Of a stretch of DNA of 64,000 nt, positions 1 to 64,000 are shown piece after piece (the stretch's first letter is position 1; each line of letters starts with the position of its first letter). The notes under the pieces were generated by a model. That model did not search any database, was not told where the DNA came from, and saw nothing but the letters and a program-made list of their open reading frames with translations. Origin of the DNA: Cystobacter fuscus (GTDB taxonomy: Bacteria > Myxococcota > Myxococcia > Myxococcales > Myxococcaceae); assembly GCF_002305875.1 (NCBI RefSeq), contig NZ_CP022098.1:5828001-5892000 (forward strand), in the 5' to 3' direction. The translations under genes and the position numbers were made by a program.

Positions 1-3000
1 ACGAGTCAGTCCCAGAACAAGCTCAATGAACGCGACGACCTGGTCTTCCCGGTCATGCGGGCCACGGACGCCACGCCCCCCCAGGTGGTGCTCGTCACCC
101 CCAAGAGCGGCGAGACGCTGGAGGGCAAGGTCACGGTGATGGCCTCGGCGAGCGACGACTTCGGCGTGGTGGCCGTGGACTTCTACGACGGCGAGACGCT
201 GATTGGCACGGATGTCCGGGAGCCCTATGGCGTGGTGTGGTCCACCCGGGGCCTGCCCAACGGCGTCCACACGCTGACGGCCCGGGCGCGGGATCTGGCG
301 GGCCACGTGGGCACCTCCCAGCCCGTGCAGGTGACGACGGACAACGACTACCAGGTGCCCGTGGTGGCCATCCGGGAGCCGCTCGCGGGTGCACGGGTCA
401 CGGGCTCCGTCCCCGTCCTCGTGGACGCCTCGGACAACAGGGGCATCAGCAAGCTGGAGCTCTACGCCGGGGCCAACCTGCGCGGCACCGTCAGCAATGG
501 GTTGGGGACCCTGACGTGGAATACGTGGTGGGAGAACCAGGTGGATCGCGCCTACTCCCTGACCGTCCGGGCCTACGACGCGGCCGGCAACGTGACGGTC
601 TCGGCCCCGGTGGTGGTGACCTATGCGGTCGAGATCACGCCGCCCACCGTGACGCTCACCGCGCCCGTCGGGGGGACGACGCTCTCGGGGACCGTGCAGG
701 TCTCGGGGACCGCGTCCGATGACTCCGGGGTGTCCAAGCTCGAGTTCCTCCTGGACGGCACGCTGCTGCGCTCCGCGCTCGGTGCCACCTACAGCTTCTA
801 TTGGGACACCCAGACGGCGGTCGGCGGCACCCACACGCTCACCGTGCGCGCCACCGATGCGCACGGCAACGTGGCCACGTCCTCGCGGACCGTGGTGATC
901 GATGTGACGGCCCCCGTGGTGGCCCTCACCTCACCGGGCGGCGGGGCCGCGCTTACGGGCGTGGTGTCGCTCCAGGCGGACGCCACGGACGACGTCGGGG
1001 TCACCTGGGTCGAATTCTACGTGGACGGGCTCTTCCTGGCCCGGGACACGACGGTGCCCTTCGGCGTGGACTGGGACACGACCTCGGAGGCGGACGGCAA
1101 CCACACGCTGACGGCCCGAGCCTACGACGCGCTCAACCGCATGACGACGAGCGCCGCCGTCACGGTGAGCACCCTCCAGCCCGTCAGCGCCCTCTACGAC
1201 GCCACGCTCCGCGTGCCCCGGTGCGCCACGCTCACGAGCGTGTGTGACACCACCAACCTCGTGAGGGAACGCGCGGGCGCCGAGCCCCATTCGCCCAACA
1301 CGCTTTACTCGGCCTGCTCCGAGGCCCCGTGGACCGGCGGGCGGGTGATCAAGCGCATCCGGTTGTCGAGCCTCGAGGGCACGCCGTTCGCGTCCGGCCA
1401 GCGCGTCCGGGCGGAGGTCCATGTCGGCTCGGTGTCACCCGGCACGGATGCGCTCGACCTGTTCATCACGAGCAACACCTCCACGCCCGTGTGGACCCTT
1501 CTGACCACGATCGTGCCGGCGACGAGCGGGGCACAGGTGCTCTCGGCGGAGTTCGACCTGCCCGCGGGCTTCTCGCAGGCGGTGCGTGCCCAGCTCCGCG
1601 TGGGGGGCAGCGCCAGCTCGGCCTGCAGCAACAGCTCCTCCTATAACGAGCAGGACGACCTGGCCTTCAGCGTGAAGTCCAACCCCACGGTGTCCCTCAC
1701 GGCACCCGCTCCGGGCGCGCGGGTGGCGGGCGTGGCCTCCGTGACGGCCTCGGCCCTCGATGACCAGGGCCTGGCGCGGGTCGAGTTCTTCGTGGATGGG
1801 ACGCTGATCGGCACGGACACCAGCGCGCCCTACGCGGTGGGCTGGAACACCGTGGGCGTGGCGGATGGCGCGCATGTGCTCACCGCCAGGGCCCATGACC
1901 TGGAGGGCAACATCGGGGACTCCGCCGCGGTCGGGGTGACGGTGGACAACACCCCTCCGGACGTGGTGCTCACGTCCCCCGCGCAGGGGGCCTTCATCCG
2001 GGGCGGTAGCGCCTTGCTCGAGGCCGCCGCCAGCGATGCGCAGGGGGTGGTGAAGGTCGAGTTCTACGTGGACGGGGTCTTGAGCGGCACGGACACCAGT
2101 GCGCCCTACACCATGACCTGGAACACCCTGTTCACGTCGGATGGGATCCACACGCTCACCGCGAAGGCCTTCGACACCACGGGCCTCGCGAGCACCTCCC
2201 CGGCGATCTGGGTGACGCTGGACAAGACCGCGCCGTCCACGGCGGACATCAGCGCTCCGGCGACGGGTTCCCGGCTCCAGGGCCTCGTCCAGATCAGCGC
2301 CACCGCCAGCGACAACATCGGGGTGGTGAAGGTCGAGTTCTTCGTGGATGGGACGCTGCTCGACACGGACACCAGCGCGCCCTACGCGGTGGGCTGGAAC
2401 ACCGTGGGCGTGGCGGATGGCGACCACAGACTCAGTGTGAAGGCCCATGACGGCGCGGGCAATGTTCGCACCTCCCTCGTCGACGTCTCGGTCATGATCG
2501 ACAACACCCCGCCGGAAGCGGCGCTCGTGTCCCCCGCGCGGGACACCTGGCTCCGGGGCACCCTCCTGCTCGAGGCCACCGCCAGCGACGGCGTGGGGGT
2601 CACACGGGTGGAGTTCTACGACGGCGCGACGCTGCTGGGGTCCGACACCAGCGCGCCCTACGCGCTGGACTGGAACACCTCGGGGGCGGCGGACGGGGCC
2701 CGCACGCTCACGGTGAAGGCGTTCGACGCCACGGGCAACGTGCGCACCTCGACGGGGGTGGCGGTGACGGTGGACAACACCGCGCCGGTCACGGCCGTCA
2801 CCGCTCCGACCCAGGGCGCCTTCGTCCGGGGAACGGTCCCGATCAGCGCCACCGCCAGTGACAACCTCGAGGTGGAGAAGGTCGAGTTCTACGCGGGCAC
2901 GACGCTGTTGGGCACCAACACCCTGGCCCCTCATGCCGTGAGCTGGGACACGACGGCGGTGGCCGATGGCCTCGTCACGCTCACCACGAAGGCCTATGAC

Positions 3001-3327
3001 CGGGTGGGCCATGTCACCGTGTCCGCCAGCCGCACGGTCACCGTGGACAACGCCGCGCCCACCGTGGCCATCACCTCGCCGGCCAACGGGGCCTCGCTGT
3101 GGTTGAGCGCCACGATCCAGGCGAGCGCGTCGGACAACATGGGCGTCACCCAGGTGGTCTTCTATGACGGCACCAAGGTGCTGGGCTCGGACAGCTCGGC
3201 GCCCTACAGCTACAGCTGGAACCTGCTGACCGGCGTGGCCAAGGGCAACCACACCCTCACGGCCAAGGCGTATGACGCGGCGGGCAACGTCACCACGTCC
3301 ACGGCCATCACGGTGAAGGTGAACTGA
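1..3327 (+). CDS. Ig-like repeat surface/secreted protein, 3' part
   Basis: The frame is open from base 1, so the start lies left of the window; 1108 codons are visible. The protein is built of about ten tandem bacterial Ig-like (Big_7-type) units of roughly 85-95 residues. Each runs from a P-x-V-x-L-T-x-P start through 'A(S/T)D(D/N)xGV' and 'VEFYVDGxLxGTDTSAPY' to 'HTLTAKAYDxxGN'. Between the fourth and fifth units sits a different Cys-containing module of about 160 residues (about 1185-1680) ending in NEQDDLAFSV. The first visible residues (NERDDLVFPV) are the end of a second copy of that module, so the full protein alternates module and Ig blocks. Likely an extracellular or cell-surface stalk or adhesion protein, possibly with an enzymatic head upstream; the exact role is not visible. 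No sorting motif follows the last Ig unit. Confidence 0.85.
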   Translation, partial: TSQSQNKLNERDDLVFPVMRATDATPPQVVLVTPKSGETLEGKVTVMASASDDFGVVAVDFYDGETLIGTDVREPYGVVWSTRGLPNGVHTLTARARDLAGHVGTSQPVQVTTDNDYQVPVVAIREPLAGARVTGSVPVLVDASDNRGISKLELYAGANLRGTVSNGLGTLTWNTWWENQVDRAYSLTVRAYDAAGNVTVSAPVVVTYAVEITPPTVTLTAPVGGTTLSGTVQVSGTASDDSGVSKLEFLLDGTLLRSALGATYSFYWDTQTAVGGTHTLTVRATDAHGNVATSSRTVVIDVTAPVVALTSPGGGAALTGVVSLQADATDDVGVTWVEFYVDGLFLARDTTVPFGVDWDTTSEADGNHTLTARAYDALNRMTTSAAVTVSTLQPVSALYDATLRVPRCATLTSVCDTTNLVRERAGAEPHSPNTLYSACSEAPWTGGRVIKRIRLSSLEGTPFASGQRVRAEVHVGSVSPGTDALDLFITSNTSTPVWTLLTTIVPATSGAQVLSAEFDLPAGFSQAVRAQLRVGGSASSACSNSSSYNEQDDLAFSVKSNPTVSLTAPAPGARVAGVASVTASALDDQGLARVEFFVDGTLIGTDTSAPYAVGWNTVGVADGAHVLTARAHDLEGNIGDSAAVGVTVDNTPPDVVLTSPAQGAFIRGGSALLEAAASDAQGVVKVEFYVDGVLSGTDTSAPYTMTWNTLFTSDGIHTLTAKAFDTTGLASTSPAIWVTLDKTAPSTADISAPATGSRLQGLVQISATASDNIGVVKVEFFVDGTLLDTDTSAPYAVGWNTVGVADGDHRLSVKAHDGAGNVRTSLVDVSVMIDNTPPEAALVSPARDTWLRGTLLLEATASDGVGVTRVEFYDGATLLGSDTSAPYALDWNTSGAADGARTLTVKAFDATGNVRTSTGVAVTVDNTAPVTAVTAPTQGAFVRGTVPISATASDNLEVEKVEFYAGTTLLGTNTLAPHAVSWDTTAVADGLVTLTTKAYDRVGHVTVSASRTVTVDNAAPTVAITSPANGASLWLSATIQASASDNMGVTQVVFYDGTKVLGSDSSAPYSYSWNLLTGVAKGNHTLTAKAYDAAGNVTTSTAITVKVN
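1780..1870 (+). repeat. Near-identical 91-bp block in Ig unit 5
   Basis: This block matches 2332-2422 at 89 of 91 positions, while the rest of the two Ig units differ clearly. The similarity is in the DNA and includes synonymous positions, which suggests recent recombination or gene conversion between repeats. Confidence 0.8.
2332..2422 (+). repeat. Second copy of the 91-bp block, in Ig unit 7
   Basis: Partner of 1780-1870. The two differences fall in the stretch coding for 'LIGTD' versus 'LLDTD'. The reading frame is the same in both copies. Confidence 0.8.
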
Positions 3328-3371
3328 GTGAGTGAAGCCCGCGCAGGCCCCGACGGGGTGAGTGCATGGGC

Positions 3372-4025
3372 TTATTCCGGGACGGCCCCCAGTACCGGCG
3401 TCAAATCCGGATCGGCCTTCTGCATCGCCCGGCGATAAGCCGGCCGCGCGCCGATGCGTTGCAGATAGGCCAGGATGTTCGGCCAGGGCGAGAGATCATA
3501 CGGCTTGAACAGCCGCATCGTGGTCAACGAGAACACGGTCATGATATCCGCCGCCGTCAACTCCTGGCCGGCCAGATAGGGCGCCTCCCCCAGCCGCTTC
3601 TCCAAGGTCGAGAAGATCAGCTTGAACCGGTCCTTGGCCATCTGCAGCGGCGCGTTCTTGTCCGAAGGATCGACGCGCTCCAGACTCCTCACCTGCAAGA
3701 CGACCGGTTGCAGCGTCCCGTTGGCGAAGTGGAACCAGTAGAGATAGTCGGTGAAACCGGGTTCGCCGCGCTTCACGGCGAGCCGGCCATTGCCATGGGT
3801 CTGGATCAGATACTCGCAGATCGCCCCGGATTCCCCGAGGACGAGGTCGCCGTCGGTGAGGATCGGCGCCGTGCCCATCGGATGAAGCGCCTTGTATTCC
3901 GGCGGGGCCATTCGGTTGTCGGCCCGGCGCTGATAGCGCTTCAGCTCGTAGTCGAGCCCGAGCTCCTCACAGAGCCAGACGATCCGCTCCGATTGCGAAC
4001 GTCCGAGGTGATGCAGCGTCAGCAT
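3372..4025 (-). CDS. Glutathione S-transferase family protein
   Basis: 217 residues, the usual length for a soluble GST. It is predicted to conjugate glutathione to electrophiles in the cytoplasm. The thioredoxin-like N-terminal domain (about 1-80) shows 'HPMGTAPIL' with the cis-Pro and 'GESGAICEYL', the glutathione-binding E-S pair. The all-alpha C-terminal domain carries 'PYLAGQELTAADI', the N-capping box. The gene stands divergent from the MmyB-type regulator at 4127, with 101 bp between them, so that regulator probably controls it. It converges on the Ig protein. The sequence is more like proteobacterial GSTs than typical myxobacterial genes, so transfer is possible. The physiological substrate cannot be read from sequence. 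Confidence 0.9.
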   Translation of the reverse strand: MLTLHHLGRSQSERIVWLCEELGLDYELKRYQRRADNRMAPPEYKALHPMGTAPILTDGDLVLGESGAICEYLIQTHGNGRLAVKRGEPGFTDYLYWFHFANGTLQPVVLQVRSLERVDPSDKNAPLQMAKDRFKLIFSTLEKRLGEAPYLAGQELTAADIMTVFSLTTMRLFKPYDLSPWPNILAYLQRIGARPAYRRAMQKADPDLTPVLGAVPE

Positions 4026-4117
4026 ACGAGCTCCGTTCTGAGCGCCCTTGCCCGAGGCATTGTCGTGGTCATGAGCGAACCGTAAGCTGCGCGAGTCCGC
4101 TCGAAAAGGCGTGCCCG

Positions 4118-4129
4118 CATACCGGTATG
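4118..4129. promoter_or_regulatory. 12-bp perfect palindrome over the start codon of the XRE gene
   Basis: CATACCGGTATG is a perfect palindrome whose last three bases are the start codon of the regulator at 4127. No good Shine-Dalgarno sequence precedes that ATG, so the message may be leaderless or weakly translated. The site could be an autoregulatory operator; that is inference. Confidence 0.4.
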
Positions 4130-4930
4130 GCGACTACCACCCTCCCCGAATTCCTCCGCGCTCGCCGCGAGCGGCTTCACCCCGAATCGACCGAGCGGCG
4201 TCGCACTCCCGGACTTCGTCGCGAGGAAGTCGCGGCGCGCGCCGGCGTGAGCGTCACCTGGTACACGTGGCTCGAACAAGGTCGCGGCGGCGTGCCGTCC
4301 GACGATGTGCTCGAACGCCTCGCTGGCGCACTCGAGCTCGACGACACGAATCGCGAGATGCTGTTCCTGCTCGCTCACGCGCGTCCGCCACCGCGCCGCT
4401 ACACGCCGCCCGCCGAGGTCACGCCGGCGCTGCAGCGCGTGCTCGACAACCTGCACGTGCCCGCGCTCGTGAAGACGCCGACGTTTCAGATCGTCGCGTG
4501 GAATCGCGCCGCCGTGGCGGTGATCGGCGATTACGCCGCGATTCCCGAGCGCGATCGCAACATGCTGCGCCGGGTCTTTCATCCCGAAGCCACCGCGTTC
4601 CTGCCGCATGCCGATGACATGCATCGCACGTGCCTCGCCGCGTTTCGCGTCGACATCGAGCGTGCGGGAGCATCAGAAGAAGCTGCCGCGCTCGTCGACG
4701 AGTTGATGGAGACGAGCGCGGACTTCCGCCGGCTGTGGGCCGAGAATGAGCTGAGCACGCACGGGGTGAGGTACAGGCGACTCGTCCGACCGAACGTCGG
4801 CGAGCTCGTGTTCGAGACGTCGGTGTTTTCCGTCGACGGTAGCGATGGCCTCAGCATGTTTGTCTTGTCACCGGTGGACGACGCTTCCGCGCGTGGGGTC
4901 GAACAGCTGCTCCGCGAGCTCGCCGAGTAG
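4127..4930 (+). CDS. XRE-family transcriptional regulator with MmyB-type ligand domain
   Basis: 267 residues. An N-terminal helix-turn-helix (about 5-80) contains 'RTPGLRREEVAARAGVSVTW' followed by 'YTWLEQGR', the signature of the HTH_31/MmyB family. The remaining 170 residues form the PAS-like MmyB ligand-binding domain ('ALVKTPTFQIVAWNRAA' and later 'RYRRLVRPNVGELVFE'). In Actinobacteria and Proteobacteria such regulators usually sit next to, and control, a divergent oxidoreductase or detoxification gene. Here the neighbour is the GST gene. It probably binds a small hydrophobic molecule or fatty-acid-like ligand and acts on the shared intergenic region. The start is chosen by the family's N-terminus. 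Confidence 0.88.
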   Translation: MATTTLPEFLRARRERLHPESTERRRTPGLRREEVAARAGVSVTWYTWLEQGRGGVPSDDVLERLAGALELDDTNREMLFLLAHARPPPRRYTPPAEVTPALQRVLDNLHVPALVKTPTFQIVAWNRAAVAVIGDYAAIPERDRNMLRRVFHPEATAFLPHADDMHRTCLAAFRVDIERAGASEEAAALVDELMETSADFRRLWAENELSTHGVRYRRLVRPNVGELVFETSVFSVDGSDGLSMFVLSPVDDASARGVEQLLRELAE

Positions 4931-5004
4931 TGCCCCCCCACCGCGCTGGCCTCCGCCAGCAAATCTCGAGAGGAGGGGGGCGTCCTCGCCCGCATGGATG
5001 AGGG

Positions 5005-5817
5005 TCAATCAGTCGCCGGCAGGAGCCTGGCCAGCAGTCGCCGGGCCGAGGAGGCCGCGAAGCCCCAGCCATGATCTCCCGGGTGCTCGGCATAGGCGTG
5101 CGGGAGACCGAGTTCGTTCATCTTCCGATGAACCCTGCGGTTCTGCTCCACCACCCGCGGATAGTCGTCGGTGCCGACCTCCAGCGCGAGCGTTGGCGGG
5201 GACCCGATGGCAGCGGCCTTCTCGAGCAGCGCTCCCGTGTCGTAGAGCCGCCGGATCTCACTGCCAACGGGCCCCCACACGCGGTCGTGCTCCGCCTCGG
5301 TGGGCATCATGCAACCGCTCGCGCGCTGTGAAGCATACGGATCGCCTTGCCGCTCCGAGGCATAGAAGGCCCCGGAGATGGCGAACGCGCGGGAGAACAT
5401 CCCCGGGTGGCGCAACGCGACGTGGACGGCGCCCGCGCCCCCCATGGAGAAGCCGCCAATGATTCGCGAACGCGCGGCCCGCTCCACGGGGAACGAGGCT
5501 TCGACGGCCGGGATGAGATCCTCCACCAGGTAGTCCTCGTACCGCTTGCCGGACGCATCGTTCATGAACCAGCGCCGGCCGCTCTCGGGAAAGACAAACA
5601 GCACGCGCTCCCTGTGCTCCGCCAGGAATTCCCTGCCATGACGTGCCCAGGACAACCGGTCCCCGGCAAACGCATGCAACATATAACAGACAGGGAACCC
5701 CCGGGCGGGTGGGGCTCCGGAGGGCGCCACCACGTAGGCCACCTTGGGCCGGCCCAGGGATGGCGCGTCATGCTCGAAATCGAAGCCGGGCAGATCTTCC
5801 TCGATGGGAATCAACAT
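5005..5817 (-). CDS. Esterase D-like alpha/beta hydrolase, last gene of the biosynthetic operon
   Basis: 270 residues from the ATG at 5817, preceded by a strong AGGAGG that overlaps the stop codon of the upstream adenylation gene (10-bp gap). A putative esterase family fold is seen: nucleophile elbow 'GGFSMGGAGA' (Ser124), acidic residue in 'EVGTDD' (about 217-218), and His249 in 'GDHGWGF'. There is no signal peptide, so it is probably cytoplasmic. In a cluster with a carrier protein and two adenylating enzymes, it could release or trim a thioester or ester intermediate, or unmask a product; this role is inference. The family also includes S-formylglutathione hydrolase and tributyrin esterases, which it resembles only generally. 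Confidence 0.85.
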   Translation of the reverse strand: MLIPIEEDLPGFDFEHDAPSLGRPKVAYVVAPSGAPPARGFPVCYMLHAFAGDRLSWARHGREFLAEHRERVLFVFPESGRRWFMNDASGKRYEDYLVEDLIPAVEASFPVERAARSRIIGGFSMGGAGAVHVALRHPGMFSRAFAISGAFYASERQGDPYASQRASGCMMPTEAEHDRVWGPVGSEIRRLYDTGALLEKAAAIGSPPTLALEVGTDDYPRVVEQNRRVHRKMNELGLPHAYAEHPGDHGWGFAASSARRLLARLLPATD

Positions 5818-5827
5818 CACGAACCTC

Positions 5828-7408
5828 CTAGGCGAGTGACACCAGCCTGGAAACCTCCTGCACATCCACCTTGCCGCGGCTGTTGCGCGGGAGGGCATCG
5901 AGCCGCAAGAGCCTCGAGGGAACCATGTAGGGAGGCAGACGCTCCGCGCAGTGGCGGCGGACCTCGCCCACGAGTTCCTCGGAGGGCTCTCGCAGCGCGA
6001 TGGCCGCGCCGAGCTGATCCCTCCCCTCGTCCTGGAACGTCACCACCGCGGCCTCCGTCACGGCGGGATGCTCGCGCAAGGCCTGCTCGAGTTCCTCGAG
6101 CTGGATGCGATAGCCACGAATCTTGACCAGACGGTCACGCCGGCCCAGGAAGCTGAGACGGCCGGACTCGACGCGGACGATGTCTCCCGTCCGGTAGAAC
6201 TTCCGCCCATCGGCTTCGCGCACGAAGCGCTGCTCCGTGAGCTCGTCGAGCCCTCGATACCCTTCCATGACCGTGGGAGAGCAGACGAGCAGCTCGCCCT
6301 CCTCGTTGGACGGACCCTCGGGCCCCTCCAGACGAATCTCCGCATAGGGACACGGAATGCCAATCGGCACCGGTCCGTCCGTGGCCAGGTCCTCCGGCCC
6401 GATATCGTGGAACGTGCACACGTTGGTCTCGGTGGGCCCGAACCAGTTCGAGAGGGAGCACCCCTGGGGCAGATGGGCCGCGAGCTCCTTGAGGCCCGGT
6501 TTGGGAATCACCTCTCCCGCGAGAATCACATGCCGGAGGGCGGAGCGCTCCAGCTCCCGCAGGGGCGCGCCCTCGTCGGGCCGCAGCAGCACGGAGGGGA
6601 CCGAATACCACACCGTGATTCCATTCTTGATGATGAACCGGCAGGTCTTCCCCACCTGGCCGAACAACCACTCCGGCACCGGCACGAGCGTCGCTCCGGC
6701 GAGCGCCGACGCGAAGAAGTCGAAGATGGTCAGGTCGAACGAGGGCGAGGCATGTTGGGAAAGGACATCCTCCGGCCGCAGCCCCAGATGCCGGGCCGTC
6801 CACTCCACGAAGGCCACGGCGCTGCGGTGGCTCTGCATCACGCCCTTGGGCCGGCCCGTCGAGCCCGAGGTGTACAACACATAGGCGACCGACATCTCAT
6901 CCACGGGGACCGCGGCCGATAGCGGCGCGCACGTCATCACCTCGCTCCAGGGGAGGCCACGGCCCTCCTTCGAGGACGGCGCGGCCCGGAGCGACAACAC
7001 GACCTCCTGCCGTGTCGAGCCTCCCGCCGCGGGCTCCGCCAGACCGCGAGCCTCGTCCTGGAGGAGCGCGGCGGCGATCTGCCGGGTGGTGATGAGGTGG
7101 CTGGGCCCCGCGTCCCCCAGGATGAGTGACGCGCGCGCGGCCGGCATCGTGTAGTCGATGGGCACGTAGCTGCCGCCAGCCAGCAACGCACCAAAGATGG
7201 ACACGGACAGCTCGGCGCCCTTGGGTAGACAGATGACCACGCGGTCTCCCGGGCGCAGCCCCGTCTCCACCAGGTACGCGGAGAGCCGGAGGGCCCGGTC
7301 GAACAGCTCCCCGTAGGTGAGCCGTCCTCCCGAGGTAACGAGCGCGGTCCGTGAGGTGAAGCGTGACGCCGCGCCCATGAGAATCGTCGATAACGTCTGC
7401 TCGCTCAT
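5828..7408 (-). CDS. Stand-alone amino-acid adenylation enzyme (NRPS A-domain)
   Basis: 526 residues from the ATG at 7408, chosen because AGGAGG lies just upstream; a longer reading to 7423 lacks this support. The A-domain core motifs are present in order: A3 'YTSGSTGRPKG' (about 179-189), A4 around 'SFDLTIFD' (Asp225, the amino-group anchor), A5 'NWFGPTETN' (321-329), A7 'YRTGDI', A8 'GRRDRLVKIRGYRIQLEELE', and A10 with Lys513. It should activate an alpha-amino acid as aminoacyl-AMP and load a carrier protein. It has no carrier domain of its own, and the only one in the operon is the C-terminus of the protein at 9981-11759. The first specificity positions read D-L-F, and I cannot name the substrate. 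Stand-alone A-domain plus acyl-CoA dehydrogenase resembles prolyl-carrier oxidation systems. Confidence 0.9.
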   Translation of the reverse strand: MSEQTLSTILMGAASRFTSRTALVTSGGRLTYGELFDRALRLSAYLVETGLRPGDRVVICLPKGAELSVSIFGALLAGGSYVPIDYTMPAARASLILGDAGPSHLITTRQIAAALLQDEARGLAEPAAGGSTRQEVVLSLRAAPSSKEGRGLPWSEVMTCAPLSAAVPVDEMSVAYVLYTSGSTGRPKGVMQSHRSAVAFVEWTARHLGLRPEDVLSQHASPSFDLTIFDFFASALAGATLVPVPEWLFGQVGKTCRFIIKNGITVWYSVPSVLLRPDEGAPLRELERSALRHVILAGEVIPKPGLKELAAHLPQGCSLSNWFGPTETNVCTFHDIGPEDLATDGPVPIGIPCPYAEIRLEGPEGPSNEEGELLVCSPTVMEGYRGLDELTEQRFVREADGRKFYRTGDIVRVESGRLSFLGRRDRLVKIRGYRIQLEELEQALREHPAVTEAAVVTFQDEGRDQLGAAIALREPSEELVGEVRRHCAERLPPYMVPSRLLRLDALPRNSRGKVDVQEVSRLVSLA

Positions 7409-7429
7409 CTTGAACCTCCTCAATCCCTG

Positions 7430-8560
7430 TCAGGAGCCCAACCCCAGCTCCGCGGCGATGATGACCTTCTGGATTTCCGAAGTGCCCGAGTACACGATTC
7501 CACCGAGGGCATCCCGGAGCTCGCGCCCCACTTCCGAGCCCTCCATGAGGCCCATGCCGCCATGGAGCCGGAACGCGTCCGTCCCGGAGGCGAGCGCGGC
7601 CTCGCTGACATACAACTTGGTGAGACTGGCCTCGCCCGGAGTCAACGCTCCCGTGGACAGCAGTGTCAGGGTATTCCGGACGAGGAGGTGGGACGTCCTG
7701 TAGCGGCTCAGCATGTCGACGATGCGTCCGGCGACATACTGGTTGTTTCCAATGGGACGGCCGAACTGGCGGCGCTCCTTCGCGTAGTCGAGCGCCGCCA
7801 GGAATTGCCTGCGCATGACGCCCAGGTGGAAGCCCGCCAGCATGCTCCTCTCCCACGTCAGGGCATGCTGGAAGACGGAGGCGCCCTGTCCCACGCCGCC
7901 CACCATCGCGCTCCGGGGAACCCGCACGTCGTCGAACCACACGGAGCTGACGGAGCAGCCATGCATGCCCATGCGCGGCTCGTCGATTCCGACTTCCAGA
8001 CCCCGGGTGGCCCGAGGCACCAGGAAGGCGCTCAGGCCCCGGAAGTGAAGGCGGGGGTCCTTCGTCGCGAGGACCAGGAAGTAGTCGGCCTCCCGGGCGT
8101 TCGTGATGAAGCACTTCGCCCCTTGCAGGACGTAGTCGTCGCCGTCGCGGCGGAAGCGGGTCTTGAGCGACATGACATCCGAGCCCGCCTCCGTTTCCGT
8201 GGCCGCGAGCGCCCCCATGACACTGCCGTCCCGCAGCGACGGCAGCAGCCCCTTGTGCTCCTCGCTCCCGAAGCACAGCAGCGGTGCGCTGAATCCGAAG
8301 CAGTGGGCACCGAGCGCCAGGGGGAAGCCCTCCCCCGCGCACCCCATCCCGACTCCCTCGAGGACCGAGAGCACCACCTCCACGTTCAGCGCCTCCTCGG
8401 GGATGAGCACCTCGAAGACGCCGAGCTCGGCGGCCTTCTTCCAGGCCTCGCGAATCCAGGCACGGGGATCGCTCCCGGACGGAGGCGCGCCCAGGGACTG
8501 TCCTAACGTTCTCGCCGCCCGCAGCTCGGGCGTTTCCTCGGGAAGAGCACTGTGATTCAT
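7430..8560 (-). CDS. Acyl-CoA dehydrogenase-like flavoprotein, probably acting on a carrier-bound acyl/aminoacyl thioester
   Basis: 376 residues with an AGGAG ribosome site. The ACAD fold is clear: 'GALAATETEAGSDVMSLKT' (flavin/substrate strand), 'YAKERRQFGRPIG', 'FRLHGGMGLM' and a terminal 'SGTSEIQK'. The Glu that serves as base in short- and medium-chain enzymes (YEGTSxIQ) is Ser358 here ('YSGTSEIQ'). Instead Glu237 lies in 'LTWERSMLAG', matching the position of the base in isovaleryl-CoA dehydrogenase ('LERLVLAG'). That placement suits alpha-branched or amino-substituted thioesters. Together with the adjacent A-domain and carrier, it probably desaturates an aminoacyl-S-carrier. It lies 26 bp after the TrpB-like gene and 21 bp before the A-domain gene. 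Confidence 0.88.
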   Translation of the reverse strand: MNHSALPEETPELRAARTLGQSLGAPPSGSDPRAWIREAWKKAAELGVFEVLIPEEALNVEVVLSVLEGVGMGCAGEGFPLALGAHCFGFSAPLLCFGSEEHKGLLPSLRDGSVMGALAATETEAGSDVMSLKTRFRRDGDDYVLQGAKCFITNAREADYFLVLATKDPRLHFRGLSAFLVPRATRGLEVGIDEPRMGMHGCSVSSVWFDDVRVPRSAMVGGVGQGASVFQHALTWERSMLAGFHLGVMRRQFLAALDYAKERRQFGRPIGNNQYVAGRIVDMLSRYRTSHLLVRNTLTLLSTGALTPGEASLTKLYVSEAALASGTDAFRLHGGMGLMEGSEVGRELRDALGGIVYSGTSEIQKVIIAAELGLGS

Positions 8561-8586
8561 GGCATCGCTCCTGGCGTTGGGCGGGA

Positions 8587-9975
8587 CTACGGCGACGAGG
8601 ACTGCTCGATTCGCGCGTTGAACTCGTGGACGTGACGGAGGCTCGTGGTCAGCATCGCGTCATCGGGGAGATCCGACTCCAACGTGTTGTTCCGGGCGCG
8701 CTCGTAGGCACTCAGGTCGAAGAGCCCGTGGCCGCTGATATTCATGAGGATGACCCGCGGCGGAGCCTCGGCCGGGTTCTCCCTGGCCAGACGGATGGCA
8801 CCCGCCACGGCGTGGGCGGACTCCGGGGCCGGTAGGATCCCCTCGCTCTCGGCGAACAGGAGCCCCGCGTCGAGTGCACTGGGCTGGGGCACCGCGAGGG
8901 CGTCGAAGCCCTTGTCGGCGTACATCGCGCTCAGGAAGGCCGAGGTCCCGTGGTAGCGCAGTCCTCCCGCGAAGATGGGTGGCGCGATGTAGTGGCTTCC
9001 CAGCGTGTACATCCGGTGGATGGGCGTCGTGCCGGAGAAGTCATTGACGTCATACGCATAGACGCCACGGGTGAGCTTCGGACACGCCGCTGGCTCCACC
9101 GCCATCAGCCGGAGCTGGCTCTTCCGCTCCCGGGCGGCCCGGAGGAACGGCAACCCCACGCCGCCGAAGTTGCTGCCAGCCCCCATGCAGGCAACGACGT
9201 AATCCGGGAAGTCTCCCAGGGCATCCATCTGCTCGACGGCCTCGCTGCCAATCAGCGTCTGGTGCAACACCACGCAGTTCTCCCCGCTACCCACGGCGAA
9301 GCGGATCCGCTTGCCTCCATGGGCGATCTCCAGCGCCTCGCCCGTGGCGGTCGCCAGGCTGCCCACGCGGCCCGGATCCCTCTGCAGCGCCTTGCGGCCC
9401 ACCTCCGTGACGTCGCTCGGGCTCTCATGGACGGTGGCGCCGAAGATCTCCATCATCGCCCGGCGCTGCGGCTTCTGGCGCAGGCTCGCGCCCACCATGA
9501 ACACCGTGCAGCGCAGACCGAACAGCTTGCAGGCATACGCCAGCGCGGTCCCCCACTGCCCGGCGCCCGTCCCCGTGACCAGCTCCTCCACGCCGGCCTT
9601 CGCGTAGTAGTAGGCCTGGGCGAGCGCCGAGTTGAGTTTGTGGCTCCCCGAGACGTTGAGCCCCTCGTATTTGTAATAGAGCCGCGCGTTGACCCCCAGG
9701 CGCTGCTCGAGCTGCCGCGCCCGGCGCAGGGGCGTGGGGCGGTATTGGGCATACAGCTCCAGCAACCGTTCCGGAATCTCGTGGAACGGCTCCTGGGTGC
9801 TGTTGGATTGCATCACCAGGGAGCGCGGCTGCTGGGGGACGACGCTCACGCGGCGCGCCCCGTGGCCGGGCAGCGAGACCTCCTTGGGAACGTCGTGGAC
9901 CGCGTACTGAGGGTAGTCGAAGAGGAAGTTGCACCACTGCTTCGGAATCGAGACGCCCCGTTGATGTCTGGACAT
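8587..9975 (-). CDS. TrpB2-like PLP-dependent enzyme with catalytic Glu replaced
   Basis: 462 residues from the ATG at 9975 (AAGGA eight bases upstream). An alternative ATG at 9984 would overlap the previous stop as ATGA. The protein matches the TrpB2 (TIGR01415-type) tryptophan-synthase-beta-like family throughout: 'RPTPLRRARQLE', the PLP lysine in 'GSHKLN' (Lys113), 'GQWGTALAYA', 'QKPQRR', 'GAGSNFGG', 'AVEPAACPKLTRG', 'GGLRYHGTSA', 'SEGILPAPESAHA' and 'NISGHG'. In TrpB enzymes the Glu of 'ETGAGQ' drives aminoacrylate formation. Here the motif is 'GTGAGQ', with Gly135 at that site. No trpA is nearby. It is therefore unlikely to be housekeeping tryptophan synthase and probably performs another PLP chemistry (beta-replacement, deamination or synthase) within this pathway. 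Confidence 0.88.
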   Translation of the reverse strand: MSRHQRGVSIPKQWCNFLFDYPQYAVHDVPKEVSLPGHGARRVSVVPQQPRSLVMQSNSTQEPFHEIPERLLELYAQYRPTPLRRARQLEQRLGVNARLYYKYEGLNVSGSHKLNSALAQAYYYAKAGVEELVTGTGAGQWGTALAYACKLFGLRCTVFMVGASLRQKPQRRAMMEIFGATVHESPSDVTEVGRKALQRDPGRVGSLATATGEALEIAHGGKRIRFAVGSGENCVVLHQTLIGSEAVEQMDALGDFPDYVVACMGAGSNFGGVGLPFLRAARERKSQLRLMAVEPAACPKLTRGVYAYDVNDFSGTTPIHRMYTLGSHYIAPPIFAGGLRYHGTSAFLSAMYADKGFDALAVPQPSALDAGLLFAESEGILPAPESAHAVAGAIRLARENPAEAPPRVILMNISGHGLFDLSAYERARNNTLESDLPDDAMLTTSLRHVHEFNARIEQSSSP

Positions 9976-9980
9976 GTTTG

Positions 9981-11759
9981 TCATCCTTCGTGAGAGGTCT
10001 TGCCAAGGCGCAGCACGAACTCCACCAGGTCGCCCACGGTGATGAGTTCCGCATCCAGGAGATCCTCATCGTCGATCTCCCGCGCGAGCTCCTTCTCCAG
10101 GGTGGTCAGGAGCTGGGCGAACTGGAGCGAGTTGATGGCCAGGTCGGCATACAGCTCCAACGCTTCGTCCAGGGCGCCGGTGTCCTTGAACAGGGGGAGC
10201 ACCTTCGCGAGCGTGGTGCCGACGATCGTGCGGGCCACCTGCCTCTCGTCCACCGTCATCAGGGGCAGCACGCCGAGCAGCTCCGCGAGCTTGCGCTGCA
10301 TGCCGGGCGCCACCTTGGCCAGGTTGACGACGGGGCGCAGCTTGCCGGAGCGCTCGCGCTGGATGGCGTCCGTCCGCTGGGTGAGCACCTCGACGCCCTT
10401 GCCCAGCATCTCCTCGAGCACCGCCGTGGTCTTCTCGAGGTTGGCGGGGTCGAAGCCCACACCGGGCACGTACTGCACGACGTACCGCTCCGCCGACAGG
10501 CCCACGAACCGGTACTGCGCGTGGGGGAGCGTGTCCTTGATGGCACCCAGAATCTGGAACGTGGTCACCGAGCGGCCATCGGGCGGCTGGATCTGATCGG
10601 CTTCCTTGCCCTCCAGACCATCCAGGGTCGTGCAGACGAGCGAGTCCGATACCCGGAACGGCCCGCGCGGACGCGCCACGTCGCCAACGTCGTAGCGGAT
10701 CAACGGCATGGTGTCGTTCAAGAGATCGGTGACCACGATCCGGGACAGCTCACCCGCTGCCGCCAGCGTCTGCTCTCCGGGTCGCATGAACTCCACGTGG
10801 AGACGGTCGGATTCGACGAGCAGCGGCGCGTTCTTCTCCGCCTGCCACGCCATGAAGCCAAATTCGTTGCTCGCGTAGATCTTCAACGGCTCGCACCCGA
10901 AGACCTGCCGGATGGCGTCCGCTCCCTCGGGCGAGAGCACCTCCGAGGTGGTCCACACCTGCTTGACGGTGGGCAGCCGCAGCTGCTCTTTGTGCATCCA
11001 TCGGGCCAGCCCGGCGATGACGCTCGCGAAGCCCATCAGGCTCGCGGGCTCGAGCGCGCTCACGGACTCGAAGAGCTCCGGAGGAGGCAGCAGGGAATTG
11101 ACGGTGAAGGCCTTGTTGAACGCCTGGGTCTGCGCCTCCTCGGGTGGCGAGTCCGTGCCATGCCGCTTCGCCTTCTTGGGCAGGGCGGTGAAGCGCTGCT
11201 GGTGATCCTTCATCTGGCGCGTCAGGGGCTCGGATTCGCGCTCCGCGGACTTCTCGGAAGCGGACTCTCCCGGGGTGTTGGCGGAACCCACCTGCCGCGC
11301 CTCCTGGGGAGTCCTGACCACGAAGTCCCACGGGAAGACATAGGTGAGCTGCTTCGAGGAGCTCGAGATGAGTTGCAGGTGGGGCTTCTGGAAACGCCAC
11401 TTGCGGAAGATGAAGACGCGGTTGTCGAGCAGCAGGGTGAAGGGGACGCCCGTGCTGCCGCTGGTGGGTTTGCGGATCAGCTCGGAGGAGTCGTAGCGGG
11501 AGTTGAGCAGCCGGGCCTCTCCCGCGGCCTGGAGCTGGGACTTGCTCACGACGGGCAGCCGCTGGAACCATTCGAGGAAACCTTCCAGGGGAGGAACGGC
11601 TCCGAACGGACCATACAGCTCACGGTAGAAAGGGACGTTCTCGATGGCTGAAACGACCCGCTCCCGAAGTAATTCCAGAGGGTTGCTCGAGAGGTAGCCG
11701 GTAGAGCCACTCTCCACTTCCTGCATCGCCGCGGTCAGTGCGAGGTTGGTGTAGTGCAT
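9981..11759 (-). CDS. PaaK/CapK-like adenylate-forming ligase fused to a C-terminal acyl carrier domain
   Basis: 592 residues from the ATG at 11759. A GTG at 11801 would place the start inside the intergenic hairpin and is rejected. Residues about 1-480 follow the phenylacetate-CoA ligase/F390-synthetase-like fold: 'IENVPFYRELYG', 'KPTSGSTGVPFTLLLDN' (ATP loop), 'IYASNEFGFMA' and 'LIRYDVGDVARP'. An insert near 190-230 is rich in Lys, Glu and Ser and may be a flexible linker. Residues about 500-592 look like a carrier protein: Ser544 in 'DLAINSLQFAQLL' is the likely phosphopantetheine site. The protein would activate a carboxylic acid and hold it, or an aminoacyl group from the separate A-domain enzyme, as a thioester. 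It is the only carrier in the cluster. Confidence 0.85.
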   Translation of the reverse strand: MHYTNLALTAAMQEVESGSTGYLSSNPLELLRERVVSAIENVPFYRELYGPFGAVPPLEGFLEWFQRLPVVSKSQLQAAGEARLLNSRYDSSELIRKPTSGSTGVPFTLLLDNRVFIFRKWRFQKPHLQLISSSSKQLTYVFPWDFVVRTPQEARQVGSANTPGESASEKSAERESEPLTRQMKDHQQRFTALPKKAKRHGTDSPPEEAQTQAFNKAFTVNSLLPPPELFESVSALEPASLMGFASVIAGLARWMHKEQLRLPTVKQVWTTSEVLSPEGADAIRQVFGCEPLKIYASNEFGFMAWQAEKNAPLLVESDRLHVEFMRPGEQTLAAAGELSRIVVTDLLNDTMPLIRYDVGDVARPRGPFRVSDSLVCTTLDGLEGKEADQIQPPDGRSVTTFQILGAIKDTLPHAQYRFVGLSAERYVVQYVPGVGFDPANLEKTTAVLEEMLGKGVEVLTQRTDAIQRERSGKLRPVVNLAKVAPGMQRKLAELLGVLPLMTVDERQVARTIVGTTLAKVLPLFKDTGALDEALELYADLAINSLQFAQLLTTLEKELAREIDDEDLLDAELITVGDLVEFVLRLGKTSHEG

Positions 11760-11780
11760 TGATTTCTCTGCCTGGTGAGA

Positions 11781-11816
11781 GGAGGGCCACCCGTGGTGCA
11801 CCGCGGGTGGCCCTCC
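11781..11816. terminator. Strong hairpin between repeat-protein gene and enzyme genes
   Basis: A perfect 12-bp stem (GGAGGGCCACCC at 11781-11792, GGGTGGCCCTCC at 11805-11816) surrounds a 12-base loop that itself contains GGTGCACC. There is no U-tract, so it may act as a partial terminator or as an RNA-stabilising end. It lies 46 bp after the stop of the 150-residue gene and 21 bp before the ligase start. The likely effect is more transcript for the small protein than for the enzymes. Confidence 0.65.
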
Positions 11817-11862
11817 GTTGGAAGCGGACTACTTCAAGGACTCACGGCTGAGGCGGAACGGG

Positions 11863-12315
11863 CTACTTCGCCTCGGCCTTGAGCGCGAGCTGCTTCTTGG
11901 CGCCGAACTGCCGGAGCTGGGCGGTGCGGGCGAGCGTCGTCTTCGAGGGGTGTTCGGTGACCGGCCCCACGCCCACGACGTGGACGGCGGCGTGGAGGGT
12001 CTTCCGCGCGCTGAGTTGGCGCAGCTGCATGGGCCGGGCCACGGCCTTCTTGGTTTCGGATTGCCCCACGGACTTCGTCAGGCGGGCCGCGAGCTGCTTC
12101 ACGGCCTTGAGTTGCCGCAGCCGCCCCTGCTTGGGCGCCTTGGTGTTGTCCCCCGCCAGGCCCGCGACGCTCGCGGCGGCGCGAAGCGTCATCGTGCTCT
12201 TCTCGCGGAGCCTCCGGATCTGCTTGACCCGGCCCATGCGGGGCTGGATCGCCCGGATGTTGGTGGAAGTCTCAGCGTCGGTTCCGGACTGCGTGTCTGC
12301 GTTCTTCTTGCTCAT
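11863..12315 (-). CDS. Basic repeat protein, candidate precursor or carrier substrate of the cluster
   Basis: 150 residues, with an excellent ribosome site (AAGGAGG, seven bases before ATG 12315). After an acidic/polar leader of about 20 residues come four degenerate repeats spaced 33-36 residues apart. Their cores are 'RVKQIRRLREKSTMTLRAA' (29-47), 'RLRQLKAVKQLAARL' (65-79), 'RPMQLRQLSARKTLHAAV' (94-111) and 'RTAQLRQFGAKKQLALKA' (130-147). The consensus is RxxQLRQLxAxKxLxAA, often followed by VxG. It has no Cys or Trp, no signal peptide and no membrane segment, and is rich in Lys and Arg. The repeats resemble multi-core substrates of peptide-modifying systems, but an RNA/DNA-binding or structural role is possible. 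I do not recognise a family. Being first in the operon and followed by a hairpin fits a precursor gene. Confidence 0.75.
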   Translation of the reverse strand: MSKKNADTQSGTDAETSTNIRAIQPRMGRVKQIRRLREKSTMTLRAAASVAGLAGDNTKAPKQGRLRQLKAVKQLAARLTKSVGQSETKKAVARPMQLRQLSARKTLHAAVHVVGVGPVTEHPSKTTLARTAQLRQFGAKKQLALKAEAK

Positions 12316-13042
12316 GCTGCCTCCTTACTGCGGGTGAAACACCTGGGATGAAGCAATAGACCGCCTGCACGGGCGCCTTCCCACATGGGCCCGCCCGACA
12401 AAGGAATTTGAAATGAAGCACTGGAGGGGTACGAGTGCCGGACGTGCCGGCCGATGGTGGGCGGGCGCGCCTTGATATGGCCGAGGACCCGATATCCGTG
12501 AAGCACCCGCCACCACCTGGAGACACCGTGGCGGGTCACATCACGCAGACAGCTCCAGCCGATGGAACTTCGAGCGGCTTCCGTATCCCAGACGAGAACC
12601 AGAGGCTACGAACTCGTCATGAAACGTATTGGGTGGGGCAATCCCATACGACAATTCGAGTATAGGGTTGCAGGCGCTTTCACATGACATAGAGAGTCGT
12701 CTCCAAGCTGAACGCCATGTCATGAGTAGTGCTCTGCGTTCATCCATGAAGGACTCTCCCCGATACATCGTGATGCGAAAACACTAACGCGAGGGTCTGA
12801 CATGGATAGCCCGTGAAACCGGAACAGGCAAACTGCCGGAGCACAGTCCAGACGGAGTCTTCCTGTGTCCCGGAATGATGCTCGGAGACCTTCCCGCGGC
12901 CTTCAACGAGCGATGCCCGCGACCCGTGGAACGGCAGGCACGGCACGCGCCCACTCACGTCCGGGTCCGTGAACCATCTTTTCGGGCCACGTCCGCCGAT
13001 TCGATGGGATGATGGGGCTCTCGCCGGTCGCGCAGTGCTCTC
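12316..13042. other. 727-bp divergent intergenic region
   Basis: No convincing gene is seen here. The GC content is lower than in the neighbours, especially from 12590 to 12800. It must hold the promoter of the leftward biosynthetic operon and that of the rightward Crp/Fnr gene. A 9-bp hairpin is described separately. Short open frames on both strands lack ribosome sites and recognisable protein sequence. Confidence 0.6.
12505..12536. promoter_or_regulatory. Inverted repeat in the divergent promoter region
   Basis: ACCCGCCAC (12505-12513) and GTGGCGGGT (12528-12536) form a perfect 9-bp stem with a 14-base loop. It lies about 190 bp upstream of the repeat-protein gene. It could be an operator or an RNA hairpin; no evidence separates the two. 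Confidence 0.35.
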
Positions 13043-13648
13043 ATGAACCACAAGCTCGTCGACTACTTCCGCCGCATCTCTCCTCTGTCGGACGAGGAAG
13101 CCCAGGCCATCCTGGACAGCATGGTGGTGAAGACCTGTCCGAAAGGTACGCACCTGCTCATGGCGGGTCAGGTCAGCACCGAGGCCTACTTCGTCCTCCA
13201 GGGCTGCGTCCGCCAGTACTACGTCGTCGATGGTGAAGAGCGGAGCAACGGGTTCTTCACCGAGGACGAATGGGTCCTCTCGATTCACAGCATGATGAAC
13301 CAGACCCCGGCGGATCACTTCCTGGTCTGCGCGGAAGACACCACGGTGGTGGTGGGCACCGAGCAACGCGAGGGGGACCTGTATCGACGCTTCCCTCGCT
13401 TCGAGAGCATCTCCCGGATGGTGATGCAGAAGGTCCTGGCGGAACAGCAGGAGCGGTTCGCTTCCTATCTCACCGATACCCCGGAGCAGCGCTACCTCAA
13501 GCTCTCGAAGACGCGGCCGGACATCCTCCAGCGGATTCCCCAGTACCAACTGGCCAGCTACATCGGTGTGAAGCCCGAGTCGCTGAGCCGGATCCGCAAG
13601 CGTATCGCCACGCGCGGCAAGCCGGCTACGCCGCGACGGAAGGCGTGA
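13043..13648 (+). CDS. Crp/Fnr-family transcriptional regulator
   Basis: 201 residues. Residues about 10-115 are a cyclic-nucleotide-binding-like beta roll ('CPKGTHLLMAGQVSTEAYFV' and following). Residues about 145-190 hold the winged helix ('RIPQYQLASYIGVKPESLSR'). No Cys cluster for an iron-sulfur centre is present, so it is not an Fnr oxygen sensor. The subgroup is the short one often found beside DUF4386 membrane proteins, as here: its 3' end overlaps the convergent DUF4386 gene by 23 bp. It may also act on the divergent biosynthetic operon, which starts 728 bp away. The ligand is unknown. Confidence 0.88.
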   Translation: MNHKLVDYFRRISPLSDEEAQAILDSMVVKTCPKGTHLLMAGQVSTEAYFVLQGCVRQYYVVDGEERSNGFFTEDEWVLSIHSMMNQTPADHFLVCAEDTTVVVGTEQREGDLYRRFPRFESISRMVMQKVLAEQQERFASYLTDTPEQRYLKLSKTRPDILQRIPQYQLASYIGVKPESLSRIRKRIATRGKPATPRRKA

Positions 13649-14291
13649 CCGTCCGGAACCCCTTGGCGATGAGCCAGCCGCCGAGGAACAGCTCGAACAG
13701 GCCCCCGGGCCCGGAGAAGAGGGGGCCCCACGGCAGCCCGAAGAGCTCGAGCACGGCCCCCAGCGCCAGAAGCCCGTAGCCCACCGCGCCCACCAGCGGG
13801 AGCAACGAGGGAAGAAGCCGGGAGCGGTACAGCGACAGGCAGAACGCCACACTGCCGGCCCCCAGGATGATCATCGCGAGCTGGTACGCCCAGAAGTTCC
13901 CCTTCGAGAGAAGTGTGGACAGGGTCACCAGCTCCGGCGTCGTCTGCCCTCGCGCGGATTCTCCGAGCTGAAGGATGCACAGAAGGAACACCACCCCGAC
14001 GATGAGGATCAGCGCCTCCATGATCCGCGTGCAGACGTACGCGAGGGCGATGCTCGGGCTCCGCTCGCGGAGGATCGGAAAGAACAGCACGCCAATCCCG
14101 ACGACGGTGATGGAGTTCAACAGGAGCAGCAGCGCGCCCCCGACGAACGGCGTCCTCTGACCGACCACCATGGCCAGGTGCTCCGGCTCCTTCAGGACGG
14201 AGGTGACGAGCGCGGTGCCGATGCCGTAGGCGAAGAACGGAAGGAGAAAGAGAATTCCCAGGGAGCGGGTGTGAAGGCGGGTGGTGTTCAT
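13626..14291 (-). CDS. DUF4386 family integral membrane protein
   Basis: 221 residues from the ATG at 14291; an upstream in-frame start at 14360 adds a non-membrane, Arg/Pro-rich stretch and is less likely. About six hydrophobic segments are visible, for example 'GILFLLPFFAYGIGTAL', 'LILIVGVVFLLCIL' and 'LLPLVGAVGYGLLALGAV'. The family is of unknown function and is commonly encoded next to Crp/Fnr or PadR-like regulators. Here it converges on such a regulator. Confidence 0.82.
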   Translation of the reverse strand: MNTTRLHTRSLGILFLLPFFAYGIGTALVTSVLKEPEHLAMVVGQRTPFVGGALLLLLNSITVVGIGVLFFPILRERSPSIALAYVCTRIMEALILIVGVVFLLCILQLGESARGQTTPELVTLSTLLSKGNFWAYQLAMIILGAGSVAFCLSLYRSRLLPSLLPLVGAVGYGLLALGAVLELFGLPWGPLFSGPGGLFELFLGGWLIAKGFRTVTPSVAA

Positions 14292-14435
14292 CGCGAGGGC
14301 TCCAGAACGTTCAGCGACGTTGTGGCCGCGTAGAGTAGGGGGGGGCGCCCTTGTCCGCATTGACGAGGGTTAATAAACCGGGCGGGTGTGAGCGCGGGTC
14401 CGACTCCGTCGGGTGTCAGGGCTCCAGGCGCGCGC

Positions 14436-17400
14436 CTACCCCTCCCAGGTGGCCATCATCGCGCGCACCCGTTCGTAGCGCTCGAGCAGCTCGGCGCGCT
14501 TCGCGGTGAAGAGCACCATGAAGCCCACCACGCCCACGCCCAGCAGCGACAGGAAGGCGGCGCCCAGGCGGTGCTCCTGGATGCCGAAGCGCGCCAGGTT
14601 GGCCACGACGCACGTCACCATGAAGGCGCTGCCCAGGTACACGTAGGAGCGGATGCGCAGCGCCATGCCGGCCGCCACGCCCACCACGCACAGCGCCACG
14701 CACCCCAGCATGGCCCGGCCGTCCTGGAACAGCAGCGGCTTCCACGCCCCGGCCACGTAGACGAGGGTGACGGCCAGCGCGCGCAGCTTCACCCGCGTGT
14801 CGGGCTCGAGCGCGTCGTGGAAGACGCGCAGCAGCACCAGCAGGGACAGGCCCGCGGGGATGACGTAGTACTGCGGCTCTCCCGACCCCGTGCCCAGCCA
14901 GACGAAGAAGAGCGCCGTGTTGAAGGCACCCGCCGACACCAGCGAGCCCATGCCCCGCTGCGAGGGCTGGGCCGCCAGCGCCGCGAAGTGCGCCGCGTAG
15001 CCCACCAGCAGGGCCGCCACGGCCAGGGGCTTGCTCCACGGCGCGGCGAGCAGACCCGCGAGCGGGAAGAGGTAGGCCCCCCACAGCGCGGGCCGGCGGA
15101 AGGCGGGCAGCCCCGCCCCCTCGCGCTGGACGAAGACATGCAGTCCGGAGAAGAGCACGCCGCCCACCAGCGCCGCGAGACTGTCCGCCGTGCCCAGCCC
15201 CGAGGCCAGCGCGTGCAGCCGCACCGCCAGATAGCCCAGCACCAGCGTCCCCTGCGCGAGGAAGGCCGAGCCCTCGTCCCGCTCGCGCACACCCCGGCGC
15301 ACGAGCGCGAAGAAGAGCACCGTCAGACACACGCAGTCGACGAGGGCCTCACGCACCACTCCGGCGGCCCCGGGCACCAGCACCAGCCCGGCCAGCACCT
15401 CCGCCAGGGCCACCCCCGCGAAGGCATGCCCCACCCGCCGACGCACGGACGCGCCCGCCACGGAGAGCACCAGCGTGGCCAGCAGCGCGCTGATCGCCCC
15501 GAAGTAGGGGAGGAGGAAGGCCGCCCCCCGGCCCGTGGAGTAGATGGCACCCACGTGCACGAGCAGTCCGTGCGCCACCAGCAACGAGGCCCACCAGCCC
15601 ATCGCCTCGCGCTCGCGGCGCCGGTACACCACCGTCCACGCCACGCCCAGGCTCGCGACCAGACACACCGCGATGCCCGGATGCGTGAGGCTCCGCAGCC
15701 CGAGGAAGGACAGCAGTGACAGCACCCATCCGGAGTGATGGAGGGCCGCCCCCACGTCCGCGCCGCGTCCCTCCACCCATGTGCCCACCAGGCACAGCAC
15801 CAGGCCCGTGACGGCCACCACTGCGGGAGACCAGAGCGGCGGCACCGCCGCGAGGATCACCCCGGCCAGCAGCGCCGTGGCCAGGTTCGCCATGACGCGC
15901 TCACGCGTCACCATGAGCACCAGCGCGGCGAGCCCCGCGAGCGCCGCCACCGGCAACGGCAGTGCCCCTGGTCCCTCGTCCAGCAGGTGCTGCGACAGGG
16001 GCACGAGCGTGGCGAGCGACCCCGCGGCCCACAGCGGCTCGCTCCACGTGCCGGGCAGCCCCGGGGACAGCCGCTCGCTCCACCGCGAGAGCGAGCGCTG
16101 GAGGCGCCCCACCTGGCAGAGCGCGGAGAGCACCGCCGCGCCGAGCCCCACCCCGGCGAAGGCCAGCGCGGCCTCCGTCGTCCAGACCAGGAAGCCGTGC
16201 TCGGGCGTCTGGCCCAGCGAGGCGCTGGCGAGCGTGAGCAGCGAGGCGGTCAGCAGGTAGGCGCGGGACAGCAGGAAGGCACTCACGCCCAACACACCGG
16301 CCAGCAGGAGGAGCGACCCGGGCGTCGGCGTCCGCGCCACGTTCGTCCACACCGCGAGGCCGAGCGCCCCCATCACGGTCACGAGCCGCAGGCGCGGGTC
16401 CGGGGGCGAGCGGAACAGGGACCACAGCCGCGCGGGGACATGGTGCGTGAGGAAGCCGAGCCCCAGCAGCAGGAGGATGGCGCCGGGATGGAGCGACAGG
16501 TGCGCCGCCAGCACCGCCACGCCGACCCCCACGCGCACCGAGGGCATCGGCCCGGGCAGCAGGACGAGCGAGGCCACCAGCGGCACGAAGGACCACTCGG
16601 GCGAGCCGCCTACCGTCATCGCCACGCCCACGCCCCCCAGCGCGAACTGCATCCACCATGAGAACTCCCGAACGGGCGGCTCCTCGTCTCCCCCCAGCAC
16701 CAGCCGGCGGATGGCCTGCTTGTGCTCCACGGCCCGCACCACCGCGAGCGCGACCAGGGGCAGCAGGTAGATGCCGGGCCGGAGCCGCGTGGACTCGATT
16801 CCGAGCACGAGGACGTACAGCGGCGCGAGGGACGCGAAGAAGGGCTGGCGGTTGGCCCGTGTCCACGCCAGCGGCAGCACCATGGCGCCCACGAGGACGA
16901 CGGGCGTCGCGAGGCCCTTCGACACGCCACAGGCCGCGAGCAGGAAGGGCATCGCGCACAGGCTCGCCACGAGCGCGAAGCGGCGCTCACCGGTGAGCAC
17001 CCGGAAGGTCCTGGGGTGCGACTCGAGCAGCGCGAGCCCGCTGAACAGGGTGGCCATGGCCAGCGTGCGCGGGGCATCCAGGTGAATGCCCAGCGACAGG
17101 CCCGCCCAGAAGGAGGCGGCGAGGAGGCTGACGGTGGGGTGCAGCACCCGCGCGGTGAGGAGGGCCGCGAGCGCCGCGCCGAGCATCAGGGCATACGACT
17201 GCCGTCCCGCGGCCGAGAGCACCACCAGCATGGGGAAGACGAGCGCCACGAGCCCCGCGGTGAGGGTATTCGAGTTGCGGCCCCAGCGCGCGGCGGCCAC
17301 CGAGGCCCCCAACGACCAGAGGACGAGCAGCGCCATGGACAGCGAGGGCGTCATCCACGGCCAGACGGAGAAGGCGGCCACACGCGGCAGGAGGGCGATG

Positions 17401-19853
17401 CCCGCGAGGACGACGGCGATCGGCCCCACCTCGGGGGTGACACGCGAGGCCACGGCCACGGCGGCGGCGGCCAGGAGCACGATGACGCCGAGCCAGGGAA
17501 TCAGGAGGCTCGAGCCCCAGACGAACGCCAGGAGGGCATACGCCACGCCGGCCAGGCCCACATGGCGCACGAGGCCCCCACGCCCTCCCAGGAAGGCGAG
17601 GCCCAGGCCGGACACGGCGAGCGCCAGGGGCACCCACGAGGGGTCCACGAAGTCCGCGAGCCGGGGCACCAGGGCGGTGGCGGTCGCGGTCGCGATGGCG
17701 AACAGGACGGGGTGGGCGAGGTTCCACGCCACGAGGAGCGCGGCGGCCCCCGCCAGGGCCATGCCCCCGAGGGCGGCCACGGAGTTGCCCGCGGACAGGC
17801 TGGAGGTGAAGCCAGCGAGGGACAGCCAGCCCGCCGCCGCGCTGAAGGCGGCGAGGGTGGGGCCGGTGCGTCCCCGCGCGAGCCCGGCGAAGCCGAGCGC
17901 CACCGCGCCACAGAGCAGCGAGACCGTCCCGGCGCCGAAGAGCAGGCCGGCGGAGAGGGTGAGGAAGAAGGTCAGCGCGGAACCGACGATGGAGAGGTAG
18001 GGCCGCTCGAAGCGCAGGCCGTTGACCACGCACAGGGTCATGAGGCCGAGCGTGGTCCAGAAGGCCGGGCGCTGATCCGGGCCCGCGTGCCCGAGGAGGA
18101 CGAACACGAGGCTGGCGACGGCGGTGGAGCGCAGGAGCACCTCGGTGCGGGCTTCGTCCAGGGCGGAGGAGGTCCGCCGGGCGCGCGCCTGCAACCAGGC
18201 GGCGAGGAGCACCCCGGCGAGGACGAAGGGTACGGCGGAGGTGGCGCCGTAGTTGAACGGCAGCTTGCCGGAGGCGGCGTAGCCGAGGCGGGCCTTGAGG
18301 GCCTCGATGAGCGCCTTCACCATGCCGGGGATGAGCTGACTGGAGGAGGTATAGGAGAGGTAGGCGCCCGCGTAGGCGGCGTAGAGCCAGCGCACGCGGA
18401 GCCCCTCGCCCCGCCCGAGCCCGAGCACGTTCCAGGTGAAGATGGCGGTGGTGAGGAAGAAGGCGGGGGGCTTGCCGGTGGCCGCGAGCGCGAGACAGCC
18501 CGCCTGGAGCGCGACGGCGCCCACGGTGAGCGCATCGGCGGCCTTCTCCGGCGGGAAGGGACGCAGGCGCAGGGCGGCGACGAGCAGGAGGGCGAGGAGC
18601 GGCGCGTAGCTGCCGAGCGCGGGCGGAATGCCGACGAAGCGCAGGGCCAGGTGCAGACGCACGAAGTAGAGGGCCAGCAGGTAGAGGGGCGCGGCCAGGG
18701 CGAAGGCGATGGCCGGGCCGCTCCGGGGCTCGGGGATGCGCTGCCGGGCGAGGGCGAAGAAGAGGACACACGGCAGCACGTCGAGCCAGAAGGCGGCGTC
18801 GCCGAGGTGGGCGAAGAGGGGCGCGCAGCCCATCATGAAGGTGGTGCCCATCAGCGCGAGCTGGACGAAGGGGCGCGAGGGGGCGTCGAAGGACTCGGCG
18901 GGCTTGCGCGCGAGCACGGCGGCGCCGACGGACCAGCCCAGCAGCAGCGGGAGGAGGAGCGCGAGGGGGATGCCCTCGAGCTCGAGTCGGGCGACGGGAC
19001 CGAGTGCGATGCCGGCGAAGGGAGCGACGGCGGCCCCGATGAGCCCGAGGATGCGCCCGGCGCCGACGAGGGCCTCGCGGCGGGCGAGCAGGGAGCCGCA
19101 GATGGAGAAGGCGGCGGAGTAGCCCGCGGTCATGCCGAAGACGACGAGCGAGCGCGAGAAGGAGGTGAGCCCGGCCCAACTATCGAAGGCGAGGTAGAGC
19201 GAGCCGGCGACGATGAGGAAGGCGCCGATGAACCAGCCGATGCTCTCGTAGAGGAAGGGCTTCCAGAGGGTGTCCCAGGTGGAGACCTCCTCGACGAGCC
19301 GCGCGGTGGCGGTGCGGGGGGCGGGCGCGTCGAAGAGAGGCTCGGTGACGAGGGGAGGCAGCGGCAGGGGCGTCTCGTCCTGCTGTGCGTCCTCCTGCTC
19401 CGCCTCGTGCGTCTCCTCGCGCGTGGACTCCTCGGAGGAGAAGCGCTCCGGGGAGGGAGCCGGGGCGGCATCCCAACCACCGCCCCGGGGCTCGGAGGGG
19501 ACGGGCTCGGAGACGGCCTGCGCGGCGGGCGGTTCGGCGACCCCAGCGGGCTCGACGGTGGGTGCCGGGGCCACGACCTCGGGAGCGGCGACAGGTGCGG
19601 GAGACTCGGCGGCGGCCGCGTCGGGGATGACGCCGAGGAGGATGCGCACCTGCCGCTCGTAGCGCTGGGTCAGGTAGTTGCGCGCGCCCTTGGGGACGGA
19701 CGAGGCGTCCCAATGGGGGAGTTCCTCGAGGAGGAACCGGACGTGGGCCAGCTCTTGCTGAAGAGCCTCACGGGAGCGCGAGGTCATGGGCTTGCCGCAC
19801 GCGGCGCAGAACTGACCTCCAAGCCGCTCCTGGCGACAGGACGAGCAATACAT
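14436..19853 (-). CDS. Giant zinc-ribbon polytopic membrane protein
   Basis: 1805 residues, start ATG 19853. Residues 3-19 form a zinc ribbon (Cys3, Cys6, Cys16, Cys19), followed by a soluble segment with 'LTQRYERQVRILLGVIP' and then a Pro/Ala/Glu-rich linker to about residue 195. The remaining 1600 residues are almost entirely hydrophobic and must contain several dozen membrane spans, with short Arg-containing loops. No catalytic motif, transporter signature or repeat strong enough for assignment was found. Possible roles are a membrane scaffold, a lipid or polysaccharide handling protein, or a large envelope sensor. A long antisense frame across the same DNA is an artefact of the GC bias. 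The gene is monocistronic, with its own upstream region of 176 bp. Confidence 0.8.
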   Translation of the reverse strand: MYCSSCRQERLGGQFCAACGKPMTSRSREALQQELAHVRFLLEELPHWDASSVPKGARNYLTQRYERQVRILLGVIPDAAAAESPAPVAAPEVVAPAPTVEPAGVAEPPAAQAVSEPVPSEPRGGGWDAAPAPSPERFSSEESTREETHEAEQEDAQQDETPLPLPPLVTEPLFDAPAPRTATARLVEEVSTWDTLWKPFLYESIGWFIGAFLIVAGSLYLAFDSWAGLTSFSRSLVVFGMTAGYSAAFSICGSLLARREALVGAGRILGLIGAAVAPFAGIALGPVARLELEGIPLALLLPLLLGWSVGAAVLARKPAESFDAPSRPFVQLALMGTTFMMGCAPLFAHLGDAAFWLDVLPCVLFFALARQRIPEPRSGPAIAFALAAPLYLLALYFVRLHLALRFVGIPPALGSYAPLLALLLVAALRLRPFPPEKAADALTVGAVALQAGCLALAATGKPPAFFLTTAIFTWNVLGLGRGEGLRVRWLYAAYAGAYLSYTSSSQLIPGMVKALIEALKARLGYAASGKLPFNYGATSAVPFVLAGVLLAAWLQARARRTSSALDEARTEVLLRSTAVASLVFVLLGHAGPDQRPAFWTTLGLMTLCVVNGLRFERPYLSIVGSALTFFLTLSAGLLFGAGTVSLLCGAVALGFAGLARGRTGPTLAAFSAAAGWLSLAGFTSSLSAGNSVAALGGMALAGAAALLVAWNLAHPVLFAIATATATALVPRLADFVDPSWVPLALAVSGLGLAFLGGRGGLVRHVGLAGVAYALLAFVWGSSLLIPWLGVIVLLAAAAVAVASRVTPEVGPIAVVLAGIALLPRVAAFSVWPWMTPSLSMALLVLWSLGASVAAARWGRNSNTLTAGLVALVFPMLVVLSAAGRQSYALMLGAALAALLTARVLHPTVSLLAASFWAGLSLGIHLDAPRTLAMATLFSGLALLESHPRTFRVLTGERRFALVASLCAMPFLLAACGVSKGLATPVVLVGAMVLPLAWTRANRQPFFASLAPLYVLVLGIESTRLRPGIYLLPLVALAVVRAVEHKQAIRRLVLGGDEEPPVREFSWWMQFALGGVGVAMTVGGSPEWSFVPLVASLVLLPGPMPSVRVGVGVAVLAAHLSLHPGAILLLLGLGFLTHHVPARLWSLFRSPPDPRLRLVTVMGALGLAVWTNVARTPTPGSLLLLAGVLGVSAFLLSRAYLLTASLLTLASASLGQTPEHGFLVWTTEAALAFAGVGLGAAVLSALCQVGRLQRSLSRWSERLSPGLPGTWSEPLWAAGSLATLVPLSQHLLDEGPGALPLPVAALAGLAALVLMVTRERVMANLATALLAGVILAAVPPLWSPAVVAVTGLVLCLVGTWVEGRGADVGAALHHSGWVLSLLSFLGLRSLTHPGIAVCLVASLGVAWTVVYRRREREAMGWWASLLVAHGLLVHVGAIYSTGRGAAFLLPYFGAISALLATLVLSVAGASVRRRVGHAFAGVALAEVLAGLVLVPGAAGVVREALVDCVCLTVLFFALVRRGVRERDEGSAFLAQGTLVLGYLAVRLHALASGLGTADSLAALVGGVLFSGLHVFVQREGAGLPAFRRPALWGAYLFPLAGLLAAPWSKPLAVAALLVGYAAHFAALAAQPSQRGMGSLVSAGAFNTALFFVWLGTGSGEPQYYVIPAGLSLLVLLRVFHDALEPDTRVKLRALAVTLVYVAGAWKPLLFQDGRAMLGCVALCVVGVAAGMALRIRSYVYLGSAFMVTCVVANLARFGIQEHRLGAAFLSLLGVGVVGFMVLFTAKRAELLERYERVRAMMATWEG

Positions 19854-19970
19854 GGTGGGACGACCCCTCTACAACGGTCGTGCCGGGCGGAAGCGCCCCG
19901 GGAAACGGGAACCTGACGTGGGGGGGGAGCCACCGAAACGACACAGAGCCCCCCATGCGCGTGCAGCCTA

Positions 19971-19986
19971 CTTCACAAGTGTGAAG
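19971..19986. promoter_or_regulatory. 16-bp inverted repeat upstream of the giant membrane gene
   Basis: CTTCACA-AG-TGTGAAG has 7-bp perfect arms and a 2-bp spacer. It lies about 118 bp upstream of the giant gene's start codon and close to the 3' end of the next gene. The size and spacing suit a dimeric regulator's operator; the regulator is unknown. Confidence 0.4.
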
Positions 19987-20029
19987 CGACGCATGCACTC
20001 CCCCTGCGCCGCATCCGCCCGCGCAAGCT

Positions 20030-20941
20030 CTAGCCGAGGATATCCGCCAGGGCCTCGTGGAGATTCGTGTGGCGGAAGGTGAAGCCCTCGGCCATCAGCC
20101 GCTGGGGGATGCCGCGTCGCCCGCTCAGGGCCAGCTCCGCCTCCGTGCCCATCAACCGCGCGCCCACGCGCACCGCCCACGCGGGCACGGACGGGCTCCA
20201 GGGGCGGTGCAGCACCCGGCGCAACGTGCGCATGAACTCCGCGTTCGTCACGGGCGAGGGCCCGGTCGCGTTGTACACGCCCGCCATGAACGGGTCCTCG
20301 ATGGCCCGGAGGAAGAGGGCGTTGAGGTCAGCGATGTGCAGCCAGCTGATGTACTGCTCGCCGCTGCCCACCGCGCCGCCGAGCCCCCAGCGTGTCAGCC
20401 TCGCGAGCTTGTCGAGCGCGCCCCCATCCCGTCCCAGCGCGAAGCCGATGCGCAGCAGCACCTGGCGTGTGCCAGGCGAGCGCTGCTCGGCGAAGGCCGC
20501 TTCCCACTGGCGGCACACGTCCACGGAGAAGCCCTCGCCCGGCGGTGAGCGCTCGTCGCGCACGGCGTCGCCCGAGTTGCCCAGGATGGCGAGCGAGGCG
20601 GCTTGAACCCAGACACCCGGAGGCGTGGCGCACCGGCGGATGGCCTCGCCCAGCACGCGCACCGAGTCGAGCCGCGAGGAGAGGATTTCGCGCCGGTTCT
20701 CCGGCGTGTAGCGGCAGTCCACGCTGCGGCCCGCGAGGTTGACCACTGCCATGGCGCCCTCGAGTCGCGCGCACCAGTCCCCCAGGGTCCGGCCGTCCCA
20801 GGCCACCTCGCGAACCGAGCCCGGCGCGGGGGAGCGGGTGAGGATGATGGCCTCGTCACCCCTCGCCTCCAGCTCCCGCGCGAGTGAACGGCCGAGAAAA
20901 CCGCTGCCTCCCGCGAGCACCACCTTCCGCGTCGCTCCCAT
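20030..20941 (-). CDS. TIGR01777-family NAD(P)-binding (SDR39U1-like) protein
   Basis: 303 residues from the ATG at 20941, which has AGAGG at good distance; ATGs at 20947 and 20959 are alternatives. The Rossmann start 'VVLAGGSGFLGRSLARELEA' binds NAD(P). Family marks include 'VNLAGRSVDCRYT', 'ISWLHIADLNALF' and 'YNATGPSPVTNAEF', with a C-terminal DUF1731-type segment ('GIPQRLMAEGFTFRH'). This is an epimerase-like family linked in other bacteria to cell division or envelope processes, without a firmly known substrate. Confidence 0.9.
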   Translation of the reverse strand: MGATRKVVLAGGSGFLGRSLARELEARGDEAIILTRSPAPGSVREVAWDGRTLGDWCARLEGAMAVVNLAGRSVDCRYTPENRREILSSRLDSVRVLGEAIRRCATPPGVWVQAASLAILGNSGDAVRDERSPPGEGFSVDVCRQWEAAFAEQRSPGTRQVLLRIGFALGRDGGALDKLARLTRWGLGGAVGSGEQYISWLHIADLNALFLRAIEDPFMAGVYNATGPSPVTNAEFMRTLRRVLHRPWSPSVPAWAVRVGARLMGTEAELALSGRRGIPQRLMAEGFTFRHTNLHEALADILG

Positions 20942-20978
20942 GACCATCCTCTCGTTCACGCGCTTCGTTGTCAGGGAG

Positions 20979-21007
20979 TACCGGGAAGGGGGCTCGCGGT
21001 TGCGGGG
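20979..21007. repeat. Intergenic repeat element, copy A
   Basis: A 29-bp stretch starting TACCGGGAAG and ending GCGGTTGCGGGG matches 23305-23333 at 25 of 29 positions. Both copies lie just upstream of minus-strand genes. Function unknown. Confidence 0.55.
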
Positions 21008-21050
21008 GGGATTTGCCGAGAGGGGGGCTATAGCGTGAGCGCGCGATGGC

Positions 21051-22175
21051 TCAGGGAGTGAGCTGCGCGCTGGCGCAGGCGCTCGCGTACGCGCCCTCGC
21101 ACAGCTGCGCGGCCGTCCAGAACTTGTCGGCGAGCACCGTGCTCTTCACGTTCTCCTTGGTGACGGCCACGGGGGTCAGCAGGATGGAGGGCACGTCCTT
21201 GGTGCCGTTGTTCACCTTGCCGTTGATGCGCTCGGCCGGCGGCTTCTCGCCGCGCAGCAGCGCCACGGCCACCTCGGCGGCGATCCCCGCCTCGAGCTTG
21301 ATGGCCAGGTAGACCGTCATGTACTGCTCGCCCGTGAGGATGCGCTGGACGGCCGTCAGCTCCGCGTCCTGGCCCGTCACGGGGGGCAGGGGATCGATGC
21401 CCGCGGCCTTCATCGCCGCGATGGCGCCACCGGCCATGCCGTCGTTGGCCGAGTACACGCCGATGATCTTGTCCTTGCCGAGCCGGGTGATGGCCTGCTC
21501 CATCTCCTGCTGGGCCTTGTCGGGGCTCCAGTCCGGGGTGTCGTACTCGGCGCCCACCGTGAGCCCGCTGCCATCGATGATGCTGTGGGCGCCGGACTTG
21601 TAGAACCGGGAGCTGTCGTCGGTGGGCGCGCCGTGGAGCATCACGATGCTGCCCTGCGTCTTGCCGTCCGCCTTGAGCTTGTCCACCAGGGCCTGGCCCT
21701 GCAGCCTGCCCACCTGCTCGTTGTCGAAGGAGATGTAGTAGTCCACGTCCGCGTTGAGGATGAGGCGCTCGTAGCTGAGCACCGCCACCTTCGACTGGCG
21801 GGCGCGCGCGACGATGGCCGCCGCGGCGCCGGAGTCCACGGGATCCAGCACGAGCACCTTGGCGCCGTTGACCAGGGCGGCTTCGGCCTGGTCCTGCTGC
21901 TTGGAGACGCTCTGGTCGGCGTTGCTGTAGAGCACCTCGCAGTCCGCGCACAGCTCCTTCACGCGGCGCTCGAAGTGCGGCCGATCATGGCTCTCGTAGC
22001 GCGCCGTCTTGGACTCCGGCAGCAACAGGGCGATCTTCCCGCCCGAGGGGGCCTTGGCCGGGGCCGTGGCGCCTGGAGCCTCGGGCTGATCGCGCTTGCA
22101 TCCGGGAGCCGCGAGCAGCAGTGCGGCGAGCAGGCCCGCGGTGCGGCGGGCGGGCAGGGGGGAGATTGGGCTCAT
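21051..22175 (-). CDS. Sugar ABC transporter substrate-binding lipoprotein (XylF-like)
   Basis: 374 residues from the ATG at 22175. A lipoprotein signal ends in 'LLAALLLAAPGC' (Cys about 26), so the protein is membrane-anchored in the periplasm. The body is a Peripla_BP_4/LacI-like sugar-binding fold close to D-xylose-binding proteins: 'VLYSNADQSVSKQQDQAEAA', 'VLVLDPVDSGAA', 'YYISFDNEQVGRLQG', 'GVYSANDGMAGGAIAA' and 'PVTGQDAELTAVQRI'. No ATPase or permease gene accompanies it, so it is an orphan binding protein. It may serve a transporter encoded elsewhere or a sensor. The ribosome site is weak. Confidence 0.88.
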   Translation of the reverse strand: MSPISPLPARRTAGLLAALLLAAPGCKRDQPEAPGATAPAKAPSGGKIALLLPESKTARYESHDRPHFERRVKELCADCEVLYSNADQSVSKQQDQAEAALVNGAKVLVLDPVDSGAAAAIVARARQSKVAVLSYERLILNADVDYYISFDNEQVGRLQGQALVDKLKADGKTQGSIVMLHGAPTDDSSRFYKSGAHSIIDGSGLTVGAEYDTPDWSPDKAQQEMEQAITRLGKDKIIGVYSANDGMAGGAIAAMKAAGIDPLPPVTGQDAELTAVQRILTGEQYMTVYLAIKLEAGIAAEVAVALLRGEKPPAERINGKVNNGTKDVPSILLTPVAVTKENVKSTVLADKFWTAAQLCEGAYASACASAQLTP

Positions 22176-22222
22176 GCGTGGGTCTCTTGGAGTGGGGGTA
22201 AACCGGTCGCTCCGCCCGGAGG

Positions 22223-22765
22223 TTATCCCCGCGCCACGACCTCCGCGAGGCAATGCGGGCAGAGCTCGCGGCCCCTCACCCTGGGTTGGCCGCAGCCGCC
22301 GCATCGCTCCAGCGACGGCAGGCGGCAGGCCGCGTCGTCCGGGCCGCATCTGGGCGCATCCGGTGGCCCCGCCTCGCGCACCAGGTGCTGGTGCACCGCC
22401 TCGTCCTCCAGGTGCAGCCAGCCGGACAACCTCCGGCGGTTGCTGGAGAGCAGCTCGAAGGCGTTGCGCGCCAGCGGCATCAGAGTGGGGCTCGACAGCC
22501 GCAGTGCCCACTCCCGGTAGTCCTCCAACGCCCAGAGCACCATCAGCCAGGCCTGGGTGTCCCGGTAGACGCCCCCCTCGTCATCCACCACGAGCAGCTC
22601 CTCCCGGCTGCCAGAGCGCCGCAGCTCGGGAAAGCGCCGCGCCGCCTCCTGGCCTCCCGAGGCGAGGCACTCGAGCGCGACCCACGTGGACTGCTCCTCC
22701 AACCACCGCGCGCAGCTCACACAGAAGCCACATGTCTCGTCATACAGCACGCAGAGGGCTCGCAT
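22223..22765 (-). CDS. DCC-family (DUF393) thiol-disulfide oxidoreductase-like protein with zinc-ribbon tail
   Basis: 180 residues. The N-terminus holds the DCC motif 'YDETCGFCVSCARWL', a CxxC redox pair as in thioredoxin-like DUF393 proteins. The usual family length is about 110-130; the extra C-terminus contains 'RCGGCGQPRVRGRELCPHC', a four-Cys zinc ribbon. The gene follows a small membrane protein gene by 8 bp, so the two are co-transcribed and may form a membrane redox pair. Substrate unknown. Confidence 0.82.
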   Translation of the reverse strand: MRALCVLYDETCGFCVSCARWLEEQSTWVALECLASGGQEAARRFPELRRSGSREELLVVDDEGGVYRDTQAWLMVLWALEDYREWALRLSSPTLMPLARNAFELLSSNRRRLSGWLHLEDEAVHQHLVREAGPPDAPRCGPDDAACRLPSLERCGGCGQPRVRGRELCPHCLAEVVARG

Positions 22766-22773
22766 GGCTCACC

Positions 22774-23220
22774 TCACGTGGCCTTCGCGGTGGCCGGCAG
22801 CTTGGTGTACTCGCGCGGCGCCACGGGGGGCGGCATCTGGCGCACCATGGCCGAGCGGCGGATGCGGTTGAAGACGTACAGGTTGAAGAAGTGCATGCCG
22901 CCGAGCATCACCAGCACCTTGCCGATCTTGGCGCAGACCAGCTCGATGATCTCCTGCAGCGTCCAGATGGTCTGGTGCTCCTTGAGCGCCAGGGCCACGA
23001 AGCCGATGTTCATCAGGTAGAAGCCCACCACCAGCAGGTGGTTGACGGAGTCCGCCAGCACCTCCTTGCCCAGGAAGGCCTCATGCAGAAAGGGCGCGCC
23101 GTTGCGCTGCAGCGTGCGCGCCACCCAGATGGTCAGCGTGATGCTCACGAGCAGGTAGACCAGGTAGGCCGCCACCATGAACTGGCTCGACACGGCTCCC
23201 GGGGTGATGTTCGTCTCCAT
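22774..23220 (-). CDS. Small membrane protein, partner of the DCC protein
   Basis: 148 residues from the ATG at 23220 (GGGAGAG upstream; an ATG at 23250 is less likely). Three or four hydrophobic helices: 'FMVAAYLVYLLVSITLTIWV', 'HLLVVGFYLMNIGFVALAL', a weaker 'IIELVCAKIGKVLVMLGGM', and 'HFFNLYVFNRIRR'. The C-terminal tail is cytoplasmic and Pro-rich. His residues in the second and third helices could bind a cofactor. It is not assigned to a named family; pairing with the downstream thiol protein suggests an envelope redox role. Confidence 0.75.
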   Translation of the reverse strand: METNITPGAVSSQFMVAAYLVYLLVSITLTIWVARTLQRNGAPFLHEAFLGKEVLADSVNHLLVVGFYLMNIGFVALALKEHQTIWTLQEIIELVCAKIGKVLVMLGGMHFFNLYVFNRIRRSAMVRQMPPPVAPREYTKLPATAKAT

Positions 23221-23304
23221 GGCTTCTCTCCCTCGGGGAAGCGCGGACACCCGGGGCTTCAGTGCCCTCGTAGTGGGGTGCCGCTCTTCCCTTTCGCGGG
23301 GAAA

Positions 23305-23333
23305 TACCGGGAGGGAGATTCGCGGTTGCGGGG
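23305..23333. repeat. Intergenic repeat element, copy B
   Basis: Partner of 20979-21007, with four differences clustered at positions 9-15. It lies in the 124-bp gap between the kinase gene's stop codon and the start of the small membrane protein gene. Confidence 0.55.
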
Positions 23334-23344
23334 TGCCTTTTATT

Positions 23345-24790
23345 TCAGGGCCGCCAGGCGTGGAGCTGGAGGCCCAGCTCGATGGCCGGTGGGAGGAGCA
23401 TCAGGACCACCCCCCACCACAGCCGGGGCTCGCGGGAGAGTGCCCGCTGGCGCCGCCAGGCCTCCAAGACGGCGACACAGAGCAGGTAGAGCGTCCCCAA
23501 TTCCAGCAGCCCTCCAATCAGCGGCATGAAGTGGGGCAAGGACAGGCCCGCCGACCACGCGAGCCCCAGGTGCAGCGCGAACAATGTCGAGTTCACACTG
23601 GCCACCCCCAGGAAGACGCGCGCCTCGCGCAGGGGAAGCTCCGGGGTGGGGGCATCCAGGCCCTCCTGGCGCCAGTGCCGACGCAGCAGGCCATACGCCG
23701 CGAGCGCCACCGCCAGCCCCGCCACCGCCCCGAGGATGGGGCCCGTCTCGAAGCGCGCCTTCGTCACCCACCGGCCGTCCGCGAGCCGCGCCACGGGCTG
23801 CATGGTGAGCAGATCCATCTGCTCGGGCGCCAACACCCGCGGCGTCACCGAGACGACGAGCGCCCAGAGCACCAGCGCGCACGCCACCGCCTGGAGCACC
23901 GCCACCGTGCGCAACCAGACGGCCTCGTCCGGGGGCAGGGCCGCCTCCGCCGCGCCGTCAGCCAGGCGCCGCAAGTCCAACCCCAGGGCGTGGGCACTGG
24001 CGTAGCGCCGCGCGGGATCCAACGCCACCGCGCGCCGCACCATCGTCCCGAGCGCCCCCGTCAGGGTGGGCGAGCCCGCCGTCAGCGGCCGGCCCGTCAC
24101 CATCTCGTGCAGCAGCACGCCCACCGCGTACACGTCCATGCGCGGATCCGGCGCGGCCCCGGCGAGTGCCTCCGGGGCCATGTACTCGGGGGTGCCCACG
24201 ACGGTGTGCACGGCGGTGAGGGTGTCGCGGCGGCCCTCCGAGCGCACGATGCGGGCGATGCCGAAGTCCGTCACCTTCACCCGCCCCTCCTCGTCCACGA
24301 GGATGTTGGCGGGCTTGATGTCCCGGTGCACCACGCCGCGCGCGTGCGCGTAGGCCAGCGCGTCGCACACCTGGAGCGCCACGCGCACGGCCTCCGTGGG
24401 AGGCAGGGGCAAGAGCTCCGACAGGCCACGGCCCTCCACCAGCTCCATCACCAGGTAGCGCTCGCCTTCCTCTTCTCCGAAGTCATGCACCCGGACGATG
24501 TGGGGGTGATCCAACAGCGCCAGGGCCCGCGCCTCGCGGGCGAAGCGGGCCTGGGCCTCGGGGCTGGAGGCTGCCTCCCCGGTGAGGAACTTCACCGCCA
24601 CCGGCCGATCCAGGCGCACGTGCCTCGCCCGGAAGACCTGGCCCATGCCCCCGCGCCCGATCTCCTCTTCCAGCTCCAGCGCGCCAATGCGCTCCGGGCC
24701 CGCCCCATCCTCGCCCAGCAGGCAGCTGGCGCAGACCGCCAGGCGCCCCTCGTCCACCGAGGCACCGCAGCGTGGACACGTCTCGCTCAT
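23345..24790 (-). CDS. Serine/threonine protein kinase with zinc ribbon and membrane tail
   Basis: 481 residues from the ATG at 24790, which overlaps the sigma-factor stop as ATGA. Residues 5-23 hold CxxC...CxxC (Cys5, 8, 20, 23), a zinc ribbon. The Hanks-type kinase domain spans about 38-310: glycine loop 'IGRGGMGQVF', Lys67 in 'VAVKFL', catalytic Asp157 in 'HRDIKPANILV', Asp175 in 'TDFGIA', and 'GTPEYMAPEAL'. The C-terminal 180 residues have about five hydrophobic segments, so the kinase is anchored in the inner membrane by a multi-span tail without a large outer sensor. Coupling to an ECF sigma gene suggests that it phosphorylates or activates that sigma factor. Confidence 0.93.
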   Translation of the reverse strand: MSETCPRCGASVDEGRLAVCASCLLGEDGAGPERIGALELEEEIGRGGMGQVFRARHVRLDRPVAVKFLTGEAASSPEAQARFAREARALALLDHPHIVRVHDFGEEEGERYLVMELVEGRGLSELLPLPPTEAVRVALQVCDALAYAHARGVVHRDIKPANILVDEEGRVKVTDFGIARIVRSEGRRDTLTAVHTVVGTPEYMAPEALAGAAPDPRMDVYAVGVLLHEMVTGRPLTAGSPTLTGALGTMVRRAVALDPARRYASAHALGLDLRRLADGAAEAALPPDEAVWLRTVAVLQAVACALVLWALVVSVTPRVLAPEQMDLLTMQPVARLADGRWVTKARFETGPILGAVAGLAVALAAYGLLRRHWRQEGLDAPTPELPLREARVFLGVASVNSTLFALHLGLAWSAGLSLPHFMPLIGGLLELGTLYLLCVAVLEAWRRQRALSREPRLWWGVVLMLLPPAIELGLQLHAWRP

Positions 24791-25509
24791 CGCTTCAGCA
24801 CCCGGAGCAACTCGGCGAGCTCGGCCTCCGCCTCCTCGGGCGCGTCCACCGTGTCCGCCACTTCCTCGCGCACCAGCTCCCGGTAGCGCACTCGCGCCCG
24901 GTGGAGGAACGTCTTGAGCTGCGGCAGGGACATGCCGTGCGCCTGCGCCGCGTCGCGGTAGCTCGGCGGCTCGCCGGGACGGAAGAACTGGAGCACCAGG
25001 GTGAAGGGGCCCTTGCGCTCGCCTCCCTCGTACTCCGCCCGGAGCCGCTCCAGGGCTCGCTCCATGACGCTCGAGGCCCACTCCCGCTCGAAGGCCTCGT
25101 CCGGACCCTGCGCGTCCTGGGAGGCGATGCGCTCGGCCAGCTCGAAGTCCAGGGGCAGCGCGGCCATCCCACCGCCCCGCCGGGCGGCGCTCTCGCGCTC
25201 GTGCCGGTGGGACAGGTGGTTGCGCGCCGCCGTCAGCAGGTAGCCGCGCAGCCGGCCCTTCTCGGGGTTGAGCCGCTCGAGGAAGCCGTGCTCCAACAGC
25301 CGCAGGAGCAGCCCCTGCACCGCGTCGCGCGCGGCCTCGGCGTCCAGGCCCTGGCGGCGCATGTAGACGTAGAGCGGGCGCCAGTAGGTGCCCAGCAGCG
25401 ACTCGAGCGCCGCGCGGCGCGCCTCCGGCGAAGCCCGTGCCGAGCGGATGAGGGTCCAGCGCGTGGGAGGAAAGAGCCCAGGCCCCGCGTCTCGTGCGTC
25501 CGCGCCCAT
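24787..25509 (-). CDS. ECF-type RNA polymerase sigma factor linked to a Ser/Thr kinase
   Basis: 240 residues, longer than typical ECF factors. The N-terminus has 'FPPTRWTLI', a mark of the sigma-70 ECF groups found next to Ser/Thr kinases in Planctomycetes and Myxobacteria. Region 2 spans about 35-105 ('YWRPLYVYMRRQGLDAEAA', 'LRGYLLTAARNHLSHRHERE'), and region 4 about 170-225 ('SYRDAAQAHGMSLPQLKTFL'). No anti-sigma gene is nearby; the coupled kinase at 23345 is the likely controller. The target promoters are unknown. Confidence 0.9.
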   Translation of the reverse strand: MGADARDAGPGLFPPTRWTLIRSARASPEARRAALESLLGTYWRPLYVYMRRQGLDAEAARDAVQGLLLRLLEHGFLERLNPEKGRLRGYLLTAARNHLSHRHERESAARRGGGMAALPLDFELAERIASQDAQGPDEAFEREWASSVMERALERLRAEYEGGERKGPFTLVLQFFRPGEPPSYRDAAQAHGMSLPQLKTFLHRARVRYRELVREEVADTVDAPEEAEAELAELLRVLKR

Positions 25510-25662
25510 GGAACGGGTTCTAGCCCAACTCCGTCATCTTCGCCGCGAACGCGCTTGGCCGCATGTTCACCCGCATGCCGGTGACGTGCGGCCACCGCCA
25601 TGCTCGGCGTGTGGCTCCGTGAGAGGGGCCGCACGTGCAGCGGAACGTGATACAGACTCGTC

Positions 25663-26292
25663 ATGCTCGACTTGACGACCTCGATGTTCTTCCTGGCCGC
25701 GACGCTCGCGCTCAACGTGACGCCCGGCCCCGACATGCTCTACGTGGTGGCTCGTAGCGTGAGCGAGGGCCGCAAGGCGGGCATCGTCTCGGCGCTGGGC
25801 ATCGCGGCCGGATGCCTCGTGCACACCGTGGCCATCGCCGCGGGGCTCTCGGGCCTGCTCATGGCCGTGCCGCTCGCGTTCGAGGTGGTGAAGCTCACGG
25901 GCGCGGCCTACCTGCTCTACCTCGGCGTGCGTGCGCTCCTCAGCCGCGACACCGGGTTGGCCGCGCCCACCGTCGAGCACGCCCGCCTGTGGGCCATCTT
26001 CCGCCAGGGCGTCGTCACCAACGTGCTCAACCCCAAGGTGGCCCTGTTCTTCCTCGCCTTCCTCCCTCAATTCGTGGACCCGAAGCGCGGCCCCATGGCG
26101 GCGCAACTCGTCCTGCTCGGGTTCCTCTTCAATGCCTCGGGCACGCTGGTGAACACGGTGGTGGCGCTCGTGTCGAGCCGGGCCGGGCAGTGGACGAAGC
26201 ACCGCGTGGGCTCGTCCTCCCTCTTCAAGCGCGCCACGGGGTTGGTGTTCGTGGGGCTCGGGCTGCGGCTCGCCCTGCTCGAGCGGAAGTAG
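25663..26292 (+). CDS. LysE/RhtB-family amino-acid exporter
   Basis: 209 residues with six hydrophobic segments, the standard size and topology. The family start 'LNVTPGPDMLYVVARSVSEG' carries the conserved PGP motif, and 'GVVTNVLNPKVALFFLAFLP' is the second signature. It would export an amino acid or homoserine-lactone-like compound across the inner membrane; the substrate is not predictable. It is divergent from the sigma/kinase pair. Confidence 0.92.
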   Translation: MLDLTTSMFFLAATLALNVTPGPDMLYVVARSVSEGRKAGIVSALGIAAGCLVHTVAIAAGLSGLLMAVPLAFEVVKLTGAAYLLYLGVRALLSRDTGLAAPTVEHARLWAIFRQGVVTNVLNPKVALFFLAFLPQFVDPKRGPMAAQLVLLGFLFNASGTLVNTVVALVSSRAGQWTKHRVGSSSLFKRATGLVFVGLGLRLALLERK

Positions 26293-26332
26293 CCCCCATC
26301 GCGGTTCCGTCAGGGTCGAGTCTCGCTCTGGC

Positions 26333-29300
26333 TCACGTCCTGCGATTCGAATTCTTCGACACCTTGGCCAGGGTCGCCGCCAGGTCCTTGGGCGTGTAGG
26401 GCTTCAGCAGCACCACGGCGTTCGACAGGCCCGATTCCGCCAACCCCGCGTCGTCGCCGCTGGCGAAGATCACCTTCAGGTGTGGCCAGCGGGCGACGGC
26501 CTCGCGCGCCAGTTCCGTGCCCGAGCGCCCCGGCAGCCCCACGTCGGTCAGGAGTACGTCCGCCTGGCTGGTGGACAGCGCGGTGAGCGCGCTCTCGGCG
26601 TCCTGGGCCTCCACCACCACGTGACCCTGGTCCACCAGGTGCTCGGCCGTGTTCGAACGAATGAGTTCATCGTCCTCGACCAGCACGACCGTGAGGCGAC
26701 GTGGCACGTCCTCCGCCGCCAGGACCGGGGCGGATGCCTCGGTCCGCTGCTGCTTGACCAGCCGATGCTGTGCCTCGTTGCCCAGCACGTGCCGCACCTT
26801 TCGGGCCAGGGCCTCGCGCGTGTAGGGCTTGGAGAGCAGCTCCACCCCCGGGTCCAGCCGCCCGTGATGGACGATGGCGTTCTCGGTGTAGCCCGAGGTG
26901 AGCAGCACCCCGATGTGTGGGAGGCGCTCCTTGGCCTTGCGGGCGAGTTCCGGGCTCCGCAGCGGGCCGGGCATCACCACGTCCGTGAACAGGAGATCGA
27001 TCGGGATTCCGCTCTCGACGACGTTCAGGGCACTGGCCGCATCGCGGGCCTTGAGCACCCGGTAGCCGAGTTCGGAGAGCAGGCCGACCGCGGTCTCCCG
27101 CACGTCGTCATCGTCCTCGACCACCAGGATGGTCTCGGTCCCGCCGCGCACCGGCGCCTTGCTGATGTCGGTGAGGACGTCCTCGCTCTGGGCGACGCGC
27201 GGCAGGTACAGCTTGATGGTCGTGCCCTCGCCGACCTCGCTGTAGAGCTTGATATGGCCGCCGGACTGCTTGACCAGTCCGTGCACCATCGAGAGCCCCA
27301 GACCGGTCCCTTTCCCTTCCGGCTTGGTGCTGAAGAAGGGCTCGAACACGCGCTCCAGGATGTCCGGCGGGATCCCGGCGCCGGTGTCGGTGACGGCGAG
27401 CATCACGTATTGCCCGGGCTTCACCTCCTCGTGCTGGCTCGCGTACTCGTCGTCCAGCAGGGCGTTGCCCGCCTCGATCGTCAGTCGGCCGCCGTCCTGC
27501 ATGGCGTCCCGGGCGTTGATCGCCAGGTTGAGGATGGCGTTCTCGATCTGGTTCGGGTCGACCAGGCTGTTCCACAGCCCGCCCGACACCACGGTCTCGA
27601 TCTCGATGTCCTCGCCCAGCGCCCGCCGCAGCAGATCGTCCATGTTCTTCAGCAGGCGGCCCAGGTTCACCACCTTGGGCTCCAGCGGCTGACGACGGCC
27701 GAAGGCCAGGAGCTGCGAGGCCAGCTTCGAGCCTCGCGCCACCCCGGCCAGGGCGTTCTGCACGCGGGTCTCGGCCCGGGCGTTGCCGGCGATGTCCTTG
27801 ACCAGCAGTTGCAGGTTTCCGCTGATCACCTGCAGGAGGTTGTTGAAGTCGTGGGCGACGCCCCCCGTGAGCTTGCCGAGGGCCTCGATCTTCTGGGCCT
27901 GGCGGAGCGCCGCCTCCATCTTCTGCCGCTCGGCCGTCTCCCGCCGCAGGCGCTCGAGTGTGTCCGCCAGCTCGTCCGTGCGCGCCGCGACCCGCTGCTC
28001 GAGCGTCTCGTTCAGGTTCTGCAATTGCTCTTCGGCTCGCTTCTGGTGCGTGACGTCGTAGCCATCGACGAAGATGCCGGACACCTTGCCGTCCGGCTCC
28101 ATGATCGGCTGATAGACGAGGTGGACGAAACGCTCCTCCAGCGCACCGCCGCGCGCGCGCTGGATCATCACCGGCATGTTGCGGCCCACGAAGGCCTCGC
28201 CCTGGGTATAGACCCCGTCCAGCAGCTCGAAGAAGCCCTGGCCCTCGATCTCCGGCAGGGCCTCGCGCGCCGGAAGGCCGATCAGGTCTCGGTGGCCGAC
28301 CAGCTGCAGGTAGGCGTCGTTGACCAGCTCGAACACGTGGTCCGGGCCGGACAGGATGCACATGAAGCTGGGAGCCTGCTGGAACAGCGTGCGGAAGCGA
28401 TCACGCTCCTGGGTGCGCAGCTCGACCTCGGAGGTCAGCCGCTCATTGGCCTGGCGCAGGACGTCGGCCGCCTTCTGGCGCATCTCCACGGCCTCCGCCA
28501 GCGCCGCGGCCCTCTGGTGCGCGGCTTCGTGCGCCTCGGCGTTGGCCAGGCTGGACGACACCTGCCCCGCCAGGAGCTTCAGGAACGGCACATAGCTCTC
28601 GTCTACCGGGCGGTAGGGGTTCAGTCCGACGATCATCGCTCCTCGCGGACGCTCCCCGCCCTGGCCGATCAGCGGAACCACCGCGGCGGTGGTCGGCGGC
28701 CTGTCCCAGGAGCCCGTCGGCAGGGCCTCACGGCCGCGGAGGTCCACCGTCACGTTGGCCTCGCCGGCCCAGATGGCGCTCAGGTCCCAGAGGTCGCCGC
28801 TCGCGCCCAGGATCGCGGGCGCGCAGCCGTGGTCGGGCTCAATCCCGGTCGCGCAGGCCAGCTGCCCCTGACCCTCCTCGTCGAACAGATAGGTCAGGCT
28901 GAAGGGCAGATCGTACAGATTGCCGCCGAGCCCCTCCCGGACGGCGTTGATCACCTCGGCCCGGCTCGAGGCGGGAGCGAGCCGGGAGGCCAGTTCGCGG
29001 AGCGACGCCAGGCGCCGCTCGCTGATCACCCGGTCCGTCTCTTCCGAGACGGCGCAGAACACCCCTTCCACCTTGCCGCTGTCGCCGAGCAGCGGGCTAT
29101 AGGAGAAGGTGTGGTAGGTCTCCTCGGGATAGCCGTTGCGGCGCAGGAGCAGCAGCAGCGCCCGGTCCCAGGTCGCCTCTCCCCGCTCGTAGACGGTCTG
29201 CAGGCGATCCTTGATGTCGTCCCAGATCTCGGCCCACAGGAGCCGGGTCGGCACCCCGAGCGACTTCGGGTGCTTGACCCCCAGCGTGGGCCGGTAGGCG

Positions 29301-29536
29301 TCGTTGTAGAAGAAGTTGATGTCGGGGCCCCAGCCCAGCCACATCTCGAACCGCGAGGTGAGCAGCAGCCGAAGGGCCACCTTCAGCGCGTTCGGCCAGT
29401 TCTCCGGCGCGCCCAGGGAAGTGGAGGCCCAGTCGTGGGCCCGCATCAGCCTGGCCATCTCGCCATCGCCGACGAAGATGTCGCCGTGGGGTTCCTGCTG
29501 CTGCTCCTTCGACGTCAAGGGATGCGATCTCGACAT
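26333..29536 (-). CDS. Hybrid sensor histidine kinase with two C-terminal receiver domains
   Basis: 1067 residues, soluble (no membrane spans). Domain order: PAS-like (about 20-165), GAF (about 170-340), coiled coil, second PAS (about 385-505), second coiled coil, HisKA with 'GKLTGGVAHDFNNLLQVISG' (about 560), HATPase ('NAILNLAINARDAM', 'DTGAGIP', 'KGTGLGLSMVHGL'), then two receivers (about 815-930 and 950-1065). The receivers have phospho-acceptor Asp in 'LLFTDVVMPG' and 'VLLTDVGLPG'. The PAS domains suggest cytoplasmic sensing of redox, light or a small ligand. The HDFNN type of H-box is common in alpha-proteobacterial-like hybrid kinases. No DNA-binding regulator is adjacent, so the output probably passes to a distant protein. 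Confidence 0.92.
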   Translation of the reverse strand: MSRSHPLTSKEQQQEPHGDIFVGDGEMARLMRAHDWASTSLGAPENWPNALKVALRLLLTSRFEMWLGWGPDINFFYNDAYRPTLGVKHPKSLGVPTRLLWAEIWDDIKDRLQTVYERGEATWDRALLLLLRRNGYPEETYHTFSYSPLLGDSGKVEGVFCAVSEETDRVISERRLASLRELASRLAPASSRAEVINAVREGLGGNLYDLPFSLTYLFDEEGQGQLACATGIEPDHGCAPAILGASGDLWDLSAIWAGEANVTVDLRGREALPTGSWDRPPTTAAVVPLIGQGGERPRGAMIVGLNPYRPVDESYVPFLKLLAGQVSSSLANAEAHEAAHQRAAALAEAVEMRQKAADVLRQANERLTSEVELRTQERDRFRTLFQQAPSFMCILSGPDHVFELVNDAYLQLVGHRDLIGLPAREALPEIEGQGFFELLDGVYTQGEAFVGRNMPVMIQRARGGALEERFVHLVYQPIMEPDGKVSGIFVDGYDVTHQKRAEEQLQNLNETLEQRVAARTDELADTLERLRRETAERQKMEAALRQAQKIEALGKLTGGVAHDFNNLLQVISGNLQLLVKDIAGNARAETRVQNALAGVARGSKLASQLLAFGRRQPLEPKVVNLGRLLKNMDDLLRRALGEDIEIETVVSGGLWNSLVDPNQIENAILNLAINARDAMQDGGRLTIEAGNALLDDEYASQHEEVKPGQYVMLAVTDTGAGIPPDILERVFEPFFSTKPEGKGTGLGLSMVHGLVKQSGGHIKLYSEVGEGTTIKLYLPRVAQSEDVLTDISKAPVRGGTETILVVEDDDDVRETAVGLLSELGYRVLKARDAASALNVVESGIPIDLLFTDVVMPGPLRSPELARKAKERLPHIGVLLTSGYTENAIVHHGRLDPGVELLSKPYTREALARKVRHVLGNEAQHRLVKQQRTEASAPVLAAEDVPRRLTVVLVEDDELIRSNTAEHLVDQGHVVVEAQDAESALTALSTSQADVLLTDVGLPGRSGTELAREAVARWPHLKVIFASGDDAGLAESGLSNAVVLLKPYTPKDLAATLAKVSKNSNRRT

Positions 29537-29620
29537 GGAAGGAGTACCACTAGCGGCAGAAACCAGTTCCCACCACCCCGAAATGCAGGTTGAGCAGGGG
29601 CATTCCGCCGCTTGGTTGGC

Positions 29621-29731
29621 TGCTGAAAAAGAGACGGGACCCCTGCCGCTCCCCCCAACATTCGCGGTTCGATCCCACAGCCTTACCCATCTGGTAGTGG
29701 GCCGTCTGGGGGTCGAAGGCCTTTTTCAGCA
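29621..29731. mobile_element. MITE-like inverted-repeat element (about 111 bp)
   Basis: The ends are perfect 11-bp inverted repeats, TGCTGAAAAAG (29621-29631) and CTTTTTCAGCA (29721-29731). The match resumes after six bases with GACCCC, so the terminal repeats are imperfect over about 23 bp. The 'CTGCTGAAAAAG' style of end is seen on several insertion sequences. The interior is non-coding or a scrap of an element. No target duplication is obvious. It lies in the 230-bp gap beside the hybrid kinase gene, at the left edge of the accessory block. Confidence 0.5.
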
Positions 29732-29766
29732 CCCGGGCGGGCTCGGGGAACGGAAACGCCGGACGC

Positions 29767-32700
29767 TCAATGGCCAGCCATGGCTGGCGGATGGCACCAC
29801 TCCGGCTCCTTCCTGCAGGCCTTGGCGAACGCATCGAGCGCCTTCGCTCGCTGCGTCAATGCCCTGGTCGTGGTGAATCGCGCCCTGATCTCCTCTGGCG
29901 TGGTCGCCAGACCGTTCTTGACCACGTACACGATGTTCCCAACATTCGCTACGTTCTCGAGAGGATTGCCGCGGATGGCGATCAGATCGGCGAGCTTGCC
30001 GGGCTCGATGCTTCCCAACTCGTTGCCGACGCGCGCGTTGAGCGCACCGTTGATGGTCACGGTCTTCAGCACCTCGAAAGCGCCCAGTGTCGTGGCCTCC
30101 TCTCGCATGATGGTGTGCAGTCCGCTGCCCGCGGGCGCCAACGGGAAATCCGTACCCATCGTGACCAGACCTCCGCCGCGGACAACCGGATCGTTCTGCG
30201 AGGAGCCCGTGGTGGCAACCATGTTGAACAGTCCGTGGGTGCGAAGCTCGCGGACGTCCTGGTAGCGAGTGGATATCGACCACGAATAGCCCAGCCGCTC
30301 AGTCGCGGACAGGTGCGACGTGCCCAGCAGGCCGGTCTGGATTCCCGGAGAGAGGAAGTGCGAAAAGCTCGGCAGACCGAGTTCGTGGGCCGTACGTGCG
30401 ACGATCTCCATCACTGGAATGGGAGCCCGCACGTAGGCCTTGAGCAGATCGACGTCGAAGGGCTTCATCCTGCTCATCTCGAGCTCGGCGACCTGCTCGT
30501 TGCGCACGGCTCTGGCGGACGGGTAGAAAACTCGCGAGCCATCGTAGAGCGGCGGTGCGATGAACGCCCGAGGGCCCACCAGGACTCCAGCATCCAGCGC
30601 CTCGCGGACCTCGACGCTCTGATACAGATCTCCGCCCATGGAAAGCGTCGACGTCACCCCCCAGGCGAGCATCTCGGCCCAGGCGAGTCCGTAGGCCTGA
30701 TTGTTGAAGACGTCGAGAGGATGGACATGTGAATCCCAGAGCCCCGGCATGACGGTCAAACCGGACGCATCGATGTACTTGTTCGCGGTGTCCGCGGATC
30801 TCGTTCCGTGCGGCTCGATCGCGATGATGCGATTCTTGTCGATGATGATGTCCTTGTTGTACTGGAGGGTCGCGGTCACGCCGTCCCAGAGACCGCCCGC
30901 GTGGATGATGGTGATGCCGGCGGGCGTGGCCTGCTTGTACTGCATGTCGAGAGCGATGTCGTGCGTGGCCCTGCTCGAGAGGTTGAGCGTGCGCAGGTGA
31001 CCGCTCGCCATGAAGAGGAGCGTATTGGAATCCGGTCCCCACGAGGGCATGTCCGCTGCGTATGTGGTCAACTGAGCGGCGGGACCGCTCGGCGAGCCAT
31101 CAAGATTGACCGGCATGACATACAGCAACGAATCCATGATGAACGCCATCTTGCGTCCATCGGGCGACCACACGGGGCCTGCTTCATTCCGCTCGGAAAT
31201 GCTCGCGGGCGTTGGCCCGACCGCGTGAAACACCGCCGTCTTGTTGTTGATGTCGATGATCCTGAGCTTGTTGTATCCCTCCCTGAACCGGTTGTTCACC
31301 CGCTCGGCGTCACAGACAGCGAGCAGCCGCTCATCGGATGACCACGAAGGGCGGCTGACACCCGTTCCGAGCGAAGGATTCACGATGACGGTGCTCGTGC
31401 GTGCCGCGAGATCATAGACCTCCACCCGGCCCCCCCCGGTCCAATAGGCGAGCTGCCGGCCGCTGGGCGAAAGCGAGGGATACGCCATCGAGATGCCGGT
31501 GAGGAGGACAAGCCGGCTGCGCTTGCGAGAGGACAACTCCACCTTGTCGACGGCGAGAACACCGCCACTATCCCTGTCCGTGGAGAAGTAGACGAAGCTG
31601 CCGTCGGGCGACCATCCAGGACTGGCTTTGTAGTCCCTCGTGTCGGTCAGCCGGACCGGCTGGCCGTCGCCGTTGATGCTCAGCACCCAGATGTCGTTGA
31701 GCGCGACGAAGGCGACCTTCTCCCCGTTCGGAGACAGGATCGGAGCTGAAATGCCCTTCACGGTACGCCAGTCAAGATCGTCGAGGCGATGCTGCGCCTT
31801 CGGCGTGAAAACAGGCCGGCGCAGCGCGATCTGGGCGCTGAAGGGAACATCGCTGACACTCTCACCCGTGGTTGTACGGAGCCTGATCTTGCCGTCGCCG
31901 GTGTACAAGAAGCGGCCGTCCGGCAGAAAGCGCGCCGGGAACGGAAACAGGTCCTCGCTGGCGGCATTCACGGGGACTCCGTTCACGCTCCAAGAGCCGC
32001 CACCCTGCGAGATCACGCCGCTTCCATCGGGTGTCCACGCGGGCGCGCTGCCAGCCCCGCGAGAGGTGCGTGCACCCGTGACGAGGTCCACCAGGACGAC
32101 GCCACCATTCTCGACGAGCAGCAGCTTCGTGCCATCAGGGCTCAGCGCGGGATGGCTTTCGGCTCCCGCTCCCGTGGTCAGCTGCTGATACTGACCGTCG
32201 GCAATGCCGATGCTCCAGATCTTGTATTGCATGTCGCCGCTGCGGTCAGAAGAAAAGATGAGGCGCGAGCCGTCGGCGCTCCAACTCGGCTCGCGATCAT
32301 CGAACGGGCCAGTCGTGACGCGAGTGGCATTCGAGCCATCGGGAGCGATCGTCCAGATGTGATAATTGCCTTCGGTGTCGTAGTTCTGGAACGCGATGCG
32401 CGAGCCGTCAGGCGACCATACCGCGTGCGTGACTTCCATGCTCCAGGTGGAAATTCGCCTTGCCTCTCCTCCGGAGATCGGCACCACGTAGAGCGCGCCC
32501 TGCAGCGCCAGCGCGATCCGCGTCGCGTCTGGAGACGGCGCTGCCGCCATGTTGGTACCTTCCGTGAGAGTGAGCGTGAACTCTCTGACGGGATCGAGCA
32601 GACCATTGATCCTGCCCGCCGCCGGCGAGCCCGTAAACGATGGCGCGGCCAGCGTCGCTCCCCGATAGACGCCGTTCGAGGGGGCAACGGGGGATGATGC

Positions 32701-32808
32701 GCCGCCCGGGTCCTGGCCCTTGGCGCCCGTGAGAAGGAAGAATGCCGAAATGGCTAACAGACTTTGAGAAATGGCGAACATGCTTCGATGGGAACGCGGA
32801 GGATGCAT
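29767..32808 (-). CDS. Secreted TolB-type beta-propeller / amidohydrolase fusion
   Basis: 1013 residues from the ATG at 32808 (AGGA eight bases upstream; a start at 32847 is less likely). An N-terminal signal peptide ('MFAISQSLLAISAFFLLTGA') is followed by about 580 residues of TolB/WD40-like repeats ('WSPDGSRIAF', 'LSPDGTKLL', 'PSWSADGSRLIFSSDRSG'). The C-terminal 370 residues are an imidazolonepropionase-like amidohydrolase: 'GLWDSHVHPL' (metal HxH), 'SFSHFLSP', 'GTDFP' and 'IEPGKLADLIAIRGNPLENV'. The probable function is a periplasmic or extracellular metal-dependent hydrolase, perhaps acting on cyclic peptides or amides. The gene stands alone between a MITE-like element and a proteobacterial-type block. 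Confidence 0.88.
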   Translation of the reverse strand: MHPPRSHRSMFAISQSLLAISAFFLLTGAKGQDPGGASSPVAPSNGVYRGATLAAPSFTGSPAAGRINGLLDPVREFTLTLTEGTNMAAAPSPDATRIALALQGALYVVPISGGEARRISTWSMEVTHAVWSPDGSRIAFQNYDTEGNYHIWTIAPDGSNATRVTTGPFDDREPSWSADGSRLIFSSDRSGDMQYKIWSIGIADGQYQQLTTGAGAESHPALSPDGTKLLLVENGGVVLVDLVTGARTSRGAGSAPAWTPDGSGVISQGGGSWSVNGVPVNAASEDLFPFPARFLPDGRFLYTGDGKIRLRTTTGESVSDVPFSAQIALRRPVFTPKAQHRLDDLDWRTVKGISAPILSPNGEKVAFVALNDIWVLSINGDGQPVRLTDTRDYKASPGWSPDGSFVYFSTDRDSGGVLAVDKVELSSRKRSRLVLLTGISMAYPSLSPSGRQLAYWTGGGRVEVYDLAARTSTVIVNPSLGTGVSRPSWSSDERLLAVCDAERVNNRFREGYNKLRIIDINNKTAVFHAVGPTPASISERNEAGPVWSPDGRKMAFIMDSLLYVMPVNLDGSPSGPAAQLTTYAADMPSWGPDSNTLLFMASGHLRTLNLSSRATHDIALDMQYKQATPAGITIIHAGGLWDGVTATLQYNKDIIIDKNRIIAIEPHGTRSADTANKYIDASGLTVMPGLWDSHVHPLDVFNNQAYGLAWAEMLAWGVTSTLSMGGDLYQSVEVREALDAGVLVGPRAFIAPPLYDGSRVFYPSARAVRNEQVAELEMSRMKPFDVDLLKAYVRAPIPVMEIVARTAHELGLPSFSHFLSPGIQTGLLGTSHLSATERLGYSWSISTRYQDVRELRTHGLFNMVATTGSSQNDPVVRGGGLVTMGTDFPLAPAGSGLHTIMREEATTLGAFEVLKTVTINGALNARVGNELGSIEPGKLADLIAIRGNPLENVANVGNIVYVVKNGLATTPEEIRARFTTTRALTQRAKALDAFAKACRKEPEWCHPPAMAGH

Positions 32809-32866
32809 GAGGATGTCCTGTTCTACTTCGCGCGCCACGGGGCGCACGTCTGAAGCCTAAATAAGA

Positions 32867-32983
32867 TCAGCGCGGTCCGAGCGCCACGATCTTCTTGCCA
32901 ACATACTGCTGGCGATTGTGATTCACGTCGTCGGCGATGAAGATGGTTGTTGCCGCCGCCGCGGGTGCGGAGCTCGTGGTCAT
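32867..32983 (-). CDS. Small ORF of 38 residues, possible gene remnant
   Basis: ATG at 32983 follows AGGAAAGG at plausible spacing. The 38-residue product begins Ala/Thr-rich and ends 'DVNHNRQQYVGKKIVALGPR'. It resembles the C-terminal end of a larger protein rather than a complete one, but I do not recognise it. It lies in the 244-bp gap between the amidohydrolase gene and the Hvf-type operon, so it may be a leftover at the junction. Confidence 0.3.
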   Translation of the reverse strand: MTTSSAPAAAATTIFIADDVNHNRQQYVGKKIVALGPR

Positions 32984-33052
32984 GCGGAGCCTTTCCTGTC
33001 TTTGTGGACTCGACGCGGCGGCGGGTGCGGCGCTGGGCATTCCTCCGGCACG

Positions 33053-33694
33053 TCAAGCGGCGGTCGGAGCCAAGGGAGACCGGGTGCCGCGCCGGAGGGC
33101 CTGGGCACGCCTGGCGATCAGCCGCACCACCACCGCGGTGAACAGCAGCGCCGAAGGCACGGCGTACCAGTAGTTCATCGGCACGCGCTTGAAGTACGAA
33201 TAGGTGAACACCGCCGCGATCACCCACATGCCGGTGACGTGCAGCCGTCGCCAGGCGGTCGAGCCCATGCGCCGGGCAAGGCCGCGATGCGAGGTCACCG
33301 CCAGCAGCAGGATGGCCACGTAGCCGATCGTGCCGGGCAGGTTGGTCAAGGTGGAGCGGCCGGGCCAGAACTCGGGATTGAGCTGGCCGAAGGCGTAGAT
33401 CGCGATCGCGTGCAGCAGGTGCGAGAACGCGAACGACAGGCCGACGATTCGACGCTCGCGCAGCAACGCCTGGGTGAACGGGCCGGGCAGCAGCGAGGCG
33501 AACGAGGACGCGGTGAACGCGGCCAGGAACAGAACGAAGGAGGTACGGGCGGTGACGCGGATCACGCGGCGGCTGCCTTCCACTGCGTCGGGGCCGATCA
33601 GGTAGGCGGCGCCCGCGGCACCCATCAGCAGCGCGGCCAGCATCAGGAACAATTTCCAGCCGCCGAAGCGGTGGGGCAGGGGGATCGGGTTCAT
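33053..33694 (-). CDS. Ferric-reductase-like transmembrane protein, last gene of the Hvf/bufferin operon
   Basis: 213 residues from the ATG at 33694 (GGAG eight bases upstream). An ATG at 33712 would overlap the preceding stop as ATGA and is possible. About six membrane helices are visible, with His residues suited to b-type heme: 'FAFSHLLHAIAIYAFG' and 'RRLHVTGMWVIAAVFTYSYF'. The pattern matches the YedZ/ferric-reductase-like domain, without NAD or flavin domains. In this operon it may donate electrons or handle metal for the modified peptide. Known HvfABC loci often carry a DoxX-type HvfD membrane gene in this place instead. Confidence 0.8.
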   Translation of the reverse strand: MNPIPLPHRFGGWKLFLMLAALLMGAAGAAYLIGPDAVEGSRRVIRVTARTSFVLFLAAFTASSFASLLPGPFTQALLRERRIVGLSFAFSHLLHAIAIYAFGQLNPEFWPGRSTLTNLPGTIGYVAILLLAVTSHRGLARRMGSTAWRRLHVTGMWVIAAVFTYSYFKRVPMNYWYAVPSALLFTAVVVRLIARRAQALRRGTRSPLAPTAA

Positions 33695-33708
33695 GGCGAG
33701 GACTCCAT

Positions 33709-34476
33709 TCATTCGGGGTGGAAGGGGTCGGCGTCGGCGGGAGCACTGGCCGTCACGACGATGCGCGCGGACCACAGCTCGGCGAGCAGCACCTGCCCGT
33801 GTGCCAGCATGTCGGCCGCCGCCGTGCCGCTCTCGTGTGCCAGCGCGGAGAGATGTGCCCGCGCGCTGTCGGCTCCGGTGGCGATGGCCTGCAACAGGCG
33901 ATAGGCGAACGGCGAGAGGAGGTCGGTGCGCAGCACATGGTCCGCGTCGCGCCGCAGCAACAGCAGGGTGGGCGCGGCCGGCGGTGCGTCGGTGTCGGGA
34001 GGCAGTGCCGACTCCATATGCACCGGCCAGTGATAGCCGCGCACGTGGGCCAGTGGCGACAGCGCCAGCGGCACGTCCAGAGCCAGCCCGGCCACGGGGA
34101 CGGGTGCGGCGGTGGCCTCGGCGAACAGCAGCGCATGCCGGCTCCATTCGTAGTCGGCCAGTTCCGCTGCCCACGGCGGTAGCGCCGTGTCGGGCTCGGC
34201 CAGCCACGCGGCGAACTCGCCGGCGACCTGCGGGAACAGCGGCGTATCGCAGCGATGCCGGCGGTAGAAGTCCTCGATGGCGCGACGCCACCCGGCCTCG
34301 CCCAACAGCATGTACAGGCGCGGGAAGCTGCCGGTGAGCAGCGACTCGACGCCGTTCACGCACAGGGCGCGGTATAGCGCCAGCCGTTCCGGGGCCACGC
34401 CCGGTGGCGGCGGTCGCGAGGGATCGCGCACATGCGCCGCCCAGGCCAGTTGCAGCGCGCGCAGCGTGGCGGTCAT
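33709..34476 (-). CDS. DUF2063 protein, HvfC/BufC-type partner of the MNIO enzyme
   Basis: 255 residues. The N-terminal DUF2063 domain (about 5-95) is recognisable from '[12 protein letters not shown]', '[19 protein letters not shown]', '[13 protein letters not shown]' and '[20 protein letters not shown]'. In bufferin and HvfA systems this partner binds the precursor and helps the DUF692 enzyme recognise it. Its start overlaps the stop of the MNIO gene by 4 bp (ATGA), so the two are translated together. No catalytic site is expected. Confidence 0.88.
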
Positions 34477-35318
34477 GGCACGAGCTCCGGCCGTGGCAGG
34501 TGCGTGGCCTGTGTGTCGCGGATGCGTGCCACCTCGGCCAGCAGCTCGGCGATCGGCGGGAAATTGAAGTCGCGTTCGAGCAGGGTCGGGCGCACACCGA
34601 AGCGTGCGTAGGCATGGTCGAGCAGGGTCCACACCAGGCCCCTCACCGCGGCGCCGTGGGTATCGATCTTGAGGCCGTCGGCCCGGTCGATGTGGCCGGC
34701 GACGTGGTACGAGGCCACGCGATCGGGCGGCAGCTGGTCGAGGAATCCGAAGGCGTCGTAGCCGTGGTTGCAGGCGTTGACGAAGACGTTGTTCACGTCC
34801 AGCAGCAGGTCGCAGTCGGCCTCGGCCAGCACCGCGTTGATGAATTCGCTCTCGCTCATCGCCGGCGTGGGCACCGCGTAGTAGGAGATGTTCTCCACCG
34901 CGATGCGCCGGCCCAGCATGTCCTGCACCTGCGAGATGCGCGCGGCGACATGGCGCACGGCTTCCTCGGTGAACGGCAGCGGCAGCAGGTCGTAGAGCTG
35001 GCCGTCGGCCGCGCAATAGCTCAGGTGCTCGCTGTAGAGCGTGACCGCGTGGCGGTCGATGAATTCGCGCGTGCGCACCAGCAGCCGGCGGTCCAGCGGG
35101 TCGGTGCCGCCCAGCGACAGCGACAGGCCATGGCAGGTGATCGGAAAGCGCGTGGACAGTTCGTCCAGCACCTTTCCGAAGGAACCGCCCACGCCGATCC
35201 AGTTGTCCGGCGCGCATTCCAGGAAATCGACCGCATCTGGCGTCAGGGCGAGCAGATCGGTGAGCATGCCGCGGCGCAGGCCGAGCCCGGCCGAGGCGGT
35301 GTGCAGGGTGGGATTCAT
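34473..35318 (-). CDS. DUF692 multinuclear non-heme iron oxidase (HvfB/BufB-type)
   Basis: 281 residues, normal for the family, with GGAG eight bases before ATG 35318. Metal-ligand motifs of MNIO enzymes occur in order: '[10 protein letters not shown]', 'YSEHLSYC', 'AVENISYY', '[19 protein letters not shown]', 'YHVAGH', 'DTHGAAV' and 'LLERDFNFP'. These enzymes use two or three irons and oxygen to convert peptide Cys into oxazolone/thioamide or thiooxazole groups. The precursor gene at 35373 lies directly upstream and the DUF2063 partner directly downstream, giving the canonical A-B-C order. Confidence 0.93.
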
Positions 35319-35335
35319 CTCGTTGCTCCGCCGGG

Positions 35336-35361
35336 GCGCCGCCGCGCGGAGGCGGCGGCGC
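35336..35361. terminator. GC hairpin between precursor and MNIO genes
   Basis: GCGCCGCCGC (35336-35345) pairs perfectly with GCGGCGGCGC (35352-35361) across a 6-base loop. It lies 11 bp after the precursor stop codon and just ahead of the MNIO ribosome site. It could reduce read-through so that precursor mRNA exceeds enzyme mRNA, or protect the precursor message. Confidence 0.55.
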
Positions 35362-35372
35362 GGGGTGTTTGT

Positions 35373-35873
35373 TCAGTCGACGATGTTGGCGAAGCGGCCC
35401 TTCGGCAGGGTCTTGCCGTTCGCCTCGTAGGCCGCGCGCAGGAAGTCGTGCGCCTCCTGCTCGCTGATGTAGCCGTCGTGGTCACTGTCGATGCGGTCGA
35501 AGTCGGCCGCGCGCTTGGCGGCCACGGCGAGGAACTCCGCGCGCGAGACCTTGCCGTCGTGGTTGCTGTCGGTGCGGGCGAAGGAGGCATCGCCGCACTT
35601 GCCTTCGCCGCACTTGCCTTCGCCACACTTGCCCTCGGCGGCCGGCGCTGCGGTGGTGCCCGTCTTGGCGGTAGTGCCCGTCTTGGCGGTGGTGTGGCTG
35701 GCGCCGCATCCGGCTTCGCCACACCCGCCTTCGCCAGCGCTGGCCACGGCCATCGCGCCGAGGGTCAGTGGTTGCATCGCCAGCGCCTGCGTGCTGAGCA
35801 GCACGCCGCCGGCGAGGGCGACGCCGATCGCGCCGACGAGGGGTTTGCGATTGCGGGATTCGGAATGGGACAT
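35373..35873 (-). CDS. HvfA/bufferin-type RiPP precursor with two EF-hands
   Basis: 166 residues from the ATG at 35873 (AGGA upstream); an ATG at 35906 with GGAG is an equally translatable alternative adding 11 residues. A Sec-type signal spans about 1-32. The middle holds Cys51 and Cys56 in degenerate EGGCG/EAGCG units and Cys83, Cys88 and Cys93 in three exact tandem EGKCG units, the motif that HvfB-type MNIO enzymes modify. A TAKTGT repeat separates the two groups. The C-terminal part has two canonical 12-residue EF-hand loops (102-113 and 129-140) with all acidic ligands. The product is probably exported to the periplasm after modification and binds copper through modified Cys, and perhaps calcium through the EF-hands. 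That second domain is unusual for the family. Confidence 0.88.
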   Translation of the reverse strand: MSHSESRNRKPLVGAIGVALAGGVLLSTQALAMQPLTLGAMAVASAGEGGCGEAGCGASHTTAKTGTTAKTGTTAAPAAEGKCGEGKCGEGKCGDASFARTDSNHDGKVSRAEFLAVAAKRAADFDRIDSDHDGYISEQEAHDFLRAAYEANGKTLPKGRFANIVD

Positions 35874-36237
35874 GGTAGGTTTTCCTGCGGGACGTTGCGT
35901 TGACATGGACGGCTCCTCGCCATGGCGGCGTTGAATGGGATGGTGGCTATTGAAAGGGCGCGAGGTATCCGCACCGTGTCGGGTAGGCCGGAGTTTTGTC
36001 AGCGCTTGTGTCGCGGACGGCGGTCGATACATTTCGATACGAAATGCCCGGCGGTGGGCGACAGGCACGGGGCGAGGTCACGCGACCGCGCACCGGCGTG
36101 GCTGGCGCGGGCGTTGTGTGTCGAAACGTAGCGCCGCGCCACGCCGACACCTTGTGTGACAAGAAGCCGTCCGCGCGGAAACAGCGGCGATACAGTCGTG
36201 GCTTGCAATGAGCGCTCCTTCCACAGGAGTGCTCTCA
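35874..36237. promoter_or_regulatory. Divergent promoter region of the two redox/metal operons
   Basis: This 364-bp stretch separates the leftward Hvf-type operon from the rightward hydrolase-ccdA-tlpA-regulator-kinase operon. It contains the ribosome sites of both, a 17-bp palindrome at 36030-36046 and a related half site CGAAA near 36123. No gene is convincing in it. Confidence 0.55.
36030..36046. promoter_or_regulatory. 17-bp palindrome in the divergent region
   Basis: CATTTCG-ATA-CGAAATG has 7-bp perfect arms around a 3-bp centre and sits between the two operons. It is a candidate operator for control of both, perhaps by the regulator encoded at 38338 or by another factor. Confidence 0.5.
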
Positions 36238-37035
36238 ATGATTCGCAAGACGATGCTGGCCGCGCTGGTGGCCACCGCCCTGATTCCGGTCGCCGCGTGC
36301 TCGGGTCCGGTGCCTACTGATCCGGCCGCGCCCACGGTGATCCTGGTTCATGGTGCCTTCGCCGACGGTTCGAGCTGGAACAAGATCATCCCACGCCTGG
36401 AGGCCAGGGGGGTGCCCGCCTTGGCGGTGCAGAACCCGCTGACCTCGCTGCAGGACGACGTGGCCGCCACGCGTCGCGCCATCGCCGCCGCGCCGGGCAA
36501 GGTGGTGTTGGTCGGCCATTCCTGGGGCGGCACGGTCATCACCGAGGCCGGCGACGACGACAAGGTGGTCGCGCTGGTGTACGTGTCCGCGTTCGCGCCC
36601 GATGCTGGCGAGAACTCGGCCCAGCAGGGCGAGCCTTTCCCGACCGCGCCGGGGCTGACGCGACTGCAGGATCGCGACGGCTTTCTGTGGCTGCCGGCCG
36701 AGGCGGTGGCCGAGGATTTCGCGCAGGACCTCGATCCAGCCACCGCGCGCCTGATCTACAGCACCCAGGGCCCGCTGAAGGCCAGCGCGCTGTCCGAGCC
36801 GGTCGCGCGGGCGGCGTGGAAGCACAAGCCCAACTGGTACGTGCTCAGCCGCGAGGATCGCATGCTCGCCCCGCAGTTGCAGTCCGCCACCGCGCAGCGC
36901 ATCGGCGCGCGACTGCATTCGATCCAGGCCAGCCATGTCTCGATGCTGTCCCATCCGGGCGAGGTCGCCGACGTCATCCTCGAGGCCGCTGGGGTGAAGC
37001 CGGCCGATCCGTCGCCGGCCAAGGTGGGTGGCTGA
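36238..37035 (+). CDS. Alpha/beta hydrolase lipoprotein
   Basis: 265 residues from the ATG at 36238, with AGGAG eight bases upstream. A lipoprotein signal ends 'ALIPVAAC', so it is envelope-anchored. Hydrolase marks: 'VILVHGAFADGSSW', nucleophile Ser in 'VGHSWGGTVI', acidic residue in 'LSREDRML', and His in 'IQASHVSMLSHP'. It belongs to the RsbQ/salicylate-esterase-like alpha/beta group common in Proteobacteria. It is the first gene of a five-gene operon with redox and two-component genes. The substrate is unknown. Confidence 0.88.
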   Translation: MIRKTMLAALVATALIPVAACSGPVPTDPAAPTVILVHGAFADGSSWNKIIPRLEARGVPALAVQNPLTSLQDDVAATRRAIAAAPGKVVLVGHSWGGTVITEAGDDDKVVALVYVSAFAPDAGENSAQQGEPFPTAPGLTRLQDRDGFLWLPAEAVAEDFAQDLDPATARLIYSTQGPLKASALSEPVARAAWKHKPNWYVLSREDRMLAPQLQSATAQRIGARLHSIQASHVSMLSHPGEVADVILEAAGVKPADPSPAKVGG

Positions 37036-37036
37036 C

Positions 37037-37729
37037 ATGTGGGCTTTCGTCCTGGCCGCGCTGGCTGGCGTGGCCACCATCCTCTCGCCGTGCGTGCTGC
37101 CGATGCTGCCCATCGTGCTGGCGCGCGGGGCCGGCGGCGACCGCCGCGAACCGCTGCTGATCGTCGTCGGCTTCGTCGCCTCCTTCGCTGCCGGCGGCAT
37201 CGCCATCGGCGCGCTGGCGGCGTCCTCCGGCCAGTTCGAGGCAGGCGTGCGCGTGGCCGCGCTCGTGGTGCTGCTGCTGGCCGGGCTGGCCTGTGTGTGG
37301 CCAACGCCGTTCGAACGGTTGCAGCAGCGCTGGCTGGCCGGCTCGCGCCTGTTCGCCTGGCAACCGCGGGCGGCCGGCGCGGGCGGCGCGCTGCTGGTCG
37401 GAGTCTCGCTCGGCATCGCCTGGACGCCATGCGCCGGGCCGGTGCTGGCCTCGGTGCTGGCGCTGGCCGCCAGCGCCCAGGCCACCGCGCGCGCCAGCGC
37501 CCTGCTCGGCGTGTACGCGCTCGGCGCGGTCACTCCGCTGCTGGCCCTGATCTACGGCGGTCGCTGGGCCAGTGCCCGGCTGCGCCCGCTGCAACGCCAC
37601 ACCGCCTGGGTGCGGCGCGGCTTCGGCGTCTGCGCCGTGGCCATGGCCCTGCTCCAGTTGTGGCAGCTCGATGCCGCGCTCACCGCGCGACTGCTGCCAT
37701 GGCTGCCCTCCATCTCCACCGGACTGTGA
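37037..37729 (+). CDS. CcdA/DsbD-like thiol-electron transmembrane transporter
   Basis: 230 residues from the ATG at 37037, 1 bp after the hydrolase stop. There are six hydrophobic helices. The two conserved helix Cys are present: 'ILSPCVLPMLPIVLA' and 'IAWTPCAGPVLASVLA', the pair that moves reducing equivalents from cytoplasmic thioredoxin to the periplasm. With the next gene it equals DipZ split in two. It probably keeps periplasmic Cys, possibly of the modified metallophore, in the needed redox state. Confidence 0.88.
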   Translation: MWAFVLAALAGVATILSPCVLPMLPIVLARGAGGDRREPLLIVVGFVASFAAGGIAIGALAASSGQFEAGVRVAALVVLLLAGLACVWPTPFERLQQRWLAGSRLFAWQPRAAGAGGALLVGVSLGIAWTPCAGPVLASVLALAASAQATARASALLGVYALGAVTPLLALIYGGRWASARLRPLQRHTAWVRRGFGVCAVAMALLQLWQLDAALTARLLPWLPSISTGL

Positions 37730-37731
37730 AC

Positions 37732-38271
37732 ATGCCTACCTACCTCCGTGCTTTTCTCATCGTCGCCATCGTCACCGTGTTCACCGTGCTGGCCTGGTCC
37801 TCCTCCCGCGCGGACGAGGCGCGGCCGGCCACGCTCACCACCGCGCCGGACTTCAGTGGCGGCGGCGAGTGGATCAACAGCCCGCCGCTGAGCATGTCGC
37901 GACTGCGCGGCAAGGTCGTGCTGGTCGAGTTCTGGACCTACTCGTGCATCAACTGCCTGCGCGTGGCGCCTCACGTCTCGCAATGGCACGCGCGCTACGC
38001 CGACCAGGGCCTGGTCGTGGTCGGTGTGCACACGCCCGAATACGGCTACGAGCGCGTGAACGCCAACGTGCACGAGGCGGTGCAGCGCCTGGGCATCCAC
38101 TATCCGGTGGTGCAGGACAACGGCTACCGGATCTGGAACGCCTACGGCAACCAGTACTGGCCCGCGCTCTACCTGATCGACAGAGAGGGCAGGGTAGTGT
38201 ACCGCCATTTCGGCGAGGGCGCCTACGACCGCACCGAGGCGCAGATACAGGCCCTGCTGGCCGCGCGCTGA
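37732..38271 (+). CDS. Membrane-anchored TlpA-like thioredoxin
   Basis: 179 residues, 2 bp after the ccdA-like gene. One N-terminal signal/anchor ('AFLIVAIVTVFTVLAWS') places the domain in the periplasm. The redoxin/thioredoxin fold shows active site 'WTYSCINCLRVAPH' (CxxC, Cys-Ile-Asn-Cys as in DipZ C-terminal domains) and 'QYWPALYLIDREGRVVYRHF' with the cis-Pro. It probably takes electrons from the CcdA-like protein and reduces periplasmic disulfides or peroxides. Confidence 0.9.
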   Translation: MPTYLRAFLIVAIVTVFTVLAWSSSRADEARPATLTTAPDFSGGGEWINSPPLSMSRLRGKVVLVEFWTYSCINCLRVAPHVSQWHARYADQGLVVVGVHTPEYGYERVNANVHEAVQRLGIHYPVVQDNGYRIWNAYGNQYWPALYLIDREGRVVYRHFGEGAYDRTEAQIQALLAAR

Positions 38272-38337
38272 CACTGGCGGGTTAACATGGCGGCGTCCGT
38301 GGCGGCGGCCGTCGCCATCCTTCCCACGGACGACACC

Positions 38338-39078
38338 ATGGCCCATACAGACCACATCCTCATCGTCGACGACGACCGCGAGATCCGTCGCATGGTCGGC
38401 GAGTACCTGCAGCGCAACGGCTTGCGCACCACGCTCGCCGCCGATGGCCGCGAGATGCGCGCGGCGTTGGACACCAGCGACGTCGACCTGATCGTGCTCG
38501 ACGTGATGATGCCGGGCGAGGACGGTCTGTCCCTGTGCCGCAACCTGCGCGCCGGCAAGCACCGCAACGTGCCGGTGGTGATGCTCACCGCGCGCGACGA
38601 GGAGACCGATCGCATCGTCGGCCTGGAGATGGGTGCGGACGACTACGTGGTCAAGCCGTTCTCCGCGCGCGAGCTGCTGGCGCGCATCAACGCGGTGATC
38701 CGGCGCTCGCGCATGATGCCGCCCAACCTGCAGGTCACCGAGGCCGGCCGGCTGATCGGCTTCGGCCAGTGGCGGCTGGACACCACCGCGCGCCACCTGC
38801 TCGACGAGGACGGCACCGCCTATCCGCTCAGCGGCGCGGAGTTCCGTCTGCTGCGCGTGTTCCTCGACCACCCGCAGCGCGTGCTCAGCCGCGACCAACT
38901 GCTCAACCTCACCCGGGGCCGCGACGCCGAGCTGTTCGACCGCTCCATCGACCTGCTCGTCAGCCGCCTGCGCCAGCGCCTGCGCGACGACGCGCGCGAG
39001 CAGGCCTACATCAAGACCGTGCGCAGCGAGGGCTACGTGTTCTGCCAGCCCGTGGTCCTGCTCGGCGAGAACACATGA
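38338..39078 (+). CDS. OmpR/PhoB-family response regulator
   Basis: 246 residues from the ATG at 38338; an upstream ATG at 38287 would add 17 non-conserved residues. Receiver domain: 'ILIVDDDREIRR', phospho-Asp55 in 'IVLDVMMPGEDGLSL', 'MLTARDEE' and Lys106 in 'DDYVVKPFSARELLAR'. The winged-helix output domain is at about 145-240 ('FRLLRVFLDHPQRVLSRDQL' and 'KTVRSEGYVFC'). Translationally coupled to the histidine kinase (ATGA overlap). It likely controls its own operon and perhaps the divergent Hvf-type operon. Confidence 0.93.
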   Translation: MAHTDHILIVDDDREIRRMVGEYLQRNGLRTTLAADGREMRAALDTSDVDLIVLDVMMPGEDGLSLCRNLRAGKHRNVPVVMLTARDEETDRIVGLEMGADDYVVKPFSARELLARINAVIRRSRMMPPNLQVTEAGRLIGFGQWRLDTTARHLLDEDGTAYPLSGAEFRLLRVFLDHPQRVLSRDQLLNLTRGRDAELFDRSIDLLVSRLRQRLRDDAREQAYIKTVRSEGYVFCQPVVLLGENT

Positions 39079-40427
39079 ACGCCACCCCGAGCACCGGCTG
39101 GCGACGCCTGCTGCCACGCACTCTCGGCGCGCGCCTGACCCTGATCCTGTTCACCGGCTTGCTGCTCGCGCACGCGCTGTCCTTCGCGCTGCTGTTCTCC
39201 GAGCGCTACGTGGCCGCGCGTTCGATGATGCTCACCAACCTGGATCAGGACGTGGCCGTCAGCGTGGCCCTGCTCGAACGCCTGAGCCCGGCCGAGCGCG
39301 CGCGATGGGCGCCGCGCCTGGAGCGGCGCACCTACCGCTACCTGCTCGGCCCCGCGCGGCCCGGTGTGCCGCTGACCAGTGACCGCGCGCGCGAGGTCAC
39401 CGCCCTGATCGACCGCAGCCTGAACCATCGCTACGCCCTGCGGGCGCGCACGGTGTCCACCTCGCCGGAGCGCTTCGAGGTGGAACTCACCCTGGCCGAT
39501 GGCCAGCCGTTGACCATCGAGGTCACACCCTCGGTGATGCCGATCGCGCGCTGGTTGCCGGTGGTGCTGGCGGCGCAGCTGGCGCTGCTGCTGTTGTGCG
39601 CGTGGTTGGCGGTGCGCCTGGCGACGCGGCCGCTGGTGCAACTGGCCGACGCGGTCGAGCGGCTGGACCCGGCCCGCGCGCATCCGCCGCTGCCGCAGGA
39701 AGGGCCGGTGGAAGTGGTCAAGGCCGCTACCGCGTTCAATGCGATGCAGGCGCGCATCGGCCACTATCTCGCGGAGCGGTTGCAGATCCTGGCCGCGATC
39801 TCGCACGATCTGCAGACTCCGATCACGCGCATGAAGCTGCGCCTGGAAGCGATGGAGGAGGGCGCCGAGCGCGATCGCCTGATTGGCGACCTGGAGCAGT
39901 TGCAGCAGTTGGTGCGCGAGGGCATCGCCTACGCGCGCAGCACCCATGGAGCCACCGGCCCGGAGGTGCGGCTGGACCTGCACGCATTGCTCGACAGCGT
40001 GGTGTGCGACTACCAGGACACGGGCAAGCCGGTCACGCTGGGCGAATGCGCGCGCGTTTCGTTGAGCACGCGGCCGCCGACATTGCGGCGCGTCGTCGAG
40101 AACCTGATCGACAACGCGGTGAAGTACGGCGGCGGCGCCGAGGTCGGCATGCGCCGGCTCGACGACGGGCGCGTGGCCGTGGACGTGTGCGACCGCGGCC
40201 CGGGCATTCCCGAACAGGAGATGCAGGCGGTGCTGCAACCGTTCTACCGGCTGGAAAGCTCGCGCAACCGCGATACCGGCGGCACCGGACTGGGGCTGGC
40301 CATCGCTCAGCAACTGGCGGCCACGCTGGACGGCGAGCTCGTGCTCGCCAACCGTAGCGGCGGTGGCCTGCGCGCGACGCTGCTGCTGCCGGTGGCACCG
40401 GCATCCACGGGGCGCTTCACGGGATGA
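39075..40427 (+). CDS. EnvZ-like sensor histidine kinase
   Basis: 450 residues. Two membrane helices (about 23-45 and 158-180) flank a periplasmic sensor of about 110 residues. HAMP follows, then HisKA with 'AAISHDLQTPITRMKLRLE' and HATPase with 'VVENLIDNAVKYGGG', 'CDRGPGIPEQ' and 'GGTGLGLAIAQQ'. The architecture and the small sensor domain resemble EnvZ/copper- or envelope-stress kinases of Gammaproteobacteria. Partner of the regulator at 38338. Its 3' end overlaps the convergent oxidoreductase gene by 11 bp. Confidence 0.92.
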   Translation: MNATPSTGWRRLLPRTLGARLTLILFTGLLLAHALSFALLFSERYVAARSMMLTNLDQDVAVSVALLERLSPAERARWAPRLERRTYRYLLGPARPGVPLTSDRAREVTALIDRSLNHRYALRARTVSTSPERFEVELTLADGQPLTIEVTPSVMPIARWLPVVLAAQLALLLLCAWLAVRLATRPLVQLADAVERLDPARAHPPLPQEGPVEVVKAATAFNAMQARIGHYLAERLQILAAISHDLQTPITRMKLRLEAMEEGAERDRLIGDLEQLQQLVREGIAYARSTHGATGPEVRLDLHALLDSVVCDYQDTGKPVTLGECARVSLSTRPPTLRRVVENLIDNAVKYGGGAEVGMRRLDDGRVAVDVCDRGPGIPEQEMQAVLQPFYRLESSRNRDTGGTGLGLAIAQQLAATLDGELVLANRSGGGLRATLLLPVAPASTGRFTG

Positions 40428-41385
40428 GCAGGAGCTTGCCGGTCGTGCGGCGGCTTTCCATGTCCACATGGGCCCGCGCGGCTTCGGCCAGCGGATAGAC
40501 GCCCCCGATCCTGACCTTCAGCGAGCCAGTGGCGATCCAGTCGAACAGGCGCGCGGTGTGGCTGCGCAGCAGCTCGCGGGTCGCGACATGGTCGGAGAAG
40601 ACCGCGTAGCCGAGCTTGATGCTCTTGGGCAGGCTCATCAAGTCGATGGGACCGGGCCCGCCGAGCACCGGCCCGTACCAGCAGAAGGTCCCGCTGCGGC
40701 GCAAGGAGGCCAGGGAGGCCTGGAAGGTCTTCGGACCCGAGCCGTCGTAGACCACGTGCACACCGTCGCCTCCGGAGAGACGCACCGCCTCGTCGGCGAA
40801 CTGGCCCTCGGCGTCGACGATCACGTGATCGGCGCCCGCCTCGCGTGCGGCGGCGACCTTGTCCTCGTGCGACACGCGGCCGATGACACGGCCACCCCTC
40901 AGCTTGATGATCTGGGTGAGGAGCAGGCCAAGGCCGCCGGCGGCGGCGTGGACGAGTGCGACCTCGCCGGGCTGCACCGGGTAGAAGTCGGTGGCGAAGT
41001 GGCTCGCGGTCAGACCCTGCATCATCACCGCCGCCGCCGTGCGATCATCGATGGCGTCGGGCAGCGGTACGAGCGCGTCGACCGGGATGGCGACCCGTTC
41101 GGCGTAGCTGCCGGGCGCGTAGACCCAGGCGACCCGGCGTCCCACCCACGTGGGATCGACGCCTGCGCCGACCGACAGGACCCGCCCGGCACCCTCGACG
41201 CCCAGGACCTTCGGGTCCGGCATGCCGCTCCAGGCGAGCCCCCGCCGCACGCCCGTGTCCATGAAGTTCACTCCCGCCGCGGCGATCTCCACCAGCGCCT
41301 CGCCCGGCCCCGCGACCGGCTCGGGACGCTCCACGAACGCCATGACCTCGGGCCCGCCCTGGCGGGTCATCACGACAGCTTTCAT
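40417..41385 (-). CDS. Quinone oxidoreductase-like medium-chain dehydrogenase
   Basis: 322 residues from the ATG at 41385, with AAGGAGAG upstream. MDR/QOR fold: 'VEIAAAGVNFMDTGVRRG', 'GVEGAGRVLSVGAGV', nucleotide loop 'VHAAAGGLGLLLTQI' and 'DHVIVDAEGQ'. The structural and catalytic zinc Cys are absent, as in quinone reductases, so NADPH-dependent reduction of quinones or enones is likely. It lies 55 bp after a TetR gene whose product probably regulates it. Confidence 0.9.
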   Translation of the reverse strand: MKAVVMTRQGGPEVMAFVERPEPVAGPGEALVEIAAAGVNFMDTGVRRGLAWSGMPDPKVLGVEGAGRVLSVGAGVDPTWVGRRVAWVYAPGSYAERVAIPVDALVPLPDAIDDRTAAAVMMQGLTASHFATDFYPVQPGEVALVHAAAGGLGLLLTQIIKLRGGRVIGRVSHEDKVAAAREAGADHVIVDAEGQFADEAVRLSGGDGVHVVYDGSGPKTFQASLASLRRSGTFCWYGPVLGGPGPIDLMSLPKSIKLGYAVFSDHVATRELLRSHTARLFDWIATGSLKVRIGGVYPLAEAARAHVDMESRRTTGKLLLIP

Positions 41386-41401
41386 TGTTCTCTCCTTTGT
41401 T

Positions 41402-41411
41402 TGAACGTTCA
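41402..41411. promoter_or_regulatory. TGAACGTTCA palindrome, candidate TetR operator
   Basis: A perfect 10-bp palindrome lies in the 55-bp gap between the TetR gene and the oxidoreductase gene, 17 bp before the latter's start codon. The size and position suit repression by the neighbouring TetR protein. A T-rich run on the minus strand directly after the TetR stop codon may help to separate the transcripts. Confidence 0.45.
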
Positions 41412-41440
41412 TTCCAGAACTGCGCAAAAAAAAGAAAAGC

Positions 41441-42007
41441 TCACCGCAGGGCGCGCAGCGCGAGCCGGCCCAGGCCGCGCAGATGGGCGGCGTTGGCGCC
41501 GCCCCGGGCGGCGATGCGGATGGCGGCGAAGCTCGAGATGAGGAAACCCGCCGCCTCTTCGGGCTTCAGCTCGACGCCGACGTCGCCATCGGCCTGGGCC
41601 GCGCGCACGCGTTCGAGGATCGCGCCGTGCAGCGCCCGCTGGGCGGCGTCGTGGATCTTCGCCAGATCGGCCCGCGCGCGGCCGAACTCACAGATGGACC
41701 CGACCCCGAGGCAGGCCTGCCCGGCGTCCTCGACCAGGCGCTCCACCATGGCCCGAAGGCCTTCGATGGCCCGCGGCCGACTGCGCAGGGCCGCGGTATG
41801 GGCTTCGCCTTCCAGGGCTGAATAGCGCCGTACGGCGGCGCAATAGATGCCCCATTTGTCGCCGAAGGTGTCGTAGAGGCTCTGTCGGCCGATCCCCATG
41901 GCCTTGACCAGCATGTCGGCCGAGGTCCCCTCGAAGCCATGCTCGCGGAACACGCCGATCGCGGCGTCCAGCGCCTCCTCCGTGTCGAACGCCTTGGGTC
42001 TGGCCAT
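41441..42007 (-). CDS. TetR/AcrR-family transcriptional regulator
   Basis: 188 residues from the ATG at 42007 ('MARPKAFDTEEALDAAIGVF'). The helix-turn-helix is at about 10-55 ('GFEGTSADMLVKAMGIGRQS' then 'LYDTFGDKW'), followed by a helical ligand domain with one Cys in 'GVGSICEFGRAR'. It resembles regulators of quinone or electrophile reductases such as the YezE/AcuR-like groups. It is encoded in line with the oxidoreductase gene, so it is likely that gene's repressor. Confidence 0.9.
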   Translation of the reverse strand: MARPKAFDTEEALDAAIGVFREHGFEGTSADMLVKAMGIGRQSLYDTFGDKWGIYCAAVRRYSALEGEAHTAALRSRPRAIEGLRAMVERLVEDAGQACLGVGSICEFGRARADLAKIHDAAQRALHGAILERVRAAQADGDVGVELKPEEAAGFLISSFAAIRIAARGGANAAHLRGLGRLALRALR

Positions 42008-42074
42008 GGTCGTTGGATACATGATTTTGGAACGGATGGTCAAGAAAAGGCGGCGGGCTGCCGCCTTCTTCCGG

Positions 42075-43109
42075 TCAGGGCAGCCCGGTCACATCGAGCA
42101 CCGCCTGGGCGAAGGCATCGGGCGCTTCCTGCGGCAGGTTGTGGCCGATCCCGCCGGTGATCAGGCGATGGGCGTAGGGCCCGGAAAACCTCGCCCTGTA
42201 GGCCGTCGGCTGTGCGTGGGGCGCGCCGTTGGCGTCGCCTTCCATCGTGATCGTCGGCACGCCGATCACGGGGAACTGCGCGAGCCGGCTCTCGATGGCG
42301 TCGTAGCGCGCCTCACCGGCCGCCGTGCCCAGGCGCCAGCGATAGTTGTGGACGACGAGCGCCACATGGTCGGGATTGTCGAAGGCCTGGGCCGAGCGGG
42401 CGAAGGTCGCCTCGCTGAATTGCCATTGTGGCGAGGCGGTCCGCCAGATGAGCCGGGTGAAGTCACGCAGGTTGCGCTCGTAGCCGAGGCGGCCACGCTC
42501 GGTGGCGAAGTAGAACTGGTACCACCAGGAAAGCTCCGCCTCCGGCGCTAGGGGCTCCTGGTTGGCCTGCGGGCTGCCGATCAGGTAGCCGCTCACCGAG
42601 ACCAGCGCCGTGCAGCGCTCTGGCCAGAGCGCCGCGACGATGTCGGCGGTGCGCGCGCCCCAGTCGAAGCCGGCGATCACCGCCTTGGCGAGACCCAGTG
42701 CGTCCATGAGGTTGATCACGTCGACGGCGAGGGCCGCCTGCTGCCCGTTGCGAACGGTGTCCCCGGCGAGGAAGCGTGTCGTCCCGTAGCCGCGGAGGTA
42801 GGGCACGATGACCCGGCGCCCGGCGGCCGTCAGCCGCGGGACGACGTCCACGAAGCTGTGGATGTCGTAGGGCCATCCGTGCAGCAGGATCACCGGCGGG
42901 CCGTCGGACGGGCCGAAATCGGCGTAGCCGATGGAGAGGTCGCCGGCGTCGATCTGACGGAGCGGCGCCCAGGGAGTGGGCGAGGCGGACGGGGTGGGCT
43001 CGGCGAGCGCCGTGCACGCGAGCTGGTTCAGCGCGCTGACGGCGAAGGCCCCCGCGATGAGCAGTCGGCGCCGGCCTGGATTGGCGAGGTCGTCGGGCTT
43101 CAAGGTCAT
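42075..43109 (-). CDS. Exported epoxide-hydrolase-like alpha/beta hydrolase
   Basis: 344 residues from the ATG at 43109 with AGGAG upstream. The N-terminus has a twin-arginine type signal ('PGRRRLLIAGAFAVSAL'). Fold marks: oxyanion 'LLHGWPYDIHSF', nucleophile Asp in 'AGFDWGARTADI' as in epoxide hydrolases and haloalkane dehalogenases, and catalytic His in 'GGIGHNLPQEAP'. The cap domain contains 'WWYQFYFATERG', typical of epoxide hydrolases. It probably opens epoxides in the periplasm. It sits between ohr and the TetR gene on the same strand. Confidence 0.88.
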   Translation of the reverse strand: MTLKPDDLANPGRRRLLIAGAFAVSALNQLACTALAEPTPSASPTPWAPLRQIDAGDLSIGYADFGPSDGPPVILLHGWPYDIHSFVDVVPRLTAAGRRVIVPYLRGYGTTRFLAGDTVRNGQQAALAVDVINLMDALGLAKAVIAGFDWGARTADIVAALWPERCTALVSVSGYLIGSPQANQEPLAPEAELSWWYQFYFATERGRLGYERNLRDFTRLIWRTASPQWQFSEATFARSAQAFDNPDHVALVVHNYRWRLGTAAGEARYDAIESRLAQFPVIGVPTITMEGDANGAPHAQPTAYRARFSGPYAHRLITGGIGHNLPQEAPDAFAQAVLDVTGLP

Positions 43110-43239
43110 GGACGGTCTCCTGGCGTGCTGGTCTTGGTCGAGCATGGGTTGCTCTGGAAGTCTCTGGTTGGTTGGAGTCGAGCTCGCCAGCGGGCGCGCT
43201 GGCGAGCCCGACGAGGCTTTGACGCCGCGCCGCGAGGGC

Positions 43240-43656
43240 TCAGGCGAGGTCGAGCGTCACGGCGATGTTGCCGCGCGTGGCCTTGGAGTAGGGGCAGGTC
43301 TGGTGCGCCGCCTCGATGAGCGAGCGGGCGAGGTTGGCTTCCAGGCCCGGCAGGCTCACCTTCAGGCGCGCCTGCAGGAAGAAGGCGCCCGCCGTCGTGC
43401 CGAGATCCACCTCGGCGTCGACCGCGACACCGGCGGGAAGGGTCACGTTCAGGCCGCGCGCGGCATAGCTCATCGCCCCGATGAAGCAGGCCGACCAGCC
43501 GGCGGCGAACAGTTGCTCGGGGTTGGTGCCCGCGCCGGGAGACCCGGGCGGCGACAGCTTGACGTCGAGCCGGCCGTCCGAGCTGCGCGTGGCGCCGTCG
43601 CGGCCGCCGGTCGTGTGGGTCTTGCCAGTGTAGAGAACGTTTTCGATGGGGGACAT
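43240..43656 (-). CDS. ohr: Organic hydroperoxide resistance protein (OsmC/Ohr family)
   Basis: 138 residues, exact family length, with AGGAG before ATG 43656. It has the two redox Cys of Ohr: Cys57 in 'FAAGWSACFIGAM' and Cys121 in 'AAHQTCPYSKATRGN', plus the Arg in the N-terminal 'GRDGATRSSDGRLDVKLS' region. It reduces organic peroxides with lipoylated protein as electron donor. It is divergent from ohrR with two palindromic sites between. Confidence 0.95.
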   Translation of the reverse strand: MSPIENVLYTGKTHTTGGRDGATRSSDGRLDVKLSPPGSPGAGTNPEQLFAAGWSACFIGAMSYAARGLNVTLPAGVAVDAEVDLGTTAGAFFLQARLKVSLPGLEANLARSLIEAAHQTCPYSKATRGNIAVTLDLA

Positions 43657-43672
43657 GGACTGCTCCTATTGG

Positions 43673-43697
43673 TCGGAACCGATTTAATCGGTTCCGA
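43673..43697. promoter_or_regulatory. OhrR operator 1 (25-bp palindrome)
   Basis: The arms TCGGAACCGATT and AATCGGTTCCGA are perfectly complementary around one central T. The site starts 16 bp upstream of the ohr start codon. The form and place fit a MarR/OhrR dimer that blocks ohr transcription until it is oxidised. Confidence 0.85.
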
Positions 43698-43730
43698 GTT
43701 GATAACCCGAGCATGTGGCGTTCGTCAACC

Positions 43731-43752
43731 TTCCGATTCAATCGGGTCCGAA
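43731..43752. promoter_or_regulatory. OhrR operator 2 (imperfect)
   Basis: TTCCGATT-C-AATCGGGTCCGAA repeats the inner CCGATT/AATCGG core of operator 1 with mismatches in the outer left arm. It lies 36 bp before the ohrR start codon, so ohrR is probably autoregulated. Confidence 0.7.
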
Positions 43753-43788
43753 CTATATGTAGGAGGTCTCCATCGCACGAAGGCCGAC

Positions 43789-44265
43789 ATGACCAAACCC
43801 CAGAACCCGAAGGTCCCCAAGCTGGCGGACTTCATGTGCTTTGCGATCTACTCGGCCAACCTGGCGTACGGGCGGGCCTACAAGCCCATCCTCGACGAGC
43901 TGGGGGTGACCTATACCCAATGGATCATCATCGTCGCCCTGTGGGAGGAGGACGATCAAACGGTCGGCGACCTGGGTGCCAGGCTCTTCTTGGAATCCAA
44001 CACGCTCACGCCGATCCTCAAGAAGCTCGAGACCCTCGGCTACCTGCGGCGCCGACGTGATCCGTCCGACGAGCGCCAGGTGATCGTCAGCCTGACCGAT
44101 GCGGGTCGCCAGTTGCGCGAGAAGGGTCTGCAGAAGACCCTGGTCAAGGCGGCCGGCCTCGAGCCGGAAGAATTCGCCAAGGTGCAGCGCGCCGTCGCCA
44201 GGATTCGCGACAACCTCATCCGCCACGTCGACGGACAACAGGGCGGAGGTGAGGCTCCGGAATAG
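43789..44265 (+). CDS. ohrR: MarR-family organic-peroxide sensor OhrR (one-Cys type)
   Basis: 158 residues. The N-terminal sensing Cys is Cys17 in 'LADFMCFAIYSANLAYGR'. No other Cys is present, so it belongs to the one-Cys group (Bacillus-like) that uses a low-molecular thiol, not the two-Cys Xanthomonas type. The winged helix includes 'LGARLFLESNTLTPILKKLE' and the wing 'RRRDPSDERQVIVSLT'. It represses ohr through the intergenic palindromes. Confidence 0.92.
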   Translation: MTKPQNPKVPKLADFMCFAIYSANLAYGRAYKPILDELGVTYTQWIIIVALWEEDDQTVGDLGARLFLESNTLTPILKKLETLGYLRRRRDPSDERQVIVSLTDAGRQLREKGLQKTLVKAAGLEPEEFAKVQRAVARIRDNLIRHVDGQQGGGEAPE

Positions 44266-44277
44266 AACCCCTTACGC

Positions 44278-45645
44278 TCAGGTGCCGCCGAGGAGTCCCA
44301 GGCTGTGCAGCAGGATGAGCAGGATGAGGACGGGGGTGACGTAGCGGACGAGGACGTGGACCCCACTGTCGTACCAGGCAGGCTCGCCGTGACCCTTGCT
44401 CATCTCGTCGCGGAGGACGGCGCGCGGGACGAGCCAGCCACCCACCACCGTGACGGCCAGACCACCCAGCGGCAGCAGGACATTGGAGGACACGAAGTCG
44501 AAGAGGGAGAAGAGGTCCCGGCCCAGCACGCGCAGGTGCGAGAGTGCCGGCCCCTGCGACAGGGTGGCGGGGATGCCCAGCACCGCCATGATCAGCGCGG
44601 TGAGGAGCGCGGCCGTGGGGCGGCGCAGCCGGGCGGAGCGGATGAGCCACGCCACGGGGACCTCCATCAGGCTGACCATGGCGCCCAGGGTGGCCACCGC
44701 CGCGAGCACGAAGAAGAGGGCGGTGAAGAGCTCGCCGCCGGGCATCTGCGCGAAGACGCGCGGGATGGTGACGAAGAGCAGGCCCGGGCCGCCCGCCGGT
44801 GTGTCACCCAGGGCGAAGACGGCTGGGAAGATGGCCAGGCCCGCCAGCAGCGACACCAGCGTGTCGGCCAGCGCCACGCGCGTCGCATTGGGCACCAGGC
44901 GCGTGTCGTCCGGCAGGTACGAGCCGTACGTCGTCATGGTGCCCATGCCCAGCGACAGCTTGAAGAAGGCGAGCCCCAGGGCGGACAGCAGCACCGTGCT
45001 CGAGAGCTTCGAGAGGTCGGGCGTGAAGAGGTAGGCCACGCCGGCCGACGCACCCGGCAGCGTGAGCGCGCGCACGTCGCAGGCCAGCAGCAGCAGCAGC
45101 AACAGCGGCATGAGTGTCTTGGTCACCTTCTCGATGCCGCCCGACACCCCCGCGGCCACCACGCCCACGGTGATGGTCAGCACGGCGAGCTGCCACAGCA
45201 CGGGCTCCCACGTGCCGCCCACCAGCGCCTGGAACGTGGCGGGCGTGAGGGGCGCGCCCGAGACGAAGGCACCCAGCGACTTGAAGACGTAGGCCAGCAC
45301 CCACCCGGCCACGTCCGTGTAGAAGGCCATGATGAGGATCGACGCGGCAAGTCCCGCCCAGCCGACGGCGGCCCAGAAGCGCTGGCGCGGCACGATGCGC
45401 GCGTAGGCTTGCACCGCGTCCACGCGCAGGTGCCGGCCGATGGCGTGCTCCACCACCATCACCGGCAGTGCGGCGAGTGCCACCGCCAACAGGTAGGTGA
45501 GCACGAAGGCCGCTCCGCCGTTGGAGCCGGTGAGGTAGGGGAACTTCCAGATGTTGCCGAGGCCGACGGCGGAGCCGAGCGTCGCGGCGAAGGCTCCGAG
45601 GGTGGAGCCAAAGGCATCCCGCTTCGTGGGGGTAGGTTCGGGCAT
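44278..45645 (-). CDS. Sodium:neurotransmitter symporter (NSS/SNF) family transporter
   Basis: 455 residues with about 11 helices. The start 'LGSAVGLGNIWKFPYLTGSN' is the sodium and substrate site of TM1 in LeuT-type transporters. Also seen are 'LPVMVVEHAIGR' and 'FFKLSLGMGTMTTYGSYLP' in TM6. It should import an amino acid with sodium. The gene is divergent from the carbonic anhydrase gene and converges on ohrR with a 12-bp gap. Confidence 0.93.
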   Translation of the reverse strand: MPEPTPTKRDAFGSTLGAFAATLGSAVGLGNIWKFPYLTGSNGGAAFVLTYLLAVALAALPVMVVEHAIGRHLRVDAVQAYARIVPRQRFWAAVGWAGLAASILIMAFYTDVAGWVLAYVFKSLGAFVSGAPLTPATFQALVGGTWEPVLWQLAVLTITVGVVAAGVSGGIEKVTKTLMPLLLLLLLACDVRALTLPGASAGVAYLFTPDLSKLSSTVLLSALGLAFFKLSLGMGTMTTYGSYLPDDTRLVPNATRVALADTLVSLLAGLAIFPAVFALGDTPAGGPGLLFVTIPRVFAQMPGGELFTALFFVLAAVATLGAMVSLMEVPVAWLIRSARLRRPTAALLTALIMAVLGIPATLSQGPALSHLRVLGRDLFSLFDFVSSNVLLPLGGLAVTVVGGWLVPRAVLRDEMSKGHGEPAWYDSGVHVLVRYVTPVLILLILLHSLGLLGGT

Positions 45646-45768
45646 GAGCGTGGGACCCGGGCACGGTGCTTCCCCGGGGTGCGGGAGCCTCTACCATGGC
45701 CCGGCGCCCGTCACACGCCCGTGAATCTCCCTGGACGGCGCCCCTCCCAGGAGGAGAGGCTCGTGGAC

Positions 45769-46422
45769 ATGACCATCGCAGGCATTCCTCCCGCTCCCCT
45801 GTCCGCCACTCAAGCGCTCCAGCGTCTGCGCGAGGGCAACCACCGCTTCGTCCAGAACGTGCGCAGCCTGGACACGGCCATCGGCAAGTCGGCGCGGGCC
45901 TCGGTGGCGGCGGGGCAGAATCCGTTCGCCGTCATCCTCTCGTGCTCGGACTCCCGGGTGCCCTCGGAGATCGTCTTCGAGCAGGGGCTGGGGGATCTCT
46001 TCGTCATCCGCGTGGCGGGCAACGTGGTGGCGCCCTCGCTGGTGGGGAGCGTGGAGTTCGCGGCGGCCACCTTCGGGACTCGCCTGGTGGTGGTGATGGG
46101 CCACTCGCGCTGTGGCGCCATCAAGGCCACGCTGGACTTCATCCAGCACCGCGTGGACGCGCCGTCGGAGAACATCCACGACATCGTGGACCGGTGCCGG
46201 CCCGCGGTGGAGAGCGTGGTGCACGCCGCCGGTCCGGACGTGCAGCCCGAGCGCCTGGTGCACGAGGCCGTGCGCGCCAACGTGCGGCAGTCCTGCGCCC
46301 ACCTGCGCCACGGCAGTCGGCTGCTCGAGCGGCTCATCCAGGAGGAGGGGCTGCTGGTGGTGGGCGCGGACTACTCGCTGGACACCGGCGAGGTCGACTT
46401 CTTCGACGGTCTCCAGGGCTGA
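45769..46422 (+). CDS. Beta-class carbonic anhydrase
   Basis: 217 residues from the ATG at 45769, preceded by GGAGAGG. The zinc and catalytic residues of beta carbonic anhydrases are all present: Cys59 and Asp61 in 'SCSDSRVPSE', His112 and Cys115 in 'MGHSRCGAI'. It interconverts carbon dioxide and bicarbonate in the cytoplasm. Its last 28 coding bases are repeated exactly at 49924-49951. Confidence 0.95.
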   Translation: MTIAGIPPAPLSATQALQRLREGNHRFVQNVRSLDTAIGKSARASVAAGQNPFAVILSCSDSRVPSEIVFEQGLGDLFVIRVAGNVVAPSLVGSVEFAAATFGTRLVVVMGHSRCGAIKATLDFIQHRVDAPSENIHDIVDRCRPAVESVVHAAGPDVQPERLVHEAVRANVRQSCAHLRHGSRLLERLIQEEGLLVVGADYSLDTGEVDFFDGLQG

Positions 46423-46462
46423 CATCGCGCGGGTCCCGGAGAGGGACCCGCGCCGTGAATGC

Positions 46463-47298
46463 TCACGGCTGGTAATAGATTTCCGCCGTGGTCGCGCTCT
46501 GGTCCGCGTTGCTGAATCCACCCACGAGCAGCACACTGTCCGCGTCGAGCCGCGTGGCCGTATGCTTGTACCGGTCCACGTTCATCGAGGCCGAGAATCC
46601 CTTCCAGCCCGAGCCCGGCTCATAGACTTCGGCCGAGGACTGGATGCCCGTCTGGGGATTGTACCCGCCGGTCACCAGCACCTTGCCCCTCAGCAGGGTG
46701 GCCGTATGGCTCTGGCGCGGAGCATCCATCGAGCCGGCCGGCGACCACGTGGACGTGGCGGGATCGAACAGCTCGGAGGTGGCGCCGAGTGACGAGTCCG
46801 CGGTCTGGCCGCCCACGACCAGCACCTTGTCCGAGGGCAGCAGGGTGGCCGAGTGGGCGGAGCGGCCCGTGCTCAGGTGTCCCACGGGGTGGGGAGCACC
46901 TTCTCCGTACGCGTCCGAGGGACGGCCGAATTCCCAGAGGGATCTGTCACCGCATAGGTGAGCGTATAGGTGCCCGGAACCTGGGTGTTGACGGTGCCGG
47001 TGGCAGTGATGTTGGCGGAGCCCCCGGGGGCATACATGCAGAGGTCGTGGGCCATGGCTCCCGGATCGACGAACTCCGAGCCGGCGTCGAGGGTGATTTC
47101 CTCCGGACCCACCAGCTCGATCCACGGGGCCACGGTGTCGGTCACCGTCCACCGCGTCGAGCAGGTGGATTCGTTGCCGGCCCCGTCCTGGACATGGCTG
47201 GTGGTGTAGATGGTCCCCAACGACGTGTATTGCCAGTCGATGGAGTTTACCCAGCCGATATTGCAGTTGTCTGTATAAGTGTCTCCATCCTCCGCGAC
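46463..47298 (-). pseudogene. Broken Ig/HYR-kelch repeat protein
   Basis: The 5' part (47298 to about 46880) reads as a secreted-protein fragment with 'TDNCNIGWVNSIDWQY' and an Ig/DUF5011-like unit ('EEITLDAGSEFVDPGA', 'YTLTYAVTDPSGN'). It begins right after an in-frame stop and has no signal peptide or plausible start. At about 46880 the frame changes, and the following 140 residues hold three kelch repeats ('GRSAHSATLLPSDKVLVVGG', 'SHTATLLRGKVLVTGG', 'KHTATRLDADSVLLVGG') ending in a normal stop. Myxobacterial proteins with this architecture are usually several hundred residues longer. The locus is therefore 5'-truncated and frameshifted. Confidence 0.8.
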
Positions 47299-47339
47299 TC
47301 AGCTCGGTCTACGACCTTCTCGTTATAGAGTGCACCTCC

Positions 47340-48131
47340 ATGTCCACTTCATCCACCGCGGTCCTGCTCGAGGTGGAGGGTGTCGTCGCCACCCTCACGC
47401 TGAATGACGCCGCCCGCCGCAACGCGATGACGCCCGAGCTCGGGGAGGCCCTGCGTGACCGGGTGGCCGAGCTGCGGCAGCGCCCCGACGTGAGGGCGGT
47501 CGTCCTCGCCGGGGCCGGCGGTGCGTTCTCCGCGGGGGGAGACCTCCAGATGCTCGAGCGGCTGCGCCGGGTGTCCTCGGAGGAGGCCCGCACCTTCATG
47601 CTCGACTTCTATGCGCGCTACCTCTCCGTGCTGGAGCTGCCGGTGCCCACGGTGGCCGCGGTGGAGGGGGCGGCGATTGGCGCCGGGCTGTGCGTGGCGC
47701 TCGCGTGCGACCTGTGCGTCGTCGCCGAGGACGCGAAGCTCGCGCTCAACTTCGTCCAGTTGGGCCTGCACCCGGGCATGGGGGCGACGTACTTCGTGCC
47801 CTGGCGGGCGGGCGCGCAGCGGGGCGCGGAGCTGCTCCTCACGGGCCGCCGCTTCGATGGGCGTGAGGCGGTGCGGCTCGGACTGGCGCTCGAGGCGACG
47901 CCAGGGTCCGAGGTGCTCGCGCGCGCCCGCGAGCTCGCGGCCCGGGTGGCGGCGAATGCCCCGCTGGCCACCCGCGCGCTCAAGCGCGGGCTGGCGCCGG
48001 ACCGGGCCGCCCTCCAGCGGGCCCTGGAGGAGGAGGCGCGCTTCCAGGCGGAGAGCTACGGGAGCGAGGATCTGGGCGAGGGGCTCGCGGCCGCGGCGGC
48101 CCGCAGGGCCCCCGTCTTCCAGGGGCGCTGA
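47340..48131 (+). CDS. Enoyl-CoA hydratase/isomerase (crotonase) family protein
   Basis: 263 residues. Crotonase oxyanion-hole motifs are clear: 'GAGGAFSAGGDLQML' and 'VEGAAIGAGLCVALACD'. The two Glu that act in true enoyl-CoA hydratases are not found. The first position is Cys in 'GAGLCVALA', and the second falls on Phe in 'LNFVQLGLHPGMGATY'. It is therefore more likely an isomerase, hydrolase or dehydratase of an acyl-CoA than a beta-oxidation hydratase. It stands alone, divergent from the broken kelch gene. Confidence 0.88.
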   Translation: MSTSSTAVLLEVEGVVATLTLNDAARRNAMTPELGEALRDRVAELRQRPDVRAVVLAGAGGAFSAGGDLQMLERLRRVSSEEARTFMLDFYARYLSVLELPVPTVAAVEGAAIGAGLCVALACDLCVVAEDAKLALNFVQLGLHPGMGATYFVPWRAGAQRGAELLLTGRRFDGREAVRLGLALEATPGSEVLARARELAARVAANAPLATRALKRGLAPDRAALQRALEEEARFQAESYGSEDLGEGLAAAAARRAPVFQGR

Positions 48132-48164
48132 GAGTCGCCGAGGGCGCACGACCTCACGCTCCTC

Positions 48165-49796
48165 CTACCACGTATACAAGCCCGCCCACGGATACTCCCC
48201 ACCCGACACGGCGAAGTAGTAGTAACCGTCGGACGAGCGCGTCAAAGGCATCTGGCTACAGGTTCGCGCCTGCCCACCGACGGTGACCGTCCGGCCGTCG
48301 AAGTTGTGGCAACCCCAACCGTTGATGGTGGCATTGGTCCGATAGCACACGGCGCCGGCCGTGTTGAAGTTGCCCGTGCTGCCCGAGAACGTGATGGGGT
48401 TGGAACACGTCGTGCTGCCTCCGCTCGTGTTGAACGTCGCGGTCACCGAACGCGCGGCCGTCATCGACACCGTGCAGGTTCCCGTGCCACTGCACGCACC
48501 ACTCCAGCCAGCGAACGTCGAGCCGCTCGCCGCGGCGGCGGTGAGGGTCACGGAGGTTCCGCTCGAATAGCTCGCGCCGCACGTGCTTCCACAATCAATC
48601 CCCGACGGCGACGACGTCACCGTGCCGCTGCCCGCACCCGACTTCGTGACCGTGAGCGTGAAATTGTTCGGGTTGCCAATACCCGCGCCTCGCCGTATGG
48701 CATCCAGGGCGCCTTGATCGACGACGGCTCCGTTGCTCCGGTTGAGCAGGGCGAAGCCGTTGGTCTGACTGGGGTTGACGCCGTTGTCCCAGTAGAAGGT
48801 CTTGATGCCGTTGGCAGCCGCGGTGCGATTGACGTACTCGAGGTAGTACTGTCGCGATTCCAGGTTGAGGTTCGGCCGCGTCGCCACGCCGTACTCGCCG
48901 ATGATCACCGGGACTCCCTGGGCGATCCACTTCGTCTTCACGCGCGCGAACAGATCGTCATGGTAGGCCTCCTGCGCCCAGGAGCATGCGCTCTGCGACG
49001 GATAGGGGGCGCCCCAGGAAGAGCAGGTGTTGTTTGTGTTCAGCGTGTAGTCGTAGGGATCGTAGTGATGGACTTCGACGATCAGCCGGTTCGCGATCGT
49101 GTCCGACGGCAGCGAGAAGTAATCGAGGCCGTGCCAGCTGTTCGTGTTGTAGGTCTGCACCACGAGCGTCCGTGATGCGTTGTTCCCGCCCGTCGCGCGC
49201 ACGGCGTCGACGAAGGTCTGGAGATACGACTGCTGCACGGTGATGTGCTCGGTCGTCGGCGTGCCGTAGTCGGCATGTACCTCGTTGGTGCCGGCGAACA
49301 GCAGGCGCTCGTTGTAGGCCTTGAACGTGTTGGCGATCTGCGTCCAGTAGGCGCGCTGCTTCTTGTTGACGGCCTGCTGATGCGAATACAACGGGTGTTC
49401 CTCGAGCCAGCCACCATCCCAGTGGATGTTGAGAATCACATACATCCCCTGGCCGTAGGCGTAGTCCACCACCTCCTTCACGCGAGCCATCCATGCCGGA
49501 TCGATCGTGAGCGTGCTCTGATCGGCGTGGCAATCCCAGGCAGCGGGAATGCGCACGGCGTTGAACCCAGCGGCCTTGACGCTGTTGATGAACTGCTGGG
49601 TGACGGTCGGGTTGCCCCACGCGGTTTCACCGCAGATGGCCTCGAGCGTATTCCCGAGGTTCCAGCCGATGGTGATCTGGCCGGCCACTTGCGACGCCGG
49701 CGGAAGTGTCTGGGCGAATGCAGCCACCGGTAGGACAAGCATGGCCACACAGATGCGTAGAACACGCTTGAGCCAAAGAGACGAGTACAGACCCAT
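48165..49796 (-). CDS. Secreted GH5 endoglucanase with InlB-like repeat and CBM10-like module
   Basis: 543 residues. A signal peptide ends near 'VLPVAAFAQ'. The GH5 catalytic domain (about 30-350) shows 'IGWNLGNTLEA', acid/base Glu in 'LLFAGTNEVHADYG', 'LIVEVHHYDPYDY' and nucleophile Glu in 'VPVIIGEYGVATRP'. Residues about 375-455 are a bacterial 'ASGSTFAGWSGAC' type repeat rich in Cys pairs. The last 85 residues ('TINGWGCHNFDGRTVTVGGQ', four Cys) look like a CBM10-like cellulose-binding module. It acts outside the cell on beta-glucans. It is divergent from a sensor kinase gene. Confidence 0.92.
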   Translation of the reverse strand: MGLYSSLWLKRVLRICVAMLVLPVAAFAQTLPPASQVAGQITIGWNLGNTLEAICGETAWGNPTVTQQFINSVKAAGFNAVRIPAAWDCHADQSTLTIDPAWMARVKEVVDYAYGQGMYVILNIHWDGGWLEEHPLYSHQQAVNKKQRAYWTQIANTFKAYNERLLFAGTNEVHADYGTPTTEHITVQQSYLQTFVDAVRATGGNNASRTLVVQTYNTNSWHGLDYFSLPSDTIANRLIVEVHHYDPYDYTLNTNNTCSSWGAPYPSQSACSWAQEAYHDDLFARVKTKWIAQGVPVIIGEYGVATRPNLNLESRQYYLEYVNRTAAANGIKTFYWDNGVNPSQTNGFALLNRSNGAVVDQGALDAIRRGAGIGNPNNFTLTVTKSGAGSGTVTSSPSGIDCGSTCGASYSSGTSVTLTAAAASGSTFAGWSGACSGTGTCTVSMTAARSVTATFNTSGGSTTCSNPITFSGSTGNFNTAGAVCYRTNATINGWGCHNFDGRTVTVGGQARTCSQMPLTRSSDGYYYFAVSGGEYPWAGLYTW

Positions 49797-49923
49797 GAAG
49801 AACTCCCTTTCTTGAATCAGGTGATTTGATGATTCTATTCATATCTGAAACATGTTTTCAATGAACAGCATGAAAGGACGGTATTCTGCCCAAACAGGGC
49901 ATCCGGGCGAGGCGCTGGGGGGA

Positions 49924-49951
49924 CGAGGTCGACTTCTTCGACGGTCTCCAG
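49924..49951 (+). repeat. 28-bp exact copy of the carbonic anhydrase gene end
   Basis: Identical to 46389-46416, coding 'EVDFFDGLQ'. Here it is in a non-coding region between the GH5 and sensor kinase genes, with no stop in the matching place. It is a scrap of a duplicated or displaced carbonic anhydrase 3' end and may mark an insertion or duplication border. Confidence 0.75.
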
Positions 49952-50036
49952 CACCGAGCCTTCCGCCCCGGGGCGCGGCACATACTCCCGGTGCGCTTGT
50001 CCACACCCCCATCCCATGAGGGATGCTGGTGGACTC

Positions 50037-52289
50037 ATGCCGTATCCATCCAACGCCCGTTCTACCCTCGCGCGCCGAACCCTCCTGCAGATGGCGGGGC
50101 GCATCGGGGTGGTCATCGCCTTGACCACCCTCGTCAGCTATCTCCACATCCTGCGCACCATGCGCGACGAGAGCCTGGAGCATCTGGCTCGGCACGTCGA
50201 AGAGCGCGGCCAACGGGAGCAGGCCATCTTCGTCCTGGTGGAGGAAGTCCACGCCATCCTCAAGCAGGCCCTCGAAGAACGGCTCCAGGCCGGAAGCCAG
50301 GAGGATCCCACCTCCCGCTTCAACAGCATGCTCGAGCTCCGGTCCGATGGGACGATTCGCACTCGGCCCCAAGGCTTCGATGGAACGCGGGTGCCGGGCG
50401 TCTGGATCGCCCCGGGGGTGAAGGTCGATACCGCGTTCCAGCGCCGGCTCCTGGCCTCGTATGACGTGATCGCCCAATACGGGCCCGCCTACCGCACCCG
50501 CTACGCCAACACGTACGTCTTCCTGACAGAGAGCGTGAACGTGCTCTACTGGCCAGAGGTCCCCAACTGGACCCAGGACGCCAGCCCCGACTACCCGCTG
50601 CTCTCCTTCGAGTACGCCCTCATCGCCCGGCCCCAGGAGAATCCCCTGCGGCGCATGGCCTGGACCCGCAGCTACAAGGATGACGTCTCCGGAAAATGGC
50701 TGATCTCCGCCGTCACCCCGCTGGACCAGGACGGCAAGCATGTCGCGACGCTCGGCAACGACGTGATCGTCGATGATCTGCTGTCGCGCACCCTCATCGA
50801 TCACCTGCCCGGCGCGTACAACCTCATCTTCCGCGATGATGGCCAGCTCGTCGCCCATCCCGACATCAAGCTGGACAGCACGACGGGCGGCTACGACATC
50901 CTGGCCCCCAAACAGCCGGAGGGCTCTCTGCCGGGACTCGCCACCGCGGAGCAGCAGGCCCATCTGCGGAGCATCTTCGACGCGGTGAAGCGCCTCGAGC
51001 CCGGGCAGACCGTGGTGGATCTGCCCGAGTACGGCGAGTACATCGCCGTGGCGCGGCTGCAGGGCCCGGGCTGGAACTTCGTCACGGTGCTGCCCGAGAG
51101 CGTGGTGACCTCGAAGGCCATCGAGGCCGCGCGCTATGTGCTGGTGTTCGGCCTCGTGTCGCTGCTCGTGGAGCTGCTCATCATGTTCTGGGTGCTCAGG
51201 GATCAGCTCTCCCGCCCGTTGCGGACCTTCACCCGGGCCACGACCCAGGTGGCGGCCGGCGACTTCGGGGTCTCCCTGGAGACCTCGCGCGAGGACGAGC
51301 TGGGACAGTTGGCCCGGTCCTTCGAGCTGATGGCCCGGGAGGTGCAGCAACGCGAGGAGGCCCTGCGGCAGGCCAACGAGGGTCTGGAGCAACGTGTCGA
51401 GGAGCGCACCCAGGAGCTGAAGGATGTCCACCAGCAGCTCATGCGGGCGGCACGGCAGGCGGGCATGGCGGAGATCGCCACCAACGTGCTGCACAACGTG
51501 GGCAATGTCCTCAACAGCGTCTACACCGCGGCCCAGCTCGCCCGGGAGCGCATGGGCGGGATGAAGCTCGAGCAGGTGGGCCGGGTGTCCCACATGCTCC
51601 AGGAGCACCAGGGCGAGCTGACGACCTTCGTCACCCAGGACGAGCGTGGGCGGCATCTCCTTCCCTTCCTGGACAAGCTGGGACAGAACCTGTTGGACGA
51701 GCGGGGGAACATGCTCGAGCTGCTCGGTGACATCGGCCGGTACACCGAGCACATCGGCGACATCGTCAAGGTGCAACAGAACCATGCCCGGATGCCGCGG
51801 CTCCAGGAGCCGGTCAGCCTGGCGGAGCTGGTGGAGGACGCACTGCGCATCAACGCGGCCGGTCTCTCCCGCCATCAGGTGAAGGTGGAGCGGCAATTGG
51901 CCCCGCTGCCCTCTGTGCTCACCGACAAGCACAAGGTCCTGATGATCCTCGTCAACCTGTTCAGCAACGCCAAATACGCCATGGATGTGGTGCCGACGGA
52001 GGAACGGCGGTTGGTCGTGAAGCTGGAGCTCGCCGCCGCCGACCTCGTCCGTATCGAGGTGCGAGACACGGGGATGGGAATCGCACCGGATCATCTCACG
52101 CGCATCTTCCAGTACGGATTCACTACGCGTCAGAATGGCCATGGCTTTGGCCTGCACTCCAGCGCGCTGGCGGCCCAGGAGATGGGTGGCTCGCTGACGG
52201 TCCATAGCGAGGGAGCGGGGCAGGGGGCCACCTTCGTGCTGGAGCTGCCCCTGAACCCCTCCGGGTTGGCTCAGCCTCGCGACCATTGA
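50037..52289 (+). CDS. Cache-type sensor histidine kinase with HAMP and atypical H-box
   Basis: 750 residues from the ATG at 50037 (GGTGG upstream; a GTG/ATG at 50016 is weaker). Membrane helix at about 20-42; periplasmic Cache-like double sensor about 50-355; second helix about 362-385; HAMP about 386-440; coiled coil about 445-475. The H-box is 'EIATNVLHNVGNVLNSVYTA' with His486, the variant in which His is followed by Asn-Val-Gly-Asn. HATPase: 'ILVNLFSNAKYAMD', 'RDTGMGIAPDH', 'GHGFGLHSSALAAQEM'. No receiver domain is present. It lies between GH5 and PL11 genes, so it may sense plant-polymer fragments; that is inference. Confidence 0.9.
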   Translation: MPYPSNARSTLARRTLLQMAGRIGVVIALTTLVSYLHILRTMRDESLEHLARHVEERGQREQAIFVLVEEVHAILKQALEERLQAGSQEDPTSRFNSMLELRSDGTIRTRPQGFDGTRVPGVWIAPGVKVDTAFQRRLLASYDVIAQYGPAYRTRYANTYVFLTESVNVLYWPEVPNWTQDASPDYPLLSFEYALIARPQENPLRRMAWTRSYKDDVSGKWLISAVTPLDQDGKHVATLGNDVIVDDLLSRTLIDHLPGAYNLIFRDDGQLVAHPDIKLDSTTGGYDILAPKQPEGSLPGLATAEQQAHLRSIFDAVKRLEPGQTVVDLPEYGEYIAVARLQGPGWNFVTVLPESVVTSKAIEAARYVLVFGLVSLLVELLIMFWVLRDQLSRPLRTFTRATTQVAAGDFGVSLETSREDELGQLARSFELMAREVQQREEALRQANEGLEQRVEERTQELKDVHQQLMRAARQAGMAEIATNVLHNVGNVLNSVYTAAQLARERMGGMKLEQVGRVSHMLQEHQGELTTFVTQDERGRHLLPFLDKLGQNLLDERGNMLELLGDIGRYTEHIGDIVKVQQNHARMPRLQEPVSLAELVEDALRINAAGLSRHQVKVERQLAPLPSVLTDKHKVLMILVNLFSNAKYAMDVVPTEERRLVVKLELAAADLVRIEVRDTGMGIAPDHLTRIFQYGFTTRQNGHGFGLHSSALAAQEMGGSLTVHSEGAGQGATFVLELPLNPSGLAQPRDH

Positions 52290-52459
52290 AGTCTTGGATG
52301 ATGCCCTTGCCCCCTGATGCCAGCGTTTGCTCCGATTTCCTCCGAGCGCTCAAGGGCAGCACAGCCGACACCCACCAGGAAGAGAGCAAGAGCGCAAACG
52401 TTTCCGACGAGGCCACGGATCGAACCGGACTGAAGTCGTTGCTTCGGGAGTTTGATCAT
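52271..52459 (-). CDS. Possible small lipoprotein (62 residues)
   Basis: A strong AGGAGG lies five bases before ATG 52459. The product has a basic start ('MIKLPKQRLQSGSIRG'), a hydrophobic stretch ('LVGNVCALALFLVGVGC') and a short polar tail, so it could be a lipoprotein, although the box before Cys is not ideal. It overlaps the 3' end of the sensor kinase gene by 19 bp in antisense. Without homology it stays a candidate. Confidence 0.35.
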   Translation of the reverse strand: MIKLPKQRLQSGSIRGLVGNVCALALFLVGVGCAALERSEEIGANAGIRGQGHHPRLQWSRG

Positions 52460-52703
52460 ATGAACCTCCTCGAGAAAATGACCTTCCTGCTGTAAATGAA
52501 TCCCTGCTGGGTTTCGATCGCAGTCGATATTTTTCGTCCAGGGGAAAATCAGACCCTATGCCGTGCAGGTGTTTGAAGAAATAACCGGTTTTGGGGGAAT
52601 TTCAAGTCTTGCTTGTTCGAAACGATTCGATTAAGACTTCTCCTGCGAACACTGGAAGCCTCGGTCAAAGGGCCTCCGGGCAGATCGAACTCGAGAGGAC
52701 ACC
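52290..52703. other. 414-bp region before the PL11 gene
   Basis: Apart from the possible small lipoprotein gene at 52271-52459 on the other strand, no gene is seen. From 52495 to 52640 the DNA is clearly AT-richer than the surroundings and should contain the promoter and leader of the lyase gene. No operator pattern was recognised. Confidence 0.55.
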
Positions 52704-54590
52704 ATGCATAGCAAGTTGTTTGGCGGTCTGACCGTCATGCTGCTGGCCTCCGGGGCCCAGGCGGCCACGGACTCTTCCACCGGGACCAGCGAGTCCTCCA
52801 GCTCGAGCCTCGCGGCCACCGCCAAATACGTCGAGAAGCTCGGCCGCGGCGTGGTCGCCGTCCCGGCGGCCAGAGGCATGCTGGTGAGCTGGCGTCTGCT
52901 CGGCACCGATCCCTCGGGCATCGGCTTCAATGTCTACCGTGGTACCACCAAGCTCAACGGCAGTGTGCTCACCGGCGGCACCAACTACACCGACACGGTG
53001 GGCACCACCAGCTCGACCTACACCGTCAAGCCTGTTCTCAACGGTGTCGAGCAGTCCGGCAGCAACGCCACGGTGTTGGCCAATCCCTACCTCACGATCG
53101 CTCTCCACAAGCCCGCCGGTGGCACCACGCCCGACGGTGTGGCCTACACCTACGAGGCCAATGACGGCTCGGTGGCCGATCTCGACGGCGATGGCGAATA
53201 CGAGATCGTGCTCAAGTGGCAGCCGACCAATGCCAAGGACAACTCCCAGTCTGGCTACACCGGCAACACCTACATCGATGCCTACAAGCTCAACGGCAAA
53301 CGCCTGTGGCGCATCCATCCGGGCATGAACATCCGCGCCGGCGCACACTACACCTCGATGGTCGTGTATGACCTCGATGGAGACGGCAAGGCCGAGGTGA
53401 TGATCAAGACCGCCGACGGCACCGTCGACGGCAAGGGCACGGTGATCGGCTCCAGCTCGGCCGACTACCGCAACAGCTCCGGCTACGTCCTCTCCGGTCC
53501 GGAGTACCTGACCGTCTTCGAAGGTGCCACCGGTGTCGCCCTGGCCACCACCAACTACCTGCCCGCGCGCGGCACCGTGTCCAAGTGGGGCGACAGCTAC
53601 GGCAACCGCGTGGACCGCTTCCTCGCCGGCGTGGCCTATCTCGACGGCGCCCGGCCCTCCGCCGTGTTCGCTCGCGGCTACTACACCCGCTCGGTGCTCG
53701 TGGCCTGGGACTGGCGTGACGGCAAGCTGACCCAGCGCTGGCTCCACGACAGCCCGACCTCGGGTTCGGGCTCCTACGGCGAGGGCGCGCACTGGTTCAG
53801 CGTCGCCGATGTGAACGACGACGGCAAAGACGACATCATCTATGGCGCCGCCACGATCAACAGCGACGGGAGCCTGCGCTACCGCACCGGTCTTGGCCAC
53901 GGCGATGCGCTGCACGCCGGCGTTCTCAACCCGAACCGCGGCGGCAAGCAGATCTTCATGGTGCACGAGGATCCGGCCAAGTACGGCAGCAATCGCGGCA
54001 TGGAAATTCATGATGCCGCCACCGGCGCCATCCTGTGGGGCTACGGTTCGGGGGCGGACGTCGGCCGCGGCATGTGCGCGGACATCGACCCGGCCGATCC
54101 GGGCGAGGAGTGTTGGAGCACCGCCGGTTCGGTGCTGATGAGCGCCGGGGGCGTGCAGATCTCCTCGACCAAGCGCCCGAGCAGCGTGAACATGGCCGTG
54201 TGGTGGGATGGCGACCTCTCGCGCGAGCTGCTCGATGGCGTGAAGATCGACAAATGGGTACCCAGCTCCCTGAGCCTGACCCGCCTGCTGACCGCTTCGG
54301 ATTACGGCGCCGCGTCCAACAACAGCACCAAGTCCAACCCGGTGATCGCCGCCGACATCCTCGGTGACTGGCGCGAAGAGGTCGTGCTGCGCAACAACGA
54401 CAGTACCGCCCTGCTGCTCTTCACCACCCCGATCGAGACCAGCTACCGCATCCCGACGCTGATGCACGATCCGCAGTACCGTGTGCAGGTCGCCGGTCAG
54501 AACATGGGTTACAACCAGCCGGCCCACCCGGGCTTCTTCCTCGGCAACGGCATGGGCAGCGTGACCCTGCCGCCGATCCGCACGCCCTGA
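52704..54590 (+). CDS. Rhamnogalacturonan lyase, polysaccharide lyase family 11
   Basis: 628 residues, full family length. Signal peptide 'LFGGLTVMLLASGAQAA' at the start. The N-terminal fibronectin-like part ('VAVPAARGMLVSWRLLGTDP') is followed by the eight-bladed propeller with calcium loops: 'GSVADLDGDGEYEIVLKWQP', 'VVYDLDGDGKAEVMIKTADG', 'VADVNDDGKDDIIYGA' and 'GLGHGDALHAG'. The C-terminal hallmark 'PVIAADILGDWREEVVLRN' and 'QNMGYNQPAHPGFFLG' match YesW/YesX-type enzymes. It cleaves the rhamnogalacturonan I backbone of pectin outside the cell. Confidence 0.95.
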   Translation: MHSKLFGGLTVMLLASGAQAATDSSTGTSESSSSSLAATAKYVEKLGRGVVAVPAARGMLVSWRLLGTDPSGIGFNVYRGTTKLNGSVLTGGTNYTDTVGTTSSTYTVKPVLNGVEQSGSNATVLANPYLTIALHKPAGGTTPDGVAYTYEANDGSVADLDGDGEYEIVLKWQPTNAKDNSQSGYTGNTYIDAYKLNGKRLWRIHPGMNIRAGAHYTSMVVYDLDGDGKAEVMIKTADGTVDGKGTVIGSSSADYRNSSGYVLSGPEYLTVFEGATGVALATTNYLPARGTVSKWGDSYGNRVDRFLAGVAYLDGARPSAVFARGYYTRSVLVAWDWRDGKLTQRWLHDSPTSGSGSYGEGAHWFSVADVNDDGKDDIIYGAATINSDGSLRYRTGLGHGDALHAGVLNPNRGGKQIFMVHEDPAKYGSNRGMEIHDAATGAILWGYGSGADVGRGMCADIDPADPGEECWSTAGSVLMSAGGVQISSTKRPSSVNMAVWWDGDLSRELLDGVKIDKWVPSSLSLTRLLTASDYGAASNNSTKSNPVIAADILGDWREEVVLRNNDSTALLLFTTPIETSYRIPTLMHDPQYRVQVAGQNMGYNQPAHPGFFLGNGMGSVTLPPIRTP

Positions 54591-54639
54591 GCGGGCCGCG
54601 TTGCACGACACCCGGAGCCGTGCCAGCGGCCCGGGACGT

Positions 54640-56061
54640 TCAGTGAGTCCGTCGTCTCGGAAGGGCCCACCACGCGGCGGCGAGGAGCAGCGCCCCGGGG
54701 ATGGCTCCGGGGGCGGTCTGGCACCCGCGGGCGGGCTCCTCGGACGGTGACTCGGAGGAGATGCGCAGCCGGCCATAGCGTCCGTCGCCCGAGTGGCGCC
54801 CGTTCACCACCGCCACCACCACGCGCTTGGCATCCTCGGCGGAGACCCGGGCGGAGAGCACTCCGGGCCCGTCCGCGCGGACGATGCGCAGTACCTCGCG
54901 CTCGGTCACCGCCGCCACCAGCAGGTGCACCGCCGCGCTGTCCGTGCCTTCCCTCGGCTCGAAGGACACCGAGACGTCCGGTGTCCCGCCCGGCACGTCG
55001 AAGTAGCGCGCCGAGGCGGCCGCCACCCGTACCGAGGGCTCGTCCACCGGTAGCTCCCTGGCGGCGGGAGCCAGTCCGGAGTAGCCCGCGCCCCGTGCGT
55101 ACCCGCTGCCTTCCCGCGCGCGCTCCCCGGTGGCCAGGTTCCATGTGGCGAACTCGCTGAACGCGGTGTCGAAGTCCGTGCCCGCGTCGCGGCGCAGGAC
55201 CGTCTCCAGCAGCTCCGCCCAGTGAGAAGAGGGCGCGCGCACGCTCTCCTCCCACATCGCCCGGATCACCCCGTCGCCCAGGCGCTCGCCGAGGAACTGG
55301 AAGAAGAGCGCGGCCCCATAACTGAAGGACTGTGCCGGTCCGTCCGGCTCCACCACCAGGCTGCGCTCTGCGCGCGACAGGTACGTCGGGACGAAGTGCT
55401 CCAGGTCGTCCAGCTCGGGAGCGAAGCGCTCGGAGGCCCATACCGCCGTGCCTTCCTCCGCCACGCGCCCGAGCGCCGTGCCATACGCGGCCTGCACGGC
55501 GTGGAAGAACTCATGGCTCGCGAGCGTCGTCACGGCCTGCTCGTAGGAGGCATAGCCGTAGCCGGCGAAGTCGTTCTCCTGGAGCATGTACCCGCGGCAG
55601 CCCAGCTCCACCGAGAGGCAGTCCTCCCGCCGGAAGGCCCCATCCGCCCGTCCGGCGAAGTCCACCAGGTAGACGTCGAAGCGTCCGTCGCCTCCCGCCT
55701 CGCCAGGCGCTCCGGAGTCCTCGGGCGGCGAGCGGTAGCCCAACCCCGCGTAGAAGTCCGCCACGGCGTCGTAGGTGCGCGCCACGGTGTCCACGGCGTC
55801 CGGAACCCCGTTGCCGTCCGCGTCCGCGAGCGCCACCGCGTTGGTCCCGCTCCGCGAGAAGTGGATCCGGAAACGGCCCCCGGGAGAGACCACCGACTCC
55901 ACCGGCTCGCCGGGCTCGAAACGCGGTGGCTCCGCCGTGGCCTCGGTGGGTCGTCCCCCCTGGAGCAGCGTCCGCGCTTCCTCCCCGAGCCCTTCATGCG
56001 GCGGCCGCGCCGGGCCGCCACACCCGGCGAGCAGGAGCAGCGGCCACGCGGGGAGCCTCAT
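54640..56061 (-). CDS. Metalloprotease-like lipoprotein/surface protein (MXAN_6640 type) with MYXO-CTERM-like tail
   Basis: 473 residues from the ATG at 56061, overlapping the upstream stop as ATGA. A lipoprotein-type signal ('LPAWPLLLLAGC') is followed by a calcium-like loop 'ADADGNGVPDAVD', then the zinc-protease-like 'TLASHEFFHAVQAAYG' (HExxH variant, HEFFH) with a downstream 'EEGTAVWASE'. The C-terminus 'ARGCQTAPGAIPGA' plus a hydrophobic stretch and 'RRR' fits the MYXO-CTERM sorting signal. It is the last gene of the TonB receptor/HmuY operon. It may free heme or metal from host or prey proteins; that role is inference. Confidence 0.82.
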   Translation of the reverse strand: MRLPAWPLLLLAGCGGPARPPHEGLGEEARTLLQGGRPTEATAEPPRFEPGEPVESVVSPGGRFRIHFSRSGTNAVALADADGNGVPDAVDTVARTYDAVADFYAGLGYRSPPEDSGAPGEAGGDGRFDVYLVDFAGRADGAFRREDCLSVELGCRGYMLQENDFAGYGYASYEQAVTTLASHEFFHAVQAAYGTALGRVAEEGTAVWASERFAPELDDLEHFVPTYLSRAERSLVVEPDGPAQSFSYGAALFFQFLGERLGDGVIRAMWEESVRAPSSHWAELLETVLRRDAGTDFDTAFSEFATWNLATGERAREGSGYARGAGYSGLAPAARELPVDEPSVRVAAASARYFDVPGGTPDVSVSFEPREGTDSAAVHLLVAAVTEREVLRIVRADGPGVLSARVSAEDAKRVVVAVVNGRHSGDGRYGRLRISSESPSEEPARGCQTAPGAIPGALLLAAAWWALPRRRTH

Positions 56062-56816
56062 GGCAGGAAGGCCCACCGGACCCGGAGCTGGGCCGCGCCG
56101 TTGGGCAGGGGGACCTCGCCCGTCTCGTCGCAGACCCGCTGCGGCTCCGGCTCGTAGTAGTGCGTCACCTGGAGCTTCACGTGCTTGCCATCCGCCAGGC
56201 GCAGCACGAACACCGCGCCGCTCATGGACAGGCAAGCCTCATAGCCCCAGAAATCCTCCAGCCGTGTCGCCAGTCCCAGGCCGTACTGTCCGGGGATGGC
56301 CTCGCAGGACTCGGTGAAGTAGTCCTCGGTGCGGAACTCCCAGGCGACGTCCACCGCCGTCACCGACTCGAAGGCCGTGCCCGCCGGAGTCCGGGCCACC
56401 GCGACGCACGAGGGGCCGGATACGCCGCTGTTCACCCGGATGGTGTAACGGCGCAAGGCGATGTCCCAGTCCGTCGAGGCCAGGGCCGCTTGATCTTCCA
56501 CCGCCACCCGACTCAGTCCCTGGGACGTGAAGCGGACATAGGTATACGACTGCGTGGAGGAGGAGCCTCCCGCTCGCGCGTCCACGTAGGTGTGGAACTC
56601 GCCCGCGGTCGTTCCCTCCTCGCGGATCTCCCCCGTGGAGACCGTGGTGAGCAGGTTCAATTGATCGATGCTCTGCTCGGCGCAGCGCACCGGACTCGCC
56701 TCGCACCGCGGGGCCTCGGCCGGGGGATCCACCGGCTCGTTCACGCCACAGGCTCCCAGCAGCACGGCCAGCGTCAGAGCGGTCACTCGGGTCTTGGGGA
56801 GAGGGTCGTTCTTCAT
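56058..56816 (-). CDS. HmuY-like lipoprotein 1
   Basis: 252 residues. Lipoprotein signal 'ALTLAVLLGACG'. The body follows the HmuY fold pattern: 'STGEIREEGTTAGEFHTYVD', 'TDWDIALRRYTIRVNSGVSG', 'VDVAWEFRTEDYF' and 'LRLADGKHVKLQVTHYYEP'. HmuY proteins are outer-membrane heme-binding lipoproteins that feed a TonB receptor. Here the heme ligands cannot be assigned with certainty. The gene follows a second HmuY-like gene by 22 bp. Confidence 0.82.
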   Translation of the reverse strand: MKNDPLPKTRVTALTLAVLLGACGVNEPVDPPAEAPRCEASPVRCAEQSIDQLNLLTTVSTGEIREEGTTAGEFHTYVDARAGGSSSTQSYTYVRFTSQGLSRVAVEDQAALASTDWDIALRRYTIRVNSGVSGPSCVAVARTPAGTAFESVTAVDVAWEFRTEDYFTESCEAIPGQYGLGLATRLEDFWGYEACLSMSGAVFVLRLADGKHVKLQVTHYYEPEPQRVCDETGEVPLPNGAAQLRVRWAFLP

Positions 56817-56838
56817 GGGTGGTGTCCTCGTGCGTGGG

Positions 56839-57474
56839 TCAGGGAAGGGCCGGTGGATCCACCTGCTTCCACCGGAAGGAGAGCACCGCGGGAGAGCCAG
56901 CCGGGTCGTAGTAGCTCAGCATCCGCAGCTTGAAGTAGCGGCCCTCGTCGGTGCGCAGGACGTAGGTCCGCGCGCGCGGCGTGAGCGTGTGGGTCATCAC
57001 GTCGTAGCTGTACCAGCCGTCCTCCACCCGCTCGAAGACGTTGTCCGGCTCGCTGTCCGTGTCGTCCCCGTCCGCGGCGTCCTCGTGGTAGCCCGAGGCG
57101 GGCGCCTGGGTGATTGACTCGAAGGCGTCCGCCAGCACCGCCACGGTGACGCCACCCGTGCCGTTGACGCCTCCACGGGTGCGGATGTGGAAGCGCTGGA
57201 AGGACAAATCCCAGGCGGACTGAACGGCGGCATCCGCGGCCTCGCCCGTGTCGAGATCCAGGGCGTGCCACGCCGCCCCATCGGTCGCATCGACGATCGT
57301 GGTCACCGAGCCGTCAGACTCGCGGGTGTGGCGGAACAAGGGGGCCGGCTCGCCATCGGTGGGTTGCTGGGGGCCCGGCTCCGGTTGGATGTCCCCGCCA
57401 CACGCGGCGAGGCCGAGCAGCAGGAAGGGGCCCAGGGCCCAGCGGTGTCGCGACTGCCTGACAATGCGTTGCAT
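56839..57474 (-). CDS. HmuY-like lipoprotein 2
   Basis: 211 residues from the ATG at 57474. Lipoprotein signal 'LLLGLAACGG'. HmuY-type motifs: 'AWHALDLDTGEAADAAV', 'SAWDLSFQRFHIRTRGGVNG' and 'RTDEGRYFKLRMLSYYDPAG'. It lies 10 bp after the TonB receptor gene. Together with the paralogue at 56058, it gives the receptor two heme- or metal-presenting lipoproteins, which have diverged strongly from each other. Confidence 0.83.
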   Translation of the reverse strand: MQRIVRQSRHRWALGPFLLLGLAACGGDIQPEPGPQQPTDGEPAPLFRHTRESDGSVTTIVDATDGAAWHALDLDTGEAADAAVQSAWDLSFQRFHIRTRGGVNGTGGVTVAVLADAFESITQAPASGYHEDAADGDDTDSEPDNVFERVEDGWYSYDVMTHTLTPRARTYVLRTDEGRYFKLRMLSYYDPAGSPAVLSFRWKQVDPPALP

Positions 57475-57484
57475 GCGTCCTCCC

Positions 57485-59416
57485 TCACACGTCGAGGATG
57501 AGCCCCGCGTAGAAGGCGCGGGGTGGAATGGGCAGGTAGTTGGCATCTCCCGCGCCCAGCAGGTTGCGGCCGGCGACGAAGAGCCGGACCGACTCCAGCA
57601 CCCCATGGGCGAGTCGAGCGTCCAGGGTCGTGTAGGCGGGGGCGTGGACCGTTCGCTCCGTCCCGTCGGGGGCCTGGTAGTAGGGGCGGGGGCCCACCCA
57701 GGAGCCCTGCACGGACGCCTCCAGGCGCCAGGGCCGGTAGCGCAGGCCGAGCTGGGTGGTGAGCCGATGCGCGCTCTGTCCCTCGAGGGGCCGGTCCTCC
57801 TCGAGATCCCGCGCGTGGATGAACGTGTAGCCCACATCCAGCCAGGCCCCGAGCGGCAGCCGCTGCTTCCAGCCCACCTCCGCGCCCTGCACGGTGGCAC
57901 GCGCGACGTTGTCGTAGGTGAAGCGCAGGGTAGGGGAGGTGGGATCCTGCACCACGGTGATCATGTCGGAGAGATCGTTGCGGAACAGGTTCGTCCACAG
58001 AAGGCTCCGGCCGCCGACGCGCCACTCCGCGGACACGGTCGCGCCGCGCGAGTGCTCGGGGCGCAGCGCGGGGTTGCCCGCGACCACATACCCCACGCTG
58101 GGATTCTCGAAGTCGATGAGCTGCTCCTGGAAGCTCGGCGCGCGGAAGGCGAGGCCGTAGCTGGCGCGCACCGTGAGCGTCTCCACCGGCTCCAGCCGCA
58201 CGGCGAGCCGGGGGGTGAGCACCGTGCCGAACTCCGAGTCCACGTCCAGCCGCAGGCCGGGCACGACGTGGAACGCCACCGGCAGGGGCGTCTTCCAGGA
58301 GTCCTGTCCGTAGAGGGACAGCCGGCCACGCTGGCCCGGGCTCGAGAGTCGATCGGAGTCGAGTGTCTCGCCAATCGCCTCGACGCCCACCACGAGCTGG
58401 TGCACCTGGGCCAGGGTCTGGTCGAGCTGGAGGCCCACCCGCGCCATCTGCTCGCGCGTCTCCTCCACCTGATCCAGGGCGGAGGACTGGCGTTGATCCG
58501 ACACGTAGCGATGGCGGAAGCGCGAGTAGCGGCCCGAGAGCTGGAGCGAGCCGGTGGGGGAGAGCATCCACGAGGGGGACAGCGTCACCTCCTGGCTTTC
58601 GTTCTGGCTCGCGCGATCGAACAGCGCGCCGGCCGCGCCCTCGTCGACGCCCCGTTGCACCTGCCGGGACGCACCGGCCCGGGCCTCGAGCCGCAGCGCG
58701 TCCGTCACGCGCACGTCGCCGCGCCCGGAGACCTGGAAGCCCTCGAGCGAGCTGCCCGTGGTGGACGGGGTGTCCGGGGTCAGGTCGTAGCCATCCCGGC
58801 GCTGGAAGCCGCCACTGAGCCTCAGTCCCGCGCGTTCGCCGCGCAGCTCCGCGGAGCCATCCGCCTCGAACTGCCACAGGCTGCCGAGCGAGGCCTGGGC
58901 CGTGGCCCCCAGCGGCCGCTGGGCCTTGCGGGTGATGATGTTCACCACGCCCGCCACGGCGTCGCTGCCATAGAGGACCGAGGAGGGGCCCCGGATGATC
59001 TCCACCTGTTCGATGTCCTCGGTGGAGAACCGGGAGAAGTCCAGGGCGCCGCCGAGCCGCCCCGTCACGCGCTCGCCATCCACCAGCACGAGGGTGTACT
59101 CGGGGGACAGACCCTGGACCCGCAGCTCCGTGCCGGCGAAGCCGCGCCGCAACTCCAGGCCCGGACGCGCGCCCAGCGCCTCGGCCAGATCCCGCGCGCC
59201 CGTGGCCTCGATGTCCTTGCGGGTGATGACCTCGACGGCCACCGGTGTGTCCTGGAGCCGCTCCACCGAGCGTGACGCCGTCACCACCGTCTGTATCACC
59301 GGTGTCTCCTCCGCCGGTGCTTCCTGCGCGACCCCACCGTCCACGGACGGCTCGCCCTGCTGTGCCAGCACCGGCACGCTCACGAGCAACCCGAGAACCC
59401 ATCCCAACCAGCGCAT
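57485..59416 (-). CDS. TonB-dependent outer-membrane receptor (heme/siderophore type)
   Basis: 643 residues. Signal peptide 'WVLGLLVSVPVLAQ', TonB-box-like 'VIQTVVTASRSVE', plug domain with 'QVEIIRGPSSVLYGSDAVAG' and 'VVNIITRKAQRP', then a 22-strand-type barrel ending 'FYAGLILDV'. 'ASYGLAFRAPSFQEQ' plus 'NPSVGYVVAGNPALRPEHS' are the FRAP/NPNL-type motifs common in heme and iron receptors. The partner genes (two HmuY-like proteins) argue for heme. A Fur-box-like site lies 46 bp upstream. Confidence 0.9.
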   Translation of the reverse strand: MRWLGWVLGLLVSVPVLAQQGEPSVDGGVAQEAPAEETPVIQTVVTASRSVERLQDTPVAVEVITRKDIEATGARDLAEALGARPGLELRRGFAGTELRVQGLSPEYTLVLVDGERVTGRLGGALDFSRFSTEDIEQVEIIRGPSSVLYGSDAVAGVVNIITRKAQRPLGATAQASLGSLWQFEADGSAELRGERAGLRLSGGFQRRDGYDLTPDTPSTTGSSLEGFQVSGRGDVRVTDALRLEARAGASRQVQRGVDEGAAGALFDRASQNESQEVTLSPSWMLSPTGSLQLSGRYSRFRHRYVSDQRQSSALDQVEETREQMARVGLQLDQTLAQVHQLVVGVEAIGETLDSDRLSSPGQRGRLSLYGQDSWKTPLPVAFHVVPGLRLDVDSEFGTVLTPRLAVRLEPVETLTVRASYGLAFRAPSFQEQLIDFENPSVGYVVAGNPALRPEHSRGATVSAEWRVGGRSLLWTNLFRNDLSDMITVVQDPTSPTLRFTYDNVARATVQGAEVGWKQRLPLGAWLDVGYTFIHARDLEEDRPLEGQSAHRLTTQLGLRYRPWRLEASVQGSWVGPRPYYQAPDGTERTVHAPAYTTLDARLAHGVLESVRLFVAGRNLLGAGDANYLPIPPRAFYAGLILDV

Positions 59417-59455
59417 CCGCGGCCCCTTCGAGGAGGTGACGCTCCGCGTCCTAGT

Positions 59456-59482
59456 TGAAATCGATAATCAAAGTCAATTTCA
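59456..59482. promoter_or_regulatory. Fur-box-like dyad in front of the receptor operon
   Basis: CGATAATCAAAGTCA (59462-59476) matches the 15-bp Fur core TGATAATCATTATCA at 11 positions. Outside it, TGAAAT and ATTTCA give a wider dyad. It sits in the divergent region between the TonB receptor gene and the TolC gene, in an AT-rich patch, so iron control of the receptor operon is likely. Confidence 0.6.
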
Positions 59483-59645
59483 GGTTATGGACGAGCCACG
59501 GTACCAGGAATAAACGCAGGGCCCGTCCATTTCCGGGCGTCGAGCCCGATGCTTGGTGCAGCATTCAACCCTGGGCGTTTCCCGTGGTCGCGCCCGCCCA
59601 TGTCCGATATGGAGGCCGATCGCCCCCCTGTTCTTCGTGCCCCTG

Positions 59646-60983
59646 ATGCGCTCCTCCTTCGCCGTTCCCCTGTGTGCCTGGCTCGTCTTATGTGCGCCCG
59701 CTGTGCGAGCCCAGGAGGAGACCTCCTCGCCGGTTCCGTCCACCGAGGAGCCGCTGACGCTGGAGCGCGCGGTGTCGCTCGCGGCCGAGCAGAACGAGAC
59801 GGCCCGGGCGGCCGGAGCGCGGGCCGAGGCGGCCGAGGCGCGGGTGGCCAAGGCCCGGGCCTTCTTCCTGCCGCGACTCTCCGCCAGTGGCACCTATACC
59901 CGCCGTCCGCAGGAGCTGACGCGGGAAGTGGGCGGCGAGACGGTGGTCGTCCAGCGCGCCAATGCCCTGGGTGCCACTGCCGCCGTGCGGGTGCCACTCT
60001 TCGACGCGCGCGGCTTCCCGCTGTACCAGGCGGCGGCGAGGGATCAGGAAGCGACGGCCCTGGATGCGCGGGAGGCGCGCCGGCAGGTGGCCTTCCAGGC
60101 CGCGAATGCCTTCCTGTCCACCCTGGGGCTGCTCCAGGTGGCGGACGCGGCCGAGCGCCGGCTCGCCCTGGCGCGGCAGTCGCTGGAGGATGCCCGGGCG
60201 CGGGCCTCGGCGGGGCTGGCGAGCACCAATGACGTGACGCGCGCGGAGCTGGACGTGGCCACCGCGGAGGCGACGCTCGCCGAGGCGGTGGGACAGGCCG
60301 AGACGAGCCGCCTGGAGCTGGGCTACCTCCTGGTGGCGCCCACGCGGGGCCCGCTGGCGCCGCCCGAGACGCTGCTCGGCGAGGCCTCGCGCCCCGTGGA
60401 TGCGTTCGCGGGACTGGAGCAGGGGGCCCTGGAGCGCCGGCCGGATCTGCTCTCCGCGAGGTTGCGGGTGGGTCAGCAGCGGGCCCTGGCGCGCGAGCCC
60501 CTGGCGCGGCTGTTCCCCGCGCTCTCCGCCTCCGCGCAGTACACCTTCAACAACGAGTCGGGCCTGTCCGGACGCACGGGCAATGGGTTCCTCGCGCTGG
60601 AGCTGTCCTGGATCCTGTTCGATGGGGGCGAGCGCTACGCGGATCGCCGCGAGCGGCTCGCCCTGGCGCGGGCGCTGGAGTGGGAGACGGTGGCACGCGA
60701 GCGGCGGGTGGACGTGGCGGTGGAGAGCGCGCGGGTGTCGCTGCGCACCGCCCAGGCGTCGTTCGCCCGCGGCGAGGTGGCCGTCCGGGCCGCACGCCAG
60801 AACGCCGAGGAGACGAGCATCCTGTATCGTCAGGGACTTGCTTCCTCGCTGGCATTGAGTGACGCGCAGGTGAGTCAATACGAAGCCGAGGTCTCCCTGG
60901 CGCAGGCCCGGTACGCGCTGGGCACGGCCCTGTTGGAGCTTCGGGCCGCGGTGGGACTCGATCCCCTTGGGAAGGAGCCGTAA
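59646..60983 (+). CDS. TolC-family outer-membrane efflux protein
   Basis: 445 residues from the ATG at 59646 ('MRSSFAVPLCAWLVLCA' signal peptide); a longer reading from 59553 lacks signal properties. Two OEP repeats are seen, each with long helices rich in Ala, Arg and Glu ('EQNETARAAGARAEAAEARV', 'QSLEDARARASAGLASTNDV', 'LARALEWETVARERRVDVAV'). It forms the outer-membrane channel for the adaptor and RND pump that follow immediately. Confidence 0.92.
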   Translation: MRSSFAVPLCAWLVLCAPAVRAQEETSSPVPSTEEPLTLERAVSLAAEQNETARAAGARAEAAEARVAKARAFFLPRLSASGTYTRRPQELTREVGGETVVVQRANALGATAAVRVPLFDARGFPLYQAAARDQEATALDAREARRQVAFQAANAFLSTLGLLQVADAAERRLALARQSLEDARARASAGLASTNDVTRAELDVATAEATLAEAVGQAETSRLELGYLLVAPTRGPLAPPETLLGEASRPVDAFAGLEQGALERRPDLLSARLRVGQQRALAREPLARLFPALSASAQYTFNNESGLSGRTGNGFLALELSWILFDGGERYADRRERLALARALEWETVARERRVDVAVESARVSLRTAQASFARGEVAVRAARQNAEETSILYRQGLASSLALSDAQVSQYEAEVSLAQARYALGTALLELRAAVGLDPLGKEP

Positions 60984-62171
60984 GTGAGCAGGCACGGGAT
61001 GACACGAGGGCTGGGCATCGCGCTCATCCTGACCCTGGCGTGTGGCAAGCCGTCCGGGGAAGCCTCCGCTGGCGGCAAGGGAGGCGGCCGGGGGGGTGGA
61101 CGGGGTGGACCCATCGAGTTCCCGGTGGAGGTGGAGCCCGTGGCGGCGCGGGACGTGGAGTACGTCATCTCCGCGGTGGGCTCGGTGGAGGCGTTCGAGC
61201 AGGTGCAGATCACCGCGCGCGTGGCGGGCGTGGTGGAGCAGGTGCGCTTCCTGGAAGGGCAGTCGGTGAAGAAGGGGCAGGTGCTCGCGGAGATCGAGCC
61301 CACGCGCTACGGCATCGCGGTGCGCGCGGCGCGCGCGGCGCTGGATCGGGCCGACGCCTCGCGGATGCAGGCGCAGGCCGCGTCCCAGCGGCGCGCGTCG
61401 GTCAACGAGGTGAAGCCGGGCCTCTTGCCCGCCGAGCAGCTCGAGAGCGCGGAGGCGCTGGCGCTCGGGGCGGCGGCGGACACGGCGGCGGCGAAGGCGG
61501 CGGTGGAGCAGGCGGAGCTGAACCTGCGTGACGCGTACGTGAAGGCGCCGCTGGATGGGGTGCTGCAGACGCGCACGGTGCAGACGGGGCAGTACGTACA
61601 GCCGGGCACGGTGCTGGCCACGCTGCTGCGCCGCGAGCCGCTGCTGCTGCACTTCACCGTGGCGGAGGCGGAAGTGGGGCGGGTGAAGCCCGGCATGCCG
61701 GCGCGCTTCACGGTGCGCGGGGACGGGCGCGCCTGGCAGGGCCGCGTCATCCACGTGGCGGACGCGGCGGAGCCGACGAGCCGCATGGTGAAGGTGATGG
61801 CCGAGGTGGCGGGCGCGGAGGCCCAGGGGTTGCGGCCGGGCTCGTTCGCCTCGGTGACGGTGCCGGTGGAGACGGCCCGCGGGGCGCCCGTCATTCCCCA
61901 GACGGCGGTGCGCCCGAGCGAGCGCGGCTTCCTGGCCTTCGTGGTGCGCGAGGGCAAGGCGCGCGAGCGCGTGGTGGAGCTGGGCCTGCGCACGGCGGAT
62001 GGGCGCGTGGAGGTGCGTGAGGGGCTCGAGCCCGGCGAGCAGCTGGTGGTGCGGGGTGGCGAGGCCCTCAAGGAGGGCGTGGCGGTGCGGCTGGCCAAGG
62101 GGGACGAACCGTCCTTCACCGGCGAGCCTCGGGTGATGAGCACGGATGGCGGCGTGGGGGCGGTGCGATGA
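60984..62171 (+). CDS. RND efflux periplasmic adaptor (membrane fusion protein), lipoprotein
   Basis: 395 residues from GTG 60984, directly after the TolC stop; AAGGAG lies six bases upstream, which decides for GTG over the ATG at 60999. Lipobox 'LILTLACG' anchors it to the inner membrane. A Gly-rich linker follows, then the barrel/lipoyl halves 'VARVAGVVEQVRFLEGQSVK'-type and 'AYVKAPLDGVLQTRTVQTGQ', with a helical hairpin between. The C-terminal beta barrel has 'IPQTAVRPSERGFLAFVV'. It couples the RND pump to TolC. Confidence 0.92.
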   Translation: MSRHGMTRGLGIALILTLACGKPSGEASAGGKGGGRGGGRGGPIEFPVEVEPVAARDVEYVISAVGSVEAFEQVQITARVAGVVEQVRFLEGQSVKKGQVLAEIEPTRYGIAVRAARAALDRADASRMQAQAASQRRASVNEVKPGLLPAEQLESAEALALGAAADTAAAKAAVEQAELNLRDAYVKAPLDGVLQTRTVQTGQYVQPGTVLATLLRREPLLLHFTVAEAEVGRVKPGMPARFTVRGDGRAWQGRVIHVADAAEPTSRMVKVMAEVAGAEAQGLRPGSFASVTVPVETARGAPVIPQTAVRPSERGFLAFVVREGKARERVVELGLRTADGRVEVREGLEPGEQLVVRGGEALKEGVAVRLAKGDEPSFTGEPRVMSTDGGVGAVR

Positions 62172-64000
62172 ACATCACCGAGGTCTGCATCAAGAAACCC
62201 GTCTTCGCCTGGATGTTGATGGCGGCCACCATCACCTTCGGCCTGGTGGCGGCGCAGCGCATCGGCATCAGCCAGTTTCCGGATGTGGACTACCCCGTCA
62301 TCAGCATCGGCGTGACGTGGGAGGGCGCTTCGCCCGAGGCGGTGGAGAGCGACATCATCGAGCCGCTGGAGGAGGCGGTGATGCAGGTGGAGGGCGTCAA
62401 GTCCATCACCTCCAGCGCGCGGCAGTCGAGCGGCTCCATCACGGTGGAGCTGGACCTGGCGCGCAACGTGGATCTGTCGTTGCAGGACGTGCAGGCCAAG
62501 GTGAGCCAGGCCCAGCGCCGGCTGCCCGAGGACATGGATCCGCCGGTCGTCTCCAAGAGCAACCCCGAGGATCAGCCCATCATGACGGTGGGCGTGTCCG
62601 GCCCCTTCTCCCCGCAGTACCTCTCCGACTTCGCCCGCTACCGGCTCAAGGAGCTGTTGCAGACGGTGCCCGGGGTGGGGGAGGTGGCGCTCAACAGCTC
62701 GCTGGAGCGCAACGTGCGCATCTGGGTGGACGCGGCGAAGCTGGACGCGCGGGGGCTCACTGTCGCGGACGTACTCGCCGCGCTGCAACGCGAGCACGTG
62801 GAGCTGCCCGCCGGACGCATCGAGGCGGAGGGCCGGGAGATCAACGTGCGCGTGATGGGCGAGGCGTTGGATCTGGAGACGCTGCGCCATCTCGTGGTGC
62901 GCGAGGCCGAGGGGGCTCCCGTCTACCTGTCCGACGTGGCGCTGGTGGAGGACGGCTTCGAGGACCAGCGCCGCCTGGCGCGCGTCAACGGCGAGCCCGC
63001 GCAGGGCTTGGGCATCAAGAAGCAGCGCGGCGCCAACGCCGTCGCGGTGGCCCAGGGCGTGCGCGAGAAGATGGCGCAGATCCAGGCGGATGCCCCCGAG
63101 GGACTGGAGGTGAGCGTCAACTTCGACTCCACCCAGTTCATCGAGGAGAGCGTGCATGAAATCGAGTTCGAGCTGCTGCTCGCGTGCATCCTGACGGCGC
63201 TGGTGTGCTGGGCGTTCCTCGGCTCGCTCTCGAGCACCTTCAACGTCATCCTCGCCATTCCCATGTCGCTCCTGGGCACGGTGGCGGTCATCTACTTCCT
63301 GGGCTTCACGCTCAACACCTTCACGCTCTTGGGGCTGTCGCTGGCGGTGGGCATCGTGGTGGATGACGCCATCATGGTAATGGAGAACATCTTCCGGCAC
63401 GCGGAGGAGGGCGCGGACCGGGTGCGCGCCGCGCGCGAGGGCACGCACGAGATCACCTTCGCGGCCCTGGCGGCCACGCTGGCGGTGGTGGCCATCTTCC
63501 TGCCCGTCATCTTCATGAAGGGCATCATCGGCAAGTTCTTCCTCCAGTTCGGCGTCACGCTGTGCGTGGCGGTGCTGCTGTCGTACGTGGAGGCCATCAC
63601 CCTGGCGCCGGCGCGCTGCGCGCAGCTGCTCAAGACGGGGCGCGAGGGGCGTGGCCGGGTGGGGCTCGCCGTGGATCGTGCCTTCGAGTGGCTGGAGCGG
63701 CGCTATGGGGGGGTGCTCGCGCGCGCGCTGCGCCACCCCTGGTGGGTGCTGGGAGGAGCGGTGGTGTTGCTGGCCGTCTCCGGGTTCGCCTTCAAGACGC
63801 TGTCGAGCGAGTTCGTGCCCTCGCAGGATCAGAGCCGGTTGATGGTGCGGATGCAGACGCCGGTGGGCAGCACGCTGGAGGAGAGCAACCGGCTGTTCCA
63901 GAAGGCCGAGGCCTTCCTGCTCGGGCGGCCCGAGGTGGCGCGGCTCTACGCGGTGGTGGGCGGTGGCGGCGGGGTGAGCAGCGTCAATGGCGGCATGCTC
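62168..64000 (+). CDS. RND multidrug efflux permease, 5' part
   Basis: 611 codons are visible and the frame runs off the right edge. The start ATG 62168 overlaps the adaptor stop (ATGA). HAE1/AcrB-type features: 'ITEVCIKKPVFAWMLMAATI', 'GISQFPDVDYPVISIGVTW' and 'VGIVVDDAIMVMENIFRHA', with the proton-relay Asp pair in TM4. The porter domain has been read to past 'LSSEFVPSQDQSRLMVRMQT'. It should export drugs, lipids or secondary metabolites with proton drive. Confidence 0.95.
   Translation, partial: MNITEVCIKKPVFAWMLMAATITFGLVAAQRIGISQFPDVDYPVISIGVTWEGASPEAVESDIIEPLEEAVMQVEGVKSITSSARQSSGSITVELDLARNVDLSLQDVQAKVSQAQRRLPEDMDPPVVSKSNPEDQPIMTVGVSGPFSPQYLSDFARYRLKELLQTVPGVGEVALNSSLERNVRIWVDAAKLDARGLTVADVLAALQREHVELPAGRIEAEGREINVRVMGEALDLETLRHLVVREAEGAPVYLSDVALVEDGFEDQRRLARVNGEPAQGLGIKKQRGANAVAVAQGVREKMAQIQADAPEGLEVSVNFDSTQFIEESVHEIEFELLLACILTALVCWAFLGSLSSTFNVILAIPMSLLGTVAVIYFLGFTLNTFTLLGLSLAVGIVVDDAIMVMENIFRHAEEGADRVRAAREGTHEITFAALAATLAVVAIFLPVIFMKGIIGKFFLQFGVTLCVAVLLSYVEAITLAPARCAQLLKTGREGRGRVGLAVDRAFEWLERRYGGVLARALRHPWWVLGGAVVLLAVSGFAFKTLSSEFVPSQDQSRLMVRMQTPVGSTLEESNRLFQKAEAFLLGRPEVARLYAVVGGGGGVSSVNGGML

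Follow-up and report, generated by a model that had tools for sequence, protein, structure and literature searches.

Carrier-bound proline is converted to pyrrole or dehydroproline by enzyme triads such as PltF/PltE/PltL, RedM/RedW/RedO and AnaC/AnaB. Here, we describe a six-gene operon in a 64,000-nucleotide stretch of Cystobacter fuscus DNA (contig NZ_CP022098.1; "the window") that has comparable elements: a stand-alone adenylation domain (A-domain) with a partly L-Pro-like pocket, a flavoenzyme resembling prolyl dehydrogenases, and one carrier domain. Unlike the described triads, (i) the carrier is fused to a PaaK-like ligase and pocket positions are altered, (ii) the dehydrogenase scores under the RedW cut-off, and (iii) the six genes include no PKS or condensation partner but do include a TrpB-like enzyme and a repeat protein. 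Judged by sequence, the A-domain, dehydrogenase and fused carrier look like a proline-oxidizing triad, that is, known chemistry in a new setting, and the operon probably loads proline on its carrier protein and oxidizes it. Well-understood carrier-bound proline oxidation would here be coupled to parts not found together in the literature searched. A preliminary description of this DNA knew of no pathway with such a gene set, and none of the matches listed in open-access literature is a published cluster with it.

Gene order and distribution of the operon

The six open reading frames (ORFs) lie on the minus strand (12315-11863, 11801-9981, 9984-8587, 8560-7430, 7423-5828 and 5898-5005). Three orthologous loci back starts at ATG 11759 for the ligase-carrier, 9975 for the TrpB-like enzyme, ATG 7408 for the A-domain and ATG 5817 for the esterase; an alternative ligase-carrier start, GTG 11801, falls within a hairpin (see below). 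These starts put the five enzyme genes 5, 26, 21 and 10 bp apart, which agrees with the 5-26 bp described earlier, and 103 bp separate the end of the repeat gene from the ligase gene. Pfam and NCBIfam matches identify a carrier domain, a TrpB-like PLP enzyme, an acyl-CoA-dehydrogenase (ACAD)-like enzyme, an A-domain and an esterase, in line with the preliminary description. Its remark that PKS and condensation domains are lacking also held: in the six genes, these two databases showed neither a condensation domain nor a transporter or a second carrier.

A search of 96 family genomes found all six genes in identical order in 4 of them, namely that of the window and three others. Nucleotide homology between the window and each of the three other loci (L055, L056 and L057) ends at the operon's ends. 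Because the same genes in the same order recur in three other genomes without flanks shared with the window, the six genes form one unit whose arrangement is more than chance. The same-strand genes first reported are thus a real unit, and the reservation that they might rarely be neighbors elsewhere is answered by their adjacency in all four operon genomes, though these are only 4 of 96. Ten flanking ORFs were scanned (seven in the window, three at L055), and one L055 ORF is an M57 metallopeptidase that is not conserved in the window.

Profile searches for the operon proteins were confined to Myxococcota, and the contig scan reaches close relatives only. Within the phylum, full-length profile matches to the ligase-carrier were found in 4 of 195 genomes, and seven more cover the ligase only in part. 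The best partial match (G036) is set amid sugar-nucleotide and glycosyltransferase genes, surroundings that made it no help as a guide to function. Plasmid-borne copies were rejected: 12 plasmid records match the ligase-carrier, none across 80% of its length, and the best 10 of the 12 lack the carrier because they end at query residue 503 or earlier. A defense system was likewise rejected (no PADLOC match at E 0.001). No promoter-like sites were found between 4500 and 13100, where terminator-like sites numbered 5 against 3.4 expected, and no Rfam RNA elements reached gathering scores between 4900 and 13100.

Probable proline loading and oxidation on a fused carrier

The stand-alone A-domain (5828..7408, minus strand) has the pocket D-L-F-Y-I-A-W-V-C-K, in which C is replaced by F in three orthologues; this ten-letter code was not found in a literature search. 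The published code for stand-alone L-Pro A-domains is L(L/F)YLALVC in the excerpted account (PMC3874040), and the window pocket agrees with it at 6 of 8 positions, those of the three orthologues at 5 of 8. According to the same excerpts, three pocket positions touch proline in a homology model of CcbC (PMC3874040), and at these the operon A-domain holds the consensus residues L, A and V. The deviations are Ile 299 and Trp 322, plus Phe 331 in three orthologues. Four comparator A-domains adjoining ACAD-like genes carry the full L-Pro code. When the PDB was searched, two multi-domain synthetases outranked the proline ligase.

The nearest relatives of the ACAD-like flavoenzyme (7430..8560, minus strand) are the prolyl-carrier dehydrogenases RedW, PigA and 4irn. 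RedW is its best NCBIfam model (4.8e-91), with 305 bits against an equivalog cut-off of 650, which is thus missed, and the best PDB chain is the prolyl-ACP dehydrogenase 4irn. Glu237 is invariant in the four orthologues and lines up with the WER/WEK glutamate of three PDB chains; we take the aligned Glu of the WER motif to be the catalytic Glu of the dehydrogenase. A tree placed the enzyme on its own deep branch, with its placement open and a long-branch warning; groups in the tree were defined by a 37.5% limit of identity with the operon enzyme rather than by function, and it holds only two "ordinary" rows. In the preliminary description, the A-domain charges the single carrier with an amino acid, which the ACAD-like enzyme then desaturates. 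That proposal is supported, and the pocket residues together with the nearest dehydrogenase families narrow it towards proline.

A single carrier was found in the operon, as the C-terminal domain of a PaaK/CapK-like adenylating enzyme (9981..11759, minus strand), as seen in Pfam, NCBIfam and the orthologue alignment. The domain spans about 10014-10214, includes Ser544 (numbered from ATG 11759), scores 25.7 bits with PF00550 (cut-off 20.8), and is acidic (17 D+E, 7 K+R). In the ligase part, Pfam finds nothing beyond the carrier, and we call it PaaK-like because of NCBIfam scores far below cut-offs and four weak PDB matches. Its best NCBIfam models are DVU_1553-type and PaaK, and the curated PaaK model TIGR02155 is missed by a wide margin (28.9 against 646.3 bits). 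As in PaaK/CapK-like AMP ligases, there are SGSTG, RYDVGD and SGK stretches, presumably adenylation motifs; unlike those ligases, the operon protein lies far under every curated cut-off and is fused to a carrier. Its AlphaFold model has a mean pLDDT of 40.9.

A TrpB-like enzyme with glycine at the catalytic position

The TrpB-like PLP enzyme (8587..9975, minus strand; assigned by NCBIfam, PDB and orthologue alignment) matches TrpB2-type beta chains (6hul, 4qys; NF009057) over nearly its full length, passing the NF009057 cut-off (541.8 against 366 bits) but not that of TIGR01415 (476.3 against 518.85). It shares with those chains the PLP-binding lysine (Lys116 in the window, present in each of the four operon copies) and the remainder of the TGAGQWG loop. 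In contrast to them, the catalytic Glu is replaced by Gly138 (codon 9571-9573; both residues numbered from ATG 9984), and all four operon copies have Gly at this position where all 15 other matches have Glu. The gene has the lowest dN/dS of the six (0.11-0.19, by a simple counting method).

In bacterial TrpB, a Glu-to-Gly, -Ala or -Ser change allows phenols to be taken, as stated in excerpts of PMC12727527, and those of PMC12909874 name the engineered variant Tm9D8 E105G. The residue altered in the operon enzyme is the one changed in this engineered "tyrosine synthase" (Glu105 to Gly, Ala or Ser), although the operon enzyme is natural and belongs to the distant TrpB2 lineage. Since the matching laboratory change opens TrpB to phenols, the operon enzyme likely uses a non-indole nucleophile, and without the catalytic Glu indole would be an unlikely partner. 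Thus, of the role first suggested for this protein, the TrpB-like identity stands, whereas its chemistry must be modified to account for the lost Glu and for indole as an improbable partner. A natural TrpB-like enzyme bearing the very change that laboratories used for tyrosine synthase makes natural non-indole beta-substitution directly testable.

Possible pathways and the role of the repeat protein

We favor, with a little less than even confidence, a compact carrier-protein pathway in which proline is loaded and oxidized, the TrpB-like enzyme performs a non-indole step, the ligase joins units, and the repeat protein is a scaffold or acceptor. The A-domain would adenylate L-proline (or a close analogue) and load it on the carrier domain of the PaaK-like fusion protein, and the ACAD-like enzyme would turn the prolyl-S-carrier into a dehydroprolyl or pyrrole-2-carboxyl thioester; these first two steps are well supported. 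With moderate confidence, the TrpB-like enzyme would form a PLP-bound aminoacrylate out of serine or phosphoserine and add a non-indole nucleophile to it, perhaps a phenol or the pyrrole/pyrroline unit made in the preceding step. We only weakly suggest that the PaaK-like domain may adenylate a second acid and help join units, that the serine esterase encoded by the last gene of the conserved unit (5005..5817, minus strand; PF00756, GFSMGG) may free the product or clear stalled thioesters, and that the repeat protein may be made in excess, either to accept the acyl group or to serve as a scaffold with several docking sites for the acidic carrier. This protein may be a substrate, a scaffold or a bystander.

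The repeat gene (11863..12315, minus strand; AGGAGG precedes its ATG) is the first of the operon at all four loci and encodes 150 aa with a pI of 11.85 and no Cys, Trp or Tyr. The protein has four basic blocks (residues about 25-41, 61-79, 93-110 and 128-146) with the core [R/K]-Q-[L/F/V/I]-x-[A/R]-x-[K/R], from which two orthologues each show one exception, in the fourth block. Across four orthologues, 48 of 73 columns are invariant inside the blocks, whose limits were set after the alignment had been seen, and 11 of 79 are invariant outside them. The best internal self-match exceeded all 500 shuffles in two of the four orthologues and was reached by 18 of 500 and 11 of 500 in the others. The AlphaFold model, of low confidence with a mean pLDDT of 57.2, has four helices apart from one another. 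Searches of Pfam and NCBIfam (E 0.01) and of PADLOC (E 0.001) gave nothing for the protein, and a phage origin was rejected (no PHROGs match at E 0.1).

A pI of about 12, a Lys/Arg/Gln-rich composition and low predicted order would also suit a regulator or a nucleic-acid or polyanion binder that is co-transcribed with, and unrelated to, an ordinary small-molecule pathway to a pyrrole or dehydroproline metabolite. Several pyrrole pathways are served by stand-alone L-Pro A-domains, according to excerpts of PMC3874040. We consider this unlikely, though it fares best among the alternatives; the repeat gene's constant place at the operon head argues against it, as does the finding that, beyond the four loci, the protein gives weak matches only (three at E 0.002-0.007 in the 96 family genomes and two at E about 1e-3 in the 195 phylum genomes).

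It is less likely that the A-domain and dehydrogenase act on a non-proline amino acid to give another dehydroaminoacyl thioester, with the TrpB-like protein a structural pseudoenzyme. The altered pocket residues and the deep branch of the ACAD-like enzyme would fit, and in excerpts of PMC12727527 plant TSB-like proteins with Ala at the catalytic Glu position make no Trp and those tested form no Tyr from phenol. Nevertheless, the three proline-contact positions of the CcbC model as excerpted (PMC3874040) hold consensus residues, and the TrpB-like gene, the most constrained of the six, retains the PLP Lys and the rest of its loop.

More doubtful again is that the repeat protein is a ribosomal substrate which carrier-protein enzymes modify, placing a proline-derived acyl group or an alanyl unit from the TrpB-like enzyme on the conserved Lys or Gln of each block. 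Here the repeat gene comes first, its blocks are conserved while spacers drift, an acidic carrier would meet very basic repeats, and a hairpin follows the gene in 4 of 4 loci. A hairpin in this place is a layout known from RiPP precursor genes. However, no known RiPP maturase, protease or exporter is among the six genes, the first 24 residues of the protein are little conserved (5 invariant), the hairpin has no T run and is unlisted as a terminator, and basic repeats equally suit scaffold or polyanion-binding roles. The most specific version, in which a dehydroprolyl or pyrrole thioester and a TrpB-like alanyl unit are placed at each repeat of an excess basic protein as a new modification type, we regard as improbable. 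The conserved repeat protein raises the question of whether a ribosomal protein acts as acceptor or as docking partner for carrier-bound acyl groups.

The GC-rich hairpin itself (11781..11816, minus strand) lies in the gap that follows the repeat gene, ahead of the enzyme genes. The hairpin is missing from the five sites of the terminator scan (4500-13100), so attenuation there is no more than a possibility. An outer stem of 12-15 bp is present in the same gap at all four loci, with z values of -4.50 (window), -1.03 (L055), -1.15 (L056) and -4.07 (L057), of which two are unremarkable.

Content and distribution of the operon

The operon (window positions 12315-5005, minus strand) encodes, in order, a basic repeat protein, a PaaK/CapK-like adenylating enzyme whose C-terminus bears a carrier domain (“ligase-carrier”; ATG at 11759), a TrpB-like PLP enzyme, an acyl-CoA-dehydrogenase-like (“ACAD-like”) flavoenzyme, a stand-alone A-domain and a serine esterase (ATG at 5817). 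The starts of the second and sixth genes are kept among the orthologues, which lie at three other loci (L055, L056 and L057). The preliminary description was right in treating the six genes as one operon, since the identical gene order recurs in three further genomes, with all six genes present and the order unchanged in every locus. When 24 kb of the window was compared with 20 kb per locus, nucleotide homology was confined to window positions 5012-12375, with an identity of 74-76% in long stretches and 68-74% in shorter ones. L055 and L056 have common flanks, and the flanks of L057 match neither.

Besides the window’s own genome, three of the 96 family genomes carry the operon-type TrpB-like gene (82-83% identity), and the repeat protein is found at E 1.2e-30 or better in these four; three further family-genome matches to the repeat protein had E values of 0.002-0.007. 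A repeat-protein profile searched against 195 phylum genomes returned the same four genomes plus two matches at E of about 1e-3. In the phylum search, the ligase-carrier profile gave full-length matches in only the four operon genomes, and in 7 others the match covered a portion of the ligase but not the carrier. A GTDB contig scan, which may omit records of the window’s own genome, placed close relatives of the ligase-carrier in Myxococcus dinghuensis and M. eversor.

Dehydrogenase and A-domain

The chemistry of the operon is partly known: it is likely a carrier triad that oxidises proline, placed in a new setting. Two further parts, a TrpB-like enzyme lacking a key Glu and the repeat protein, are unexplained. 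No cluster with this gene set was among the matches listed in searches of open-access papers, a scope that does not establish absence.

For the ACAD-like enzyme, RedW scored highest among the NCBIfam models, at 305 bits where the cut-off is 650, and PigA came next; the top PDB chain was 4irn, a prolyl-ACP dehydrogenase. The Glu of the WER motif, which we take to be catalytic in the dehydrogenase, aligns in this enzyme. The dehydrogenases that accompany Pro-code A-domains at four loci share 40-43% identity with it, and the next of the matches listed stand at about 33-36%. In a tree, the four operon dehydrogenases form their own deep branch, the placement of which is left open.

In an alignment with four comparator A-domains, which adjoin ACAD-like genes in other Myxococcaceae loci, the pocket of the window’s A-domain (positions in GrsA numbering, read by eye throughout) is D-L-F-Y-I-A-W-V-C-K, and the three orthologues have F where the window has C. 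The four comparators carry L(L/F)YLALVC between D and K. Agreement with this L-Pro code is 6 of 8 positions in the window and 5 of 8 in the orthologues. At the three positions reported to contact proline in a CcbC homology model (PMC3874040), the window has L, A and V, which equal the consensus. In a PDB search with the A-domain, L-proline-carrier ligases were the best stand-alone enzymes, outranked by two multi-domain peptide synthetases, one of them linear gramicidin synthase.

Elsewhere in the window’s own genome, another dehydrogenase stands with an A-domain that shows the complete L-Pro code (L095 8411-10947; G000:C1, about 7471410-7473946); this second pair may belong to the DKxanthene cluster. 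A similar pair was read in genome G025 (L096), and similar dehydrogenases are found in many family genomes.

The TrpB-like enzyme

Most of the third gene product aligns with TrpB2-type chains (6hul, 2.7e-102), and the PLP Lys is retained. The residue at the glutamate position before TGAGQWG is Gly in all four operon copies and Glu in 15 of 15 non-operon TrpB matches in the family search (E 1e-60 or better; one sequence partial); for two of those 15 (L117 and L118), no GSHK motif at the PLP Lys came up in a pattern search. As stated in PMC12727527, Trp formation requires this Glu, bacterial enzymes with Gly, Ala or Ser in its place use phenols, and plant TSB-like proteins, which mostly have Ala there, do not synthesize Trp, nor did those tested use phenol.

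There are two possibilities for the operon protein: it may be a non-indole enzyme, or it may be a pseudoenzyme. Because its gene has the lowest dN/dS of the six (0.11-0.19) and both the Lys and the loop are kept, we favour an enzyme over a pseudoenzyme.

Repeat protein, hairpin and flanks

Within four blocks of the repeat protein, whose limits we set after seeing the alignment, 48 of 73 columns are invariant, compared with 11 of 79 outside them. The internal repeat was clear against shuffles in two orthologues (0/500) and modest in two (18/500 and 11/500). An AlphaFold model has one helix per block at a mean pLDDT of 57, which is weak evidence. The protein has a pI of 11.85-12.0 and contains no Cys, Trp or Tyr, its gene has the highest dN/dS of the six (0.37-0.67), and the carrier region of the ligase-carrier is acidic.

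Between the repeat-gene stop and the ligase start, all four loci have a GC-rich hairpin whose outer stem measures 12-15 bp. The stems of the three Myxococcus loci are related in sequence, that of the window much less so, and the folding stability of the gap is unusual in two loci (z -4.50 and -4.07) but not in the other two (z -1.03 and -1.15). Since the hairpin lacks a T run and is absent from the list of the terminator scan, a role in attenuation is only a suggestion. Most of these features of the repeat protein, hairpin and carrier would fit a candidate role of the protein as a docking partner or acceptor made in abundance.

Of ten flanking ORFs that were scanned (seven of the window, three of L055), three gave no match; the others are two regulators, one Ig-domain protein, one NAD-dependent epimerase-family protein (window 20030-20959, 7.7 kb from the operon), a metallopeptidase (L055 flank) and two DUF proteins. 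None of the ten is common to the window and L055. At about 12977-14382 lies a 1.4 kb unit of convergent genes for a Crp-like regulator and a DUF4386 membrane protein. Of the 96 genomes searched, 18 others, from six genera, have near full-length matches to this unit at 93-97% identity. Its end is nearly constant on the DUF4386 side and more variable on the opposite side, and it is far more alike between genomes than the adjoining operon (about 75%); the unit looks horizontally spread. Near the operon on the opposite strand, positions 55-3327 encode a protein of 1090 aa that contains ten Big_7 (bacterial Ig-like) stretches, and a very long minus-strand ORF (14436-19853, 1805 aa) lies within a strong AT skew (0.28-0.47).
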